Assembly: GCA_029257065.1 (NCBI GenBank)
Contig: JARIDA010000076.1
Span: forward strand, 1-55,897
Reading direction: 5' to 3'
From: Tissierellaceae bacterium
Lineage (GTDB): Bacteria > Bacillota > Clostridia > Tissierellales > Tissierellaceae
Length of the DNA stretch: 55,897 nt
In this document: positions 1-55,897 of the stretch, one piece after another
How the letters are laid out: each line of letters opens with the position of its first letter
Position numbering within the stretch: the first letter of the stretch is position 1
Position numbers and translations under genes: made by a program
Notes under the pieces: model-generated
Told to the model about the DNA's origin: nothing
Seen by the model: only the letters and a program-made list of their open reading frames with translations
Databases searched by the model: none

Positions 1-287
1 CCTCTGTTTGCTCCTGCAGAATTAATAAGAATATCTATTTTACCAAATTCTTCCATAACTTTATTTTTTGCTGATGCAATAGATTCAACATCCATTACAT
101 CACATTCTACTGGAATACTTCTTACGCCCATTTCTTTTAATTCTTCTGATAAGGTTTCTAATCTCTCCACTCTTCTAGCTAATACAGCAACATCAGCTCC
201 TTGTTTTGCTAAAGCTTTAGACATTTGTCTACCAAGTCCTGATGATGCACCTGTAACTACTGCAACTCTACCTGTTAAGTTAAACAT
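1..287 (-). CDS. SDR-family oxidoreductase, 3' end cut by window edge
   Basis: N-terminal 95 residues of a short-chain dehydrogenase/reductase. The NAD(P)-binding motif TGASSGLG lies at residues 12-19, and an NSAGANRG stretch (the family's NNAG motif) is at the window edge. The catalytic Ser-Tyr-Lys region lies outside the window. The start is the ATG at 285-287, preceded by a TAGGA ribosome binding site. The Rossmann N-terminus resembles gluconate 5-dehydrogenase and 3-oxoacyl-ACP reductase relatives, but the substrate cannot be named from this part. It is transcribed away from the divergent gene at 483. Confidence 0.85.
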   Translation of the reverse strand, partial: MFNLTGRVAVVTGASSGLGRQMSKALAKQGADVAVLARRVERLETLSEELKEMGVRSIPVECDVMDVESIASAKNKVMEEFGKIDILINSAGANR

Positions 288-418
288 AATTTATCCTACT
301 TAATACAAATTAAATATAGTCGTCACTATAATTATTCCCTTTTTTGTGGATCTTTAAACATAATCATTTATATCATTAAGTTATATTTTATGTATTTGTA
401 GAATATGTGTTCTTTTAA

Positions 419-448
419 TTCGACATGTATTTTTCTCTATGCTATAAT
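419..448 (+). promoter_or_regulatory. Probable sigma-A promoter for the gene at 483
   Basis: A consensus -10 TATAAT lies at 443-448. A weaker -35 (TTCGAC, 419-424) sits 18 bases upstream. An AGGGGTG ribosome binding site just before 483 completes the expression signals. Confidence 0.5.
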
Positions 449-482
449 TTAGATAATTAGAATATTAAATAGGGGTGATAAT

Positions 483-1007
483 ATGACAGAAAGTAAATTA
501 AATGAAAATTTTATAATAAATCTACAGGGGAAGTCTTTTGTTACTTATGAAGGATTGCTTGATTACGCTCATCAATTAGGTTTAGAATCTATTGAAGTTG
601 AAATTATTCAAATACCCAATCCTGATAATAATATGACTGCTATTTGTAAGGCTACAGCTAGAACCGAGGATAAAACTTATACTGATATTGGAGATGCTTC
701 TCCTAATTCGGTCACAAGTACATTGGTTCCACATTTATTAAGAATGGCTTCTACTAGGGCTAAAGCTAGGGCTTTAAGGGATTTAGCTAATATTGGTATG
801 ACTGCTTTTGAAGAATTATCTTTTGATAACAGCTCAGAACAAGCACCTAGAGAAACTACTACTGAGCCACCTACTAAAAGGCAAATAGATACACTAAAAA
901 AACTTAGCTCCAGTTTAAACTATAAAATTGATTATAATAGTTTAGACAAAAAAAGCGCGGTTTCTTTAATTTCAAATTTAATAGATAAAAGTAATGCAGG
1001 TAAATAA
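483..1007 (+). CDS. Orphan protein with Rad52/DdrA-like N-terminal domain
   Basis: 174 aa, soluble. I do not recognise a named gene. Residues 10-112 look like a single-strand-annealing/Rad52-type fold as in DdrA and some phage proteins: a beta-rich first half, a GDASP segment at 70-74, then a basic helix TRAKARALRD at 91-100. Residues 131-172 (TKRQIDTLKK, then a Ser/Lys-rich helix) resemble the small C-terminal helical module found on phage recombination and ssDNA-binding proteins. An acidic/Thr-rich linker separates the two. A role in DNA repair or annealing is inference. It has its own promoter and converges on yvcK; its stop codon directly abuts yvcK's stop. Confidence 0.6.
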   Translation: MTESKLNENFIINLQGKSFVTYEGLLDYAHQLGLESIEVEIIQIPNPDNNMTAICKATARTEDKTYTDIGDASPNSVTSTLVPHLLRMASTRAKARALRDLANIGMTAFEELSFDNSSEQAPRETTTEPPTKRQIDTLKKLSSSLNYKIDYNSLDKKSAVSLISNLIDKSNAGK

Positions 1008-2024
1008 TCAGTCTTTATTTTCCTGCTGTTTTTTTATTATTTCCATAAGTAGATCACTTAGTACCTCTGCATCATGTCTTATATATCCTTTTTCTATATC
1101 TACTAGATTAGAAGATATAAGTTGTATGCCCTTTTCTTTTAATAGTTTCTCTTCATCTTCTCTGATTAATATTGGCTTTGATCCATCTTTTATATAGTCA
1201 GTAAGTATTTTTTCAGGAACTTCTTGATTATTCCCAATAACATAATTTAAAATATTCTCATCACTATGCTTTAATATAGCGTTCACATGGTCTAATAGAG
1301 TGTATTCCCCAGTCTCTCCTGGTTGGGTCATTACATTTCCAATATATACTTTTGGAGCTTTTGAGTCTTTTATCTTATCTACTATATGGTTGACTAATAA
1401 ATTTGGTATTACAGATGTATAAAGACTACCTGGCCCAAGTACAATTAAATCTGCATTTTCTATGGCTTCTACAGATTCTTCTAAGGGATAGGACATTTTA
1501 GGCTCCATATATATTCTATCTATTTTACTGCTATTTCTTATTGATTCTAATGGTATTTTTGACTCTCCCTTTATCGTTTTACCATTTTCTAAAATAGCGC
1601 AAAGTTGAACATTCTCCAATGTCATTGGTAGAACTTTTCCAGTAACAGCAAGTACATTGCTTGTTTCTCTTATTGCAGTTTCAAAATTACCATGTATTTC
1701 ATTCATAGCTGCTATAAGTAAATTCCCCATATTTTGATCTTTAAATTTACCTTCTTTAAATCTGAAATTAAAAAGTTTTTCCATTGCTGGCTCTGTATTT
1801 GCAAGTGCTAAAAGGCAGGCTCTAATATCTCCTGGTGGCAACATACCCAAATCCTCTCTTAAACTTCCAGAGCTTCCACCATCATCTGCCACTGTCACTA
1901 TGGCCGTTATATTTTTAGTTTTTTTCTTGATTCCACGTAGAATTATGGAGATACCTGTTCCTCCTCCTATTACAACGATTTTAGGATCTTTCTTATATCT
2001 CCCTTCATATCTTTTGATTTCCAT
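1008..2024 (-). CDS. yvcK: YvcK/GlmR family gluconeogenesis factor
   Basis: About 338 aa. The YvcK (GlmR, CofD-like fold) family binds UDP-sugars and in Bacillus stimulates GlmS, linking carbon flux to cell-wall precursor synthesis. The N-terminal nucleotide-binding loop VVIGGGTG is near residue 20. Family motifs DDGGSSG, PPGDIR and LGPGSLYTS follow. I place the start at the ATG at 2022-2024 because AAGGAG lies 7 bases upstream. A longer frame begins 12 codons earlier but overlaps rapZ and has no ribosome binding site. It follows rapZ by 13 bases, the usual rapZ-yvcK order, but whiA, which normally comes next, is absent. Confidence 0.93.
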   Translation of the reverse strand: MEIKRYEGRYKKDPKIVVIGGGTGISIILRGIKKKTKNITAIVTVADDGGSSGSLREDLGMLPPGDIRACLLALANTEPAMEKLFNFRFKEGKFKDQNMGNLLIAAMNEIHGNFETAIRETSNVLAVTGKVLPMTLENVQLCAILENGKTIKGESKIPLESIRNSSKIDRIYMEPKMSYPLEESVEAIENADLIVLGPGSLYTSVIPNLLVNHIVDKIKDSKAPKVYIGNVMTQPGETGEYTLLDHVNAILKHSDENILNYVIGNNQEVPEKILTDYIKDGSKPILIREDEEKLLKEKGIQLISSNLVDIEKGYIRHDAEVLSDLLMEIIKKQQENKD

Positions 2025-2037
2025 AAATATTCTCCTT

Positions 2038-2886
2038 TTAATTATCCCTATGACTAACAAATGATTTATAGTCTTTTTCCTTTAATATTTGTGAAATCTT
2101 CTCTGATATAGCTATTGATCTATGTTGACCACCTGTACATCCTATACCTAATATAAGTTGTGTTTTTCCTTCTTCTATATAGTAGGGGATTAAAAACTCC
2201 AACATATCTATTAACTTTTCTAGAAATATGTGAGTCTGATCCCATTTAAGAACATAGTCTGACACCTGTTTTTCTCTTCCAGTTTTATCCTTTAATTCTG
2301 GTATATAATATGGATTAGGTAAAAATCTCACATCAAATATAAGGTCCGCATCTAAAAGTGTTCCATGTTTAAATCCAAAGGAATTTACTAAAATAGAAAA
2401 AGTATCTGTTTTCTTACCCTTTACAAATATACTGTAAATTTCATCCTTTAATTGAGATATATTAAAATTAGAAGTATCTATTATATGATCAGCTCTAACT
2501 TTTATGTCATATAATAGTTCTCTTTCATTTTTTATTCCTTTTATAATACTTCCATCTCTATTTAATGGGTGTGGCCTTCTTAGCTCTTTGTATCTCTTTA
2601 TAAGCTCATTATCAGCTGCATCTAAAAATAAAACTTGATAAGTTATTGATAAATTATCCAAATCATCTAATGATTTAAATAGACCTTCAAAAAATTCTCC
2701 TGAACGAATATCTACTACTACCGCTATTTTTCTTTTTTTTCTATTGGAATCTATAAATAACTCTACAAACTTCTGTAATAAAGTAGGTGGTAAATTATCC
2801 ATACAGTAATAATCCATATCTTCTAAAACTCTTATAGTTTGTGATTTTCCTGCTCCTGACATTCCTGTAATAATAATTAATTCCAT
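2038..2886 (-). CDS. rapZ: RapZ/YvcJ nucleotide-binding protein (RNase adapter family)
   Basis: 282 aa, the usual family length. Walker A GMSGAGKS at residues 8-15 and the C-terminal signature GCTGGQHRS near residue 250 mark the P-loop ATPase/GTPase family. In E. coli RapZ guides RNase E to the GlmZ small RNA and senses glucosamine-6-phosphate. In Firmicutes (YvcJ) the role is less clear but linked to competence and cell-wall sugar metabolism. It lies between the PHP gene and yvcK in a murB-PHP-rapZ-yvcK operon, all tightly spaced. Confidence 0.95.
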   Translation of the reverse strand: MELIIITGMSGAGKSQTIRVLEDMDYYCMDNLPPTLLQKFVELFIDSNRKKRKIAVVVDIRSGEFFEGLFKSLDDLDNLSITYQVLFLDAADNELIKRYKELRRPHPLNRDGSIIKGIKNERELLYDIKVRADHIIDTSNFNISQLKDEIYSIFVKGKKTDTFSILVNSFGFKHGTLLDADLIFDVRFLPNPYYIPELKDKTGREKQVSDYVLKWDQTHIFLEKLIDMLEFLIPYYIEEGKTQLILGIGCTGGQHRSIAISEKISQILKEKDYKSFVSHRDN

Positions 2887-2905
2887 TTTATTTCTCCATT
2901 CTATC

Positions 2906-3667
2906 TTACTTTAGTTTGAGATTAACAATCTTATTTAAATCTAATCCTGATTTTTTAGCCTTATTTAATCCCACTTCAATATTTCCTATATGTTCCGGCT
3001 TATGAGCATCACTATTTAACATGAATTTTAAATCTAAATGCTTTATCTCCTTTATACTCTCTATAGATAGTTGATCATGCTTAGAACTTATCTCCAAAGC
3101 TACACCTTTTTTAGCCGCCTCTTCTGCCACTTCTAATATATTTACTGGAGCTTTAGAGCCAGGATGAGATATCATATTAAGTGGGTATTTTCTTATTGCA
3201 TTAATATAGGCTTTAGTCATATATTTTTTTGCTCTTTTTTTACCAATACCTATTTTGGCTAAATTTTGAATCAAATATAATCCATAAACATCCTTTAGAT
3301 TCTTAGGTAGGGCACCATAGTGATATCCCATTATTAAAAAATCCAAGTCTTGAATTATCTCTTGATCCACATCTATACTTCCATCCAGACTTATAATATT
3401 AGCCTCTACGCCTAATAATATTTTTAAACCCTTTGGTTCAAACTCCTTATTTAAATCATCTATTTCCATTCTCATTTTTGGAAACATCTTCTTATTTACT
3501 CCATATATATAGTGCTTTGGTCCATGTTCTGTAATTGCTAAATATTTTAGTCCTTTTTCAAGAGCTGCTTCTGCGTTTTCTCTGATGGTTCCAGTTGCAT
3601 GCTTTTTACTTGGCTTTGGATAACTACTATATATAGTATGTGTGTGATAATCTCCTATTAACTTCAT
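2906..3667 (-). CDS. PHP-domain metal-dependent phosphoesterase
   Basis: 253 aa. A PHP fold with the expected metal ligands in order: DYHTHT near residue 6, TEHG near 47, GVEAN near 87, GYHYG, SHPGS and the C-terminal SDAHKPE. The family hydrolyses phosphate esters (YcdX/histidinol-phosphatase-like). The substrate cannot be assigned, and no his genes are nearby. Its ATG overlaps the murB stop by one base (TAATG), so translation is probably coupled. The position between murB and rapZ is common in clostridia and argues for a cell-envelope or regulatory role rather than histidine synthesis. Confidence 0.85.
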   Translation of the reverse strand: MKLIGDYHTHTIYSSYPKPSKKHATGTIRENAEAALEKGLKYLAITEHGPKHYIYGVNKKMFPKMRMEIDDLNKEFEPKGLKILLGVEANIISLDGSIDVDQEIIQDLDFLIMGYHYGALPKNLKDVYGLYLIQNLAKIGIGKKRAKKYMTKAYINAIRKYPLNMISHPGSKAPVNILEVAEEAAKKGVALEISSKHDQLSIESIKEIKHLDLKFMLNSDAHKPEHIGNIEVGLNKAKKSGLDLNKIVNLKLK

Positions 3668-4581
3668 TATTCTTCTCCTATTATCATTATTTCTCTTTCT
3701 AATTCTACATTGTATTTATCCTTTACTACTTTTCTCACTGTTCCTATTAATTGGAGAATATCTTCACAACTGGCATTTCCTCTATTTATAATAAAACCAC
3801 AATGTTTTTCTGAAACTTGAGCATCCTTATATCTAATTCCTCGCAATCCAGAGTCATCAATTAATTTTCCTGCATAATATCCTTCCGGCCTTTTAAAGGT
3901 ACTTCCACCACTAGGCCATTCAAGTGGTTGTTTAGATGTTCTCCTTTGTGTATAATCCTTCATCAAGGCACTTATTTCTTCTTCTATACCTTGTTCTAAA
4001 TGCATTTCCACTTCTAATACTATTAATCCTTCTTTTTTAACTCTACTAGTTCTATATCCTAATTCTAATTCAGTCAAATTCAAATTTTCTATATTTCCCT
4101 TTGTATCAAGTACCTTTACTCGTTTTACAACATCCTTCATTTCTCCACCATAGGCACCAGCATTCATAGTTATTGCTCCACCTAGTGTACCTGGTATTCC
4201 TAGTGCGAATTCCAGTCCTTTTAAAGAAGCATCCCTGGCTGCTCTACTCAATCTTGATAGTAACGTACCACTTTTAGCTATTATTACTCCCCTATCTCGA
4301 TCTATTTTTATGTCATCAAAATTATCATTTAACTTGATAACTATTCCTCTTACACCCTTATCTCTAACCAACATATTACTTCCATTTCCCATTATTAAAA
4401 ATGGTATGTTTTCTTTTCTAGAAAAACCCACTATCTCCTGCAGCTCTGATTCATCTTTTGGGCTCACCATTATATCAGCTGGTCCACCTATTTTAAATGT
4501 GGTGTGTTTTTTCATATCTTCATCTATTAATATATTTTTAATTTCCATTTTTCCTATTTTATCTAATAATTCTTTTTTCAA
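3667..4581 (-). CDS. murB: UDP-N-acetylenolpyruvoylglucosamine reductase
   Basis: 304 aa, type II MurB length. It reduces UDP-GlcNAc-enolpyruvate to UDP-MurNAc with FAD and NADPH in peptidoglycan synthesis. Visible features are the FAD-binding PCMH segment (TFKIGGPAD, GNGSNMLV), the GIPGTLGGA loop, YRTSR, and GGSTFKRP carrying the catalytic Ser. The start codon is TTG at 4579-4581, with GGGAG eight bases upstream; no ATG fits. A TATAAT-like -10 sits at 4614-4619. First gene of the murB-PHP-rapZ-yvcK operon. Confidence 0.96.
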   Translation of the reverse strand: MKKELLDKIGKMEIKNILIDEDMKKHTTFKIGGPADIMVSPKDESELQEIVGFSRKENIPFLIMGNGSNMLVRDKGVRGIVIKLNDNFDDIKIDRDRGVIIAKSGTLLSRLSRAARDASLKGLEFALGIPGTLGGAITMNAGAYGGEMKDVVKRVKVLDTKGNIENLNLTELELGYRTSRVKKEGLIVLEVEMHLEQGIEEEISALMKDYTQRRTSKQPLEWPSGGSTFKRPEGYYAGKLIDDSGLRGIRYKDAQVSEKHCGFIINRGNASCEDILQLIGTVRKVVKDKYNVELEREIMIIGEE

Positions 4582-4693
4582 ATTCTCATCTCCCTTAATA
4601 ATAACTCATCTATATTATATCAGATTAACCATATATTGACTATTCTTCATATTTTGAAAGACTTATAGATTAATATTAAAAAATTATTATTTA

Positions 4694-4734
4694 AAAATAT
4701 ATCCAAATGAAATCATTTCACTTGGATATATTTT
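4694..4734 (-). terminator. Terminator hairpin after the SHOCT gene
   Basis: Inverted repeat with 20-base arms and one mismatch around a tiny loop. It overlaps the last codon of the SHOCT-domain gene and is followed by a T-rich tract on the minus strand. Confidence 0.75.
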
Positions 4735-5149
4735 AAGAATTCAATATTCTATTTTTCTTTTTTTCAAATTCTTCCCTTGTAATTATTCCATCATCATACA
4801 ATTCTTTATATTCTCTTATCTCTCTAGCCCCAGATGTATGAATTGGTTCTTCTTTAATATTTTTATCTATTTTTGATTTAATGGCTTTAAATATCTTTTC
4901 TGCATCCTTATTGCTAGATCTTTTAAATTTTATTGATTCCATACTATTTTGAAATTTTATATTTAAAGATCCATTAGATATATTAGTTCCTTCCTTATAA
5001 TTTATATCCTTAATATCATTTAAACCAATGCCCTGTCCTTCCACCTTCTCTGAGATAAACACTCTAATTAAAAACCAACTTTTCTTTATAACTAATTTGT
5101 CATTAAATAATTCTAATTCAGCATTTATTCCATTTAATTTTGTTATCAT
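4733..5149 (-). CDS. Small protein with PH-like N-terminus and C-terminal SHOCT domain
   Basis: 138 aa from the ATG at 5147-5149, which has GGAGTG six bases upstream; a longer frame starting 16 codons earlier lacks such a site. Residues 1-95 look like a beta-rich PH/DUF4429-like domain (LFNDKLVIKKSW, then IKDINYKEG and SLNIKF). The C-terminal 28 residues, with YKELYDDGIITREEFEKKK, are a classic SHOCT motif, an oligomerisation module found at protein ends. No catalytic motif is seen. It is a single-gene unit between two terminators. Function unknown; possibly membrane- or complex-associated. Confidence 0.75.
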   Translation of the reverse strand: MITKLNGINAELELFNDKLVIKKSWFLIRVFISEKVEGQGIGLNDIKDINYKEGTNISNGSLNIKFQNSMESIKFKRSSNKDAEKIFKAIKSKIDKNIKEEPIHTSGAREIREYKELYDDGIITREEFEKKKNRILNS

Positions 5150-5220
5150 TTTTTCACTCCATCTATGTATAATATCTCTATTATATAACAAAAACAATAT
5201 TTAAATCCATTAAATAAAAA

Positions 5221-5245
5221 AACCTTTGCTCAAAGAGCAAAGGTT
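5221..5245 (-). terminator. Terminator of the PFOR gene
   Basis: Perfect 11-base stem (AACCTTTGCTC / GAGCAAAGGTT) with an AAA loop. On the minus strand it is followed by TTTTTATTT, just after the PFOR stop codon. Confidence 0.9.
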
Positions 5246-5257
5246 TTAATTTATTAT

Positions 5258-8200
5258 TTAATATTCTTGTTCTGCAAGTCTTACATAACTTCTATATCTT
5301 TTGTTAGCATTCTCTTCAGCTTTTTTGAATAATTCATCTGCTTTTTCTGGGAATGTTTTTCTAAGTGAAGTATATCTTGCTTCAGTTTCTATGAAATCTA
5401 AGAAACTCTTAGTTGGTTCTTTAGAATCTAATACAAATGGATTCTTTCCTTCTTCTTTAAGTCTTGGATCGAATCTATATAAGTGCCAGTATCCTGATTC
5501 AACTGCTAATTTCTCTTGTTCTACTGATACACCCATGCCACCTTTTATACCATGACTTATACATGGAGCATAAGCTATTACTAATGATGGTCCATCGTAT
5601 GATTCTGCTTCTTTTAATACTTTTATTAATTGATTCTTATCTGCACCTAATGATACTTGAGCGACATATACATAGCCATATGTTGTCATCATTAATCCTA
5701 AATCCTTCTTAGTTACTTTTTTACCAGAAGCTGCAAATTTTGCTACTGCCGCTGTAGGAGTTGATTTGGATGATTGTCCTCCAGTGTTTGAATAGATTTC
5801 TGTATCTAATACTAATATGTTAACATCAGCACCTGAAGCTAATACATGGTCTACTCCACCGAATCCAATATCATATGCCCATCCGTCTCCACCAAATATC
5901 CACATTGATCTTTTAACTATAAAGTCTGAAGTTTCTTTTACTAATCTTAAGATTTCTTTTCCTCTTTCATTGGAAACTTCTTTATCCACCACAGAAACAA
6001 TATTAGTGTGAGCTGTTTTTGTCTCTTCTGGATCTTTTTTGTTTTCTAACCAATGTTTAAATACTTCGTTTATCTCGTCATCTATATCTAATTGGATAAA
6101 TTCTTTCATTAAACCTTCTAGTTTCTCTCTCTTTTGTTCTACTGCCATTGCCATTCCATATCCATATTCAGCATTATCTTCAAACAATGAGTTTGCCCAT
6201 GATGGACCATGTCCTTCTTGATTTTTACAATATGGAGTTGCTGGTGCTGATCCACCCCAGATTGAAGTACAACCTGTAGCATTTGCTATCATCATTCTAT
6301 CTCCAAATAATTGAGTTACTAATTTTACATATGCTGTTTCTCCACATCCTGCACATGCACCTGAGAACTCTAATAATGGTTCTTGGAATTGTGAACCTCT
6401 AACATTAAATTTATTTACTAAATCTGGTTTAGCTTTTATGGTCATTGCATAATCCCAATTAATTTTTCCTGTTTCTAATTCTTCTTCTAATGGTACCATT
6501 TCTATTGCTTTTGTTCTTGCTGGACATACTTGAACACAGTTTCCACAACTAGTACAGTCTTGTGGACTTATTTGTAAACTATATTCCATGCCTTCTATTC
6601 CATTAGCTTTTTTAGTAACAAAGCTTTCTGGAGCATTTTTTACTTCCTCTTCATCTAATAAGAATGGTCTTATTACTGCATGAGGACATACATACGAACA
6701 TTGATTACATTGTATACAGTATTCTTCTATCCAACGTGGCACTGTTGTAGCAATTTCTCTTTTTTCATAAGCTGCTGTTCCATGAGGGAATGATCCATCT
6801 TCAGTTCCTACAAAAGTGCTAACTGGAAGGTCATCTCCTTCTTGTCTATTCATAGGCTCTAAGACTTCTGTTATAAACTCTGGAACTTCTCTAGTTTCCA
6901 CATCATTTTCATCTTTTGCATTTGCCCATTCTGCTGGTATATCTATTCTTTTATAAGCTTCTAAACCTTTATCCACTGCTTCGTAGTTCATATTCACTAT
7001 ATGATCTCCTCTTGCACCATAAGTATCTTTTATGGATTGTTTTAAATGGCCTATTGCTTCATCTAGAGGTATTATATCAGCTAATTTAAAGAATGCAGCC
7101 TGCATAATCATATTCGTTCTTCCACCTAATCCAACTTCTGCTGCTATTTTAGTTGCATTAATTGTGTAGAATTCTATATCATTTTCCGCTATATATCTCT
7201 TCATTGATCCTGGTAAATTCTTTTCTAATCTTTCTTCATCCCAAAGAGTATTTAATAAGAATTTTCCACCTGGTTTTAAGCCTGCTAATAAATCATATTG
7301 ATTTACATATGCTTGTTTTGAACAGGATATAAAATCAGCATCTGATATTAAATAGGTAGATTTTATTGGTTCATTACCAAATCTTAAGTGAGAAATAGTT
7401 ATTCCACCAGATTTCTTACTATCATATGAGAAATATCCTTGAGCATACATATCTGTATCATCTCCGATAATCTTTATAGCCTGTTGGTTTGCACCTACTG
7501 TACCGTCAGATCCGAATCCCCAGAATTTACATTTTATTGTATCTTTTGGTTCTGTCTTAATTACTTCTCCTATTGGTAAAGATAAATTAGTTACATCATC
7601 TTCTATACCTATAGTAAATCTATTTTTTGGTTTTTCTTGTTTTAAATTCTCAAATACAGCTAGTATTTGTGAAGGTGTTGTATCTTTTGATCCAAGTCCA
7701 TATCTTCCCCCAACTATAGTAGGTTTCATGTCTGAATCATAGAACATACTTTGAACATCTAAGTGTAATGGTTCTGCTATTGCACCTTTTTCTTTTGTTC
7801 TATCTAATACAGCTATTTTAGTAGCTGTCTCTGGAAATACATTAAAGAAATGTTCTGCTGAGAAAGGTCTATATAAGTGTACTTGAACTATTCCTACTTT
7901 TTCTCCTCTTTCTTCTACTAAGTAATCTATTGTTTCTTCTATTGTTTCTGTTACTGATCCCATTGCCACTATTACTCTTTCCGCTTCTGGATGACCATAA
8001 TAGTTAAATGGTTTATATTCTCTTCCCGTTATTTTTGTTATTTCTTCCATATACTCTACAACTACATCTACTATATTATCGTAGAATGGATTTGAAGCTT
8101 CCATTGCTTGGAAATAAATATCAGGATTTTGTGCAGTACCTTTTGTATGAGGATTTGAAGGTGTTAATGCACTTTCTCTAAATTTATTTAAAGCCTCATA

Positions 8201-8788
8201 ATCTATTAGTTTTTCTAAATCATCATATTCCATTACTTCTATCTTTTGTATTTCATGACTGGTTCTAAATCCATCAAAGAAATGTAAGAAAGGTACTCTG
8301 CCTTTAATAGCTGCTAAATGAGCTACTCCACCTAAATCCATTACTTCTTGAACTGAACCTGATGCTAATAGGGCAAAACCAGTTTGTCTTGCTGCCATAA
8401 CATCTTGATGATCTCCAAATATACTAAGTGCATGTCCTGCTAGTGCTCTTGCACTTACATGAAATACTGCAGGTTGTAATTCTCCTGCCATTTTATACAT
8501 ATTTGGTATCATTAATAATAATCCTTGAGATGCAGTATAAGTTGTTGACAAAGCTCCTGCTGAAAGTGAACCGTGTAAAGCTCCTGCTGCTCCAGCTTCT
8601 GATTGCAACTCTTCTACTTTTACCTCTTGACCAAAAACGTTCTTTTTACCATTTGCTGACCATTCATCAACTATTTCTGCCATCGTTGAAGAAGGTGTTA
8701 TTGGATATATTGCTGCAACATCTGTAAATGCATATGATATATGCGCTGCTGCTGCATTACCATCCATAGTTTTCATAACTTTTGACAT
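5258..8788 (-). CDS. nifJ: Pyruvate:ferredoxin (flavodoxin) oxidoreductase, single-chain
   Basis: 1176 aa, typical of homodimeric PFOR. It decarboxylates pyruvate to acetyl-CoA and CO2 and reduces ferredoxin. Domain order: pyruvate-binding/transketolase pyrimidine domain (PITPSSTMAE near residue 30), gamma domain with FWGFGSDGTVGANQ, two [4Fe-4S] motifs (CIQCNQCSYVCP and CTSCGNCVQVCP around residues 690-755), the proximal-cluster cysteines (CAGCGE), and the TPP motif GGDGWAYDIG with LDTEIYSNTGGQ. All cluster cysteines are present. The ATG at 8788 has AGGAGGG upstream. It is monocistronic, with a near-consensus promoter at 8868-8896 and its own terminator, consistent with high expression in an anaerobe living on pyruvate-forming amino acids. 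Confidence 0.97.
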   Translation of the reverse strand: MSKVMKTMDGNAAAAHISYAFTDVAAIYPITPSSTMAEIVDEWSANGKKNVFGQEVKVEELQSEAGAAGALHGSLSAGALSTTYTASQGLLLMIPNMYKMAGELQPAVFHVSARALAGHALSIFGDHQDVMAARQTGFALLASGSVQEVMDLGGVAHLAAIKGRVPFLHFFDGFRTSHEIQKIEVMEYDDLEKLIDYEALNKFRESALTPSNPHTKGTAQNPDIYFQAMEASNPFYDNIVDVVVEYMEEITKITGREYKPFNYYGHPEAERVIVAMGSVTETIEETIDYLVEERGEKVGIVQVHLYRPFSAEHFFNVFPETATKIAVLDRTKEKGAIAEPLHLDVQSMFYDSDMKPTIVGGRYGLGSKDTTPSQILAVFENLKQEKPKNRFTIGIEDDVTNLSLPIGEVIKTEPKDTIKCKFWGFGSDGTVGANQQAIKIIGDDTDMYAQGYFSYDSKKSGGITISHLRFGNEPIKSTYLISDADFISCSKQAYVNQYDLLAGLKPGGKFLLNTLWDEERLEKNLPGSMKRYIAENDIEFYTINATKIAAEVGLGGRTNMIMQAAFFKLADIIPLDEAIGHLKQSIKDTYGARGDHIVNMNYEAVDKGLEAYKRIDIPAEWANAKDENDVETREVPEFITEVLEPMNRQEGDDLPVSTFVGTEDGSFPHGTAAYEKREIATTVPRWIEEYCIQCNQCSYVCPHAVIRPFLLDEEEVKNAPESFVTKKANGIEGMEYSLQISPQDCTSCGNCVQVCPARTKAIEMVPLEEELETGKINWDYAMTIKAKPDLVNKFNVRGSQFQEPLLEFSGACAGCGETAYVKLVTQLFGDRMMIANATGCTSIWGGSAPATPYCKNQEGHGPSWANSLFEDNAEYGYGMAMAVEQKREKLEGLMKEFIQLDIDDEINEVFKHWLENKKDPEETKTAHTNIVSVVDKEVSNERGKEILRLVKETSDFIVKRSMWIFGGDGWAYDIGFGGVDHVLASGADVNILVLDTEIYSNTGGQSSKSTPTAAVAKFAASGKKVTKKDLGLMMTTYGYVYVAQVSLGADKNQLIKVLKEAESYDGPSLVIAYAPCISHGIKGGMGVSVEQEKLAVESGYWHLYRFDPRLKEEGKNPFVLDSKEPTKSFLDFIETEARYTSLRKTFPEKADELFKKAEENANKRYRSYVRLAEQEY

Positions 8789-8867
8789 TTAAAGCCCTCC
8801 TTTTGATACTTGATTTAATACTATTTAAGTAATAATATAATTAATTCTTATAATTGCCACCACCTAT

Positions 8868-8896
8868 AGTATAAGGAGTTTTATGCTAAAAGTCAA
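8868..8896 (-). promoter_or_regulatory. Strong sigma-A promoter for PFOR
   Basis: On the minus strand, -35 TTGACT (8891-8896) and -10 TATACT (8868-8873) are separated by exactly 17 bases, giving a leader of about 75 bases before the PFOR start. It begins just downstream of the uvrC terminator. Confidence 0.8.
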
Positions 8897-8905
8897 CTTT
8901 AAAAC

Positions 8906-8951
8906 CCCTTATACATTTCCTCTATATCATTGATTTATAAACATATAAGGG
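8906..8951 (-). terminator. Probable uvrC terminator
   Basis: An 8-base perfect stem (CCCTTATA / TATAAGGG), extended by wobble pairs, followed by GTTTT on the minus strand. It lies between the uvrC stop and the PFOR promoter. The loop is long (about 20 bases), so the call is moderate. Confidence 0.5.
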
Positions 8952-8964
8952 CATTACAAGAATT

Positions 8965-10827
8965 TCATTCCGCCTCATTAAAATGATTATATAATTCTTC
9001 TGCTGCTGGTCTTGACATACTATTTACTTGTAGCAACTCATCTATACTTGATTTTTTTATTTTTTCTAAACTTTTAAAATGCGTGAGTAAATCCCTTTTT
9101 CTCTTTGGACCTATACCTTTAATTCCATCTAGTTCTGACCTAAACATATCCTTGCTTCGTAAAGATCTATGATAAGAGATAGCAAATCTATGAGCTTCTT
9201 CTTGAATTTTATAGATCATTCTAAATCCTAATGAATTTTCTTCTAGATTAATTTCTTCATTATTATAGATTATCCCTCTAGTATTGTGAAATTTATCTTT
9301 TACAAGACCACATACAGGAATATCTATACCTAATTCATAAAGCACTCTTAGAGCAATATTGACTTGTCCTTTTCCACCATCCATCATTATTAAATCAGGA
9401 AAATTAGAAAATCCTTTTGCATCTAATTTACTATCTTTAATCTTCTCTCTCTCACTTAAACCCCTTTTAAATCTTCTCATAAGAACTTCTTCCATGCTCC
9501 CATAATCATCTGGAGTATTAATAGTTTTTATTCTAAATCTTCTATAATCTGATCTTTTAGACTCTCCTCTTTCAAAAACAACCATGGAACCTACTGAATT
9601 CATTCCATTTATATTGGAAATGTCAAAAGCTTCTATTCTATCTAAATCTATATTTAAATCCATAGCCTCTTTTAATTCTTCTAAAGCCAAATCATTTTGT
9701 CTTTGTTTTCTTAAAAATCTGTCACCATATTTACTGATCATATCCAGTGCATTTTGCTTGACCATTTCTATTAATCTTTTCTTTTCTCCTATTTTAGGTA
9801 TCTGTACAGATACCTTGTTTCCTCTAGTTTTGCTAAGCCATTTTTCAATTGCTACTTTTTCTTCTATTTCCTCTTCAATTAATATTTCTTTAGGAATATA
9901 AGCTGTACCCATATAAAACTGTTTAATAAATGAGTTTATAATATCTTTTCTTTCTTCCTTAAAGCTATCCTGTATAATGAAATGTTCTCTACCAATAATT
10001 TTACCTGAACGGACAAAGAATATTTGAATACAAGCTTCTTCCAATCCTTTTGCAACTCCTATAATATCTCTATCCATATTGGTGTCATTGAATACAACCT
10101 TTTGCTTTTCCTTTAAATGCTCTAGGGATTCTATTTTATCCCTATATTTTGCAGCTTCTTCAAACTCTAGATTTTTGGAAGCTTCTGCCATCTTGTCTTC
10201 TAGCATATCTAATAATAAAAATTCTCTTCCATCTAATATATTATATATTTCATCTATATGTTTTTGATATTCTTCATCCTGTATAACTCCTCTACAAGGC
10301 CCTATACATCTTCCTATAAAATAATTTAAACAAGGTCTTTTATCTGACTTTCCCTTCTCTAAATTTCTATTACAATCTCTAATAGGATAAATTTCTCTTA
10401 TTACTTCTAATACTTGATTAACCGCTCCCACATTTGTATATGGTCCAAAATATTTGGCTCCATCTTCAGAGATTTCTCTAGTCTTTAAAACTCTTGGAAA
10501 TCTATCCTTAGTTATTTTTATATAAGGATATTGTTTATCATCTCTTAACAGTATATTGTATTTAGGTTGATTCTCCTTTATTAATGTGGATTCCAATATT
10601 AGTGCTTCAATCTCATTATTAACTATTATATATTCGAAATCTCTTATATTTTTTACCAAAGCTCTAGTCTTAGTATCTTTAGAGCTATTTTTTTGAAAGT
10701 ATTGTCTTACTCTGCTTTTTAAAGATATTGATTTTCCAACATAAATTATTTCATCATGTTCATTTTTCATCAAATAAACCCCTGGTTTATCTGGCAATTT
10801 ATCCAATTTATTCTCTAAATCATACAT
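8965..10827 (-). CDS. uvrC: UvrABC excinuclease subunit C
   Basis: 620 aa. It makes both incisions around lesions in nucleotide excision repair. The GIY-YIG endonuclease domain opens the protein (PGVYLMKN, then IIYVGKS). A UVR/UvrB-binding motif follows near residue 205 (LEFEEAAKYRDKI). The RNase H-like endonuclease core is next (DLIMMDGGKGQVN, YKIQEEAHRFAI), and the C-terminus has tandem helix-hairpin-helix motifs (LDGIKGIGPKRK). No uvrA or uvrB is nearby. The ATG is preceded by GGTGATAAA. It sits directly downstream of the flavodiiron protein terminator. Confidence 0.97.
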   Translation of the reverse strand: MYDLENKLDKLPDKPGVYLMKNEHDEIIYVGKSISLKSRVRQYFQKNSSKDTKTRALVKNIRDFEYIIVNNEIEALILESTLIKENQPKYNILLRDDKQYPYIKITKDRFPRVLKTREISEDGAKYFGPYTNVGAVNQVLEVIREIYPIRDCNRNLEKGKSDKRPCLNYFIGRCIGPCRGVIQDEEYQKHIDEIYNILDGREFLLLDMLEDKMAEASKNLEFEEAAKYRDKIESLEHLKEKQKVVFNDTNMDRDIIGVAKGLEEACIQIFFVRSGKIIGREHFIIQDSFKEERKDIINSFIKQFYMGTAYIPKEILIEEEIEEKVAIEKWLSKTRGNKVSVQIPKIGEKKRLIEMVKQNALDMISKYGDRFLRKQRQNDLALEELKEAMDLNIDLDRIEAFDISNINGMNSVGSMVVFERGESKRSDYRRFRIKTINTPDDYGSMEEVLMRRFKRGLSEREKIKDSKLDAKGFSNFPDLIMMDGGKGQVNIALRVLYELGIDIPVCGLVKDKFHNTRGIIYNNEEINLEENSLGFRMIYKIQEEAHRFAISYHRSLRSKDMFRSELDGIKGIGPKRKRDLLTHFKSLEKIKKSSIDELLQVNSMSRPAAEELYNHFNEAE

Positions 10828-10857
10828 TTTATCACCACTATTTCAAGTTAAAAAAAC

Positions 10858-10877
10858 GGGATATCAGCAGATATCCC
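10858..10877 (-). terminator. Terminator of the flavodiiron protein gene
   Basis: Perfect 8-base stem GGGATATC / GATATCCC with loop AGCA, followed on the minus strand by a run of T. Confidence 0.85.
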
Positions 10878-10885
10878 ATTCTTAT

Positions 10886-12106
10886 TTATTTTACTGCCTC
10901 TTTTACCTGTTTAACTAATTCCTTTACTCTCTCTTCTATTAATTCGTAGTCTTCTTCTTTAGGAACTCCTTTAAATTCAACCGGCTCCAAAAACTCCCAG
11001 TTCATTCTACCTTCTTCCATAATAGCTTCTAATTCCCTTTCAGCTCCTCCTGACCATCCATATGAGCCTACTCTAAATGCTTTTCTTCCCTGTACACGTT
11101 TACTACCTAACTCTCTAAGCACTGACGCCATGGATGGGAACATTTTATATTCATAAGTTGGCATAGCTAAAATTATACCTGTAGAATTCCAAGCTGATGT
11201 CAATATTTGTCCTGAAAAGTCTTCAGGCAATCTATGAACATTTACTTTTATATCTTCTGTTTCCAATACTTTTAATATATGGTTTACTGCTTTTTCAGTC
11301 ATTCCATACATAGATCCCCAAATAAGAGTTATTTCTTCTTTAGCTATTCCCTTTTGATAATCTGCATATCTTCTATAATCATCTATTATCTTACCTGGAT
11401 TTTCTCTCCAAACAATCCCATGTCCTGGGGCTATTATCTCTATTGGTAAAGTTTCTGCTTTTTCTATTGCTTTTTTCACTGGATTAGAGAAAGATGCTAC
11501 TATATTAGAATAATATTTTACTGCTTGTTCTTCATAAAATTCTATTTGTTCTTCTGTTAATTTGTCATCATAGTTTTCCTCTGGCACTGAACCAAATGAG
11601 CCAAAAGCATCACAAGAAAAAATTGTTCCTGTTTTGTGATCAAACATTGCCATTGTATCTGGCCAATGAACATTTGGAATAAATACAACTTCCAATTCAT
11701 GTCCCTGTCCCAAGTCTATTTTGTCTCCCTCTTCTACAACAACTATATTTTCTTCAATTCCATAAAATGCTTCTAATAAATCCTTGGATTTTTCATTTGC
11801 AATTATTTTCACATCTGGATTAACTTCTTTATAAGCTGATATCCAACCTGAATGATCTGGTTCCATATGGTTTACTATTAAATAATCTACATCTGTAGGT
11901 TTTATTTCCAATTCTTCAAGATACTCTAGTAAATCAGTTATAGTTTCTGGATCCCAAAAACCATCTATTATTGCTGTTTTGTCACCCTTCACTATAAAAG
12001 AATTTACTGAAGTCCCATTAGGAATATCCCATATCCCTTCAAATAAGATCCCCTCTAAGTTTTTTGATGCTTGATAGGTGTTTTCTGTTACTTTCGTTTT
12101 ATACAT
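10886..12106 (-). CDS. fprA: Flavodiiron protein (FprA-type A-type flavoprotein)
   Basis: 406 aa. It reduces O2 to water (or NO to N2O) at a non-haem di-iron site using electrons from FMN, protecting anaerobes from oxygen. The N-terminal metallo-beta-lactamase-like domain has the family-specific ligand set H-x-E-x-D-H at residues 80-85 (HMEPDH), then VHWPD, CDAFGSF and APGHG. The C-terminal flavodoxin domain starts near residue 255 (LIWGSMYGMTEKA). I chose the ATG at 12104-12106, with GGGAGG six bases upstream, rather than an ATG five codons earlier. No rubredoxin domain is fused. It is 27 bases downstream of the aminopeptidase gene, so the two are likely cotranscribed. Confidence 0.93.
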   Translation of the reverse strand: MYKTKVTENTYQASKNLEGILFEGIWDIPNGTSVNSFIVKGDKTAIIDGFWDPETITDLLEYLEELEIKPTDVDYLIVNHMEPDHSGWISAYKEVNPDVKIIANEKSKDLLEAFYGIEENIVVVEEGDKIDLGQGHELEVVFIPNVHWPDTMAMFDHKTGTIFSCDAFGSFGSVPEENYDDKLTEEQIEFYEEQAVKYYSNIVASFSNPVKKAIEKAETLPIEIIAPGHGIVWRENPGKIIDDYRRYADYQKGIAKEEITLIWGSMYGMTEKAVNHILKVLETEDIKVNVHRLPEDFSGQILTSAWNSTGIILAMPTYEYKMFPSMASVLRELGSKRVQGRKAFRVGSYGWSGGAERELEAIMEEGRMNWEFLEPVEFKGVPKEEDYELIEERVKELVKQVKEAVK

Positions 12107-12133
12107 ATTATTTCCTCCCATTGCAATATAGCT

Positions 12134-13915
12134 TTATATTGGTAGTGTTTCTCTTTCTAACCATTTTCTTTCATCATTTGATAAAAAACATTCTAATTTA
12201 TTATAAACCTCTTTGTGATAAGAGTTAATCCACTGGATTTCCTCTTTTGAAAGCATATTTTTATCTATTGCCGACTTGTCTATTGGAACAAAAGACAATG
12301 TTTCAAACTTCATAAATTGACCTGAATCCGTTTTAATATCCTTTTGAACAACAACTATATTCTCTATTCTTATTCCATGCATCTTAGTTCTATATACCCC
12401 AGGTTCTATACTTGTAATCATACCTTCTTCCAATATTATATCATTTACAACAGTTGCTATTCTATGAGGTCCCTCATGAACATTCAACATGAATCCTATA
12501 CCATGTCCTGTTCCAGATTTATAATCTATTCCTTCTTGCCATAAATGGTATCTAGCTAATACATCAAGGCTATGCCCTGTTGATCCATGTAAAAATCTTG
12601 CATTTGATAGTTTTATAACTCCTTTTAATACTAATGTAAAATCTTTTATTTCTTCCTCTGTTAATTCACCTAAAGCTACTGTTCTAGTGATATCAGTTGT
12701 TCCATCATAATACTGTGCTCCTGAATCTACAAGATATAGACCTTTATTATTTAACTCTGCATCTGTCTCTTCTGTTGCTGAATAATGCATCATTGCAGCA
12801 TTTTCACCATAAGCAGAAATTGTATCAAAACTATCCTCTACATAATCTTCTCCTTTTTCTCTCAAAGCTTTTAACTTTTTAGCTGCAGAAATTTCTGTAA
12901 TTTTTTCTTTATCTATATTATTCTCCAACCAGTATAAAAATTTTACTAAAGCTACTCCATCTTTAATATAAGCATTTTTTTGATTTTCAATTTCTGTTTT
13001 ATTTTTTCTTCCTTTTAAAGTAGTTGTATAATTAATCCCACTTTTAATATTTATATTCGAGTCAATATTTCCATATATCCATCTATTTGTTCTCTCTTTA
13101 TCCAAATAAAGACTGGAATCATCCTTAATATTTTTTATTCCTTCAATAATATCTTCATATTTGAATATGCTAACCCCATTTTCCTTTAAGAACTTATTTA
13201 CATTTGTATCAATTTTATTTTTATCTATATACAAATTTGCACTATTTTTAGATATAAGTGTATATGAAATATTAACTGGATTGTTTTTAACATCTCTACC
13301 TCTTATATTATATAGCCAAGCAATGTCATCTAGACTAGATATTAAATAATAATCCATCTCATCCTTTTCCATCATTTCTCTCACTAAATCTAATTTTTCT
13401 TTTGTAGATTTTCCTGTATATTTTAATTCATGTATAAAGGCCTTTGTACTTGGTTTTTTTGGTCTATCTTCCCATATTTCACCTACTAAATCAGAGTCAT
13501 ATAAATATTCTATCTCCTTACTTCCCACTCCCTTTTCTAGAGATTCAAATTCCTCTTGTGACATTATTTCACCATCAAATCCAATAATATCTCCCTGACT
13601 TAAATTCTCTCTAAGCCATTGTGTATAAGTTGGATATCCTGGTGTTGCGATTTTATAAAGTTGAAACTCACTATCTTTTATCTCATTTTCTGCCTGTATA
13701 AAGTATCTTCCATCTGTCCATAAAAGGGCTTCTTTTTCAGTTATAACTACTGTTCCAGCAGATCCTGTAAAACCTGATATCCATTCTCTTACTTTGTATC
13801 TTTCAGCTATATACTCAGAATTGTGCGGATCTGATGTATTAACTATATAAGCTTGAATATTCTTACTTTTCATTAATTTTCTTAACATTTTTAATCTTTC
13901 ATCTATTTTAATCAT
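12134..13915 (-). CDS. M24 family Xaa-Pro aminopeptidase (aminopeptidase P)
   Basis: About 593 aa, the long aminopeptidase P form with two creatinase-like N-terminal domains (opening near SDPHNSEYIA and FTGSAGTVVI) and a C-terminal pita-bread catalytic domain. Metal-ligand motifs are VDSGAQYYDGTTDITR, TGHGIGF (His), NVHEGPHR and the Glu residues in SIEPGVY and IRIENIVVV. It releases N-terminal residues next to proline from peptides, fitting the peptide transporter encoded just upstream. The start at 13913-13915 has AGGAGG five bases before it; a frame 11 codons longer lies in the leader. No signal peptide, so cytoplasmic. Confidence 0.94.
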   Translation of the reverse strand: MIKIDERLKMLRKLMKSKNIQAYIVNTSDPHNSEYIAERYKVREWISGFTGSAGTVVITEKEALLWTDGRYFIQAENEIKDSEFQLYKIATPGYPTYTQWLRENLSQGDIIGFDGEIMSQEEFESLEKGVGSKEIEYLYDSDLVGEIWEDRPKKPSTKAFIHELKYTGKSTKEKLDLVREMMEKDEMDYYLISSLDDIAWLYNIRGRDVKNNPVNISYTLISKNSANLYIDKNKIDTNVNKFLKENGVSIFKYEDIIEGIKNIKDDSSLYLDKERTNRWIYGNIDSNINIKSGINYTTTLKGRKNKTEIENQKNAYIKDGVALVKFLYWLENNIDKEKITEISAAKKLKALREKGEDYVEDSFDTISAYGENAAMMHYSATEETDAELNNKGLYLVDSGAQYYDGTTDITRTVALGELTEEEIKDFTLVLKGVIKLSNARFLHGSTGHSLDVLARYHLWQEGIDYKSGTGHGIGFMLNVHEGPHRIATVVNDIILEEGMITSIEPGVYRTKMHGIRIENIVVVQKDIKTDSGQFMKFETLSFVPIDKSAIDKNMLSKEEIQWINSYHKEVYNKLECFLSNDERKWLERETLPI

Positions 13916-13984
13916 AATTCCTCCTATATATTTTTTTGTTATATACATTATACTATATATTTCTATTTTATATTAAATAAAAGA

Positions 13985-14018
13985 AAAGTGGAATATTCTT
14001 AAAAGAATATTCCACTTT
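13985..14018 (-). terminator. Terminator of the oppBCDF operon
   Basis: Perfect 16-base stem (AAAGTGGAATATTCTT and its complement) with an AA loop, followed on the minus strand by a T-rich tract. It lies directly after the OppF stop. Confidence 0.88.
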
Positions 14019-14028
14019 ATATATATTA

Positions 14029-14994
14029 TTATAATTTATTTATTTCTTTTGCATAATGACAAACTACAAAATGTCCTGGCATGATTTCTTCAATCTCAGG
14101 ATCTGTATCTTTACATAATTCCGTCGCATATGGACATCTTGGAGCAAATCTACAACCTGGTTTAGGTTCTATTGGAGAAGCAATTTCACCTTTAAGTAAA
14201 ACTCTTTCTCTTTTAACATCTAAACTAGGTACTGGTATTGCAGATAAAAGTGCTTTTGTATAAGGATGCATTGGTTGTTCAAATAGTTTTTTAGAACTTG
14301 TCTTTTCAACCATCTTACCTAAATACATTACTAAAATTTCATCTGATATATGTTTTACTACTGACAAATCATGAGTTATAAACATATATGTTAATCCTAG
14401 TTCTTTCTGTAAGTCCTGCATTAAATTAAGTACCTGTGCTTGTATAGATACATCTAGTGCTGATACAGGCTCATCTGCAACTATAAAGCTAGGATTTAAA
14501 GCTAAAGCTCTTGCAATTCCAATTCTTTGTCTTCTTCCTCCATCTAATTCGTGCGGATAAGAATTCATTAATCTTTCAACTAATCCTACAGTTTCCATTA
14601 ATTCTAAAACTTTTTCATCTAATTTCTTTTTATCTTTTATTATTCCGTGAATTATTAATGGTTCTTTTATTATATCTGCAACTGTCATTCTAGGATTTAA
14701 TGAAGAAAATGGATCTTGAAATATTATTTGCATTTCTTTTCTCAATTCCCTAAATTTAGCCTGATCTATATTAGTTATATTTTCTCCATCATAATAAATT
14801 TCTCCACCATCTGATTCTAAGAGATGAAGTAATGTTCTACCCAGTGTAGATTTTCCACATCCTGACTCTCCAACAATTCCAAGAGTTTCTCCCTCTTTTA
14901 TTTTGAAATCTATACCATCTACTGCATGTAGCATTCCTCTAGGAGTAGAAAAATGTTTCTTTAAGTCCTTTACTTCAACTATTATTTTGCTCAT
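14029..14994 (-). CDS. oppF: Oligopeptide ABC transporter ATP-binding protein (OppF/DppF)
   Basis: 321 aa. Walker A GESGCGKS near residue 42, Q-loop IIFQDPFSSLNPRM, Walker B FIVADEPVSALD, and the H-loop THDLSVV. The signature reads LDGGRRQR instead of LSGGQRQR, a variant I know from other clostridial DppF proteins. The C-terminal oligopeptide-transporter tail has the conserved cysteine cluster (GCRFAPRCPYA, with two further Cys), which can hold a [4Fe-4S] cluster in Opp ATPases. Together with OppD it powers peptide import. Its ATG touches the OppD stop, so translation is coupled. Confidence 0.93.
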   Translation of the reverse strand: MSKIIVEVKDLKKHFSTPRGMLHAVDGIDFKIKEGETLGIVGESGCGKSTLGRTLLHLLESDGGEIYYDGENITNIDQAKFRELRKEMQIIFQDPFSSLNPRMTVADIIKEPLIIHGIIKDKKKLDEKVLELMETVGLVERLMNSYPHELDGGRRQRIGIARALALNPSFIVADEPVSALDVSIQAQVLNLMQDLQKELGLTYMFITHDLSVVKHISDEILVMYLGKMVEKTSSKKLFEQPMHPYTKALLSAIPVPSLDVKRERVLLKGEIASPIEPKPGCRFAPRCPYATELCKDTDPEIEEIMPGHFVVCHYAKEINKL

Positions 14995-15986
14995 TATTTT
15001 TCTTCCTCCTTTCTTTCAACTTCTCCTGTATATAAAAAGCATCTAACTCTGTGATTTTCTTTTACATCTGTATCACCAGGTTGTTTTTCCGCACATATAG
15101 CCTCTGCATGAGGACATCTTGGGTGAAATTTACATCCTGAAGGTAATTCAGTAGGATCTGGCATTAATCCTTTTATAGGATTTAATCTATCTACCTCTTC
15201 TTCTAAGTTTGGTATTGAACCAAATAATCCTACTGTATAAGGATGTTTTGGGTCTGTAAATAGATTTTCTATAGTAGCAAATTCTACAATCTCTCCTGCA
15301 TACATTATCGCAACTTTATCACAAGCCTCTGCTACAACTCCTAAATCATGAGTTATTAATAACATGGCTGTATTAAATTCTTCTTTTAAATTTTTCATTA
15401 AATCTAAAACCTGTGCTTGAATAGTTACATCTAAGGCAGTTGTAGGTTCATCAGCTATAAGTAATTCTGGACTACAAGCCAGCGCAATAGCTATAACTAC
15501 CCTTTGTTTCATTCCACCTGAAAATTGATGCGGATATTCATTTGATCTATTTCCAGCAATTCCTACTAATTCTAACATTTCCTTTGATTTTTCTTTAGCT
15601 TCAGCAGAAGTAACATCTTCATGTATTTCTATTACCTCAGCTATTTGTTCTCCTACAGTCATAACAGGATTTAATGATGTCATAGGATCTTGAAATATCA
15701 TTGAGACTTTGTTACCTCTTATTTTTCTCATTTCTTCCTCAGTTAAATCCAAAACATCTTTTCCTTCAAAGTATATATTTCCATCTATAATTTTTCCTGG
15801 AGGATCTGGGATAAGTCTTAAAACTCCTAATGCTGTAGTTGTTTTACCAGCACCTGTTTCACCTACTAATCCTAATGATTCTCCCTTTTCAAGTTCTAAA
15901 TTTATTCCATTTACTGCTTTTACTGTCCCTTCTTGAGTCACATAGTGAATATGAAGGTTTTCTATTTTTAAAAATTCATTGCTCAT
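14994..15986 (-). CDS. oppD: Oligopeptide ABC transporter ATP-binding protein (OppD/DppD)
   Basis: 330 aa. Walker [10 protein letters not shown] near residue 42, Q-loop [14 protein letters not shown], normal signature FSGGMKQR, Walker [13 protein letters not shown], and H-loop THDLGVV. The C-terminal Opp tail has the Cys motif [11 protein letters not shown] and a later Cys. It forms the ATPase heterodimer with OppF and docks on the permeases encoded just upstream (16-base gap). Confidence 0.94.
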
Positions 15987-16002
15987 ATTGACTTCCCCTT
16001 CC

Positions 16003-16902
16003 TTATTGTCTTAACCTAGGATCTAATGCGTCTCTTAAACCATCTCCTAATAAGTTTAATGATAATATGGTTATCATAATTGCGATTCCTGGGAATGTTG
16101 TTACATGTGGTGCATCTCTTAAGAAAGGTCTACCACTTGATAACATTGAACCCCATTCTGGAGCTGGTTTTTCAATTCCTAATCCTATAAAGCTAAGTCC
16201 TGCAGTTGATAATATAGCACCTGCTACACCAAGTGTTGCCTGTACTATTACTGGTGCTAAGGAATTCGGTATTATATGTTTAATTATAATTCTACTGTCT
16301 TTCGCTCCTATTGCTCTTGCTGCTTCTATAAACTCTTCATCTTTTACAGATATTACAGATGCTCTAACTATACGAGCATATCTAGGTATAGATGATATTC
16401 CTACCGCTAACATTAGATTCAACATATTTGTACCTAATGAAGATACTATAGCGATAGCAAGCATTATACTTGGTATAGCTAAGAATATATCCATAGCTCT
16501 CATTATTAAGTTATCTAGTTTACCGCCATAAAATCCTGCAATAGCACCTAAAGTTCCTCCTATTGCAATGGCAATTCCTACTGCTATAATTCCTACTTGT
16601 AAAGAAACTCTTGCACCGTGAACTATTCTTGCAAATATATCTCTACCTAATTCATCTGTACCCAACCAATTATCGGCACTTGGTCCTTGTAATCTAATTG
16701 ATGTATCCATTTTTATAACAACTTCTTCATAGTCTGCAATAACATCTGCAAATACCGCTAATAAAACAAGTACAACCAACATTCCAAGTCCTATCATTGC
16801 CATTTTATTGGTTTTCAATCTATCCCATACTTCTGCCCATTGACTTCTCTTTTTCTTTTTTACTACTATATCTTCTGATCCTGCTACATTCTCATTAGCC
16901 AT
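16003..16902 (-). CDS. oppC: Oligopeptide ABC transporter permease (OppC/DppC)
   Basis: 299 aa integral membrane protein. After a basic cytoplasmic N-terminus there is a membrane segment at about 35-55 ([16 protein letters not shown]), the periplasmic-loop motif [14 protein letters not shown], further helices, and the cytoplasmic EAA loop ([18 protein letters not shown]) that contacts the ATPases. The C-terminus [12 protein letters not shown] is typical of DppC. It lies 22 bases downstream of OppB. Confidence 0.94.
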
Positions 16903-16924
16903 TGATTTACCTCCTAACTATATT

Positions 16925-17851
16925 TTATTCATATTGTGATTTTATTCTTGGGTCTAAAAATGCATATAATATATCTACACATAAATTTACTATACTAAAT
17001 GTTACTGAAATAAATACTATTGATGCTAAAACAGTTGGTGTATCCTTCTGCCTTATAGCTTCAACCATTAATCTTCCTACTCCTGGCCATGAGAATACTG
17101 ATTCTGTAAGTACTGCTCCTCCAAGTAAATTACCAAATTGTAATCCTATAACAGTTACTACTGGTATAAGTGCATTTTTAAGAGCATGTTTATTAATTAC
17201 TACTCTTTCTGAAACTCCCTTTGCTCTTGCTGTTCTAATATAATCCTGTCTAATTACTTCTAACATTGAAGATCTAGTCATACGAGTTATAATTGCTGTA
17301 GAACTTAATCCTAAAGTTACTGCAGGTAAAATTAAATGTTTTAATGTTTGTGAACCACTTGATGGTAGCCAACCTAAATTAACTGAAAATAGTAATATAA
17401 GCATGAGCCCTAGCCAGAAAACAGGCATTGAAACACCTATAAGTGCTAAAACCATGGTTACACTATCTGTTAAAGTATATTGCTTTGTGGCTGATATTAT
17501 ACCTGCGGGTATTCCTATCAATATTGATATAATACTAGCTGTTACTGCTAACTTAAGTGTTGCTGGGAATCTTGACATAACTTCATCAAATACTTCTCTG
17601 TTTGTTGAATACGATCTACCAAAATCTCCTTTAAGTGCATTTCCCACATATTTAGCATATTGAATTAAAAATGGATCATTAAGTCCCATTTCTTCTCTCA
17701 TAGCTTCTACCTGTTCTGGTGGAGCCATTTCACCTAATTTTAATTTTGCCGGATCACCTGGTGTTAAGTGCATTATTCCAAATACTAGGAATGTTACACC
17801 TAGTACAACCGGTATAAGTAATAATAATCTCCTCAATACATACTTGTGCAT
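16925..17851 (-). CDS. oppB: Oligopeptide ABC transporter permease (OppB/DppB)
   Basis: 308 aa. N-terminal membrane helix (LLLIPVVLGVTFLVFGIMHL) followed by the OppB signature TPGDPAKL, then further membrane helices. The EAA loop DYIRTARAKGVSERVV is near residue 205, and the C-terminus YAFLDPRIK is conserved. An AGGAGGT ribosome binding site precedes the ATG at 17849-17851. First gene of oppBCDF, which has its own promoter at 17877-17905. Confidence 0.94.
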   Translation of the reverse strand: MHKYVLRRLLLLIPVVLGVTFLVFGIMHLTPGDPAKLKLGEMAPPEQVEAMREEMGLNDPFLIQYAKYVGNALKGDFGRSYSTNREVFDEVMSRFPATLKLAVTASIISILIGIPAGIISATKQYTLTDSVTMVLALIGVSMPVFWLGLMLILLFSVNLGWLPSSGSQTLKHLILPAVTLGLSSTAIITRMTRSSMLEVIRQDYIRTARAKGVSERVVINKHALKNALIPVVTVIGLQFGNLLGGAVLTESVFSWPGVGRLMVEAIRQKDTPTVLASIVFISVTFSIVNLCVDILYAFLDPRIKSQYE

Positions 17852-17876
17852 AATTTTACCTCCTATTTTTTATAAC

Positions 17877-17905
17877 ATTATATACTCTGATATTAAAATA
17901 TTCAA
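17877..17905 (-). promoter_or_regulatory. Promoter of the oppBCDF operon
   Basis: On the minus strand, -35 TTGAAT (17900-17905) and -10 TATAAT (17877-17882) are 17 bases apart, directly upstream of the oppB ribosome binding site. The permease/ATPase genes can therefore be expressed independently of the upstream binding-protein gene. Confidence 0.75.
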
Positions 17906-17970
17906 GCTTTTATAGATTAATTAATAATTATCCTTTTTTATAATTCCATTTTCTAAATTATACATATAAA

Positions 17971-17990
17971 AGAAGTGGCAACCCACTTCT
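17971..17990 (-). terminator. Hairpin between binding protein 1 and oppB
   Basis: Stem AGAAGTGG / CCACTTCT with loop CAAC, followed on the minus strand by TTTTATA. It is a second terminator or attenuator after binding-protein gene 1. The 358-base stretch 17852-18209 holds this hairpin, the 30-base palindrome at 18148, and the oppB promoter, but no gene that I can see. Confidence 0.65.
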
Positions 17991-18147
17991 CAATAAAACT
18001 CAACAATTAATTTATTAACTTTATAAATAGCTTTTCATTTTAAATATCAATAGTAAATATAACATTTGCCTATTAATATTTCATTCTATCATGAAATTCA
18101 CTGAAAAGTAAAATAATTTATTAACTTTTTTATTTTTACTACAAATT

Positions 18148-18177
18148 AAAGATATAGGAGATATCTCCTATATCTTT
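18148..18177 (-). terminator. Terminator of binding-protein gene 1 (perfect palindrome)
   Basis: A 30-base perfect palindrome (AAAGATATAGGAGAT and its complement) with no unpaired loop bases and T-rich flanks, 33 bases after the stop codon at 18210. Confidence 0.7.
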
Positions 18178-18209
18178 AATTAACATATTATATAATTTTC
18201 ATTATTTAA

Positions 18210-19748
18210 TTATTTAAATGATACTGTAGTAAGATCTATGAATCCTGTAGGTTCAATACTAAATCCTTCTACATATGGTTGTAATCCTGCATTGTAGCTA
18301 TCCCAGTAAGTAAATACTGATACAGCGTCATCTACAATTATTTGTTGAGCTTCTTGGTAATATTTATCTCTTTGCTCAATATCCTGATTCTCTCTTGCAC
18401 CTAAATCAAGCAATTCATCTACTCTATCATTTTCATAGAATGATCTATTTCCACCTGATCCTAAGTTTTTAGAATGATACAATCCACTAATTCCTTGATC
18501 TGCATCAGCTGTACTTATTGACCAACCTAACATATACATATCTTGAAGTCCTGTTGCTGTATCATCTAGATAAGCACCCCACTCAATTGTTTTAAGTGTT
18601 AAATTTATACCTACTTCTCTTAGTTGTGCCTGAATCATTTCAGTCATTCTAACTCTTATTTGATTATCATTTGTCCATAACTCAGCCTCAAATCCATCTG
18701 GATATCCTGCTTCAGCTAATAATTCTTTTGCTTTCTCTGGATCAAACTTATAATCTTCTATTTCAGGATTATGTCCTAATAAACTATCGTTTAATACTTG
18801 TGTTGCTGGTGTTCCTGATCCTCTTAATATTATTTCTATTAATTCTTCTTTGTCTATTGCATGGTTAATTGCTCTTCTTACCCTAACATCATTAAAAGGC
18901 TCTTTAGCTGTATTCATTCCCATATATTGTATGGAGAATGCTGGTGAAGTATAGTAAACTAAATTTTCATCTTCTTCTATTCTGCCTTGATCTTCTGGAT
19001 CTACTTGGTAAATTATGTCTACTTCTCCAGTTTCTAATGATATAGTTCTATTATTAGCTTCTGGTATTACTTTAAAAGTAATTGTTTCCATATACGGAAG
19101 TTCTCCGTGGAAGTCATCATTTCTTTTAAGAACTATATTGTCTCCAGCTTTCCAGTCTTCTAACATATATGGACCTGTACCTATAGGTTTTTGTCCAACA
19201 TCTTGTCCAGCTTCTTCTGTTGCTGCCTTACTCATAATTCCTGTACTATTGTGAGCTAAATGCGGAAGCAATGCTGCAAATGGCTCTGAAGTTTTTAATT
19301 TAAAATTATAGTCATCTACTATTTCAATACTCTCAACTAAACCTAGCATATGAGCTACTAATCCAGTTTCTTTATATCTTTCAATAGTAAATTTAACATC
19401 TTCTGAAGTTAATTCATCACCATTATGAAATTTAATTCCTTCTTTAAGTTTAAAATTCCAAGTTAAACCATCTTCTTCTACTTCCCAATCTTCTGCTAAT
19501 GATGGTACTATATTCATATCCTTATCAAAATCTACTAAATTATCGAATATATGCCTAAATACCCTGGATGATGGTTGGTCATTTGAATCCTGTGGATCCA
19601 GCGTAGTTGCATCTGCTCCATGCCCAACTATTAAATCTGTCCTATCTCCTCCAGCAGCAGGATCATTTCCTCCTCCACATGCTGTTAGCGTTAATACTGC
19701 TACCATAAGTAATGCGATCAATGAAAAAACTCTTTTGTCTTTGTACAT
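18210..19748 (-). CDS. Oligopeptide-binding lipoprotein, SBP_bac_5 family, paralog 1
   Basis: 512 aa. A lipoprotein signal peptide (MYKDKRVF, hydrophobic core, lipobox LTACGGG with Cys near residue 24) anchors it on the outer face of the membrane. The mature part is a DppA/OppA type-C cluster protein: PQDSNDQPSSRV, the family motif KLKEGIKFHNGDELTSEDVKFTIER, GTGPYMLEDW, and the lobe-II motif AEAGYPDGFE. It captures peptides for the OppBCDF permease encoded downstream. Two paralogs lie immediately upstream. Start ATG with a G-rich ribosome binding site (GGGGGG, eight bases upstream). Confidence 0.93.
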   Translation of the reverse strand: MYKDKRVFSLIALLMVAVLTLTACGGGNDPAAGGDRTDLIVGHGADATTLDPQDSNDQPSSRVFRHIFDNLVDFDKDMNIVPSLAEDWEVEEDGLTWNFKLKEGIKFHNGDELTSEDVKFTIERYKETGLVAHMLGLVESIEIVDDYNFKLKTSEPFAALLPHLAHNSTGIMSKAATEEAGQDVGQKPIGTGPYMLEDWKAGDNIVLKRNDDFHGELPYMETITFKVIPEANNRTISLETGEVDIIYQVDPEDQGRIEEDENLVYYTSPAFSIQYMGMNTAKEPFNDVRVRRAINHAIDKEELIEIILRGSGTPATQVLNDSLLGHNPEIEDYKFDPEKAKELLAEAGYPDGFEAELWTNDNQIRVRMTEMIQAQLREVGINLTLKTIEWGAYLDDTATGLQDMYMLGWSISTADADQGISGLYHSKNLGSGGNRSFYENDRVDELLDLGARENQDIEQRDKYYQEAQQIIVDDAVSVFTYWDSYNAGLQPYVEGFSIEPTGFIDLTTVSFK

Positions 19749-19837
19749 ATTAGTAACCCCCCTGTTTAATTTAATATATTGATATAGTTTTCTAAATATT
19801 TAGTATTTTCAATATATTGTTTTTTTAATTAAATTTC

Positions 19838-19846
19838 ATTATACCA
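19838..19846 (-). promoter_or_regulatory. Second promoter candidate (extended -10) for binding protein 1
   Basis: On the minus strand TGGTATAAT forms an extended -10 (TGn plus TATAAT at 19838-19843), about 90 bases before the start codon at 19748. No good -35 accompanies it. It would give a shorter leader than the promoter at 19981. Apart from these two promoters and a terminator, the 373-base stretch 19749-20121 has no gene that I can see. Confidence 0.5.
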
Positions 19847-19980
19847 TAGTTTCCAACCAAATAAAAGTTTTTCTTTCAAACTCTCTTTTATAACTATGAT
19901 AATTTGATAATCTTCTATATATAATATTTTAATTTGAATTTTTAAAAATATTACAATTTTCAGAATCATCATTTTTTAGT

Positions 19981-20009
19981 ATAATATAACTTTAATTTAT
20001 CTTTGTCAA
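19981..20009 (-). promoter_or_regulatory. Strong sigma-A promoter for binding protein 1
   Basis: On the minus strand a perfect -35 TTGACA (20004-20009), a 17-base spacer, and -10 TATTAT (19981-19986). The leader to the start at 19748 would be about 225 bases, AT-rich and without an obvious riboswitch. Confidence 0.75.
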
Positions 20010-20051
20010 GCTTATTTCTATTTTATATATTTTGTTTTCCCATTGTATAAA

Positions 20052-20083
20052 AAAAGCTATTAGTCAATTGACTAATAGCTTTT
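20052..20083 (-). terminator. Terminator of binding-protein gene 2 (perfect palindrome)
   Basis: A 32-base perfect palindrome (AAAAGCTATTAGTCAA and its complement) with A/T runs on both sides, so it could act on both strands. It separates the binding protein 3-2 unit from the binding protein 1 promoter. Confidence 0.8.
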
Positions 20084-20121
20084 TATAATCTACCCATACA
20101 TTTTACCGTCTTTATTATCCT

Positions 20122-21654
20122 TTATTCTTCGAAATAAATACCACTATAATCATTTGCTCCTGATGGATGCGGTCTAAATCCTTTAACATATTTTTGCATT
20201 CCAAAAGTGTACAATTTATTCATTATTAAAACATCTGGTGCATCTTCCATAATTAACACTTGTGCTTCTTTATAAAGATCTGACCTTTTTTCTTGATCTT
20301 TTTCTCCACCAGCTGATTTTATTAATTCATCTACTTTTTCATTTGAATAAAACATTCTATTTCCTGCATCTCCATGGTTTTCAGTTAAATATCTTGAAGC
20401 TAAACCATTTTCAGCATCACCTGTTGAGTTAGTCCATCCTAAAATAAACATTTCATGATGTCCTCCACCAGTTACTTCTAAATATTTACCCCATTCCATA
20501 ATATCAACATTTAAATCTATTCCTACATCTTTTAAATGAGCTTGAACCATTTCAGCAATACTTATTCTAAGTCCACTATCATTTGTTACTATAGTTGTTT
20601 CGAATCCATTTGGATATCCTGCTTCAGCCAATAATTCTTTGGCCTTTTCTGGATTATACTCATAAGCTTCAAGCTCAGTATTTGCACCAAATGCATCTTC
20701 TTGTAATGGTGCTTGTGCTACTTTTGCAGTACCTTCCATTACAACATCTACTATTTCTTCCACATTGATAGCATAGTTTATTGCCTTTCTAACTCTTATA
20801 TCATCAAAAGGCTCTTTAGCTACATTAAATCCAATATAGTCAACACCAAATCCTGGACCTTCTAGATATTCTAAGTCATCATTATCCATTACTCTACCTT
20901 TATCTGTTGGATCTATATCTATTACTAAATCAACTTCACCAGTTTCTAAAGCTATAGTTCTATTTGTTCCTTCTTGTATATTTCTAAATACCATAGTTTC
21001 AACTTTTGGTGACTCTCCATAGTAATCATCAAACTTTTCTAAAGTTATACTATCTCCTACAATCCAGTCTTTAAATTTGAAAGGTCCTGAACCTACTGGT
21101 TTTTGTCCAAAATCCTCTCCAATTTCTGTTACTGATCTCTCATTTAACATTGCTACACTTGAATGACCTAAATGAGCTTCTAGTGCTGCAAAAGGTCTTT
21201 TTGTAGTAATTTGAACTCTGTTATTATCAAGTACTGTTACTTCATCAATAGCTTCTAGTGTATGAGATACTTCTGGTGAAGACATATGTCTGTCTAGTGA
21301 AAATTTAACATCTTCTGGCATTAACTCATCACCATTGTGGAATTTAACTCCTTCTCTAATTGTAAATTCCCAATTTAAATCATCTACCTGTTCCCATTCA
21401 GTTGCTATATCAGGTTGTATTTCCATATCTTCATCAAAATAGATCAATCTACTATAAATTTGTCCATTAATTTGACTTGATACATTATCATTTTTACCAT
21501 GTGGGTCTAAAGTTGGTGCATCTGCTCCATTTGCAATAATAAGCTCTGTTTTATCACTAACATCTATATCACTGCCTCCACCACATGCGGTTAATACAGT
21601 ACTAACTAACATTGCTAAAGCTACTAGCAATAAGACTTTTTTATTCTTAAACAC
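20122..21654 (-). CDS. Oligopeptide-binding lipoprotein, SBP_bac_5 family, paralog 2
   Basis: 510 aa. Signal peptide with lipobox LTACGGG (Cys near residue 24). Same architecture as its neighbours: DAPTLDPHGKND, the REGVKFHNGDEL segment, GSGPFKFKDW, VAKEPFDDIRVRKAINYAINVEE, and AEAGYPNGFE. More similar by eye to paralog 3 than to paralog 1 (shared VRKAINYAI/VRQALNYAV blocks and the YSGIYFEE / KNVYFEE C-termini). Start codon GTG at 21652-21654 with AGGAGTG upstream. It lies 28 bases after paralog 3, so cotranscribed with it. Different paralogs probably favour different peptides (inference). Confidence 0.92.
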   Translation of the reverse strand: MFKNKKVLLLVALAMLVSTVLTACGGGSDIDVSDKTELIIANGADAPTLDPHGKNDNVSSQINGQIYSRLIYFDEDMEIQPDIATEWEQVDDLNWEFTIREGVKFHNGDELMPEDVKFSLDRHMSSPEVSHTLEAIDEVTVLDNNRVQITTKRPFAALEAHLGHSSVAMLNERSVTEIGEDFGQKPVGSGPFKFKDWIVGDSITLEKFDDYYGESPKVETMVFRNIQEGTNRTIALETGEVDLVIDIDPTDKGRVMDNDDLEYLEGPGFGVDYIGFNVAKEPFDDIRVRKAINYAINVEEIVDVVMEGTAKVAQAPLQEDAFGANTELEAYEYNPEKAKELLAEAGYPNGFETTIVTNDSGLRISIAEMVQAHLKDVGIDLNVDIMEWGKYLEVTGGGHHEMFILGWTNSTGDAENGLASRYLTENHGDAGNRMFYSNEKVDELIKSAGGEKDQEKRSDLYKEAQVLIMEDAPDVLIMNKLYTFGMQKYVKGFRPHPSGANDYSGIYFEE

Positions 21655-21682
21655 TAAATCACTCCTATTTTATTTTTTGATT

Positions 21683-23209
21683 TTATTCTTCGAAATAAAC
21701 ATTTTTCAATACATGGGATCCTGCTGGATGTACTCTAAATCCTTTAATATATTTTTGCGTTCCAGCATTTACCATTTTATGAAATAATAATACATTTGGT
21801 GAATCTTCTAAAAGTATTTGTTGAGCTTCTTTATATAACTCTTTTCTCGTTTCAGGATCACTTTCTTTAGAAGCTGCCTTTACTAATCTATCAAATTCTT
21901 CATTTGAATAGAAAGTTCTATTTCCTGCCTCACCATGATTTTCTGATAGATATGGTGATGATAGTCCATAATCAGCATCTCCAGTATTTGCTGACCATCC
22001 TAACATAAACATTTCATGTTCTCCTCTAGCAGTTGCATCTAAATAAGCTCCCCATTCTAAAGTTTGGACTCTTGTATCTATTCCAATGGCTTTTAATTGA
22101 CCTTGGATTAACTCAGCAATTCTAACCCTAACACCACTATCATTGGTCATTATTGACGTTTCAAATCCATCTGGGTATCCTGCTTCAGCAAGTAATTCTT
22201 TTGCTTTTTCTGGATTATATTCATATCTTTTAACATCTGTTGTAGCACCAAATACATCTTTTTGTAGAGGAGTTAATGCAACTTCTCCATCTCCTTCAAC
22301 TACTGCCTCTATAATCTCTTCAACATTAACAGCATAATTCAATGCTTGTCTAACTCTTATATCATTAAAAGGCTCTTTTAAGTTGTTTAAACCTAAATAA
22401 TCCACTGAAAATGATGGCTCAGATATATAAACTAAGTTTTCATCTTCCGATAATTTTTTAATATCTATTGGATCTATATCGTAAGATATATCTATTTCAC
22501 CAGTTTCAATTCCCAATGTTCTACTAGTTCCTTCAGTTACATTTTTAAAAGTTAAATATTTAACTTTTGCCTCTTCGCCAAAATATTCATCATTTCGCTC
22601 AAGTTCAATACTGTCTCCTGTTGTCCAGTTAACAAATTTAAATGGACCTGTTCCCATTGGCCTTTGACCGTAGTCTTCACCTGCTTCTTCTACAGATTTT
22701 TGATTTAATATACCTGTACTACCATGACTTAAATGTGCAATTATAGCTGCAAATGGCTCATCTAAATTCATTATTATCTTATTATCTTCTATTACTTCTA
22801 CACTTTTAACCAATTCTAATATATGAGATACAGTTGGAGATTCCATATGTCTCTCAATAGTAAACTTAACATCTTCTGGTGTCAATTCATCACCATTGTG
22901 GAATTTAACTCCTTCTCTTATTTTAAATTCCCAAGTTAAATCATCAATTTGTTCCCAAGATTCTGCTAATCCTGGTTCAAGTTCCATATCTTCTGTTAAT
23001 ACTACTAAAGTATCATAAATTTGTCTCATAACTCTGGCAGATGGTTGATCGTTCCCCGCTTGTGGATCAAGTGTAGTTGCATCTGCACCTTGTGCTACAA
23101 TTAAATCTTCCTTGCTTTCAAGATTTGTTTCTCCACCACCACAAGCTGTCAAGGCAAGGGCTAATGATAATACTAATATTAATAATGATGCTCCTTTTTT
23201 AATGTTCAA
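21683..23209 (-). CDS. Oligopeptide-binding lipoprotein, SBP_bac_5 family, paralog 3
   Basis: 508 aa. Signal peptide with lipobox LTACGGG (Cys near residue 23). SBP family 5 motifs: DATTLDPQAGND, KIREGVKFHNGDELTPEDV, GTGPFKFVNW, AEAGYPDGFE. First gene of a two-gene unit with paralog 2, ended by the palindrome at 20052. The start is TTG at 23207-23209 with AGGAGTG eight bases upstream. The 213-base upstream gap has AT-rich promoter-like sequence but no clear consensus pair. Confidence 0.92.
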   Translation of the reverse strand: MNIKKGASLLILVLSLALALTACGGGETNLESKEDLIVAQGADATTLDPQAGNDQPSARVMRQIYDTLVVLTEDMELEPGLAESWEQIDDLTWEFKIREGVKFHNGDELTPEDVKFTIERHMESPTVSHILELVKSVEVIEDNKIIMNLDEPFAAIIAHLSHGSTGILNQKSVEEAGEDYGQRPMGTGPFKFVNWTTGDSIELERNDEYFGEEAKVKYLTFKNVTEGTSRTLGIETGEIDISYDIDPIDIKKLSEDENLVYISEPSFSVDYLGLNNLKEPFNDIRVRQALNYAVNVEEIIEAVVEGDGEVALTPLQKDVFGATTDVKRYEYNPEKAKELLAEAGYPDGFETSIMTNDSGVRVRIAELIQGQLKAIGIDTRVQTLEWGAYLDATARGEHEMFMLGWSANTGDADYGLSSPYLSENHGEAGNRTFYSNEEFDRLVKAASKESDPETRKELYKEAQQILLEDSPNVLLFHKMVNAGTQKYIKGFRVHPAGSHVLKNVYFEE

Positions 23210-23422
23210 AATTTATCACTCCTAATTTAAATTTATTATATATAATAACTATTTAATTGGATATTTAATTTTTAATATTAATCCATTTTCTACTACTCAT
23301 TAACATTAAAAATCAAGAGATTTAAATCAAATAAAATTGGCATGTATAGGTTGAATTTAAAATTCTTTTGATGACCAATTCATATTATAATAATCTCTAA
23401 TCCATTTCAAATAGATATTTTT

Positions 23423-23959
23423 CTATTTTAATTCATTTTGTAACTCTGTTATTGATTTTTTAGTTATATCTTTTCTATCTAAATCTAACATTTTTATTGC
23501 TCTATCTAAATCAGATTTATCTTTCACTTCAATCTCCATATAAGGAAAAGGATATGTCTTCTCATCCCATATATCCAAATCGAATCTAATATTATCTATC
23601 TTATAAGAGATTCTCTCTTTATACCCAATATTAATAATATCATATCCTAACTCTTTGAATATTTTCAATATATTTTCTTTTTCTTTTATATCTGAATTTA
23701 TCTCTAAATTTTCTCTTAACTTTTCACCTTTTAAATCTTTTTTAAATGTTAATGTCATCTTTTCAAAATCATCTATTAAAGATTTCGTCTCTCTTATTCT
23801 TAAATATCCAGACAATTCCTTCTGAATATATTTTTCTTCTGTATCTATTATAGTATTTATTTGTCGTTCTTTAGCAATTAATTTTGCTCCTAAATCTTTT
23901 AATTTTTCTTCCAATTTATTTAAGTCATTATTTAAAACTTTAACTTCTAATTCTATCAT
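23423..23959 (-). CDS. CYTH-domain protein (class IV adenylate cyclase-like / triphosphatase)
   Basis: 178 aa from the ATG at 23957-23959, four bases after the nagB stop. The family hallmark ExExK is at the N-terminus (IELEVKV). Later charged strands of the triphosphate tunnel are visible: YLRIRET, TLTFKKD, ENLEI, IRFDLDIWDE, PYMEIEVKD. The CYTH superfamily includes CyaB cyclases, thiamine triphosphatases and inorganic triphosphatases; sequence alone does not say which. It is cotranscribed with nagB. Confidence 0.8.
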   Translation of the reverse strand: MIELEVKVLNNDLNKLEEKLKDLGAKLIAKERQINTIIDTEEKYIQKELSGYLRIRETKSLIDDFEKMTLTFKKDLKGEKLRENLEINSDIKEKENILKIFKELGYDIINIGYKERISYKIDNIRFDLDIWDEKTYPFPYMEIEVKDKSDLDRAIKMLDLDRKDITKKSITELQNELK

Positions 23960-23963
23960 CTCA

Positions 23964-24692
23964 TTATCTACCCCTATAAGCCTTTTCATCTACTATTACA
24001 GTAACATTTGGATGTATTCTTAAAAAAGATACTGGTAACTTTGTGGTTACTCGTTTCTCATTTAAAAGAGCATTTATAGGCTTATGCTTATTAACCCCAT
24101 TGGCCATTAATATTATTTTTTTAGATTTTAATATTCCAGCCATTCCCATTGTAATAGCAGTTTTAGGCACATCATCTATTGATTCAAAAAATCTTGAATT
24201 AACTTCAATTGTTGACTGGGCAAGATTGGCTATATTAGTACATGTATTTAAATATTCACCAGGCTCATTAAATGCAATATGTCCATCTTCTCCTAATCCT
24301 AGTAACATTAAATCTATTCCTCCAGATTCTTCTATTCTCCTATCGTAATCTTCACAAAATTTTTCTAAATCAGTTGCTTTTCCATTTGGTATATTAATAT
24401 TCTCTGATTTTATATTGATATGATTGAAAAGATTTTCATTCATAAAACATCTATAGCTGCTTTCATCTTCTTCAGACAGACCAATATACTCATCTAAATT
24501 AAATGTTACAACCTTACTAAAATCTATATTGTTATTTTTATATTCTGCTATAAGTCTTTTATATAATCCTTTTGGTGTACTTCCAGTTGCTAATCCTAAA
24601 ACTATTTCTGGATTTTTATTTATCTCATCAATGTACATTCTACAAGCCAATTCGCTCATTTCATCATAATCTTTTGATATTATTAATTTCAT
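23964..24692 (-). CDS. nagB: Glucosamine-6-phosphate deaminase
   Basis: 242 aa from the ATG at 24690-24692; a GTG three codons upstream is also possible. It converts glucosamine-6-phosphate to fructose-6-phosphate plus ammonia. Motifs: LGLATGSTPKGLY (phosphate loop), FNLDEYIGL (catalytic Asp), LLGLGEDGHIAFNEPG (catalytic His and Glu), and VTTKLPVSFLRIH. The C-terminus carrying the allosteric site in E. coli is short. No nagA or PTS gene is adjacent. The upstream phosphoesterase ends 12 bases before the ATG, so the three genes 25400-23423 form one operon. Confidence 0.95.
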   Translation of the reverse strand: MKLIISKDYDEMSELACRMYIDEINKNPEIVLGLATGSTPKGLYKRLIAEYKNNNIDFSKVVTFNLDEYIGLSEEDESSYRCFMNENLFNHINIKSENINIPNGKATDLEKFCEDYDRRIEESGGIDLMLLGLGEDGHIAFNEPGEYLNTCTNIANLAQSTIEVNSRFFESIDDVPKTAITMGMAGILKSKKIILMANGVNKHKPINALLNEKRVTTKLPVSFLRIHPNVTVIVDEKAYRGR

Positions 24693-24704
24693 ATTTTCCA
24701 CCCT

Positions 24705-25400
24705 CTATATGATTTTCTTAGGCTTGAATTGAATAAAATCACTAGCTACACAATAATATTCAATGCCATCTATATTTCCTTCTCTTATATATTTATGTCC
24801 TTCTCCATGTAAATGGCCATAGACACATATATCTACATTGTATTCCTTCATTATCTCTGCAAATTCATTTGGTGTTGAATCTGGATTAAAAGGAGGATAA
24901 TGCAGCATTACTATTTTAGTCTCTACTTCCTCTTTAAGTGAGTCTAAAGATAATCTTAATCTATTTAATTCTCTTTTAAAAACCTTAATATTATGTTCAT
25001 TGGATTCCTTCTGTTCTTCTCCTAACTCTGTATTACCCCAACCTCTAGTCCCAAAAATTCCTATATCTTTATAAACAAAACAATTATTTTGAATAAAATC
25101 AATTGTTTTGAAATTAAAATCATTGATTTTTTTTAAGCTACTCCACCAATAATCGTGATTACCTTTTATCATAATTTTTCTTCCAGGTAATTTTTCTATT
25201 TTCATTAAATCTACATATGCATCTTCATGTCTTAATGCCCAAGATATATCCCCAGGTAAGAGTATTAGAGAATCCTCTTTTATCACTTCTTTCCAATTTT
25301 TTTTGATCTGTGCCTCATGATCTTCCCAATTGCTCCCAAATATTCCCATTGGTTTTTCACCTGTACTATCAAAATGTAAATCGGCAATTGCAAATACCAA
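24705..25400 (-). CDS. Calcineurin-like metallophosphoesterase
   Basis: 231 aa. All five metallophosphoesterase blocks are visible: ADLHFD (D-x-H), LPGDISW (GD-x-x), IKGNHDYWW (GNHD), MLHYPPF and YGHLHGEGH (GH-x-H). Single-domain and cytoplasmic; substrate unknown. Start codon TTG at 25398-25400 with GAGGTG five bases upstream. First gene of the unit that includes nagB and the CYTH protein. Confidence 0.88.
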   Translation of the reverse strand: MVFAIADLHFDSTGEKPMGIFGSNWEDHEAQIKKNWKEVIKEDSLILLPGDISWALRHEDAYVDLMKIEKLPGRKIMIKGNHDYWWSSLKKINDFNFKTIDFIQNNCFVYKDIGIFGTRGWGNTELGEEQKESNEHNIKVFKRELNRLRLSLDSLKEEVETKIVMLHYPPFNPDSTPNEFAEIMKEYNVDICVYGHLHGEGHKYIREGNIDGIEYYCVASDFIQFKPKKII

Positions 25401-25473
25401 TACATCACCTCATCTTATCATTTATTTTGTATATTTTTTTCTCACAATTTTAATTATATCATAATTTAAATTA

Positions 25474-25519
25474 ATAAAGCGATAAAACCTTTATAATTAA
25501 AGTGATTTTATCGCTTTAT
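25474..25519 (-). terminator. Terminator after the isochorismatase-like gene
   Basis: A 14-base stem (ATAAAGCGATAAAA and its complement) enclosing an 18-base loop, right after the stop codon at 25524. The T tract after it is weak. Confidence 0.55.
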
Positions 25520-25523
25520 CCAT

Positions 25524-26156
25524 TTATTTTATTAATTTTGATAGTTTTTTAAATTCAGGTGTCCCTGCTTTTTCCATAATATCAAATAACACTGTTTCTG
25601 TATTAGTTATATTTATCCCCATATCACCCATTATATTTAATCCGTTCTTAAAATTAACTGTATATCTTGAATTTACACCATCTCTTGGAACAAAAACATT
25701 ATATCCATTGTATCTAAGATCTCTTGCAGTTTGATATACACATACATGTGTTTCCATTCCCACTATTATTATATTGCTTCTCCCTATATCTTCTAAATAT
25801 TTTTTAATGTCTTCATAGGCAGAATAATTAATTTTTTCAACAATAGTTACATCTTCATCGAAATTCTCACTTATTTCCTCTAAAGTATTTCCCAATCCTG
25901 CTGGGTATTGTTCAGTAGCTATTATTGGCATATCATATGTTTTTGCCATTTCTATTAATATATTTATGTTTTTAATAGACTGTTCTTTGAATTGCATTGC
26001 TGGAGCTAATTTTTCTTGTACGTCTATTATAAGCAATACAGTATCATCTTTTTCTATTTTTGGATATTTTGTTGATATTTTATGAATTTTCTTACTACCT
26101 TCGTCCTTCATATTATCAAGTTTTTCTTTCAAATTATTCATCATATCTTTATTCAT
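25524..26156 (-). CDS. Isochorismatase-family cysteine hydrolase
   Basis: 210 aa. The catalytic triad is visible: Asp in LLIIDVQEKL near residue 45, Lys in VEKINYSAY, and Cys in GMETHVCV with the cis-peptide-forming residues before it. The family includes nicotinamidases, N-carbamoylsarcosine amidases and YcaC-type hydrolases; the substrate is not predictable here. A lysine-rich 35-residue N-terminal extension precedes the fold. It is 16 bases downstream of the degenerate PfkB-like gene. Confidence 0.85.
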   Translation of the reverse strand: MNKDMMNNLKEKLDNMKDEGSKKIHKISTKYPKIEKDDTVLLIIDVQEKLAPAMQFKEQSIKNINILIEMAKTYDMPIIATEQYPAGLGNTLEEISENFDEDVTIVEKINYSAYEDIKKYLEDIGRSNIIIVGMETHVCVYQTARDLRYNGYNVFVPRDGVNSRYTVNFKNGLNIMGDMGINITNTETVLFDIMEKAGTPEFKKLSKLIK

Positions 26157-26172
26157 TTTATCCTCCCTAAAT

Positions 26173-27099
26173 TCAATTTATTCTATTGATCTTTTCCATA
26201 ACTAAATTGGCCATATCTTTTTTTATATTATTCATTCTTATATTCATAATATCATTATTATTATATGAAATATTATATGCATAGGCTAATTTAAGTGATA
26301 TTTCTAGTTCATATTCCCTTATTAAACCTATCAATATGCCTGCAATAAGTCCATAATTTTCTTTATTTTCAAAGTCAATTTTATTCTCTTCATCCGCAAT
26401 AAAATATGACTGCTCTTTTGATGAATACACTAAACCATCTTCATATAGATTTACCAATACATTTTTTGCACCTTTTCTTAAAATATAATTATTAGCTGCT
26501 GCTATAGATTCTTTTGTATCTAATATTAGATTTGAAATATTTTCCAAAGATTTTTTTGACATTATTACAATATATGGATTTTCTTTAATAGCTATTAAAT
26601 CCTCTTTATTATTGACTTCTAATATATATTTTTTGTTTTTTATTCTAGCTATTTTTGCTAATTTCTCATGAATATTTTCCAATAAACCTTCTGGTACTCT
26701 ACTTGATCCAATAATATATTCGTGGTTTTCTAAGAGGGAATCATATCTATTATAAAACATAGTTATTTCTTCTTTGGTTATTCTTGGGTCAGGACTTTGA
26801 ATTATAGTTTTCCTATTATTTTCTTTAATAGTTATACTTTCACTAATTAAATCTTTAATTAAAATAAATTCATGATCAGTTTTGTCAGGCAAACCTGATA
26901 AGTATTCTCCATTTCCCGATCCTAAAAATCCTGTTAAAAATGTTTTTTCGTTAAATACATTTAGAAGCCACTCCAATATAATCCCTGTACCCCCAGGATA
27001 TTTAATAGATTCTTCTATTATATTTTTTTTATTTAATATTAATTCTTTTGTCTTTATCTCTTGTTGAATAATGGGATTAAAATCTATATTCAGAATCAT
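26173..27099 (-). CDS. PfkB/FruK-like sugar kinase homolog lacking catalytic motifs
   Basis: 308 aa, the length of 1-phosphofructokinase. Ribokinase-fold landmarks remain recognisable: ILNIDFNPI at the start (FruK has LNPSID), YPGGTGI at 34-40 (normally GGKGIN), TGFLGSGNGEYL near 56-67, and RKGAKNVLVNLYEDGLVY near 208-225. The signature that carries the catalytic Asp, normally GAGDSMVAG, reads NYGLIAGIL at 248-256, so the Asp is Leu, and the sugar-binding Asp of the N-terminus is Gln. Most likely a pseudokinase or a binding/regulatory protein. ATG start with GGGAGG upstream; no sign of frameshift or nonsense mutation. Confidence 0.7.
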   Translation of the reverse strand: MILNIDFNPIIQQEIKTKELILNKKNIIEESIKYPGGTGIILEWLLNVFNEKTFLTGFLGSGNGEYLSGLPDKTDHEFILIKDLISESITIKENNRKTIIQSPDPRITKEEITMFYNRYDSLLENHEYIIGSSRVPEGLLENIHEKLAKIARIKNKKYILEVNNKEDLIAIKENPYIVIMSKKSLENISNLILDTKESIAAANNYILRKGAKNVLVNLYEDGLVYSSKEQSYFIADEENKIDFENKENYGLIAGILIGLIREYELEISLKLAYAYNISYNNNDIMNIRMNNIKKDMANLVMEKINRIN

Positions 27100-27193
27100 C
27101 TATTTCCTCCCTGGCAATTAAAATACAAGTAATTATAACTATTAATCATTTACCCATAGTAAGATTATTTATTCTTTCTATAATTGAATACCT

Positions 27194-27237
27194 AAAAATA
27201 GTTAAAGGATTTATATATAAATCCTTTAACTATTTTT
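27194..27237 (-). terminator. Terminator after the MBL hydrolase gene (44-base palindrome)
   Basis: A perfect 44-base palindrome (arms beginning AAAAATAGTTAAAGG) ending in T runs on both strands, just after the stop codon at 27244. It can work on both strands. Confidence 0.85.
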
Positions 27238-27243
27238 CATTAA

Positions 27244-28251
27244 CTATTCCTCTATTTTTTTATACAATACCTGTCCGGTTTTACCTATTTTTCTCTCAAC
27301 CTTTCCCTCATTATAAAAATACTCTAAATGAGCCATTGCTTCACCTGATGCAAACCATTTTTGTGCTGGAGGAAAATCATCCCAGTTTTTAGCTCTTATT
27401 CTCCAGGTCATATTTGCTGTTATTTCTCTCACTGTAAAAAATTTTCCTGTCTCCATTAAATTAAAGACTTCTTCTAGTCTTTCTCTGTGATGTTCAATTA
27501 TCTCATCCACCCTTCTAGGATGGTCATCCATAATCATCCTATGTGATGGTAGAATCAAATCAATATCATAATCTCTAACCTTTTCTAAACTCTCAAAATA
27601 AGTGTGCAAGTCCTTCGTATCAAAACCCCAAAATGATATATTGGGAGTTATTCTATCTAAAATATGATCTCCTGATATATATATTTTATGTTCTCTTTCA
27701 AATAAATTCACCTGACCAGGAGTATGACCTGGTACTTCTATAACCTCAAAATTATATTCTCCTACAGATATAATATCCCCTTCTCTTACTATGGTGAAAT
27801 TAATCCTAGCTGGAGCACAGAATTTATAAGCTGGATGGTCATTGTATGTTACACCATCTTGCTTTATATCGAATAGTGTAACCTGTTCTTCCATTTCTTC
27901 CCAGTGTTTTATTCTTGACATATCATTAATCATAAATCCATCTGTTTGGCTAGCATAAAACTTTCTATCTAAATTTATAACTTCTCCAACTTTAACATCT
28001 GCAAATTCATTGATTAAGCCACTATGGTCTGCATGTAAATGTGTTATAAATATATCTAATTTATCTAAATCTATATTTAACTCTTCTAATCCCCTAAATA
28101 AATCTTTTTTACATTCTTCTCTATTAAAACCTGTATCTATTAATAGGGATCTATCTTCCCCTTTAATTAAATAGGTATTTAATTGTTGTAAAGGATTATT
28201 TGGTAGTTCTACTCCTATTTGATATATATCTTTGTAAACCTCTCTAATCAT
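27244..28251 (-). CDS. MBL-fold metallo-hydrolase
   Basis: 335 aa. Metallo-beta-lactamase fold with a complete metal site: THLHADHSG (H-x-H-x-D-H) near residue 80, VPGHTPGQ, SGDHIL (bridging Asp) and LPSHR. A C-terminal helical extension of about 80 residues (HHRERLEEVFNLM, then WRIRAKNWDDFPPAQKW) resembles the winged-helix tail of LACTB2-like/YobT-type hydrolases. No second domain for flavin. Single-gene unit with its own terminator; substrate unknown. Confidence 0.85.
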   Translation of the reverse strand: MIREVYKDIYQIGVELPNNPLQQLNTYLIKGEDRSLLIDTGFNREECKKDLFRGLEELNIDLDKLDIFITHLHADHSGLINEFADVKVGEVINLDRKFYASQTDGFMINDMSRIKHWEEMEEQVTLFDIKQDGVTYNDHPAYKFCAPARINFTIVREGDIISVGEYNFEVIEVPGHTPGQVNLFEREHKIYISGDHILDRITPNISFWGFDTKDLHTYFESLEKVRDYDIDLILPSHRMIMDDHPRRVDEIIEHHRERLEEVFNLMETGKFFTVREITANMTWRIRAKNWDDFPPAQKWFASGEAMAHLEYFYNEGKVERKIGKTGQVLYKKIEE

Positions 28252-28373
28252 CCTTTAATCTCCTCTCTTATCTGAATATAAACTATTTCCTTATATAGAG
28301 TTCATCATACTGGTTTTTATAAGTTTTTGCAAGTTTTCTATTCCTCTTCAAATCTTATATATATTGGATAAAG

Positions 28374-28402
28374 TTGATTATTATCAAACTTAATGATAAA
28401 AT
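28374..28402 (+). promoter_or_regulatory. Promoter of the sdaAB-sdaAA operon
   Basis: -35 TTGATT (28374-28379), 17-base spacer, -10 TAAAAT (28397-28402), then AAGGAGG just before the ATG at 28429. Confidence 0.7.
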
Positions 28403-28428
28403 ATCTTTAGATATAAGGAGGTTTTAAA

Positions 28429-29097
28429 ATGAAAAATTATGGAGTATTTGATATATTAGGACCAATAATGGTTGGACCTTCTAGCTCACATACTGCAGGT
28501 GCTGCTAGATTGGGTAATCTTGCAAGAATAATTGTTGGAAAACCTTTTAGTAGAGTAGACTTTTATCTTCATGGATCTTTTGCCAAAACAATGGCTGGAC
28601 ATGGAACTGATAAAGCTCTATTAGCAGGAGTTTTAGGTATGAGACCTGATGATGAAAATCTTTCAAAATCCTTTGAAATTGCAAAAGAAAAAAATATTAA
28701 TTTTACATTTGAAGAAAAAGATTTAGGATATACTCATTCAAATACTGTAAAATTTGTATTTACATTGGCAAAGAATAAAAAATTCCATGTTACTGGCTCC
28801 TCTATTGGTGGTGGCAATGTTTTAATCACGAATATAGATGGAACAGAAATAGAGTTTTCTGGAAGTAAACCTACTATTTTAGTTAGAAATAGAGATACCA
28901 AAGGTGTTATTGCTCATATAAGCACTATATTAGCAACTTCAGAAGTAAATATAGCTACTATGAATGTAGTTAGAAATAAGGATATAGCCACAATGGTTAT
29001 TGAGGTTGATTCTAATATTGAAGAGAGTTTAATAAATAAAATAAGTGAATTAAAAGATATTATTTATATTAAGGGAATTAATCCGATTAAGGAGTGA
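28429..29097 (+). CDS. sdaAB: L-serine dehydratase, iron-sulfur dependent, beta subunit
   Basis: 222 aa. Partner of SdaAA in the two-subunit [4Fe-4S] serine dehydratase that deaminates L-serine to pyruvate and ammonia. The N-terminal domain has the family motif GPIMVGPSSSHTAGAARLG at residues 11-29 and GHGTDKALLAG. The C-terminal ACT domain (about 150-220) opens with LVRNRDTKGVIAHI. Four bases separate it from sdaAA. It feeds pyruvate to the PFOR encoded earlier in the window. Confidence 0.96.
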   Translation: MKNYGVFDILGPIMVGPSSSHTAGAARLGNLARIIVGKPFSRVDFYLHGSFAKTMAGHGTDKALLAGVLGMRPDDENLSKSFEIAKEKNINFTFEEKDLGYTHSNTVKFVFTLAKNKKFHVTGSSIGGGNVLITNIDGTEIEFSGSKPTILVRNRDTKGVIAHISTILATSEVNIATMNVVRNKDIATMVIEVDSNIEESLINKISELKDIIYIKGINPIKE

Positions 29098-29101
29098 GTA
29101 A

Positions 29102-29968
29102 GTGTTTGATAGTGGGAAAACATTGCTAGAACTTTGTTCTGATAATAATAAATCAATATGGGAAATAACAGTTAAGAGTGAAATAAAAAATACTGGGATA
29201 GACGAAAATACTCTTATAGATAAATTGAGAGAAATTCTTATAGTCATGGAAGAATCTGCTTTAATAGGCTTGGATAGAGAAATCAATACTATGGGTGGCC
29301 TTTTAGATAATGATGCTATTAAATTAGAGCAATATAAAAAATCAGGCAAAACATTTTCTGGGGAATTTATATTAGATGCCGTGGCAAAATCCTTATCTGT
29401 TTCACAAGTAAATGCATCTATGGGTAAGGTTGTTGCAGCTCCTACTGCTGGTGCAGCTGGAATAATGCCTGCTATTTTGTTTTCAAATAAAAAAAATCAT
29501 TCTTTTAATGAAAAAGATATGATTAAAGGACTACTTACCTCTTCTGCAATAGGTCAAATAATAGCAAAGAAGGCTACTGTGTCTGGAGCTGAGGGTGGAT
29601 GCCAAGCCGAATGTGGTTCTGCTGCGGCAATGGCTGCGGGAGCTTTGGTTGAAATGGTTAATGGAACGCCAGAACAGGTTTTGCATGCTGCCTCTTTTGC
29701 ACTGACCAATATTATGGGTCTTATTTGTGATCCAATTGCAGGTCTTGTTGAGTATCCATGTGCTTTAAGAAATACTTCTGGAGTTACTAATGCATATTTA
29801 TCTGCTGATTTAGCTCTTTCAGGAATGAAATCATTGATTCCATTTGATGAAGTGGTTGAGTCTATGTTTGAAGTAGGTAATTTAATGCCTTCCTCACTAA
29901 AAGAAACAGCCTTAGGTGGCCTTGCCACAACACCAACTGGTGAAATGATTAGAGATAAATTAAAATAA
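29102..29968 (+). CDS. sdaAA: L-serine dehydratase, iron-sulfur dependent, alpha subunit
   Basis: 288 aa. Catalytic subunit. Substrate loop APTAGAAGIMPA near residue 115. The cluster-binding cysteines are in GGCQAECGSA near 170 and in LICDPIAGLVEYPCALRN near 205-225, all present. Start codon GTG at 29102-29104, with AAGGAG eight bases upstream overlapping the end of sdaAB. The operon ends in a strong terminator shared with the convergent MATE gene. Confidence 0.96.
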   Translation: MFDSGKTLLELCSDNNKSIWEITVKSEIKNTGIDENTLIDKLREILIVMEESALIGLDREINTMGGLLDNDAIKLEQYKKSGKTFSGEFILDAVAKSLSVSQVNASMGKVVAAPTAGAAGIMPAILFSNKKNHSFNEKDMIKGLLTSSAIGQIIAKKATVSGAEGGCQAECGSAAAMAAGALVEMVNGTPEQVLHAASFALTNIMGLICDPIAGLVEYPCALRNTSGVTNAYLSADLALSGMKSLIPFDEVVESMFEVGNLMPSSLKETALGGLATTPTGEMIRDKLK

Positions 29969-29999
29969 AAAACGCACAGAAATTTCTGTGCGTTTTTTT
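29967..29999 (+). terminator. Bidirectional terminator between sdaAA and the MATE gene
   Basis: Perfect palindrome (AAAAAACGCACAGAAA and its complement) with a run of seven T on the plus strand and six on the minus strand. Confidence 0.92.
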
Positions 30000-30006
30000 A
30001 TATCCA

Positions 30007-31371
30007 CTAACGTAATTCTACATATTTCCATTTTCCAGTCCTAAATCTTCCCCATATTAGTACACATCTTATAAATTGATCTATAAAAATTGCCGTCCAT
30101 GCTCCCTTTAATCCAAGAAATAATATATTTACAAATACATATGTCAATATTGAACGGATAACTAATATACCTATAAATGATGATACTAATGTCCAAATAG
30201 TATCCCCAGCCCCTCGTAATCCACCTGCAACTATAAGTTGTATGGCTTGAAATGGCTGTATAAATGCTATTAATTTTAAAACCTCTCCTGCACCTATAAT
30301 TATGGTCTGACTATTTGTATATAGACTAGCCAAGGCAGTTCCAAAAAAGAAAAATACTCCTCCCATTCCCAAAGAAACCATAGCTCCTAATCTAGAGGAA
30401 ATTTTTATATACTCTTCTGCCAATCTAGAATTATTTTCACCTAAACTTCGCCCTGTTACGGTGGAAGCAGCTATTCCAAATGCTTGACCTGGTGTGAATG
30501 ATAATCTTAATATATTTATAGCTATTTGATGAGTTGCATAAGCTTCTGTACCCAAACTACTTACCATTCTGTTAAATATTATTATACCAGCTCTTAAGGC
30601 AATTTGTTCTAATGAGGCAGGAATTCCTATTTTTGTTAAATTATATATAATATCTTTATCATATTTAAACTTCTTTTTTAAATCTATACTTATTATATTT
30701 TTCTTCCTTAATAATAATATGGAAAGTATTATAGTAGCTATTATATGAGCCACTGATGTAGATATTCCTGCACCTAATATACCTAATTCGGGAAATCCAA
30801 ATAATCCATAGATTAAAACTGCATTACCAATAGCATTAAAGAGATTTACAAATAAATTTACTTTCATAGGTGTTCTAGTGTCTCCTGCGCCTCTTAATGA
30901 TGCAAATATAGAGAAATTAAATGCTTGGAACAAGAAACCCATTGCTATAACTCGGAAATAACCAGAGCCTATTCCAATCATCTCTGAATTTGCACCTAAA
31001 AAACTCATTGCGGCATTTGTTTTAAATAATCCAAAAAACAACATTGGTAAAACCAATAATACTTGTGTCAATAATATAATATGTCTTACAATATCCTCTA
31101 TTCTGTCATGTCTACCAGAACCAATATATCTTGCAACCATTGCTGTTGCACCTGCATTAAAGGCTTGAACTAATGATAATCCTATGAAAATAAACTGATT
31201 TGTTATTCCCACAGAAGATATACCTGCTGCTGCAACACTATCAGTTCCATATCTACCCAGCATTATCATATCCACCATTCCAAATAGAGTTCCCATTAAC
31301 AACTCTATTAGAACAGGAGTCGCCATATTCAAAATATCTTTTCTAGCTTCTCTTCTATCTATTGTATCCAT
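30007..31371 (-). CDS. MATE-family multidrug/metabolite exporter
   Basis: About 454 aa with 12 hydrophobic segments in two pseudo-repeats. NorM-like landmarks: PVLIELLMGTLFGMVDMIMLG in helix 1, SSVGITNQF, RGAGDTRTP mid-protein, its repeat GLRGAGDTIWT near residue 395, and GQAFGIAASTVTGRSLG in the second half. It exports drugs or cationic metabolites using a Na+ or H+ gradient. The ATG at 31369-31371 is 13 bases from GGAGG, slightly far; an ATT codon closer to it could also initiate. Single-gene unit between two palindromic terminators. Confidence 0.92.
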   Translation of the reverse strand: MDTIDRREARKDILNMATPVLIELLMGTLFGMVDMIMLGRYGTDSVAAAGISSVGITNQFIFIGLSLVQAFNAGATAMVARYIGSGRHDRIEDIVRHIILLTQVLLVLPMLFFGLFKTNAAMSFLGANSEMIGIGSGYFRVIAMGFLFQAFNFSIFASLRGAGDTRTPMKVNLFVNLFNAIGNAVLIYGLFGFPELGILGAGISTSVAHIIATIILSILLLRKKNIISIDLKKKFKYDKDIIYNLTKIGIPASLEQIALRAGIIIFNRMVSSLGTEAYATHQIAINILRLSFTPGQAFGIAASTVTGRSLGENNSRLAEEYIKISSRLGAMVSLGMGGVFFFFGTALASLYTNSQTIIIGAGEVLKLIAFIQPFQAIQLIVAGGLRGAGDTIWTLVSSFIGILVIRSILTYVFVNILFLGLKGAWTAIFIDQFIRCVLIWGRFRTGKWKYVELR

Positions 31372-31420
31372 AGTAATATTAAAACCTCCCATATATTATT
31401 ACTATGATATTATAAAATTA

Positions 31421-31460
31421 ATAAAAAGACAAATTACTTTAAAGTAATTTGTCTTTTTAT
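31421..31460 (-). terminator. Terminator of the pgcA-nfnAB unit (40-base palindrome)
   Basis: Perfect 40-base palindrome (ATAAAAAGACAAATTACTTT and its complement), seven bases after the nfnB stop codon, with T runs on the minus strand. Confidence 0.88.
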
Positions 31461-31467
31461 TTATATA

Positions 31468-32871
31468 TTATTTATTTTTATTCTCATATTGTTTATTTTG
31501 TATATATTCATTTATTCCTGTTGCTGCTTTCTTCCCTGCTCCCATTGCTTGTATAACAGTTGCTGCTCCTGTAACTATATCTCCCCCTGCAAATACTCCA
31601 TCTCTAGATGTTTCAGCTGTTCTTTCATCTATTATTATACATCCTCTACTATCAACTTTCAAACCCTCTGTTGTTTTAGCTATTAAAGGATTTGGTGCAC
31701 TACCTAAGGCCATAATAACAGTATCTATTTCAATATCAAATTCTGAGTCCTTTATCTTAACAGGTCTTCTTCTACCACTTCTATCCTCTTTACCTAACTC
31801 CATTTGAACACATCTTAAACGGGAAACTCTTCCCTCTTCATTTCCCAAGATTCTTACTGGATTAGCCAATAATTTGAATTTTATTCCTTCTTCCTTAGCA
31901 TGATGAACCTCTTCTGATCTAGCTGGTAACTCTTCCTCTGTTCTTCTATAAACAATAGTAACATCAGATCCCAGTCTTCTAGCAGTTCTTGCTGCATCCA
32001 TAGCCACATTTCCTCCGCCAATTACTGCCACTTTTTCACCTATGGATATTGGTGTTGCATAGTCATCTTTATATGCTTTCATTAGATTTGCCCTAGTTAA
32101 AAATTCATTGGCTGAGAATACTCCATTATAATTTTCTCCTGGTATACCCATAAATCTTGGAAGTCCTGCTCCTGAAGCTAGGAATATTGCTTCAAATCCC
32201 TCTTCAAACATTTCATCAATTGTTATTGTTCTTCCAACCACCACATTAGTTTCTAATTTAACTCCTAATCTCTTTACATTATCAACCTCTGCTTTTACAA
32301 TTTTGTTTTTTGGAAGTCTAAATTCTGGAATTCCGTATTGTAATACTCCTCCTGGTTCATGTAAAGCCTCAAATATTGTTACTTCATATCCTCTTTTTGC
32401 TAAATCTCCTGCACAAGTTATTCCAGCAGGTCCTGCCCCCACAACTGCAACTTTATGACCATTCTTCTCTATTTTTTCATATCTGTGATATTCATTTTCT
32501 ATTGCCCAATCCCCAATAAATCTTTCCAACTTTCCAATTGCTACAGGCTCTCCCCTTTTACCAAGTATACACAGTTTTTCACACTGATCTTCTTGTGGAC
32601 AAACCCTTCCACACACTGAAGCCAGGGAAGTCTGTTTGGATAATACATAGGCTGACTTTTCAAATTCATCTTCAGATATATATCTTATAAATCTTGGAAT
32701 ATCTATGGATACAGGGCATCCTGACATACAAAGAGGTCTAGGACATTGAATACATCTATTCGCCTCTTTTATAGCCTCTTCTTTTGTATATCCTAAACCT
32801 ACTTCATCAAAATTTCGACTTCTAATTTCTGGGTCTTGGACTTTCATCGGTGTACTTTTCCATCTATCCAA
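31468..32871 (-). CDS. nfnB: NADP+ oxidoreductase subunit NfnB (GltD-like)
   Basis: 467 aa. Large subunit of the electron-bifurcating NADH-dependent reduced ferredoxin:NADP+ oxidoreductase; the family is often annotated as glutamate synthase small subunit or sulfide dehydrogenase. N-terminal Fe-S domain with CIQCPRPLCMSGCP and CGRVCPQEDQCEKLC, then FAD-binding VVGAGPAGITCAG, NADPH-binding VIGGGNVAMDAART, and the C-terminal FAGGDIVTGAATV. No glutamate synthase large subunit is present. I place the start at TTG (32869-32871): it gives the usual N-terminus (DRWKSTPMKVQDPEIR) with GGAGG eight bases upstream, and that ribosome binding site contains the nfnA stop codon. Confidence 0.92.
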   Translation of the reverse strand: MDRWKSTPMKVQDPEIRSRNFDEVGLGYTKEEAIKEANRCIQCPRPLCMSGCPVSIDIPRFIRYISEDEFEKSAYVLSKQTSLASVCGRVCPQEDQCEKLCILGKRGEPVAIGKLERFIGDWAIENEYHRYEKIEKNGHKVAVVGAGPAGITCAGDLAKRGYEVTIFEALHEPGGVLQYGIPEFRLPKNKIVKAEVDNVKRLGVKLETNVVVGRTITIDEMFEEGFEAIFLASGAGLPRFMGIPGENYNGVFSANEFLTRANLMKAYKDDYATPISIGEKVAVIGGGNVAMDAARTARRLGSDVTIVYRRTEEELPARSEEVHHAKEEGIKFKLLANPVRILGNEEGRVSRLRCVQMELGKEDRSGRRRPVKIKDSEFDIEIDTVIMALGSAPNPLIAKTTEGLKVDSRGCIIIDERTAETSRDGVFAGGDIVTGAATVIQAMGAGKKAATGINEYIQNKQYENKNK

Positions 32872-33715
32872 CTGAATTACCTCCACATTTACATACATGT
32901 TCTTTATCTACATACTCATCTTGTCTATGCATAACCTCATCAAAATTAACCATATGTCCATCAAATTCAGGTCCATCTACACAGGCAAATTTCGTCTCAT
33001 TACCTACGCTTAATCTGCAAGCTCCACACATTCCTGTTCCATCTACCATTATTGGATTCATAGAAACTATTGTGGGTATTTCTAATTCTTTTGTCAATAA
33101 AGATGTGAACTTCATCATTACAGTTGGCCCAATTGCTACTGCTTTTGTATATTCATTTTTCTCATTTTCCACTAAATCTCTTAAATAATCAGTTACAAAT
33201 CCATGAAAACCATAGGAACCGTCATCGGTTGCTATATATACATTTTTTGCATATTTTTTCAACTCTTCTTCTAGAATTACTCTATCCTTACTTTGAGCGC
33301 CTATTATAACATCTGATTCTATTCCTCTTTCTTTTAACCACTTAACTTGAGGATATACTGGAGCTGCTCCCACTCCACCTGCTATAAATATTATATTTTC
33401 TCTTTTTAACTCTTCTATATCCTGATTCACAAAATCAGAAGCCCTTCCAAGTGGCCCTACAAAAGCATATAGACTGTCTCCCTTTTCAAATTTCTGTAAT
33501 TCTTTAGTGGAACATCCTAAAGCCTGTACCACTATTTTTACAGTACCTTTTTCTATATCATGGTCACAAATTGTAAATGGTATTCTTTCCCCTTTTTCAT
33601 CAGCAATTAATGTTACGAATTGTCCTGGCAAAGCTGATTTGGCAATTCTTGGTGCTAGTATGTCCATTGAAAATATATCTTCTGCTAATACTTTTTTCTC
33701 TATTATTTTATACAA
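32864..33715 (-). CDS. nfnA: NADP+ oxidoreductase subunit NfnA (ferredoxin reductase-like)
   Basis: 283 aa. Ferredoxin-NADP reductase fold like PyrK: FAD-binding RIPFTICD, NAD-binding FIAGGVGAAPVYPQ, and a C-terminal [2Fe-2S]-type cysteine motif GTGMCGACRLS with a fourth Cys in KFACVDGPEF. With NfnB it couples NADH and reduced ferredoxin oxidation to NADPH formation, linking PFOR-derived ferredoxin to biosynthesis. Start codon TTG at 33713-33715 with GGGGAGG upstream. Overlaps nfnB by eight bases and lies 19 bases after the phosphohexomutase gene. Confidence 0.92.
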   Translation of the reverse strand: MYKIIEKKVLAEDIFSMDILAPRIAKSALPGQFVTLIADEKGERIPFTICDHDIEKGTVKIVVQALGCSTKELQKFEKGDSLYAFVGPLGRASDFVNQDIEELKRENIIFIAGGVGAAPVYPQVKWLKERGIESDVIIGAQSKDRVILEEELKKYAKNVYIATDDGSYGFHGFVTDYLRDLVENEKNEYTKAVAIGPTVMMKFTSLLTKELEIPTIVSMNPIMVDGTGMCGACRLSVGNETKFACVDGPEFDGHMVNFDEVMHRQDEYVDKEHVCKCGGNSVG

Positions 33716-33734
33716 TCAAAATCCTCCCCTATAT

Positions 33735-35420
33735 TTATCTAATGTTATTCATTCTGTCTTCCACTAATTCGCCTATTTTTTTGATTTTTCCTAAGGATTT
33801 TTCTCTAATTTTATCTTTAGAATATATATATATTTTAATTTTTGGTTCTGTTCCTGATGGTCTTATAGCATACCAAGATCCATCATTCATATAAAATTTT
33901 AATACATCTGATTTAGGATTACCAGTTTCATCATTTAAATAATCTATTACTTTTTCTAATTTCATGCCATCTATTTTCTTAATAGGATTTTCTCTAATAT
34001 CCTTCATCATTCTTCCTATTCTATTTTTTCCTTCTAATCCTTTTAATTCTATTGAAAATAATTCTTCCAAATAATATCCAAATTCATCATATATTTCATT
34101 TAAAATATCTAAAAGATTTTTTTCCTGTTTTTTATAGTATGCGGCCATTTCTGCTATAATCATAGTAGTGCTAATGGCATCTTTATCTCTCACCATGTCA
34201 CTATAAACATATCCTATACTTTCCTCAAAGCCAAAAATAAATTTATACTCCTCCGTTTTTTCAAATTCATTCGCTTTTCCACATATATTTTTAAATCCTG
34301 TTAGAGTTTCAAAAGTAGTTATTCCATACTTTTCTCCTATGACTTCTACTAAGTCTCCGGTCACTATACTCTTTACAATAGCCCCATTTTCTGGCAAATC
34401 ATTCTTTTTAAATCTTTGACTCAAAATGTAATTCACCAATAAAACTCCCATTTGATTACCATTTATAAAAACATAGTCCCCTTCATTCTTAACCATGGCT
34501 GCAACTCTATCAGCATCTGGATCATTGGCAATAAGTATATCTGCATCTTTTTCTCTTCCCAGTTTCATTGAGTACTCAAATGCCTCTCTATATTCAGGGT
34601 TTGGATAGCCTACAGTTGTAAAATCAGGATCTGGATATTCCTGTTCTGAAACTACATATACATTTCTAAATCCTCTTTTTTCTAAAATTCTTTGAACTGG
34701 TTTATTTCCAGTTCCGTTAAGTGGAGTATATACCAGCCTTATCTCCTTATCTATATCTTCATTAATAGCCAAGTCTAGTACATCTAGATCATATTGATTA
34801 TCTATATCCTTATCTATTAAATTATACAATCCTTTTTCTTTTCCATCTTCTATGGAGATTTTCTTAATATATTTCTGACTCTTAACCTGCTCAACTTCTA
34901 ATAGTATTTCATCTCCAATATCATCTAGTATTTGGGATCCCTCTTCCCAATAAACTTTAATTCCATTATAATCTTTTGGATTATGACTTGCAGTTATCAT
35001 TATCCCTGCAATATTATTTAATTTTCTAACCGTATAGGAAATCATAGGTGTTGATCTAATATTGTCATAAGCATATACTTTAATTCCATTTCCCATAAAA
35101 ATTCTAGCTGCTAACTTCGCAAAATCTTCAGACTGATGTCTAACATCAAAAGCAATTGCAACTCCTCTTTCCATGGCCCTTTTACCCTTACTTTTTATTA
35201 CATTAGCCATAGCCTGCATTGCCTTTCCAACTGTATAAATATTTATTCTATTTGTTCCTGCTCCTAATTTACCTCTTAGTCCAGCAGTCCCAAACTCTAA
35301 ATCCTTATGAAATCTATCTTCCAACTCTTTTTCCAATTTAATATTTCTCAATTCATTTTTAGTATCTTCATCGATTTCATCACTATTTAACCATTCCAGA
35401 TATTTTTCCCTATAACTCAT
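33735..35420 (-). CDS. pgcA: Phosphoglucomutase/phosphomannomutase (alpha-D-phosphohexomutase family)
   Basis: 561 aa. Catalytic phosphoserine loop TASHNPKDYNG near residue 136, metal-binding loop DPDADRVA near 290, sugar-binding GFEESIGY near 385, and phosphate-binding RPSGTEPKIK near the C-terminus. N-terminal GTAGLRGKLGAG is typical of the PgcA subgroup that interconverts glucose-1-P and glucose-6-P. The ATG at 35418-35420 follows AGGAGTGAGTAT; the longer frame contains that ribosome binding site and is rejected. A link to the cell-envelope sugar genes elsewhere in the window is possible. Confidence 0.93.
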   Translation of the reverse strand: MSYREKYLEWLNSDEIDEDTKNELRNIKLEKELEDRFHKDLEFGTAGLRGKLGAGTNRINIYTVGKAMQAMANVIKSKGKRAMERGVAIAFDVRHQSEDFAKLAARIFMGNGIKVYAYDNIRSTPMISYTVRKLNNIAGIMITASHNPKDYNGIKVYWEEGSQILDDIGDEILLEVEQVKSQKYIKKISIEDGKEKGLYNLIDKDIDNQYDLDVLDLAINEDIDKEIRLVYTPLNGTGNKPVQRILEKRGFRNVYVVSEQEYPDPDFTTVGYPNPEYREAFEYSMKLGREKDADILIANDPDADRVAAMVKNEGDYVFINGNQMGVLLVNYILSQRFKKNDLPENGAIVKSIVTGDLVEVIGEKYGITTFETLTGFKNICGKANEFEKTEEYKFIFGFEESIGYVYSDMVRDKDAISTTMIIAEMAAYYKKQEKNLLDILNEIYDEFGYYLEELFSIELKGLEGKNRIGRMMKDIRENPIKKIDGMKLEKVIDYLNDETGNPKSDVLKFYMNDGSWYAIRPSGTEPKIKIYIYSKDKIREKSLGKIKKIGELVEDRMNNIR

Positions 35421-35455
35421 ATACTCACTCCTAGTTTTCAATACTTAACTTTAAA

Positions 35456-36340
35456 TTAATCTTCTCTTATAGATTTAAATCCACTTCCTAAAACCTCTAC
35501 AGCTTCATTTATTGTGAAAAATGCCTTTGGATCAACTTCTTCAACTATTTCTTTTAACTTAACAATTTCTGTTGATGTAATTGTACAGTATATAATTTTT
35601 TTCTCTGTATTTGTATAGGCACCTTCCCCCTTGAAAAAAGTAACACCTCTACCCATATCTTTCATTATTCTATCTGCTAATTCCACAGCATTTTCTGATA
35701 CAATTATTAAATTTTTCTTTAAACTAAATCCTGTTTGTATCTTGTCCAATAATTGATATCCTATATACATAGATATTAAAGTATACATTGAAGCCTTTGA
35801 GCCAAATATAATAGAAGATAAACTTATTATAACTGTGTTAAATATCATAAGACCTGTTCCTATATTCATATTATATTCTCTTTTTAATATTGTAGCTGGT
35901 ATATCAAATCCACCTTGACATACTCCATTTTTAAACATCAATCCCATACCTAATCCATTGAATATAGCTCCAAATATAGCTGCTAAGAAAAGATCATCCA
36001 TAACTAGATAGTCGGTTAAAAATGCTGTCATATCAATAATATTTGAATATAATATAATTGATATTCCTGTATATGCCATAAAAGTTTTATCTAATTTAAA
36101 CAGACCTAAAAATATCAATGGAATATTTATAATCAATACACCTAAACCTATAGGAAATCCTGTCAATTTATTTAAAATTATAGATAAGCCTCCAACTCCT
36201 GTTGTCAATAGTCCATTGGGAACAAAAAACACATTAATAGCTAATGAACAAAAAAAACTTCCTAAAACAATAAAAAATACTTTTCTTATAAAATCATTTT
36301 TACTTCCCAATATATTGATAGTTTTTTCTTTTAAATTCAT
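35456..36340 (-). CDS. YitT family membrane protein (DUF161-DUF2179)
   Basis: 294 aa. About six membrane helices in residues 15-210, including GLLTTGVGGLSIIL and GVCQGGFDIPA (the G-G-x-D/S motif duplicated in this family). A soluble C-terminal DUF2179 domain follows (KDMGRGVTFFKGEGAYT, then IIYCTITSTEIVKLKEIV). The family may transport small molecules, but no substrate is established. It sits in an apparent operon with the YkvA-like gene upstream and pgcA downstream. Confidence 0.88.
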   Translation of the reverse strand: MNLKEKTINILGSKNDFIRKVFFIVLGSFFCSLAINVFFVPNGLLTTGVGGLSIILNKLTGFPIGLGVLIINIPLIFLGLFKLDKTFMAYTGISIILYSNIIDMTAFLTDYLVMDDLFLAAIFGAIFNGLGMGLMFKNGVCQGGFDIPATILKREYNMNIGTGLMIFNTVIISLSSIIFGSKASMYTLISMYIGYQLLDKIQTGFSLKKNLIIVSENAVELADRIMKDMGRGVTFFKGEGAYTNTEKKIIYCTITSTEIVKLKEIVEEVDPKAFFTINEAVEVLGSGFKSIRED

Positions 36341-36370
36341 TTAATCAAATTTCCTTCCAATTTTATATTA

Positions 36371-36790
36371 TTAAATCTCATCATCTTTTTCCAATACAAA
36401 AATTATATTATCTTCATTTTCTTTCCATATTCTGTACTTTTCTATTTCTTTAGACATTTTTTTCATAAGATACATTATTATTAAAATATCATCTAAATAT
36501 CCAAAAAATAAAAAATCAGGTAATAAGTCTATAGGACTCATTATATAAATAAAAGCACCTATTATTAGATATACATTCTCTTTTGCTAACCCTTTATATC
36601 TACCTTCAAAATAGTCTCTTAGCATAGATACAAAGAGTTTTAGCTCAGAAACAATTTCTTTTAACTCTTCATTGCTTTCTATCTGATTTACAATATTTTC
36701 TAATAGCTCTTGAAGTTTATAATCATTTTTATAAATTTCTTCTATCTTATTTTTTAAATCCTCAAATATTAAACTAATATTTGTTTTCAT
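36371..36790 (-). CDS. YkvA-like DUF1232 membrane protein
   Basis: 139 aa. The N-terminal 70 residues are charged and helical. The DUF1232 core follows (NVYLIIGAFIYIMSPIDLLPDF, with the diagnostic SPIDLLPDF), then a short hydrophobic segment DDILIIMYLM. Function of the family is unknown. ATG with a GGGAGTG ribosome binding site. It is 30 bases upstream of the YitT gene. Confidence 0.82.
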   Translation of the reverse strand: MKTNISLIFEDLKNKIEEIYKNDYKLQELLENIVNQIESNEELKEIVSELKLFVSMLRDYFEGRYKGLAKENVYLIIGAFIYIMSPIDLLPDFLFFGYLDDILIIMYLMKKMSKEIEKYRIWKENEDNIIFVLEKDDEI

Positions 36791-36852
36791 TTAATCACTC
36801 CCATCAAATTATTTATAAACTAATTAATTTAAAAGCTATTATATCACAATAT

Positions 36853-38070
36853 CTATTTTTTTATACTGATTATATTATCACTATATTTCAAAGACTTTAA
36901 ATACTTCTCTATTATTTGATTTTCATTAGTTTTTATTTCTTCAGATAAAAGCCGTACCTTATCCCATTCACCTTTTTCATATGCATAGACAAGTTTAAGC
37001 ATAGGAGCAAGATCACCCTCACCACTCAACAAAGCTTTTTTCATATCCTCTGTAACTGATATACCTTCCAAAGCTTCTTCCATAGACTGATCTAGTATAG
37101 CATCTAATGTTGAGAAAAGTAACATTACATAAATTTCCATATCTCTACTTTTAAGTTTACTATCTTTTGCTATTGATTCTCCAAACTCTGACCTTATAAT
37201 GGATCTTCTAGTTAATTCTATGGGTTTATCCGTAGATAAATCTTGAAGCATTAGTATATTTATCCATCTATCTATTTGTTTTAAACCCATATATACTAAA
37301 GAGTCTTTAATAGTATATAATATATCTTTTTTTCCAGAATTTTTTCGATTTACTAGAGTAAGTAATCTATAAGACATATTAACATCTCTTTTAATTATAT
37401 TTGCCAAGCTATCATATGAAGGCTCAGATTTTCTCAGTTCATTTATAATTCGTATATAACTCAATTTAATGGACTTTTTATTATTAGACTTACCTATTAT
37501 TATTGGTTTTTCAAAGAAATATCCTTGAAATAGGTGGAATCCCATTTCTTTAGCCATTTGATACTCTTTTTTTGTTTCAACTTTCTCTGCAAGTAAAATC
37601 TTTCTATCTGTAATTGCTCTATTTACCTCTGACTTTATAGTGTCCAATGGGGTAGAAATAATATCATACTTAATTATATCTGCTAATGGAACTAATGGGA
37701 AATCCTCATAATTTTCTATAAAATCATCCAGGGCTATTTTATAACCCTTATCCTTTAATTCTTTAAGTCTATCTAAAATATTATCATCTATATATGTATT
37801 TTCCAATATTTCTATTATAAGATTATCAGGCTCTATTAATTCAACTGAATCAGAGAATATAAAGTCATAATTGAAATTTATAAATGAAACCTTATTATTT
37901 GAAATACTATTTATTCCCAATTCAAACAATCCACCTAAAACAGTTGCTGTTGCTCTTTCAGGACATTGAGATTTATTAAATATTTTTGCATCTTTACTAT
38001 CTCTATACAATAGTTCATATCCATATACTCTCATATTTCTATCAAATATGGGTTGTCTTGCAATAAACAT
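36853..38070 (-). CDS. EAL-HDOD signalling protein (YuxH type)
   Basis: 405 aa. Residues 1-205 are a degenerate EAL domain: FIARQPIFDR at the start, YELLYRD in place of the catalytic EAL motif, EILEN, KIALDDF, and QGYFFEKP. Residues 210-390 are an HDOD domain (RLLTLVNRKNSGKKD, then SLVYMGLKQIDRWI). Loss of EAL catalytic residues is usual in this subgroup, so it more likely binds a ligand or partner than hydrolyses c-di-GMP. Last gene upstream in the run that continues through YkvA, YitT and PgcA. Confidence 0.88.
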   Translation of the reverse strand: MFIARQPIFDRNMRVYGYELLYRDSKDAKIFNKSQCPERATATVLGGLFELGINSISNNKVSFINFNYDFIFSDSVELIEPDNLIIEILENTYIDDNILDRLKELKDKGYKIALDDFIENYEDFPLVPLADIIKYDIISTPLDTIKSEVNRAITDRKILLAEKVETKKEYQMAKEMGFHLFQGYFFEKPIIIGKSNNKKSIKLSYIRIINELRKSEPSYDSLANIIKRDVNMSYRLLTLVNRKNSGKKDILYTIKDSLVYMGLKQIDRWINILMLQDLSTDKPIELTRRSIIRSEFGESIAKDSKLKSRDMEIYVMLLFSTLDAILDQSMEEALEGISVTEDMKKALLSGEGDLAPMLKLVYAYEKGEWDKVRLLSEEIKTNENQIIEKYLKSLKYSDNIISIKK

Positions 38071-38184
38071 TTAATTACACTCCCTTTAAATTATAATTGA
38101 TAAAATAATGGTCACATTTTTCTAAATCTAATTATAACATTGAATCTCATTTTAATTAATCTTTTTTGCTATTTTAAAAATAAA

Positions 38185-38219
38185 AAAGTAAAAAATAGAT
38201 AGAATCTATTTTTTACTTT
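38185..38219 (-). terminator. Terminator of the cobalamin operon
   Basis: A 16-base stem (AAAGTAAAAAATAGAT and its complement, 3-base loop) overlapping the last codons of the Cys-rich gene, followed by a T tract on the minus strand. Confidence 0.8.
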
Positions 38220-38479
38220 GAAAGATTTATTTCTCGTCTTCTAGATATCTCTTCTCCCAAGACTTTATTTATATGGTCATATCCCTTTGGTCTATGAGGA
38301 ATTAAACAATCAGAACAGTCCTTAACTCCATTTGTCATTTTATAATTCCCACCACATTCCTCTAATAAATATAAAGGACAATAGCAAAACAGACAATTAA
38401 ATTCATCTGGATTTTCAGTTTTATGACATGGTAAGTATTTACAATCTTTATTGTTAAAAAATCTATATGAATTTTCCAT
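38213..38479 (-). CDS. Cysteine-rich small protein at the end of the B12 operon
   Basis: 88 aa with eight cysteines, matching the cysteine-rich small domain family (PF04071): NNKDCKYLPCHK, FNCLFCYCPLY, EECGGNY, KDCSDCLIPH. The arrangement suggests Zn or other metal binding. The ATG at 38477-38479 has AGGAG nine bases upstream; a longer frame has no such site. It is the last gene of the riboswitch-controlled cobalamin operon, 57 bases after cbiJ. A metal-delivery or pathway-accessory role is inference from this position. Confidence 0.78.
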   Translation of the reverse strand: MENSYRFFNNKDCKYLPCHKTENPDEFNCLFCYCPLYLLEECGGNYKMTNGVKDCSDCLIPHRPKGYDHINKVLGEEISRRREINLSK

Positions 38480-38536
38480 AATAACAACTCCTAACAAATT
38501 TCTTTTAATTATCAACTTATTTCATTCTATCATATA

Positions 38537-39277
38537 CTATTTATAATTATAATTTTTTATTATCTTTTCTATCTCTTCTAAATTTCTGATCCCATCTTCT
38601 ATATCTCTGTCTATTAAAATAGTCTTTATACCTAATTCTTTGCAAGCATTTATTTTATCTCTAGTTCCACCATTGCTGCCACTATCTTTTGTCACACAAT
38701 AATCTACTTTATAATTTTGAAATATGGATTTATTAAATTCTTTTGAAAAAGGTCCTAACATTGCAACTATATCATTCATACTTACATTACTATTATTAGC
38801 CTGTTCTATACTGGGTATAGTTGGTAATATTCTATATATAAATCTATTATCTCCTCTTACTTTTTCAAAATCTTTAATATTTTTTGAGCCAGTAGTAAAA
38901 AATACTACTCCTTCTATATTTTTTAAATATTTATAAGTCTGTTCATAATTTTCCAAATAAATAATATCATCTTCATTATCCATTTTTTCTCTAACATATC
39001 TAATATATTTTACTCTTTTATCTTTTGCGATTTTCTTTGCATTTTCAGATACTATATCTGCATATGGATGGGTCAGGTCAATAATTAAACTTATACCCTT
39101 ATCTTCTATTAATCTTCCCATATCCTCAATATCCAGTCTGCCCACTATAACTCTATCCGTATCTATAAATTCTCTTGCATCCTCTGTGGCTACAGTAACT
39201 ATAAAATTATCCATATAATCCTTTATTCTGGATACAATTTCTCTAGCTTCGCTAGTTCCTCCAATAATCCAAATCAT
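38537..39277 (-). CDS. cbiJ: Precorrin-6A / cobalt-precorrin-6A reductase
   Basis: 246 aa (CobK/CbiJ). NAD(P)H-dependent reduction of the corrin ring. Opens with the characteristic IWIIGGTSEARE; DLTHPYAD and the C-terminal KDSGSNGGTRDKI are family signatures. Its ATG overlaps the cbiH stop by four bases, so translation is coupled. Confidence 0.93.
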   Translation of the reverse strand: MIWIIGGTSEAREIVSRIKDYMDNFIVTVATEDAREFIDTDRVIVGRLDIEDMGRLIEDKGISLIIDLTHPYADIVSENAKKIAKDKRVKYIRYVREKMDNEDDIIYLENYEQTYKYLKNIEGVVFFTTGSKNIKDFEKVRGDNRFIYRILPTIPSIEQANNSNVSMNDIVAMLGPFSKEFNKSIFQNYKVDYCVTKDSGSNGGTRDKINACKELGIKTILIDRDIEDGIRNLEEIEKIIKNYNYK

Positions 39278-39996
39278 TTTATATTGTATCCTCTTGGAGT
39301 TATAATTTTATTATTTTTTATATAGGTATTACTATTTCCAATTATTAAAACTGTAAGCATATCAATTTCTTCATAATCTATATCTCCTAATGTTGTAACT
39401 TTAACCTTAGTTCCTGGTCTTCCAGAGTCTCTTACTATTCCTACTGGTGTTTCACTATTTCTATATTTAGAAACTAATTTCAATGCTTCTTCTAAATGGT
39501 CTGGTCTTCCTTTGGATCTTGGATTATAAAGTGTAATTACAAAATCAGCTTCTGCAGCTTTGTCCATTCTCTTTAATATAACTTCCCATGGAGTCATAAG
39601 GTCTGACAAGCTTATAGATGCATAGTCATGCATAATTGGAGAACCTAGCTCTGCGGCTGCAGAAAAAGCTGCTGTTACCCCTGGTATAACTTCTACATCC
39701 ACCCCATTAGTTAATTCCATTATTGGACCTGCCATTCCATAAAGACCTGCATCTCCAGTACTCACTATGGAAGTTGTTTTCCCTTCCTTTAATAGCTCTA
39801 CTGCTTTTTTACATCTCTCTATTTCTCCTCGCATACCCGTGGAAAATATTTCTTTACCATCTACCCAATCTCCTAAATACTCTATATAAGGAGTATATCC
39901 TACAACTGCATCACTATTTTTTATAGCTTCTACTGCTTTAAAAGTCATATTTTCTTTGCCACCTGGTCCTATTCCAACTACGTATAATTTACTCAT
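39274..39996 (-). CDS. cbiH: Precorrin-3B C17-methyltransferase (cobalt-factor III)
   Basis: 240 aa. SAM-dependent tetrapyrrole methylase: VVGIGPGGKENMT at the N-terminus, STGDAGLYGMAG near residue 80, PGVTAAFSAAAELG, and TLYNPRSKGRP. Performs C17 methylation with ring contraction. No extra C-terminal Fe-S domain. One base separates it from cbiG. Confidence 0.94.
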   Translation of the reverse strand: MSKLYVVGIGPGGKENMTFKAVEAIKNSDAVVGYTPYIEYLGDWVDGKEIFSTGMRGEIERCKKAVELLKEGKTTSIVSTGDAGLYGMAGPIMELTNGVDVEVIPGVTAAFSAAAELGSPIMHDYASISLSDLMTPWEVILKRMDKAAEADFVITLYNPRSKGRPDHLEEALKLVSKYRNSETPVGIVRDSGRPGTKVKVTTLGDIDYEEIDMLTVLIIGNSNTYIKNNKIITPRGYNIK

Positions 39997-39997
39997 T

Positions 39998-41011
39998 CTA
40001 TTCTCCTTTTGTCTTTGATATGGATATGGTTATTCCATTATGTTTAGATTTTCTACTTATCATATTTTTTCCCATTATATAAGCTACTGGTTCTGAAACA
40101 GAATAAACTCCTATAGTCTTTTTAACAAAATCCGATCCTTCAAACATATAATCAATCTTTCCAACCTCTTCCAGACTATATATATTTAAAGGTACTTGGA
40201 AATATTTTGCTGATTCTATTATTCCAATTTCATCTTGTTTTACTTCAATAGTTCCCATTTCTCTAATTCCTTCTAAAAGTAGATTGTTCTCCTCAAAGGA
40301 ATCCTCAATTGCCTGTATAATTCTACTCTTCTCCACACCCCTTCTACAACCTATACCAATATTAATATTTCTAGGAATAAGTTGAGTATGTGGAATATTG
40401 AATTCATCTTTTATTTTATCTGAACTTATAATTATTAAACCATGAATATCCTTATCAATTTTATTTAAATCTTCTATTTCAAATAGATTATTATAATCTA
40501 TTTTATTTTTATCCTCTGTATAGAAGCCTATTTTTTTACCATTTACCATTAAGGAGGTAATAGTGGTAATACTTTTCATATCCATCATGTAATAATTATT
40601 TCTCTTTGCAAATATATCTACAGATTCTATTCCTCTTCCATCTGTAGCGGTAGTTATTACTCCAACTGTTCCCATGTTTTTTGAAATATAATCAGTTAAA
40701 TCATTTGCTCCACCAATATGTCCTGAAAGTAATGATATACAATATCTTCCTAAATCATCTATAACCAATATTGCTGGATCTTTTGTTTTATCCTGTATAT
40801 ATGGGTTTATATATCTTACAGCAATACCTGTTGCTGATATGAATATAAATCCATCATAATTATTCCAATTTTCCTTTAGAAAAGACTTTATTCCACCCTT
40901 ATGGTTTGAATTTTTTATATGTGTAAAAGAATATTTTTCATTCCCTAAATTTAGGATTTTATCTCCTATTTCAGCACCTTTATCTGTGAAAGAAAGGCAA
41001 GCTATTCTCAT
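39998..41011 (-). CDS. cbiG: Cobalt-precorrin-5A hydrolase
   Basis: 337 aa. Opens the delta-lactone ring and releases acetaldehyde. Three CbiG regions are visible: N-terminal domain with FISATGIAVRYINPYIQDK, SGHIGGANDLTDYI, and a C-terminal domain with GIGCRRGVEK. Its ATG overlaps the cbiF stop by four bases. Confidence 0.95.
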   Translation of the reverse strand: MRIACLSFTDKGAEIGDKILNLGNEKYSFTHIKNSNHKGGIKSFLKENWNNYDGFIFISATGIAVRYINPYIQDKTKDPAILVIDDLGRYCISLLSGHIGGANDLTDYISKNMGTVGVITTATDGRGIESVDIFAKRNNYYMMDMKSITTITSLMVNGKKIGFYTEDKNKIDYNNLFEIEDLNKIDKDIHGLIIISSDKIKDEFNIPHTQLIPRNINIGIGCRRGVEKSRIIQAIEDSFEENNLLLEGIREMGTIEVKQDEIGIIESAKYFQVPLNIYSLEEVGKIDYMFEGSDFVKKTIGVYSVSEPVAYIMGKNMISRKSKHNGITISISKTKGE

Positions 41012-41763
41012 TTTATTCCATCTCTATATTCATGAGTAAAAGTTGGGTCATATAATTTAGACCTTTCATAGGCTCCTTGAATAAAATTACCTACTAGTAT
41101 CTGTGCTGTTTTATTTATTCCTTCTGATTTTACCCTTTCAGCTATATCTTTTAAAGTTCCTATTATAATTTTTTCATCTTCCCAACTAGCCTTATATACA
41201 ACTGCAACTGGAGTATCTTCTGAACCATATCCTTCTATTAACTCTTCAACCACTGTATCTATGTCTTGAACAGATAGAAATATTGCCATAGATGCTTTAT
41301 GTTTTGCTAATTTCACTAAATTCTCTTTTTCAGGCACTGGAGTTCTTCCTTTAATTCTTGTTAATATAATTGTCTGAGTTACATCTGGTAATGTAAACTC
41401 TCTCTTTATAGCCGCACCTGCTGCTGTAAAGGAACTCACTCCTGGTACTACTTCAAAGTCTATCTCCTTTTCCTCTAATATATCCATTTGCTCTCTGATA
41501 GCACCATATATAGTTGGATCTCCTGTATGTAATCTAACTATTTTTTTATCCTGTGCATATCCCTCTTCCATAACTTCAATAACTTCTTCCAGTGTCATTC
41601 CAGCAGAATTGTACCCTTCCACATCTTCCTTACAAAAATCTAAATGCTCTTTCGAAACCAAAGAACCTGCATAAATCACTATATCTGCTTCTTCTAAAAG
41701 TCTTCTCCCCTTTAGAGTTATTAATTCCACATCTCCTGGCCCTGCCCCTACAAAACTTATCAT
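41008..41763 (-). CDS. cbiF: Precorrin-4 C11-methyltransferase
   Basis: 251 aa. N-terminal [15 protein letters not shown], then [12 protein letters not shown] near residue 78, and [13 protein letters not shown]. Motifs are those of CbiF/CobM. Overlaps cbiT by four bases. Confidence 0.95.
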
Positions 41764-42308
41764 TTTTTCACTCCTTTAATTATAAAAATAGGATTTTCTC
41801 CCTTTAATAGTCCTATACCATCCATATATGCTGCTTGTATCATATGTGTTTCTATGTCTTTATATTTATATTTCTCTAATAACTGAGAAAACTCATTTAA
41901 ATTTTTAAGCATTATAAAATTTCCGCATACTAAGCCATCTTTTTCTAAATTATTTTCCAAATACTGAAATATATTTCCAAGCTCTCCTTTACTTCCACCA
42001 ATAAATACTTTATTAAATTTCTTCTTAGGTAGATCTTTTGGAGCTCTTCCCTGTATTAAATCTATATAAGTATTAAATTTCTCACTATTTTTTCTTATAA
42101 GAGTAATTCCTTCTTCTTCAGTTTCTATAGCCGTTACTTTGGCTCCTTGCAAACTTGCTTCAATGGATATGGAACCGGTTCCAGCTCCAATATCTAGGAA
42201 TCTGTCACCATCATGTATATTCATATGAGCTATTGTAAGCATTCTCACATTGAATTTTGTCATAGGAATATTTCCCCTAATAAATCCCTCATCTTTAATC
42301 CATTTCAT
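41760..42308 (-). CDS. cbiT: Cobalt-precorrin-6B C15-methyltransferase (decarboxylating)
   Basis: 182 aa. Class I SAM methyltransferase: FLDIGAGTGSISIEAS near residue 37 binds SAM, and FIGGSKGELG marks the CbiT group. It methylates C15 and decarboxylates the C12 acetate. Opens with KDEGFIRGNIPMTK, the usual CbiT N-terminus. Overlaps cbiE by 14 bases; CbiE and CbiT are separate proteins here rather than fused as CobL. Confidence 0.94.
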   Translation of the reverse strand: MKWIKDEGFIRGNIPMTKFNVRMLTIAHMNIHDGDRFLDIGAGTGSISIEASLQGAKVTAIETEEEGITLIRKNSEKFNTYIDLIQGRAPKDLPKKKFNKVFIGGSKGELGNIFQYLENNLEKDGLVCGNFIMLKNLNEFSQLLEKYKYKDIETHMIQAAYMDGIGLLKGENPIFIIKGVKK

Positions 42309-42897
42309 TTTTTATCACCACTACTGCCAAAGGTGAAAAGTCTTCTAATTCCTCACCTATTTTTATATTAACTATATTCTCATCTTTATAGGACAGATTA
42401 TAGCCTACATACATTTCCCCTTCAATACCTAGCTCCTCTAATCCTCTAGATATTTCACTTGGTGTATTTTTCTTATCTGTAAGACAAATTGTCAAAGGGT
42501 AATCTTTCACACTATCCAAAGACTCTTCTCTTCCATGTAATGATAATAAATTTGCCTCTTCCCAAGCTTCACCTAATTTTGCCATCATATATTGAAAGGA
42601 TGATAATCCTGGTAATATCTCCTTTATTTCAACTTGATTTCTTTTCAAATAATTTGTTATACCATAGAAATTTGGATCTCCAGAGGCTAATAACAATATA
42701 TCTTTATCTCTATTGGCTTTTATAATATCTAAAACTTCTGCCACTCTGCTAACCCTAATAATATCTGATCTAATTGGCTTAATACTATCTCCAATTCTTC
42801 CAAAGGCTATTAGTATTTCTGCTTGCTCTATTCTCTCTTTAACCTGAAATGTTAAGTATTTAGGATTCCCTGGTCCTCCTCCAGCTATTGTTAACAT
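42295..42897 (-). CDS. cbiE: Cobalt-precorrin-7 C5-methyltransferase
   Basis: 200 aa tetrapyrrole methylase. N-terminal IAGGGPGNPKYLT, then LASGDPNFYGI near residue 73 and LPGLSSFQYMMAKLG. Methylates C5; works with CbiT. Overlaps cbiD by seven bases. Confidence 0.93.
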   Translation of the reverse strand: MLTIAGGGPGNPKYLTFQVKERIEQAEILIAFGRIGDSIKPIRSDIIRVSRVAEVLDIIKANRDKDILLLASGDPNFYGITNYLKRNQVEIKEILPGLSSFQYMMAKLGEAWEEANLLSLHGREESLDSVKDYPLTICLTDKKNTPSEISRGLEELGIEGEMYVGYNLSYKDENIVNIKIGEELEDFSPLAVVVIKNEMD

Positions 42898-43967
42898 AAA
42901 TTAACACCTCTTTCCATAGAATAAATTATTACTTCGATTTCCATCTCTCTATCTTTAATATATGTCCTTATTCTTTCGGCTGATCCCTTCTCCATTAGAC
43001 TTACTATTTCCCCATATCCATTATCTATACAGATATTTAAAGCTTCTTCTGCTGTAAGAGTAGCATCTATCTTTTTAATTAATTCTATTGGTGCTTCCAT
43101 ATGAGCTAAATAATAAATGAATGCTTCCATTCTTGCATCTGAAACTTTGCTATGAGTATTAAAGATTCCTATTGCTAATTTGGCAAATTTTCCAATATGT
43201 CCCACTAAAGTTATAGATTTAAAACCTTTTTTATAAGCATATGTCAAACCCTCTCCAATATAATTAGATATTTTAACACTAGGATTAGTCTTACCTATTT
43301 CTTTTGCAATATTTTCTCCATAATTTCCTGGTACCAGAATAATATTATCCAAACCAAAATTCTCTCTTATCATGTCTATCTCTAAATATATAGTATCTAG
43401 TAGAGCTTTTTCTGACATAGGGTAAACAATTCCTTTTGTTCCTATTATGGAAATTCCACCCTCAATTCCAATATTAGAATTAAATGTCTTTCTTCCAATA
43501 GCTTCTCCTTCTGGAGCATAAATCAATACATTATATCCAGAATCACTTATCTTAGACAGTTCTTTTTTTATCATCTGCCTTGGAACTGGATTAATAGCTG
43601 CTTCACCTACTTTTCCAAATAATCCTTTTTTGCCTATTCTTCCTATTCCAATTCCACCTTCAATTATAATTTCTTTTCTACTATTTTTTTCCACTTGAGC
43701 AAATATTTTAATTCCATCCGTATTATCTGGATCATCTCCTGCATCCTTTATAATAGAGCAGGACACTTTTTTAGATTCTATATTAATATCATTTACCTTT
43801 AATCTTAAATCTATTCCTGCTGGCGTGTCTATTTGAACATAGTCTATCTCTTCTCCGGTTTCCAACATTATGGCACATGCTTTCGCTGCTGCTGTGGCAC
43901 AACTTCCCGTTGTGTATCCACATCTTAAATTTTCACCATCTTTTACTACAAATAAATCTAATTCCAT
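42891..43967 (-). CDS. cbiD: Cobalt-precorrin-5B C1-methyltransferase
   Basis: 358 aa. Anaerobic-pathway C1 methylase with its own fold. N-terminal LRCGYTTGSCATAAAKA is diagnostic, followed by GGIGIGRIGKKGL, GTKGIVYPMSEKA and VGHIGKFAKLAIG. Stop/start overlap TAATG with cbiC. Confidence 0.95.
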   Translation of the reverse strand: MELDLFVVKDGENLRCGYTTGSCATAAAKACAIMLETGEEIDYVQIDTPAGIDLRLKVNDINIESKKVSCSIIKDAGDDPDNTDGIKIFAQVEKNSRKEIIIEGGIGIGRIGKKGLFGKVGEAAINPVPRQMIKKELSKISDSGYNVLIYAPEGEAIGRKTFNSNIGIEGGISIIGTKGIVYPMSEKALLDTIYLEIDMIRENFGLDNIILVPGNYGENIAKEIGKTNPSVKISNYIGEGLTYAYKKGFKSITLVGHIGKFAKLAIGIFNTHSKVSDARMEAFIYYLAHMEAPIELIKKIDATLTAEEALNICIDNGYGEIVSLMEKGSAERIRTYIKDREMEIEVIIYSMERGVNLC

Positions 43968-44587
43968 TATCTTCCTGCAACCATATAAAGAAGTGCATTT
44001 ACTATTGAAGCTGCTACATTACTACCACCCTTGTATCCAACTGTAGTTATTGAAGGTATATCAAATTCTCTTAAATATTCTTTGGATTCTGCTGCACCTA
44101 TAAATCCTACAGGCACACCTATTATAAACTTAGGATCTAGTCTTCCTGCTTTTACATGCTCTAAGATTCTGAAAAGAGCTGTTGGAGCATTACCAATTAC
44201 AAAAGCATCTATTCCCTCTTCAACTGCTATGTCTATGGCACAAGCTGATCTTGTGGTTTCTAATTCTTTAGCCATTTGGAAAACTCTCTCATCATCTATA
44301 TAGCAAGCCAGTTCACAATTAGCTCTTTCCAGTGCTGGTTTGTTGATTCCCATAAAACCCATTCTAGTATCTGTGTATATTGTAGTTCCTTTTTCTATCT
44401 CTTCTTTAGCTATTTGAATAAAATTATTTTTAAACTCTATAATCTTTCTATATTCAAAATCACCTGTAGTATGAATCATTCTCTTAGCTATTATCATTTC
44501 CTCTTCACTGAAATTAGTATCACCCATAACCTCGTCAATTACATCCATACTTTTATTTTCTATTTCCATTGGATTTTTTATATACAT
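43967..44587 (-). CDS. cbiC: Precorrin-8X / cobalt-precorrin-8 methylmutase
   Basis: 206 aa. Moves a methyl group from C11 to C12. Motifs: catalytic His in IHTTGDFEY near residue 40, TRMGFMGINKPAL, GNAPTALFRILE, and GVPVGFIGAAESKE. The start at 44585-44587 is preceded by AGAGG and lies one base after the cbiA stop; a longer frame would overlap cbiA. Confidence 0.95.
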   Translation of the reverse strand: MYIKNPMEIENKSMDVIDEVMGDTNFSEEEMIIAKRMIHTTGDFEYRKIIEFKNNFIQIAKEEIEKGTTIYTDTRMGFMGINKPALERANCELACYIDDERVFQMAKELETTRSACAIDIAVEEGIDAFVIGNAPTALFRILEHVKAGRLDPKFIIGVPVGFIGAAESKEYLREFDIPSITTVGYKGGSNVAASIVNALLYMVAGR

Positions 44588-44588
44588 T

Positions 44589-45902
44589 TTAGCGCCTCTT
44601 TTCTTGTTCAATATTATTAAATAAGTTTTCTAATATATGCATATTTCCTAAAAAGTTAATATGCTGGTAATATCCAATCATATTTTTATACATATATCCA
44701 CATTTCCAATCTCTATTACTCATAGGCTTAGTTATTTCAAATATATTTTCTTCTGAAGAATGTATCTCAGATTTATGATATTCATTTCCTACTAAAATAG
44801 TCTTTGCTGGTCCATAAATTGTATCCTTTTTAGTCTCAATATTAACATATCCAAATCTTTTAAGTTTATCAGTCATAACTGACTTACCTTCAATTAATCC
44901 TACCATTTTTTCACCTTCTATAGAATTAGTTAGATACATTAAGGCCCCACCTTCTGCTATTAAATATCCATCTTTTTCCACATACTCTCTTATAGACTCC
45001 ATCATTGAATGATTTTCAGAAAGTTCTTTAGAGTAAAGTTCAGGATATCCTCCTCCTATATATATAAGATTAGCCTCTGGTATTTTTTCATCTCTAAGTG
45101 GAGAGAAATATTCTACTTGGCAAGTTTCTTCTAATATTTTCAAATTTTCACTATAGTGAAAATTAAAAACTTCATCACTGGCTATTCCTAATATTATATC
45201 TCTTTTTTTAGGATAAATATAATTTTCATATTCTACTATTCTACTTAGTTTCAAAATCTCATCTAAATCCACTGTCTCTTCCATAATATGTGCCAGTTTA
45301 GCTATTAATTCTTCTTTTTCTCTATCAGTATAACTATCATCCAAACCTAAACTTCTACTTTCTAATTTAAGTCTATCGTCTAATGGCACATATCCTAATA
45401 CCTTAATTCCAATATATTTTTCTATCTGTTCTTTTAAATATATATACATCATTTTACTAGTTTTATTTAAAATTACACCACTTATTTTAGACTCCTGAAA
45501 ATCAACCATTCCCTTTATCTTCGGAATTGCTGAAAACATTTCTCCTTTCGGAGTATAGACCAAGATTGAAGGTATATCTAATTCTCTAGATATATCATAG
45601 CTAGAATTTTCAAAAGTATTTCCAATACCATCAAAATATCCCATAGCTCCTTCAACAATTCCTAATTCACCAGAATTCATAGCTATGGCATGCCTAATTC
45701 CATCTTTCCCTTGTATATGCATATCCAAATTTCCTGCTGTTTTCTTTGCAGCTAGCCCTAAATACTTTGTATCCAGAAAGTCTGGTCCTGTCTTAAAAGC
45801 AGAAATATCTATTCCTCTGTTTTTTAAAGCTCTTATAATTCCTAAAGTCAATGTTGTTTTACCTGTATTACTAGAAGGAGCAGTTATCATAATCATATTC
45901 AT
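44589..45902 (-). CDS. cbiA: Cobyrinate a,c-diamide synthase with lost catalytic cysteine
   Basis: 437 aa from the ATG at 45900-45902; a TTG three codons earlier is possible. The N-terminal dethiobiotin-synthetase-like ATPase domain is intact: TAPSSNTGKTT near residue 9, KTGPDFLD, VEGAMGYFDG. The C-terminal class I glutamine amidotransferase domain keeps its fold (LIYIGGGYPELY) and His (GNEYHKSE, normally GHEFHYS). The nucleophile motif AECGGLMYL reads AEGGALMYL: codon 44949-44951 is GGT (Gly) where Cys is required. Glutamine hydrolysis should be impossible; amidation of the a and c side chains would then need free ammonia. No frameshift or stop; surrounding residues are conserved. Confidence 0.92.
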   Translation of the reverse strand: MNMIMITAPSSNTGKTTLTLGIIRALKNRGIDISAFKTGPDFLDTKYLGLAAKKTAGNLDMHIQGKDGIRHAIAMNSGELGIVEGAMGYFDGIGNTFENSSYDISRELDIPSILVYTPKGEMFSAIPKIKGMVDFQESKISGVILNKTSKMMYIYLKEQIEKYIGIKVLGYVPLDDRLKLESRSLGLDDSYTDREKEELIAKLAHIMEETVDLDEILKLSRIVEYENYIYPKKRDIILGIASDEVFNFHYSENLKILEETCQVEYFSPLRDEKIPEANLIYIGGGYPELYSKELSENHSMMESIREYVEKDGYLIAEGGALMYLTNSIEGEKMVGLIEGKSVMTDKLKRFGYVNIETKKDTIYGPAKTILVGNEYHKSEIHSSEENIFEITKPMSNRDWKCGYMYKNMIGYYQHINFLGNMHILENLFNNIEQEKRR

Positions 45903-45918
45903 TATTATCAACTCACTT

Positions 45919-46701
45919 TTATAGTATATCTTCTAAATGCTCTAAAAACATTTCTCTAATCCTATCTATTTCTCCTAATCCTGATATGGTTGCTTCTACT
46001 TCAAACCCCTCTTTTCCCAAGATAGTTTTCCAAGAGTCATCCTCATCAGATGCCATATCATTAACCGCATGGTCTCCTGCTACCAGCATAAATGGTCTTA
46101 ACTCCACTTTTTTGATCCCCCTAGATTTCAATTCTCCTATTATATCTTCTATACCTATTGCACCTTCTACTGTTCCAACAAATATATTTTCATCTTTTTT
46201 TGTTTTTTCAAATTTATCCTGCAATCTAGCATATGCTCTATCAGCCTCATGATAGGACCCATGACCCATAAATATAAGTGCTCTCTCAGATTTATATTCC
46301 TCTAGTTGTAAAGCGTCTATAACACTTTCATAATCTTTTTCTTCAGCTAATAAAGGTAATCCTATTTTTACATTATAATCTTCATTTGCATCTATAAACT
46401 TCTCAATTTCTTTTTTTGTTTTATCATATTCAACACCTTCAATTATTAATAATGGTTGAATATATATATCCTTAATTTCTTTTTTCTTCATCTCTTCTAA
46501 AGCTTCTGTAGGATTCTTTACTATATATCCTCTATCTTTTAATCTCTTAGCTACTATTCTAGATGTAAATGCTCTTAAAACTAAATCATCAGAGTATCTC
46601 TCTCTTGCTAAATCTTCAACTGGCTCTATACATAATTTTCTTGTCTTTTCAAATGTAGTTCCAAAACTGGTAATTATTATTCCTCTATTCAAATTATTCA
46701 T
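45919..46701 (-). CDS. cbiK: Sirohydrochlorin cobaltochelatase
   Basis: 260 aa. Class II chelatase of the CbiK type that inserts Co2+ into sirohydrochlorin (factor II). N-terminal IIITSFGTTFEKTR, the metal-binding His of FMGHGSYHEADRAY near residue 146, and the second His of LVAGDHAVNDMASD near residue 208. No signal peptide, so the cytoplasmic form. The gap to cbiA is 7 bases from the TTG or 16 from the ATG. Confidence 0.95.
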   Translation of the reverse strand: MNNLNRGIIITSFGTTFEKTRKLCIEPVEDLARERYSDDLVLRAFTSRIVAKRLKDRGYIVKNPTEALEEMKKKEIKDIYIQPLLIIEGVEYDKTKKEIEKFIDANEDYNVKIGLPLLAEEKDYESVIDALQLEEYKSERALIFMGHGSYHEADRAYARLQDKFEKTKKDENIFVGTVEGAIGIEDIIGELKSRGIKKVELRPFMLVAGDHAVNDMASDEDDSWKTILGKEGFEVEATISGLGEIDRIREMFLEHLEDIL

Positions 46702-46707
46702 CTCCTC

Positions 46708-47754
46708 TTATAGTTCAATTTCTCTTAATGCTTTTATAAAATTAACATTGTTCTCTCTGTCCTTTATTGCTATTCTTATATGATTTTTTCCTAAACTTCT
46801 AAAAGATGAACACTTTCTTATTACAAAACCTCTTTTAAGTAAGGATTCAAATATCTGGTCTTCAGTTTTATTCTCTAATCTTATTAAAATATAATTCGTG
46901 TGAGTGTTAAAGGCTTTTAGTCCCTCTATTTTTTCTAATTCATCTAATAAAAAACTTCTCTCCTGATGTATATATTTTTTGGACTTTTGGATATATTCTT
47001 TATCTTTAAAAATATATCGACCTGCTGTTTCTGCCAAGCTATTTACACTCCAAGGCATACTAAGACTTTCAATTTTTTCAGCCATTTCTCTAGAGACACA
47101 TCCATATCCTAATCTTAAACCTGGTATAGCAAAGAACTTGGTCGCTGCTCTTATTATTCCCACATTCTTATATCCATCTGATTTAAATAGTCTAATGCTA
47201 TCATAGTCCTCTGGAGCAAATTCGAAAAATGCTTCATCCAAAAGCATATATGCTCCTCTAGATTGTACTAATTTATATATTTCAATCAGTTTATCCTCTT
47301 CTATTCTAAGTCCAGTTGGATTATTAGGATTTCCTATTATCAATAAATCTTTTTCACTTAATATATCCTCTAATTTTTCTAAATCCACTTGGAAATCTTC
47401 TGTATATCCTATTTCAATAACCTGTTTACCATGAACTTGTCCTCTTAATTTATATTCTATAAATGCAGGCTCTGTTGTAATCACTCTATCTGCCCATAAA
47501 TTAAAAAGATCAATAATTTCCATAGCACCATTTCCAACAAGTATATTTTCTATTTCACATCCTAAATATTCTCCTATGGATTTTTTTAACTCTCTATATT
47601 CAATGTCAGGATAGGCTTCTATAGATTGAAAATTATTAAAAACCTTCCCCTTTAATCCTTCTGGGATACCTAGTGGATTGATATTACTACTATAATCCAC
47701 TAAATCTCCATCGAAATAATCTTCATATGATAAAAGGTCTCCTCCATGTATCAT
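46708..47754 (-). CDS. cobD: L-threonine-O-3-phosphate decarboxylase-like aminotransferase
   Basis: 348 aa PLP enzyme of fold type I (CobD/CobC). It makes the (R)-1-amino-2-propanol O-2-phosphate linker. Motifs: DYSSNINPLGIP at the N-terminus (family signature), VGNGAMEII, GNPNNPTGL, LLDEAFFEF, and the PLP Lys in RAATKFFAIPGLRLGYG. It lacks the C-terminal Zn-finger extension of some CobD proteins. Histidinol-phosphate aminotransferase is the main alternative, but context favours B12. It follows cbiL by 15 bases. Confidence 0.9.
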   Translation of the reverse strand: MIHGGDLLSYEDYFDGDLVDYSSNINPLGIPEGLKGKVFNNFQSIEAYPDIEYRELKKSIGEYLGCEIENILVGNGAMEIIDLFNLWADRVITTEPAFIEYKLRGQVHGKQVIEIGYTEDFQVDLEKLEDILSEKDLLIIGNPNNPTGLRIEEDKLIEIYKLVQSRGAYMLLDEAFFEFAPEDYDSIRLFKSDGYKNVGIIRAATKFFAIPGLRLGYGCVSREMAEKIESLSMPWSVNSLAETAGRYIFKDKEYIQKSKKYIHQERSFLLDELEKIEGLKAFNTHTNYILIRLENKTEDQIFESLLKRGFVIRKCSSFRSLGKNHIRIAIKDRENNVNFIKALREIEL

Positions 47755-47769
47755 TATCTCACTCCTATT

Positions 47770-48435
47770 CTAATTATTTCTTCTTCCCAATATTAAGGAT
47801 ATATAATCTTTATCCTCTAATATTTCTTCTTTTTCAGTAAGTATTTCTTGCATCTCTAGTGTGGCTCTTTTTATATATGTGTAATTAAAATCAGCCTCTT
47901 CTAGCATTTCAATTGTTTTTTCCTTGTTTTTAAAAGTTTTAAGTATGGCAATTGAATCTACCAATTGAAGTTTTTCTGGAGTTAATTCATCACAAAGCAC
48001 AAAATCATCATCCTTTACTGTTAATGGGGACTGACTCTCTCCTGCTGCTGCAACAAAAGATGGAATTCCTGAAACCACTTCTATCTCCATATTAGTAAAT
48101 TTCTTTTCCAACTCTTCTATAATATAAATAAAAGTTGAATAAATCATAGGATCTCCTATTGTTAAAAAAGCTCCTGATTCTCCTTCTGGTATTTCTCTTT
48201 CTATAATCTCTGCAGCTCTCTTATAGTCTTCTCTAGTAACTTCTCCCATAGGAAAGTCTATTAATACCAATTTCTTATCCTTAATAAATTCTTCCGCTGT
48301 GTCTATTGCCATATTTTTCCCATTATTATTTGGTCCAAATATTACACTTGCCTCTTCCATTGCTTTTACTGCTTTTAATGTTAAATAATCACTATCTCCC
48401 GGACCTGTACCTATTCCATAAATCTTTTTATTCAT
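47770..48435 (-). CDS. cbiL: Precorrin-2 / cobalt-factor II C20-methyltransferase
   Basis: 221 aa tetrapyrrole methylase. IYGIGTGPGDSDYLTLKA at the N-terminus is typical of CbiL; LTIGDPMIYSTFIYI and GIPSFVAAAGE follow. I start at the ATG at 48433-48435, with GGAGGG 11 bases upstream. A frame 12 codons longer would start inside the riboswitch terminator and is rejected. First gene of the riboswitch-controlled operon. Confidence 0.93.
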   Translation of the reverse strand: MNKKIYGIGTGPGDSDYLTLKAVKAMEEASVIFGPNNNGKNMAIDTAEEFIKDKKLVLIDFPMGEVTREDYKRAAEIIEREIPEGESGAFLTIGDPMIYSTFIYIIEELEKKFTNMEIEVVSGIPSFVAAAGESQSPLTVKDDDFVLCDELTPEKLQLVDSIAILKTFKNKEKTIEMLEEADFNYTYIKRATLEMQEILTEKEEILEDKDYISLILGRRNN

Positions 48436-48456
48436 TTTTATATTTCCCTCCAAAAT

Positions 48457-48485
48457 AAAAAATCCCGACACTGTCGGGATTTTTT
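48457..48485 (-). terminator. Riboswitch expression-platform terminator
   Basis: Perfect 14-base stem (AAAAAATCCCGACA and its complement) around a single base, ending in TTTTTT on the minus strand, placed between the cobalamin aptamer and the cbiL ribosome binding site. This is the usual layout of a transcriptional off-switch. Confidence 0.9.
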
Positions 48486-48499
48486 ATATATTTATAATA

Positions 48500-48665
48500 C
48501 AATATACACCTCTCCCACCGAAAGGTTCTCAATTTTACCTTTTAGTATCCTGGCTTAGCTTCATCCTAATCTCTACCTTCCCAATATTTAAATTAGTGGT
48601 CTTTTGATTTCGTCAACTATACAGTAGCGGGGGCTGCATTGGCTTTTCACCAATTTCCTAATATA
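48500..48665 (-). ncRNA. Cobalamin riboswitch aptamer
   Basis: On the minus strand the conserved B12-box core is unmistakable: GGTGAAAAGCC, then GCAGCCCCCGCTACTGT (complement of 48621-48638), a CCACTA element, and AGCCAGGATAC (around 48545-48555). Boundaries are approximate. When adenosylcobalamin or a related corrinoid binds, the downstream terminator at 48457 should form and stop transcription of cbiL through the Cys-rich gene. The 309-base stretch 48436-48744 contains only this control region. Confidence 0.95.
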
Positions 48666-48693
48666 CGATAAATTTTCTATTTAATTTTATATA

Positions 48694-48722
48694 ATTTTAA
48701 CACACTTTACTATTTATTACAA
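48694..48722 (-). promoter_or_regulatory. Promoter of the riboswitch-controlled B12 operon
   Basis: On the minus strand, -35 TTGTAA (48717-48722), 17-base spacer, -10 TAAAAT (48694-48699). Transcription would begin about 25 bases before the aptamer. Confidence 0.65.
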
Positions 48723-48744
48723 TAATATCAGATATTCATATTGG

Positions 48745-49017
48745 TTATTCTCCATCGTGATGAGGATTATTCTTAACTATTTCAGCTGCCTTAATAATTT
48801 CTTTTGCTAAATCCACATCAAGCTGTTGACTTAATCTATCCAATTTAGCATATAATAATCCTTCTTTTGTAACAACATATTTCGGTGCTAAATTATTAAG
48901 TGCAATAGCCATAATATCCAATTTACATTTTTCACAAGTACATATATGTCCACAATCCACTAATATTTCATCCATTACATCAGCTACACATTTCTCCATT
49001 AAATTATGTAATTTCAT
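48745..49017 (-). CDS. comFB: ComFB-family late competence protein, Zn-binding type
   Basis: 90 aa, full family length. Cys residues in VDCGHICTCEKCKLDIMAIALN (residues 22-33) form the metal site known from Bacillus ComFB, followed by the conserved NLAPKYVVTKEG. Some ComFB proteins bind cyclic dinucleotides; whether this Cys-rich form does is not known. It lies 37 bases after cbiB and just before the riboswitch promoter, so it is probably the last gene of cobQ-cbiB-comFB. Confidence 0.85.
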   Translation of the reverse strand: MKLHNLMEKCVADVMDEILVDCGHICTCEKCKLDIMAIALNNLAPKYVVTKEGLLYAKLDRLSQQLDVDLAKEIIKAAEIVKNNPHHDGE

Positions 49018-49054
49018 TTTATACCTCCTGCTAAGTTATTAGTTTAATAATTAT

Positions 49055-49990
49055 CTAATTAAAAATATTTATGATAGTAAAATATATTGCTATAAATACT
49101 ATCTCTGTCCTATACATAATCCTTATTGTATCTTTAATATATTCTTTATTTATTTTATTTTCTCCATCTCCCATTGTTGGTTTTTCCACTAATTTCCCAT
49201 GATAAATATTTGATCCACCTAATTCAATTCCCAATAACCCTGCAACTGCTGATTCTGGATATCCTGCATTAGGGCTAGCATGATTTTTCCTATCTCTAAT
49301 CATTATTCTAAATCCATTTTTTACATCATATTTAAATATAGAGGACAATATCATAATTATTCCTGTTATTCTTGCAGGAATATAATTGTAAAGGTCATCA
49401 ATTATTGCTGCCCATTTTCCATAATTGATATATTTTTCATTTTTATAACCAAGCATAGAATCCATAGTATTAACCATTTTATACATAAGTCCTCCAGGAG
49501 CACCAAAAAGCATTATGAAAAATAATGGAGCTATTATTCCATCAGAAGTGTTTTCTGACACTGTTTCTATTGTTGCCTGAATTATGCTCTCCTGATTTAA
49601 ATTGGAAGTATCTCTTCCCACAATAAATGCTAATTGATATCTAGCTTTTTCCAATCCATATTTTAGTGAATTGTAAACCTTTGTCGCTTCAATATCTAAA
49701 GATTTTGCGGAAATACATGTATAAATCATATAAATTTTTACTATTCTCATTAATAAGGGGATAGGACTTAATATTTTTAAAATAAAATATCCTAAAGAAA
49801 AACTAATTATAATATTAAAAACAGCTACTAATAATCCTGCAAATCTTAATGCTTTTCCACTTTTTATATTTCTCCTAATAAGATTATCTTCAAAGTTTAT
49901 TAAATTACCCATTGCTTTTACTGGATGTGGAAAATTATATGGATCTCCCAGTATTAAATCTACTATCACAGCTGTAAATATATCTAACAT
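49055..49990 (-). CDS. cbiB: Adenosylcobinamide-phosphate synthase
   Basis: 311 aa integral membrane protein with several hydrophobic segments. Attaches the aminopropanol (phosphate) linker to adenosylcobyric acid. Family signatures: DLILGDPYNFPHPVKAMG near residue 11, GRDTSNLN, ETVSENTSDGIIAPLFF near 143, and RDRKNHASPNAGYPESAVAG near 235. Its ATG is one base after the cobQ stop. Confidence 0.95.
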   Translation of the reverse strand: MLDIFTAVIVDLILGDPYNFPHPVKAMGNLINFEDNLIRRNIKSGKALRFAGLLVAVFNIIISFSLGYFILKILSPIPLLMRIVKIYMIYTCISAKSLDIEATKVYNSLKYGLEKARYQLAFIVGRDTSNLNQESIIQATIETVSENTSDGIIAPLFFIMLFGAPGGLMYKMVNTMDSMLGYKNEKYINYGKWAAIIDDLYNYIPARITGIIMILSSIFKYDVKNGFRIMIRDRKNHASPNAGYPESAVAGLLGIELGGSNIYHGKLVEKPTMGDGENKINKEYIKDTIRIMYRTEIVFIAIYFTIINIFN

Positions 49991-49991
49991 A

Positions 49992-50831
49992 TTACATACC
50001 TACTAGAGAATATATTAATTCCATATCTAGATTTTCTCTTAATACCCGAGATAGTTTTTTGAATTCCTCTTCTAACTCTTCATCTGTCTGTGGATTTTCA
50101 TTACATATTTTATCATAATCAGCTAAAGTATCTTCATCCACCAGTTCAAAATGAGTAAATGGAATTGTTCCTATCACTGGTATATTCAACATATCTTCAA
50201 TCATTTTTATTCCCGGATTTAATAAGGTTTTATCTCCTCTAAATTTATTTATTACAAGTCCTTTTATTCTATCTCTTTCTTTCTCTTCCAGCAGCATTAC
50301 TGTTCCATAAAGAGAAGCGAATACTCCTCCTCTGTCTATATCTGCCACTAATATTACTGGTGAATCTGCCATTTCAGCCATTCCCATATTCACAATATCA
50401 TTTTCTTTTAAATTTATTTCAGCTGGACTACCTGCTCCCTCAATAACTACAATATCATTTTCACTTTCTATTTCTTTATAAATATTTTGAATCATTGGTT
50501 TTAATTCATTTTTATATTCAAAATACTCTACAGCTTCCATTTGATCCTTCTCTTCTCCTAGTAAAATTACTCTTGATCCCATATCTGTTAAAGGATTTAA
50601 AAGTATAGGATTCATTCTTGGATCTGGTTTTATCCCTGCTGCCATAGCTTGCAGTGCTTGAGCTGTACTCATCTTGTATCCTTCTTCTGTTATATGCATT
50701 TTAGATGACATGTTTTGAGATTTAAAAGGATACACCTTATGCCCATCCTCAGCAAATATTCTACAAAGGCCTGTTACTAAAAGTGATTTTCCTGCTGATG
50801 ATGCGGTTCCTTGTACCATTATACTTGTCAT
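49992..50831 (-). CDS. cobQ: Cobyric acid synthase lacking the glutamine amidotransferase domain
   Basis: 279 aa against about 490-510 for full-length CobQ/CbiP. Residues 1-235 are a complete N-terminal synthetase domain: [21 protein letters not shown] at residues 6-26, [45 protein letters not shown], and NKFRGD. After [10 protein letters not shown] (231-240) the protein goes straight to [21 protein letters not shown] (255-274), which resembles the last helix of normal CobQ proteins. The roughly 220-residue GATase_3 domain that should lie between is absent, with no stop or frameshift, so this looks like a clean in-frame loss. Amidation of b, d, e and g side chains would need free ammonia or a separate glutaminase. 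GAGGTGG ribosome binding site. Confidence 0.92.
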
Positions 50832-50866
50832 TTCTCCACCTCTTTGTTTTCTATGTATTTAACTAT

Positions 50867-50895
50867 ATTGTATATCCTATTTTTTTATTTTACAA
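50867..50895 (-). promoter_or_regulatory. Promoter of cobQ-cbiB-comFB
   Basis: On the minus strand, -35 TTGTAA (50890-50895), 17-base spacer, -10 TACAAT (50867-50872), only about 30 bases before the cobQ start. No room for a riboswitch, so this half of the B12 genes is not under direct B12 feedback. Confidence 0.65.
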
Positions 50896-50981
50896 CTTAG
50901 AAAATTAATTTATAATTCCTTTTTAGGGTATAGGTATGTTAATAGGATTTTACTTTAAAATTAATAAGGAGATGATATTTA

Positions 50982-51350
50982 ATGTTGGATTACAAAATAC
51001 TTCACAAAGAAAAGGCTGTTCAAACCTATCGTTCAGGGAAACACGCCCTTGATAATGACTTACCTTATGCAGCTTATTCCATGCTTAAAGAAAGCGTAAG
51101 AGCTACATTGGCTTATATAAATGAGGATCTACAAGGAAGGACTTATTCTTCTAAAACAAATTTAAAAACCCTTTTCAATGAGGTTCCTGCTCAACTACTT
51201 GAATCAAATACTACAGATGACTTTAAGATATTCTTAGATTTGGAAAAAGAAGGACTTCCAGATATTTTAGAAGCAAGTGAAGAAGATTTAAGAAAAGCAC
51301 AAGTTACATTAAAGAAAATAATAGGAGTTTATTTAGGAGAATCCATATAA
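50982..51350 (+). CDS. Small all-helical protein of unknown function
   Basis: 122 aa. I do not recognise the family. Predicted mostly helical: residues 8-48 (HKEKAVQTYRSGKHAL, then AYSMLKESVRATLAYI) look like a helix pair of HEPN-like or four-helix type, and a second pair covers 80-118. No HEPN RNase motif (R-x4-6-H) is present. AAGGAG ribosome binding site 11 bases before the ATG, and a strong terminator after the stop. Divergent from cobQ. A helical binding or scaffold protein is the most that can be inferred. Confidence 0.65.
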   Translation: MLDYKILHKEKAVQTYRSGKHALDNDLPYAAYSMLKESVRATLAYINEDLQGRTYSSKTNLKTLFNEVPAQLLESNTTDDFKIFLDLEKEGLPDILEASEEDLRKAQVTLKKIIGVYLGESI

Positions 51351-51356
51351 TTTTTC

Positions 51357-51386
51357 AAAACCCAATTCTACAGAATTGGGTTTTTT
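51357..51386 (+). terminator. Terminator of the gene at 50982
   Basis: A 13-base stem (AAAACCCAATTCT / AGAATTGGGTTTT) with loop AC, followed by a T run, seven bases after the stop codon. Confidence 0.92.
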
Positions 51387-51387
51387 G

Positions 51388-51416
51388 TTGATTTAAAACT
51401 TGAATATAGGTATTAT
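51388..51416 (+). promoter_or_regulatory. Promoter of the frameshift gene at 51437
   Basis: -35 TTGATT (51388-51393), 17-base spacer, -10 TATTAT (51411-51416), then AAAGGAGG before the ATG. Confidence 0.7.
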
Positions 51417-51436
51417 ATGCTTAAAGGAGGTTTTTT

Positions 51437-52311
51437 ATGCGAGAAAAATTAAAACATGCTATTCCTATTCTCATTGTTTTACAAATTTTTAATCTATTTC
51501 AAATAAATAGTTTAAAACGTGAATTAGAAATGTTGAATACAAATCAAGGACATTCCACTGAGTTTATAAGAAGTGAAATGAATAATATTTATAATAATAT
51601 AGACAATATAATCAGACAGGACCTAAGCTTAATTCAAGATGCTGAAGTTGAGTTAGGTGATTTGGATGGAGATAATTTACAGGTGGAGCTTAAATACAGC
51701 TTAACTCCTAAAGAAGTAAGAGATAATACAAAGTTATTCCTCCAGTTTGAAGGAGAATCTATAGAGATGGATAGAGTGGGAAATTCCTTTTCTAAAAATC
51801 TAAAGCAAGATATTTTCTCTGAATATAATTATCCGGAAATAATTATTAAAGAGAAGGACCTATTAAAGACTACAGAGGACAGTAGAATAGTCATTTCCGA
51901 TTTAAAAGAAAAGATTTTCCTTCTGTTAATTTAGTCTTTGCTGGGAGCTATATTTCTAGAGATGACTCTATTCAAATAGATGGTCCCATAGATTTTTTTG
52001 ATCGTAAGGAATACACTGAAATATCTTTAAAAGATCCAAAATTTGTTATAACTTTAAATAATCGAATTGTAAAAGAAGAGAATATCTCAATTAAAGAACT
52101 CCATGATGATTTTATGATAAATGAAGAATTTAAAATAGGTGGAGGAGAAATTTTAACTTTGAAAGTGGTTTTTATGGATTATTTAGATTTAAGACATGAA
52201 TTTATTTTAGAGGAATTTTCTCTTGATCAGGATTGGCATCCTCAAGGACTTACGAGAGAATTAATTTATTCAAAGGATAATGAACTCCTGTGGGAAGGGG
52301 AGGTTTACTAA
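51437..52311 (+). CDS. Membrane-anchored protein interrupted by a -1 frameshift
   Basis: The first reading frame (51437-51934, 165 aa) starts with a membrane anchor (residues 9-24, IPILIVLQIFNLF) and a coiled-coil-like stretch (SLKRELEML), then a beta-rich region. A second frame, open from before 51904 to 52311, continues it (KRKDFPSVNLVFAGSY, then ISLKDPKFVITLNNR and WHPQGLTRELIYS). Joined by a -1 shift the product is about 291 aa with several beta-sandwich-like repeats outside the membrane. The shift point is T_TTA_AAA at 51901-51907, in phase with codons GAT TTA AAA, a canonical -1 slippery heptamer. It may be programmed frameshifting, a real mutation, or a sequencing error in the A-rich run. 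Family not recognised. Confidence 0.65.
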
Positions 52312-52319
52312 CATAGAAA

Positions 52320-52351
52320 AATAGTTGTTTAGTTTAAACTAAACAACTATT
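52320..52351 (-). terminator. Bidirectional terminator between convergent genes
   Basis: Perfect 32-base palindrome (AATAGTTGTTTAGTTT and its complement) between the plus-strand frameshift gene and the minus-strand DUF4153 gene. Confidence 0.7.
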
Positions 52352-52365
52352 CTTACTGTTTCCCA

Positions 52366-54210
52366 CTATTTAAAACTTATATAAATTCCCTGAAGATTTA
52401 CATAATAATTTTTAGATTCTTCAACTCTATCTTCATATATATCAATATTCTCAAATACTAATATCATAGATATATTTTCATCTTCTAATATTAAGTTCAT
52501 ATCTTCAAAGGGTAATTCTTGGAATCCATATTCTGACCCTCTAGATTTCGAAGATAATTCTACTAGATATTCTTCCAAATCCTGTTCAATAATTACATCT
52601 CTTTCTAATTTAACAGTTATTTTGGGAATGCCTAATTCTGTCTGCGAATGAATAATCTCGTAATTATTGTTTTCCCATTGAAATTTAATACCTTCTTCCA
52701 TAATCATATTCAAATCCAGATTTAAAGTTAGTGAATAATCACTTATATCTATTACATCTGTACTTAATCTAAAGTTTTGTCCTGTGTATTCATTAGAATC
52801 TTCGTATATTCCATAGGTCTTTTCAAATCCAAAAGTATCTTTAAATTTATCTTCTTCTTTGAATTCTCTATTAAACCAATTTGGAATATTCTTTTTATCT
52901 GAATCTGCTATGAAATCTACTGTATCTGTGATTTCAGCCTTTTTCAGCTTATCTATATCTCTTGCTATGCTTATTATTTGACCATTGATTAAAATTTCTT
53001 CCTTAACCAATAAATTCTCCAATCTCTTTATTTGCGAGTTAAAGGTCAAGTCCTCATATCCCAAAATTGGAGATACCCAAATTATTGAAATTATTCCAGC
53101 TAAAATTGCAATCTTTCTATAACCATTATTTTTCCTAAATTCATAAAACAACAATAAAATTATGGATATTGCACCAAATATCCATATCATCATAAATGAA
53201 TATTCTGCAGTTTTAATTCCAAATTTACCTATCTGACCAATAAGTGCCCAAAACTGAAATCCTAGTACTAAAATTGCAGTAAATGGATATGCCTTTTTAT
53301 AAAAATTAGCTATTTTAGTATTATGACTTTCCAACATTATATGCAGCCATATTCCAAATATTATATAAGATGAAGCTATAGATGATAATTGATTGAAAGA
53401 TACTTCTATCTGGCTAAATAAGACTCTAAAGGACCAAATCAAGAGTACCATTGTAAGGGCTATCATAATAGGCACTAAAATAAATCCAAATAACACAAAT
53501 ATAAATCTAGGTTGTTCTTTTATATTTTCAATTTCCTCTATTTCTTTTCCTGAAACAAAACTAGGGAAATATCCTAAAAATATAGTGTAGGTTAAGAATC
53601 CTATTAACACACCAATATATTGATATATTTTAAAACTCATCCCTCTATATACTAAAGCTTGAAATGCTGATAACACTCCAGATACCCCTATCATAATTAC
53701 AATTCCATATAATAAAGAAACTATATATGCTCTGTGAACGATAAAAAACGAGTCACTGAAACTATCTATTTTTTCTGATTTAGATATAAAATATATAAAA
53801 GCAATACTACTTATAAAAATACTAACAAATATTCTAGCATTTCCCATATTGGAAATATATTTCAATCCATCTTCAGATGTAACAGGACTTAAATAGTATA
53901 GAAGTAAAAAACTTATCAACGATATTAATATCCCTAATATATTTCCAATTACAAAAGACTTTCTATCCCTATTTAGTTTGACCTCCAAGTAAACTACAAT
54001 AGCCATAGATAATATGGCTCCCAATAGAAAGGATAGTTGAACACTATCAAACAAGAAACTATAACTCTGTTGTAATTCCCAATCCATTGAAATTCTAATA
54101 ATAGAAATAATGCTAATTATAATAGCACTAAATATGGAAGCTGGGAATCTATAAAAGGATTCTAAAGCTCCTTCAAATATATTTTTAATTCCATTTCGGA
54201 TATTATACAT
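52366..54210 (-). CDS. DUF4153-domain polytopic membrane protein
   Basis: 614 aa. Residues 1-395 hold about ten or eleven membrane helices, opening with a cytoplasmic helix (GALESFYRFPASIF) that is characteristic of DUF4153 proteins. Residues 400-614 are a soluble beta-rich domain on the outside (FGFEKTYGIYEDSNEY, then LTLNLDLNMIMEEG and LERDVIIEQDLEEYLVEL). No known catalytic motif. The soluble C-terminal half is longer than in many family members. Single gene between two terminators; function unknown. Confidence 0.8.
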   Translation of the reverse strand: MYNIRNGIKNIFEGALESFYRFPASIFSAIIISIISIIRISMDWELQQSYSFLFDSVQLSFLLGAILSMAIVVYLEVKLNRDRKSFVIGNILGILISLISFLLLYYLSPVTSEDGLKYISNMGNARIFVSIFISSIAFIYFISKSEKIDSFSDSFFIVHRAYIVSLLYGIVIMIGVSGVLSAFQALVYRGMSFKIYQYIGVLIGFLTYTIFLGYFPSFVSGKEIEEIENIKEQPRFIFVLFGFILVPIMIALTMVLLIWSFRVLFSQIEVSFNQLSSIASSYIIFGIWLHIMLESHNTKIANFYKKAYPFTAILVLGFQFWALIGQIGKFGIKTAEYSFMMIWIFGAISIILLLFYEFRKNNGYRKIAILAGIISIIWVSPILGYEDLTFNSQIKRLENLLVKEEILINGQIISIARDIDKLKKAEITDTVDFIADSDKKNIPNWFNREFKEEDKFKDTFGFEKTYGIYEDSNEYTGQNFRLSTDVIDISDYSLTLNLDLNMIMEEGIKFQWENNNYEIIHSQTELGIPKITVKLERDVIIEQDLEEYLVELSSKSRGSEYGFQELPFEDMNLILEDENISMILVFENIDIYEDRVEESKNYYVNLQGIYISFK

Positions 54211-54266
54211 AATATCACTCCTTTCTAATTAATATACACTTTAACTATACCCATTATCTAAATAAA

Positions 54267-54299
54267 AAAGCCTCCCCTTTATTTTTTGGGGGAGGCTTT
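54267..54299 (-). terminator. Terminator of the dehydratase-like gene
   Basis: An 11-base stem (AAAGCCTCCCC / GGGGAGGCTTT) with an AT-rich loop, four bases after the stop codon at 54303, followed by TTTTT on the minus strand. Confidence 0.9.
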
Positions 54300-54302
54300 A
54301 AA

Positions 54303-55897
54303 CTATTGAGTTTTTTTATCCTTTTTTGAATCTTTTATTATTGTTTTATCTTTTAAATTTGATTCTGCTCTTGAAAGCATTAATTTTAACCTATTTAATT
54401 GATTCACTGCACTAGCACCTGGGTCATAGTCTAATGGAATAATATTGGCCTCAGGATATATATCTCTTATTGGCTTGATCATACCTTTTCCAACTATATG
54501 ATTTGGTAAGCATCCAAATGGCTGAACACAAACTACATTTTTTGCACCTTCTTGTATAAGTTCAATCATCTCAGCCACTAATAACCATCCTTCACCAGAT
54601 TGGTTACCCAGAGAAACTACTTCTTCTCCCATTTCTGCTAAATCCTCTATATACATAGGCGCTGTAAAGTTTTCACTGTCTTTTAAAGCTTTTCTAACAT
54701 ATCTTCTATAAGTCTCAATATATTTTATTCCTGCTTTTCCTGCTAATTTTGGTAATAAACCCTTTCCTAAATGTTCATTCTTAAATTTAGCATTATAAAG
54801 GGAATAAGATATAAAATCCATTAAGTCACTTATTAAGACTTCTGCACCTTCTGCTTCTAATGTTTCTATTAAATTATTATTGGCAATTGGATGATATTTC
54901 ACTAATATCTCTCCAACAATTCCCACCTTTGGTTTCTCTTCTTTTACTATTTCCAATTTATCAAATGAATTAACAATATCTTTTGTTAATTGGATAAAGG
55001 AAGCTTTATTTAAAGTTTCCATTTCCTCAACTATTCTATCTTGCCAAGATTTCAATAATAAATTAGTTGAGTTTTCTATTTTTTCATAAGGTCTCGTTCT
55101 AAGTGTAACTCTTAATAATAAATCTCCTAATAAAGTTGACATTATAAGATTATTTATTAATTTAATAGAATATATATTAAATCCTGGATTAGACTCAATG
55201 CCTTGAGCACTTGCTGCAATCACTGGAATATCTGCAAATCCAGCTTCATCAAAAGCTTTTCTCATAAATCCAATATAATTTGAAGCTCTACACATTCCGC
55301 CTGTTTGACTCATAAGAACAGAAGTATTATCTAAGTCATATTCTCCTGATTTCAATGCTTTTATAAATTGACCTACTACAATTATTGATGGATAGCATGC
55401 ATCATTGTGAACATATTTTAATCCTTCGTTAACTATCTCATTTGGATCTCCACCTAATACTTTCACATTGTATCCAGATGCATTCATAGCTGCTTCAATA
55501 AGTCTGAATTGAATAGGAGCCATCTCTGGCATTAATATTGTATGGTTTTCCCTATCTTCCTTAGTAAATACAGGTCTCTCTTTTAATTCAACTGATTCTT
55601 TTTTTATTATCTTGTTTTTTCTCTCTTCAAGAGCTGCTTTAAGAGATCTTATTCTTATGGTTGCTGCTCCTAAATTACTTATTTCATCTATTTTTAATTG
55701 AGTATATAATTTATCATTAGCTTCTAATATTTCCTCTACTTGATCTGTCGTTACCGCATCAAGTCCGCAGCCAAAAGAAACTAATTGTATTAATTCTAAA
55801 TTATCATTCTCGGCTACATATTCTGCTGCCCTATATAATCTTGAATGATATGTCCATTGGTCTAAAACTCTTAATGGGTCTTTTAACTCTGCTAAAT
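54303..55897 (-). CDS. 2-hydroxyacyl-CoA dehydratase/activase-like megaprotein, N-terminus beyond the window
   Basis: The last 530 residues of a longer protein; the frame is open to the window edge, so the internal ATG at 55532 is not the start. The part nearest the edge ([16 protein letters not shown], then [22 protein letters not shown]) and the C-terminal part ([52 protein letters not shown]) match the about 1400-residue clostridial proteins that fuse an HgdC-like ATPase activase to HgdA/B-like dehydratase modules. The Cys residues in these motifs are likely [4Fe-4S] ligands. Substrate unknown; many such proteins have no tested function. A basic tail (DSKKDKKTQ) ends the protein. Confidence 0.85.

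Follow-up and report, generated by a model that had tools for sequence, protein, structure and literature searches.

The window, meaning the whole 55,897-nucleotide stretch of DNA analysed here, carries an anaerobic cobalamin (B12) cluster that runs from cbiJ to cbiP. Within this locus lie cbiA and, six genes upstream of it, cbiP, and both encode amidotransferases whose glutaminase half departs from the family pattern. The features considered below, all on the reverse strand, are as follows.

38537..50831, reverse strand: B12 locus with cbiJ, cbiH, cbiG, cbiF, cbiT, cbiE, cbiD, cbiC, cbiA, cbiK, a cobD-like gene, cbiL, comFB, cbiB, and cbiP (open reading frames and family matches)
44589..45902, reverse strand: cbiA, predicted cobyrinate a,c-diamide synthase (ATG at 45900-45902; NCBIfam NF002204; relatives align from the same ATG)
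45354..45893, reverse strand: CbiA synthetase domain, P-loop and dethiobiotin-synthetase-like (Pfam PF01656, 54.7 bits)
45351..45353, reverse strand: CbiA residue 184, Ser in the window, a candidate coupling residue (alignment columns)
44646..45188, reverse strand: CbiA GATase_3 domain, a predicted pseudo-glutaminase (PF07685, 90.9 bits; the genome's only GATase_3 match)
44949..44951, reverse strand: nucleophile-elbow codon GGT, Gly318 where Cys is expected (reading frame and alignment)
44775..44777, reverse strand: CbiA His376 of GNEYHKSE, conserved (alignment)
44661..44663, reverse strand: CbiA His414 (YYQHINF), aligned with the dyad His and retained (alignment of close relatives)
49992..50831, reverse strand: cbiP, cobyric acid synthase of 279 aa without a GATase domain (NF001989 positions 2-237 of 480 only; no PF07685; alignment A3)
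50664..50666, reverse strand: CbiP residue 56, Thr in the window (alignment columns)
50004..50084, reverse strand: CbiP C-terminal helices, beyond the excised GATase domain (alignment A3; AlphaFold2 helices 250-267 and 270-276)

Several other genes in the window were recorded in passing. A ComFB-like gene (PF10719) at 48745-49017 is inserted in the B12 locus between cbiL and cbiB. A glucosamine-6-phosphate deaminase gene (nagB) at 23964-24701 occurs in a genome with no detected GlmS-type GATase, and this enzyme, run backwards with ammonia, could replace GlmS. Oligopeptide transport genes with three peptide-binding lipoproteins and a two-subunit serine dehydratase (14029-23209 and 28429-29968) are fitting for an ammonia-releasing amino acid fermenter.

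CbiA and its nucleophile position

Family membership marks the protein of the window as CbiA, with formation of cobyrinate a,c-diamide predicted: the whole protein matches the CbiA/CobB family model NF002204 at 359.6 bits against a cut-off of 254, and both the synthetase and the GATase_3 domain were found. The synthetase motifs GKT, KTGPD, and EGxMGYFDG are invariant among relatives in the alignment and the P-loop is conserved, in keeping with the view of the earlier note, made from the sequence alone, that the synthetase half is intact. The AlphaFold2 model (pLDDT 93.6) has two domains, a GATase half similar to GatD and other class I GATases and a synthetase half similar to dethiobiotin synthetase. 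A sequence search of the Protein Data Bank returned no solved relatives of CbiA or CbiP.

The nucleophile elbow, at 44943-44957, reads ...LIAEGGALMYL... in the minus frame, i.e., AEGGA, with Gly318 in place of the catalytic Cys of glutamine-hydrolysing CbiA/CobB. The replacement of the nucleophile by Gly, as the earlier note had claimed, was borne out, and relatives share the substitution. That note had also singled out the His of GNEYHKSE as retained; this residue (H376) is indeed conserved, but the catalytic position aligns with H414 in YYQHINF instead. We take H414 to be the position of the family's catalytic His, and none of the close relatives compared (24 Cys-less and 24 Cys-bearing) has lost it. 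CobB and CobQ share only Cys and His with triad GATases (PMC5871853), so loss of the Cys should abolish glutaminase activity. The suggestion that CbiA is unable to hydrolyse glutamine agrees with the sequence evidence, in which the nucleophile is gone and no replacement Cys is apparent.

Scanning with alignment A1 yielded 80 loci. The state of the nucleophile was read from the column of the CbiA alignment. In this column, 76 rows have Cys and a further 41 have Gly, Ala, or Ser, with some organisms represented twice; after removal of duplicates, 73 of the 106 distinct CbiA proteins have Cys and 33 have Gly, Ala, or Ser. The substitution is no isolated case. Ala was found in Tissierella praeacuta, T. 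pigra, Schnuerera, [Clostridium] ultunense, and Lutispora, and Gly in Gudongella, Neofamilia, Ezakiella, Tepidanaerobacter, and the window. Clostridium, Caloramator, Acetobacterium, Lachnospiraceae, and Bacteroidota have Cys, except that a single Lachnospiraceae-like row (L136) shows Gly. Sequencing error as the source of Gly318 was ruled out because the substitution recurs in relatives.

On a maximum-likelihood CbiA tree from which the columns of the trait itself were left out, the Cys state has to change seven times, and well-supported branches force five of these changes; since this tree is unrooted, the direction of change (loss) is read from Cys being widespread in the outgroups. Residue 184 covaries with the nucleophile. 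It is His in 76/76 Cys-bearing rows and is lost in 30/41 Cys-less rows, including two Cys-less CbiA proteins outside the main clade.

Another cysteine might act as the nucleophile instead. The only cysteines of the window CbiA, C261 and C401, both fall in the GATase domain, and C401 is found in 17/24 Cys-less close relatives. However, C401 also stands beside the normal nucleophile in all 24 Cys-bearing close relatives and thus does not qualify as a new one; it is also absent from Ezakiella and Neofamilia. The predicted secondary structure places neither residue in a strand-turn-helix elbow; a different nucleophilic Cys in the predicted structure would have refuted the earlier note. We rejected a replacement nucleophile on the conservation pattern and give it a minute probability.

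Despite its missing nucleophile, the GATase domain of CbiA has kept 45 of 72 conserved positions. When synthetase identity is matched, Cys-less CbiA proteins fall ~3.5 to 10 points below Cys-bearing ones in the identity of the GATase domain, which indicates that constraint on the domain is mildly relaxed, not gone.

Glutaminase losses elsewhere in the genome

CbiP has lost the domain itself. Its synthetase domain matches NF001989 at 360.9 bits, and GATase_3 is absent both by PF07685 search and in alignment A3. The excision appears clean: in full-length relatives the GATase domain lies between the synthetase core and the C-terminal helix, two flanks that are still there in the short form. The AlphaFold2 model of the short protein (pLDDT 93.1) is dethiobiotin-synthetase-like, with a TM score of 0.73 by 1dbs length. 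CbiP lengths among relatives are bimodal (~280 to 300 versus 470 to 520 aa), and short CbiPs of many genera are 52 to 77% identical to that of the window. In a synthetase-core tree, four changes are needed to explain the short form, three of them forced, and its lineages are the main Tissierellales clade, Lutispora, G013/G020, and G035.

Arg56 of CbiP is present in 67/67 full-length proteins and in 0/44 GATase-less ones, being lost in all four short lineages, and Leu43 follows almost the same pattern. This recurrent loss suggests that the two residues served coupling to the GATase domain. Two further CbiPs could be intermediates towards excision: one of 434 aa with a decayed, Cys-less GATase region (L031) and one from Tepidanaerobacter that keeps the GATase region with the Cys lost from its elbow, GIGSSFS (L197).

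The other amidotransferases found in the genome show comparable changes. CTP synthase (PyrG; contig 43, L202:592-2217) has the elbow GVGMGMQ in place of GICLGMQ, a Cys-to-Gly change with the His kept, and is the sole class I GATase above the Pfam cut-off elsewhere in the genome. GMP synthetase (GuaA; contig 123, L300:1690-2643), encoded directly behind guaB, is a 318-aa protein consisting of the ATPPase domain only. Family searches detected neither a class II GATase_6 domain nor glutamine synthetase in this genome, with controls positive in 14/14 genomes in each case. No stand-alone GATase_3 was found in it either, in a search that covered 21 genomes; its sole GATase_3 is CbiA's own. These absences rest on family searches of a genome that is 91.8% complete in 129 contigs, so any single one could be an assembly gap.

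As judged from sequence, the glutaminase half is lost across three pathways in one genome, affecting two B12 steps, CTP synthesis, and GMP synthesis. These residue and domain losses, their recurrence, and the intact synthetase halves are established by the sequences. The losses took two routes: point loss of the nucleophile (CbiA and PyrG) and excision or loss of the domain (CbiP and GuaA). The scale is larger than the earlier note had claimed for CbiA, with CbiP, PyrG, and GuaA also having lost domain or nucleophile.

Glutamine hydrolysis might still occur in trans if CbiA and CbiP received their ammonia from a separate glutaminase subunit, in the way that GatD supplies MurT. Two-subunit amidotransferases of the same fold exist in GatD/MurT (PMC5871853), and a Lutispora genome (G458) encodes a stand-alone GATase_3 protein of 253 aa. 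In the genome studied here, however, the only candidates are the dead GATase_3 domain of CbiA and the Cys-less PyrG, and in the single-contig relative G019 the search likewise found CbiA's GATase_3 as the sole one and none standing alone. We therefore regard a subunit acting in trans as very unlikely.

It is also conceivable that the B12 pathway is decaying and that CbiA and CbiP are products of dying genes. The lowered GATase-domain identity of Cys-less CbiA would suit this explanation, but no reading frame is broken, conservation of the synthetase motifs is strong, the cbi locus still runs from cbiL to cbiP, and the short CbiPs remain similar across many genera. Decay of the pathway consequently appears most improbable. 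A new role for the dead CbiA domain, such as glutamine sensing without hydrolysis, is in our judgment very unlikely as well. Such a role would account for the retention of the domain in CbiA, with many of its positions conserved, although CbiP and GuaA deleted theirs. However, we found no new conserved site, constraint is mildly relaxed, and a structural need or a protected ammonia path would explain retention equally well.

Losses in relatives and the link with glutamine synthetase

Relatives are a mosaic for glutaminase losses. CTP synthase without the Cys was found in G002, G006, G010, G014, G021, G465, Neofamilia, and Tepidanaerobacter, and the Cys of PyrG is kept in Tissierella. Genomes whose GMP synthetase is without the Cys include G001, G032, [Clostridium] ultunense, and Tepidanaerobacter, and Tissierella is among those in which this enzyme has no GATase domain. 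Tepidanaerobacter sp. GT38, which lies outside the main clade, has independently exchanged the Cys for Gly in CbiA, PyrG, GuaA, and one of its two CbiPs.

Canonical glutamine synthetase is missing from 27/30 genomes with a short CbiP compared to 2/18 with a full-length one (P = 5e-8; Fisher's test, inflated by shared ancestry), and a phylogenetically controlled comparison of the two traits contains only two to three independent pairs, too few for a verdict. Among the relatives, it was not found in G019 and G032, both single-contig and 100% complete. Three genomes (G035, G042, and G055) have a short CbiP alongside canonical glutamine synthetase, and its loss is therefore not a prerequisite for the short form. 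In nine others (G009, G011, G013, G016, G018, G020, G023, G024, and G027), a divergent protein of 630 to 650 aa with a partial match to the glutamine synthetase catalytic domain was found instead of the canonical enzyme. Two studies describe glutamine synthetase as missing from C. ultunense, Syntrophaceticus schinkii, and Tepidanaerobacter acetatoxydans; they relate this to high ammonia and assign ammonium assimilation in these acetate oxidisers to glutamate dehydrogenase (PMC4374699, PMC5924567). In the literature, with thin coverage of subscription journals, we found no published description of matching glutaminase losses. What was known before is the missing glutamine synthetase in some of these bacteria; the matching glutaminase losses seen here appear to be new.

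Free ammonia as the probable nitrogen donor

The synthetase half of such amidotransferases can use ammonia directly. A Plasmodium GMP synthetase with its catalytic Cys mutated lost glutamine activity and kept NH4Cl activity, with an improved Km (PMC9312489), and Cys mutants of Escherichia coli PurF still use ammonia (PMC3261824). Single-domain NAD synthetases are a further precedent (PMC3376133). We infer, with a probability of about 0.85, that CbiA is functional as a synthase, depends on ammonia, and carries a pseudo-glutaminase domain, and that it belongs to a genome-wide change in anaerobes of ammonia-rich settings, from glutamine to free ammonia. The synthetase domain would use ATP to activate the a and c carboxylates, which free ammonia from the cytosol would then attack in place of a channelled, glutamine-derived supply. 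The dead GATase domain would keep its fold and perhaps an ammonia entry path. The shared cause of the losses is most likely a permanent ammonia excess in amino acid-fermenting anaerobes.

The losses in all of the glutaminase synthetases found in the genome suggest that the whole cell has gone over to free ammonia. A stronger version, which we hold tentatively and at somewhat short of an even chance, is that in this organism, and convergently in G002, Neofamilia massiliensis, and G465, all remaining glutamine amidotransferases are ammonia-only and glutamine synthetase is gone, with glutamine for protein synthesis solely tRNA-made or imported; the families searched for glutamine-dependent enzymes in this genome were GATase_3, the class I GATases, and GATase_6.

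Glutamine is taken as the near-universal carrier of amide nitrogen. Considering that the same losses have arisen independently in other anaerobes, these bacteria may offer a natural experiment on why channelled ammonia persists elsewhere. Under the ammonia-dependent reading, glutamine analogues such as DON should fail to inhibit these enzymes, which may also provide compact, ammonia-driven catalysts for B12 production. As candidate residues, the covarying Arg56 of CbiP and His184 of CbiA point to the domain-coupling machinery of both enzymes.

In comparison with glutamine-hydrolysing CbiA/CobB, the window enzyme has the same two-domain architecture, synthetase motifs, operon context, and dyad His, but its catalytic Cys is replaced and the glutaminase half-reaction should be absent. 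CbiP likewise has the synthetase domain and C-terminal helix in common with cobyric acid synthase CbiP/CobQ (EC 6.3.5.10), but is 279 rather than ~490 aa long, has no GATase domain, and has lost the otherwise invariant Arg56. Single-domain, ammonia-dependent NAD synthetase likewise forms an amide with no glutaminase domain attached and draws on ammonia in vivo (PMC3376133), whereas ammonia is the presumed donor for the window enzymes. That single-domain form has been proposed to be ancestral (PMC3376133); for the window enzymes, repeated secondary loss of the domain or nucleophile is most likely. PurF' of Crenarchaeota is also an amidotransferase homologue without the catalytic Cys, often with Ala or Val in its place, and has been suggested to be ammonia-dependent. 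It belongs to class II and occurs beside an intact PurF (PMC3261824), whereas no intact copy was found in the genome studied here. Another related case is that of the high-ammonia syntrophic acetate oxidisers, for which the accessible portions of the papers report missing glutamine synthetase only, not the state of the amidotransferases (PMC4374699, PMC5924567); the glutaminase losses described here occur in C. ultunense and in a Tepidanaerobacter related to T. acetatoxydans.
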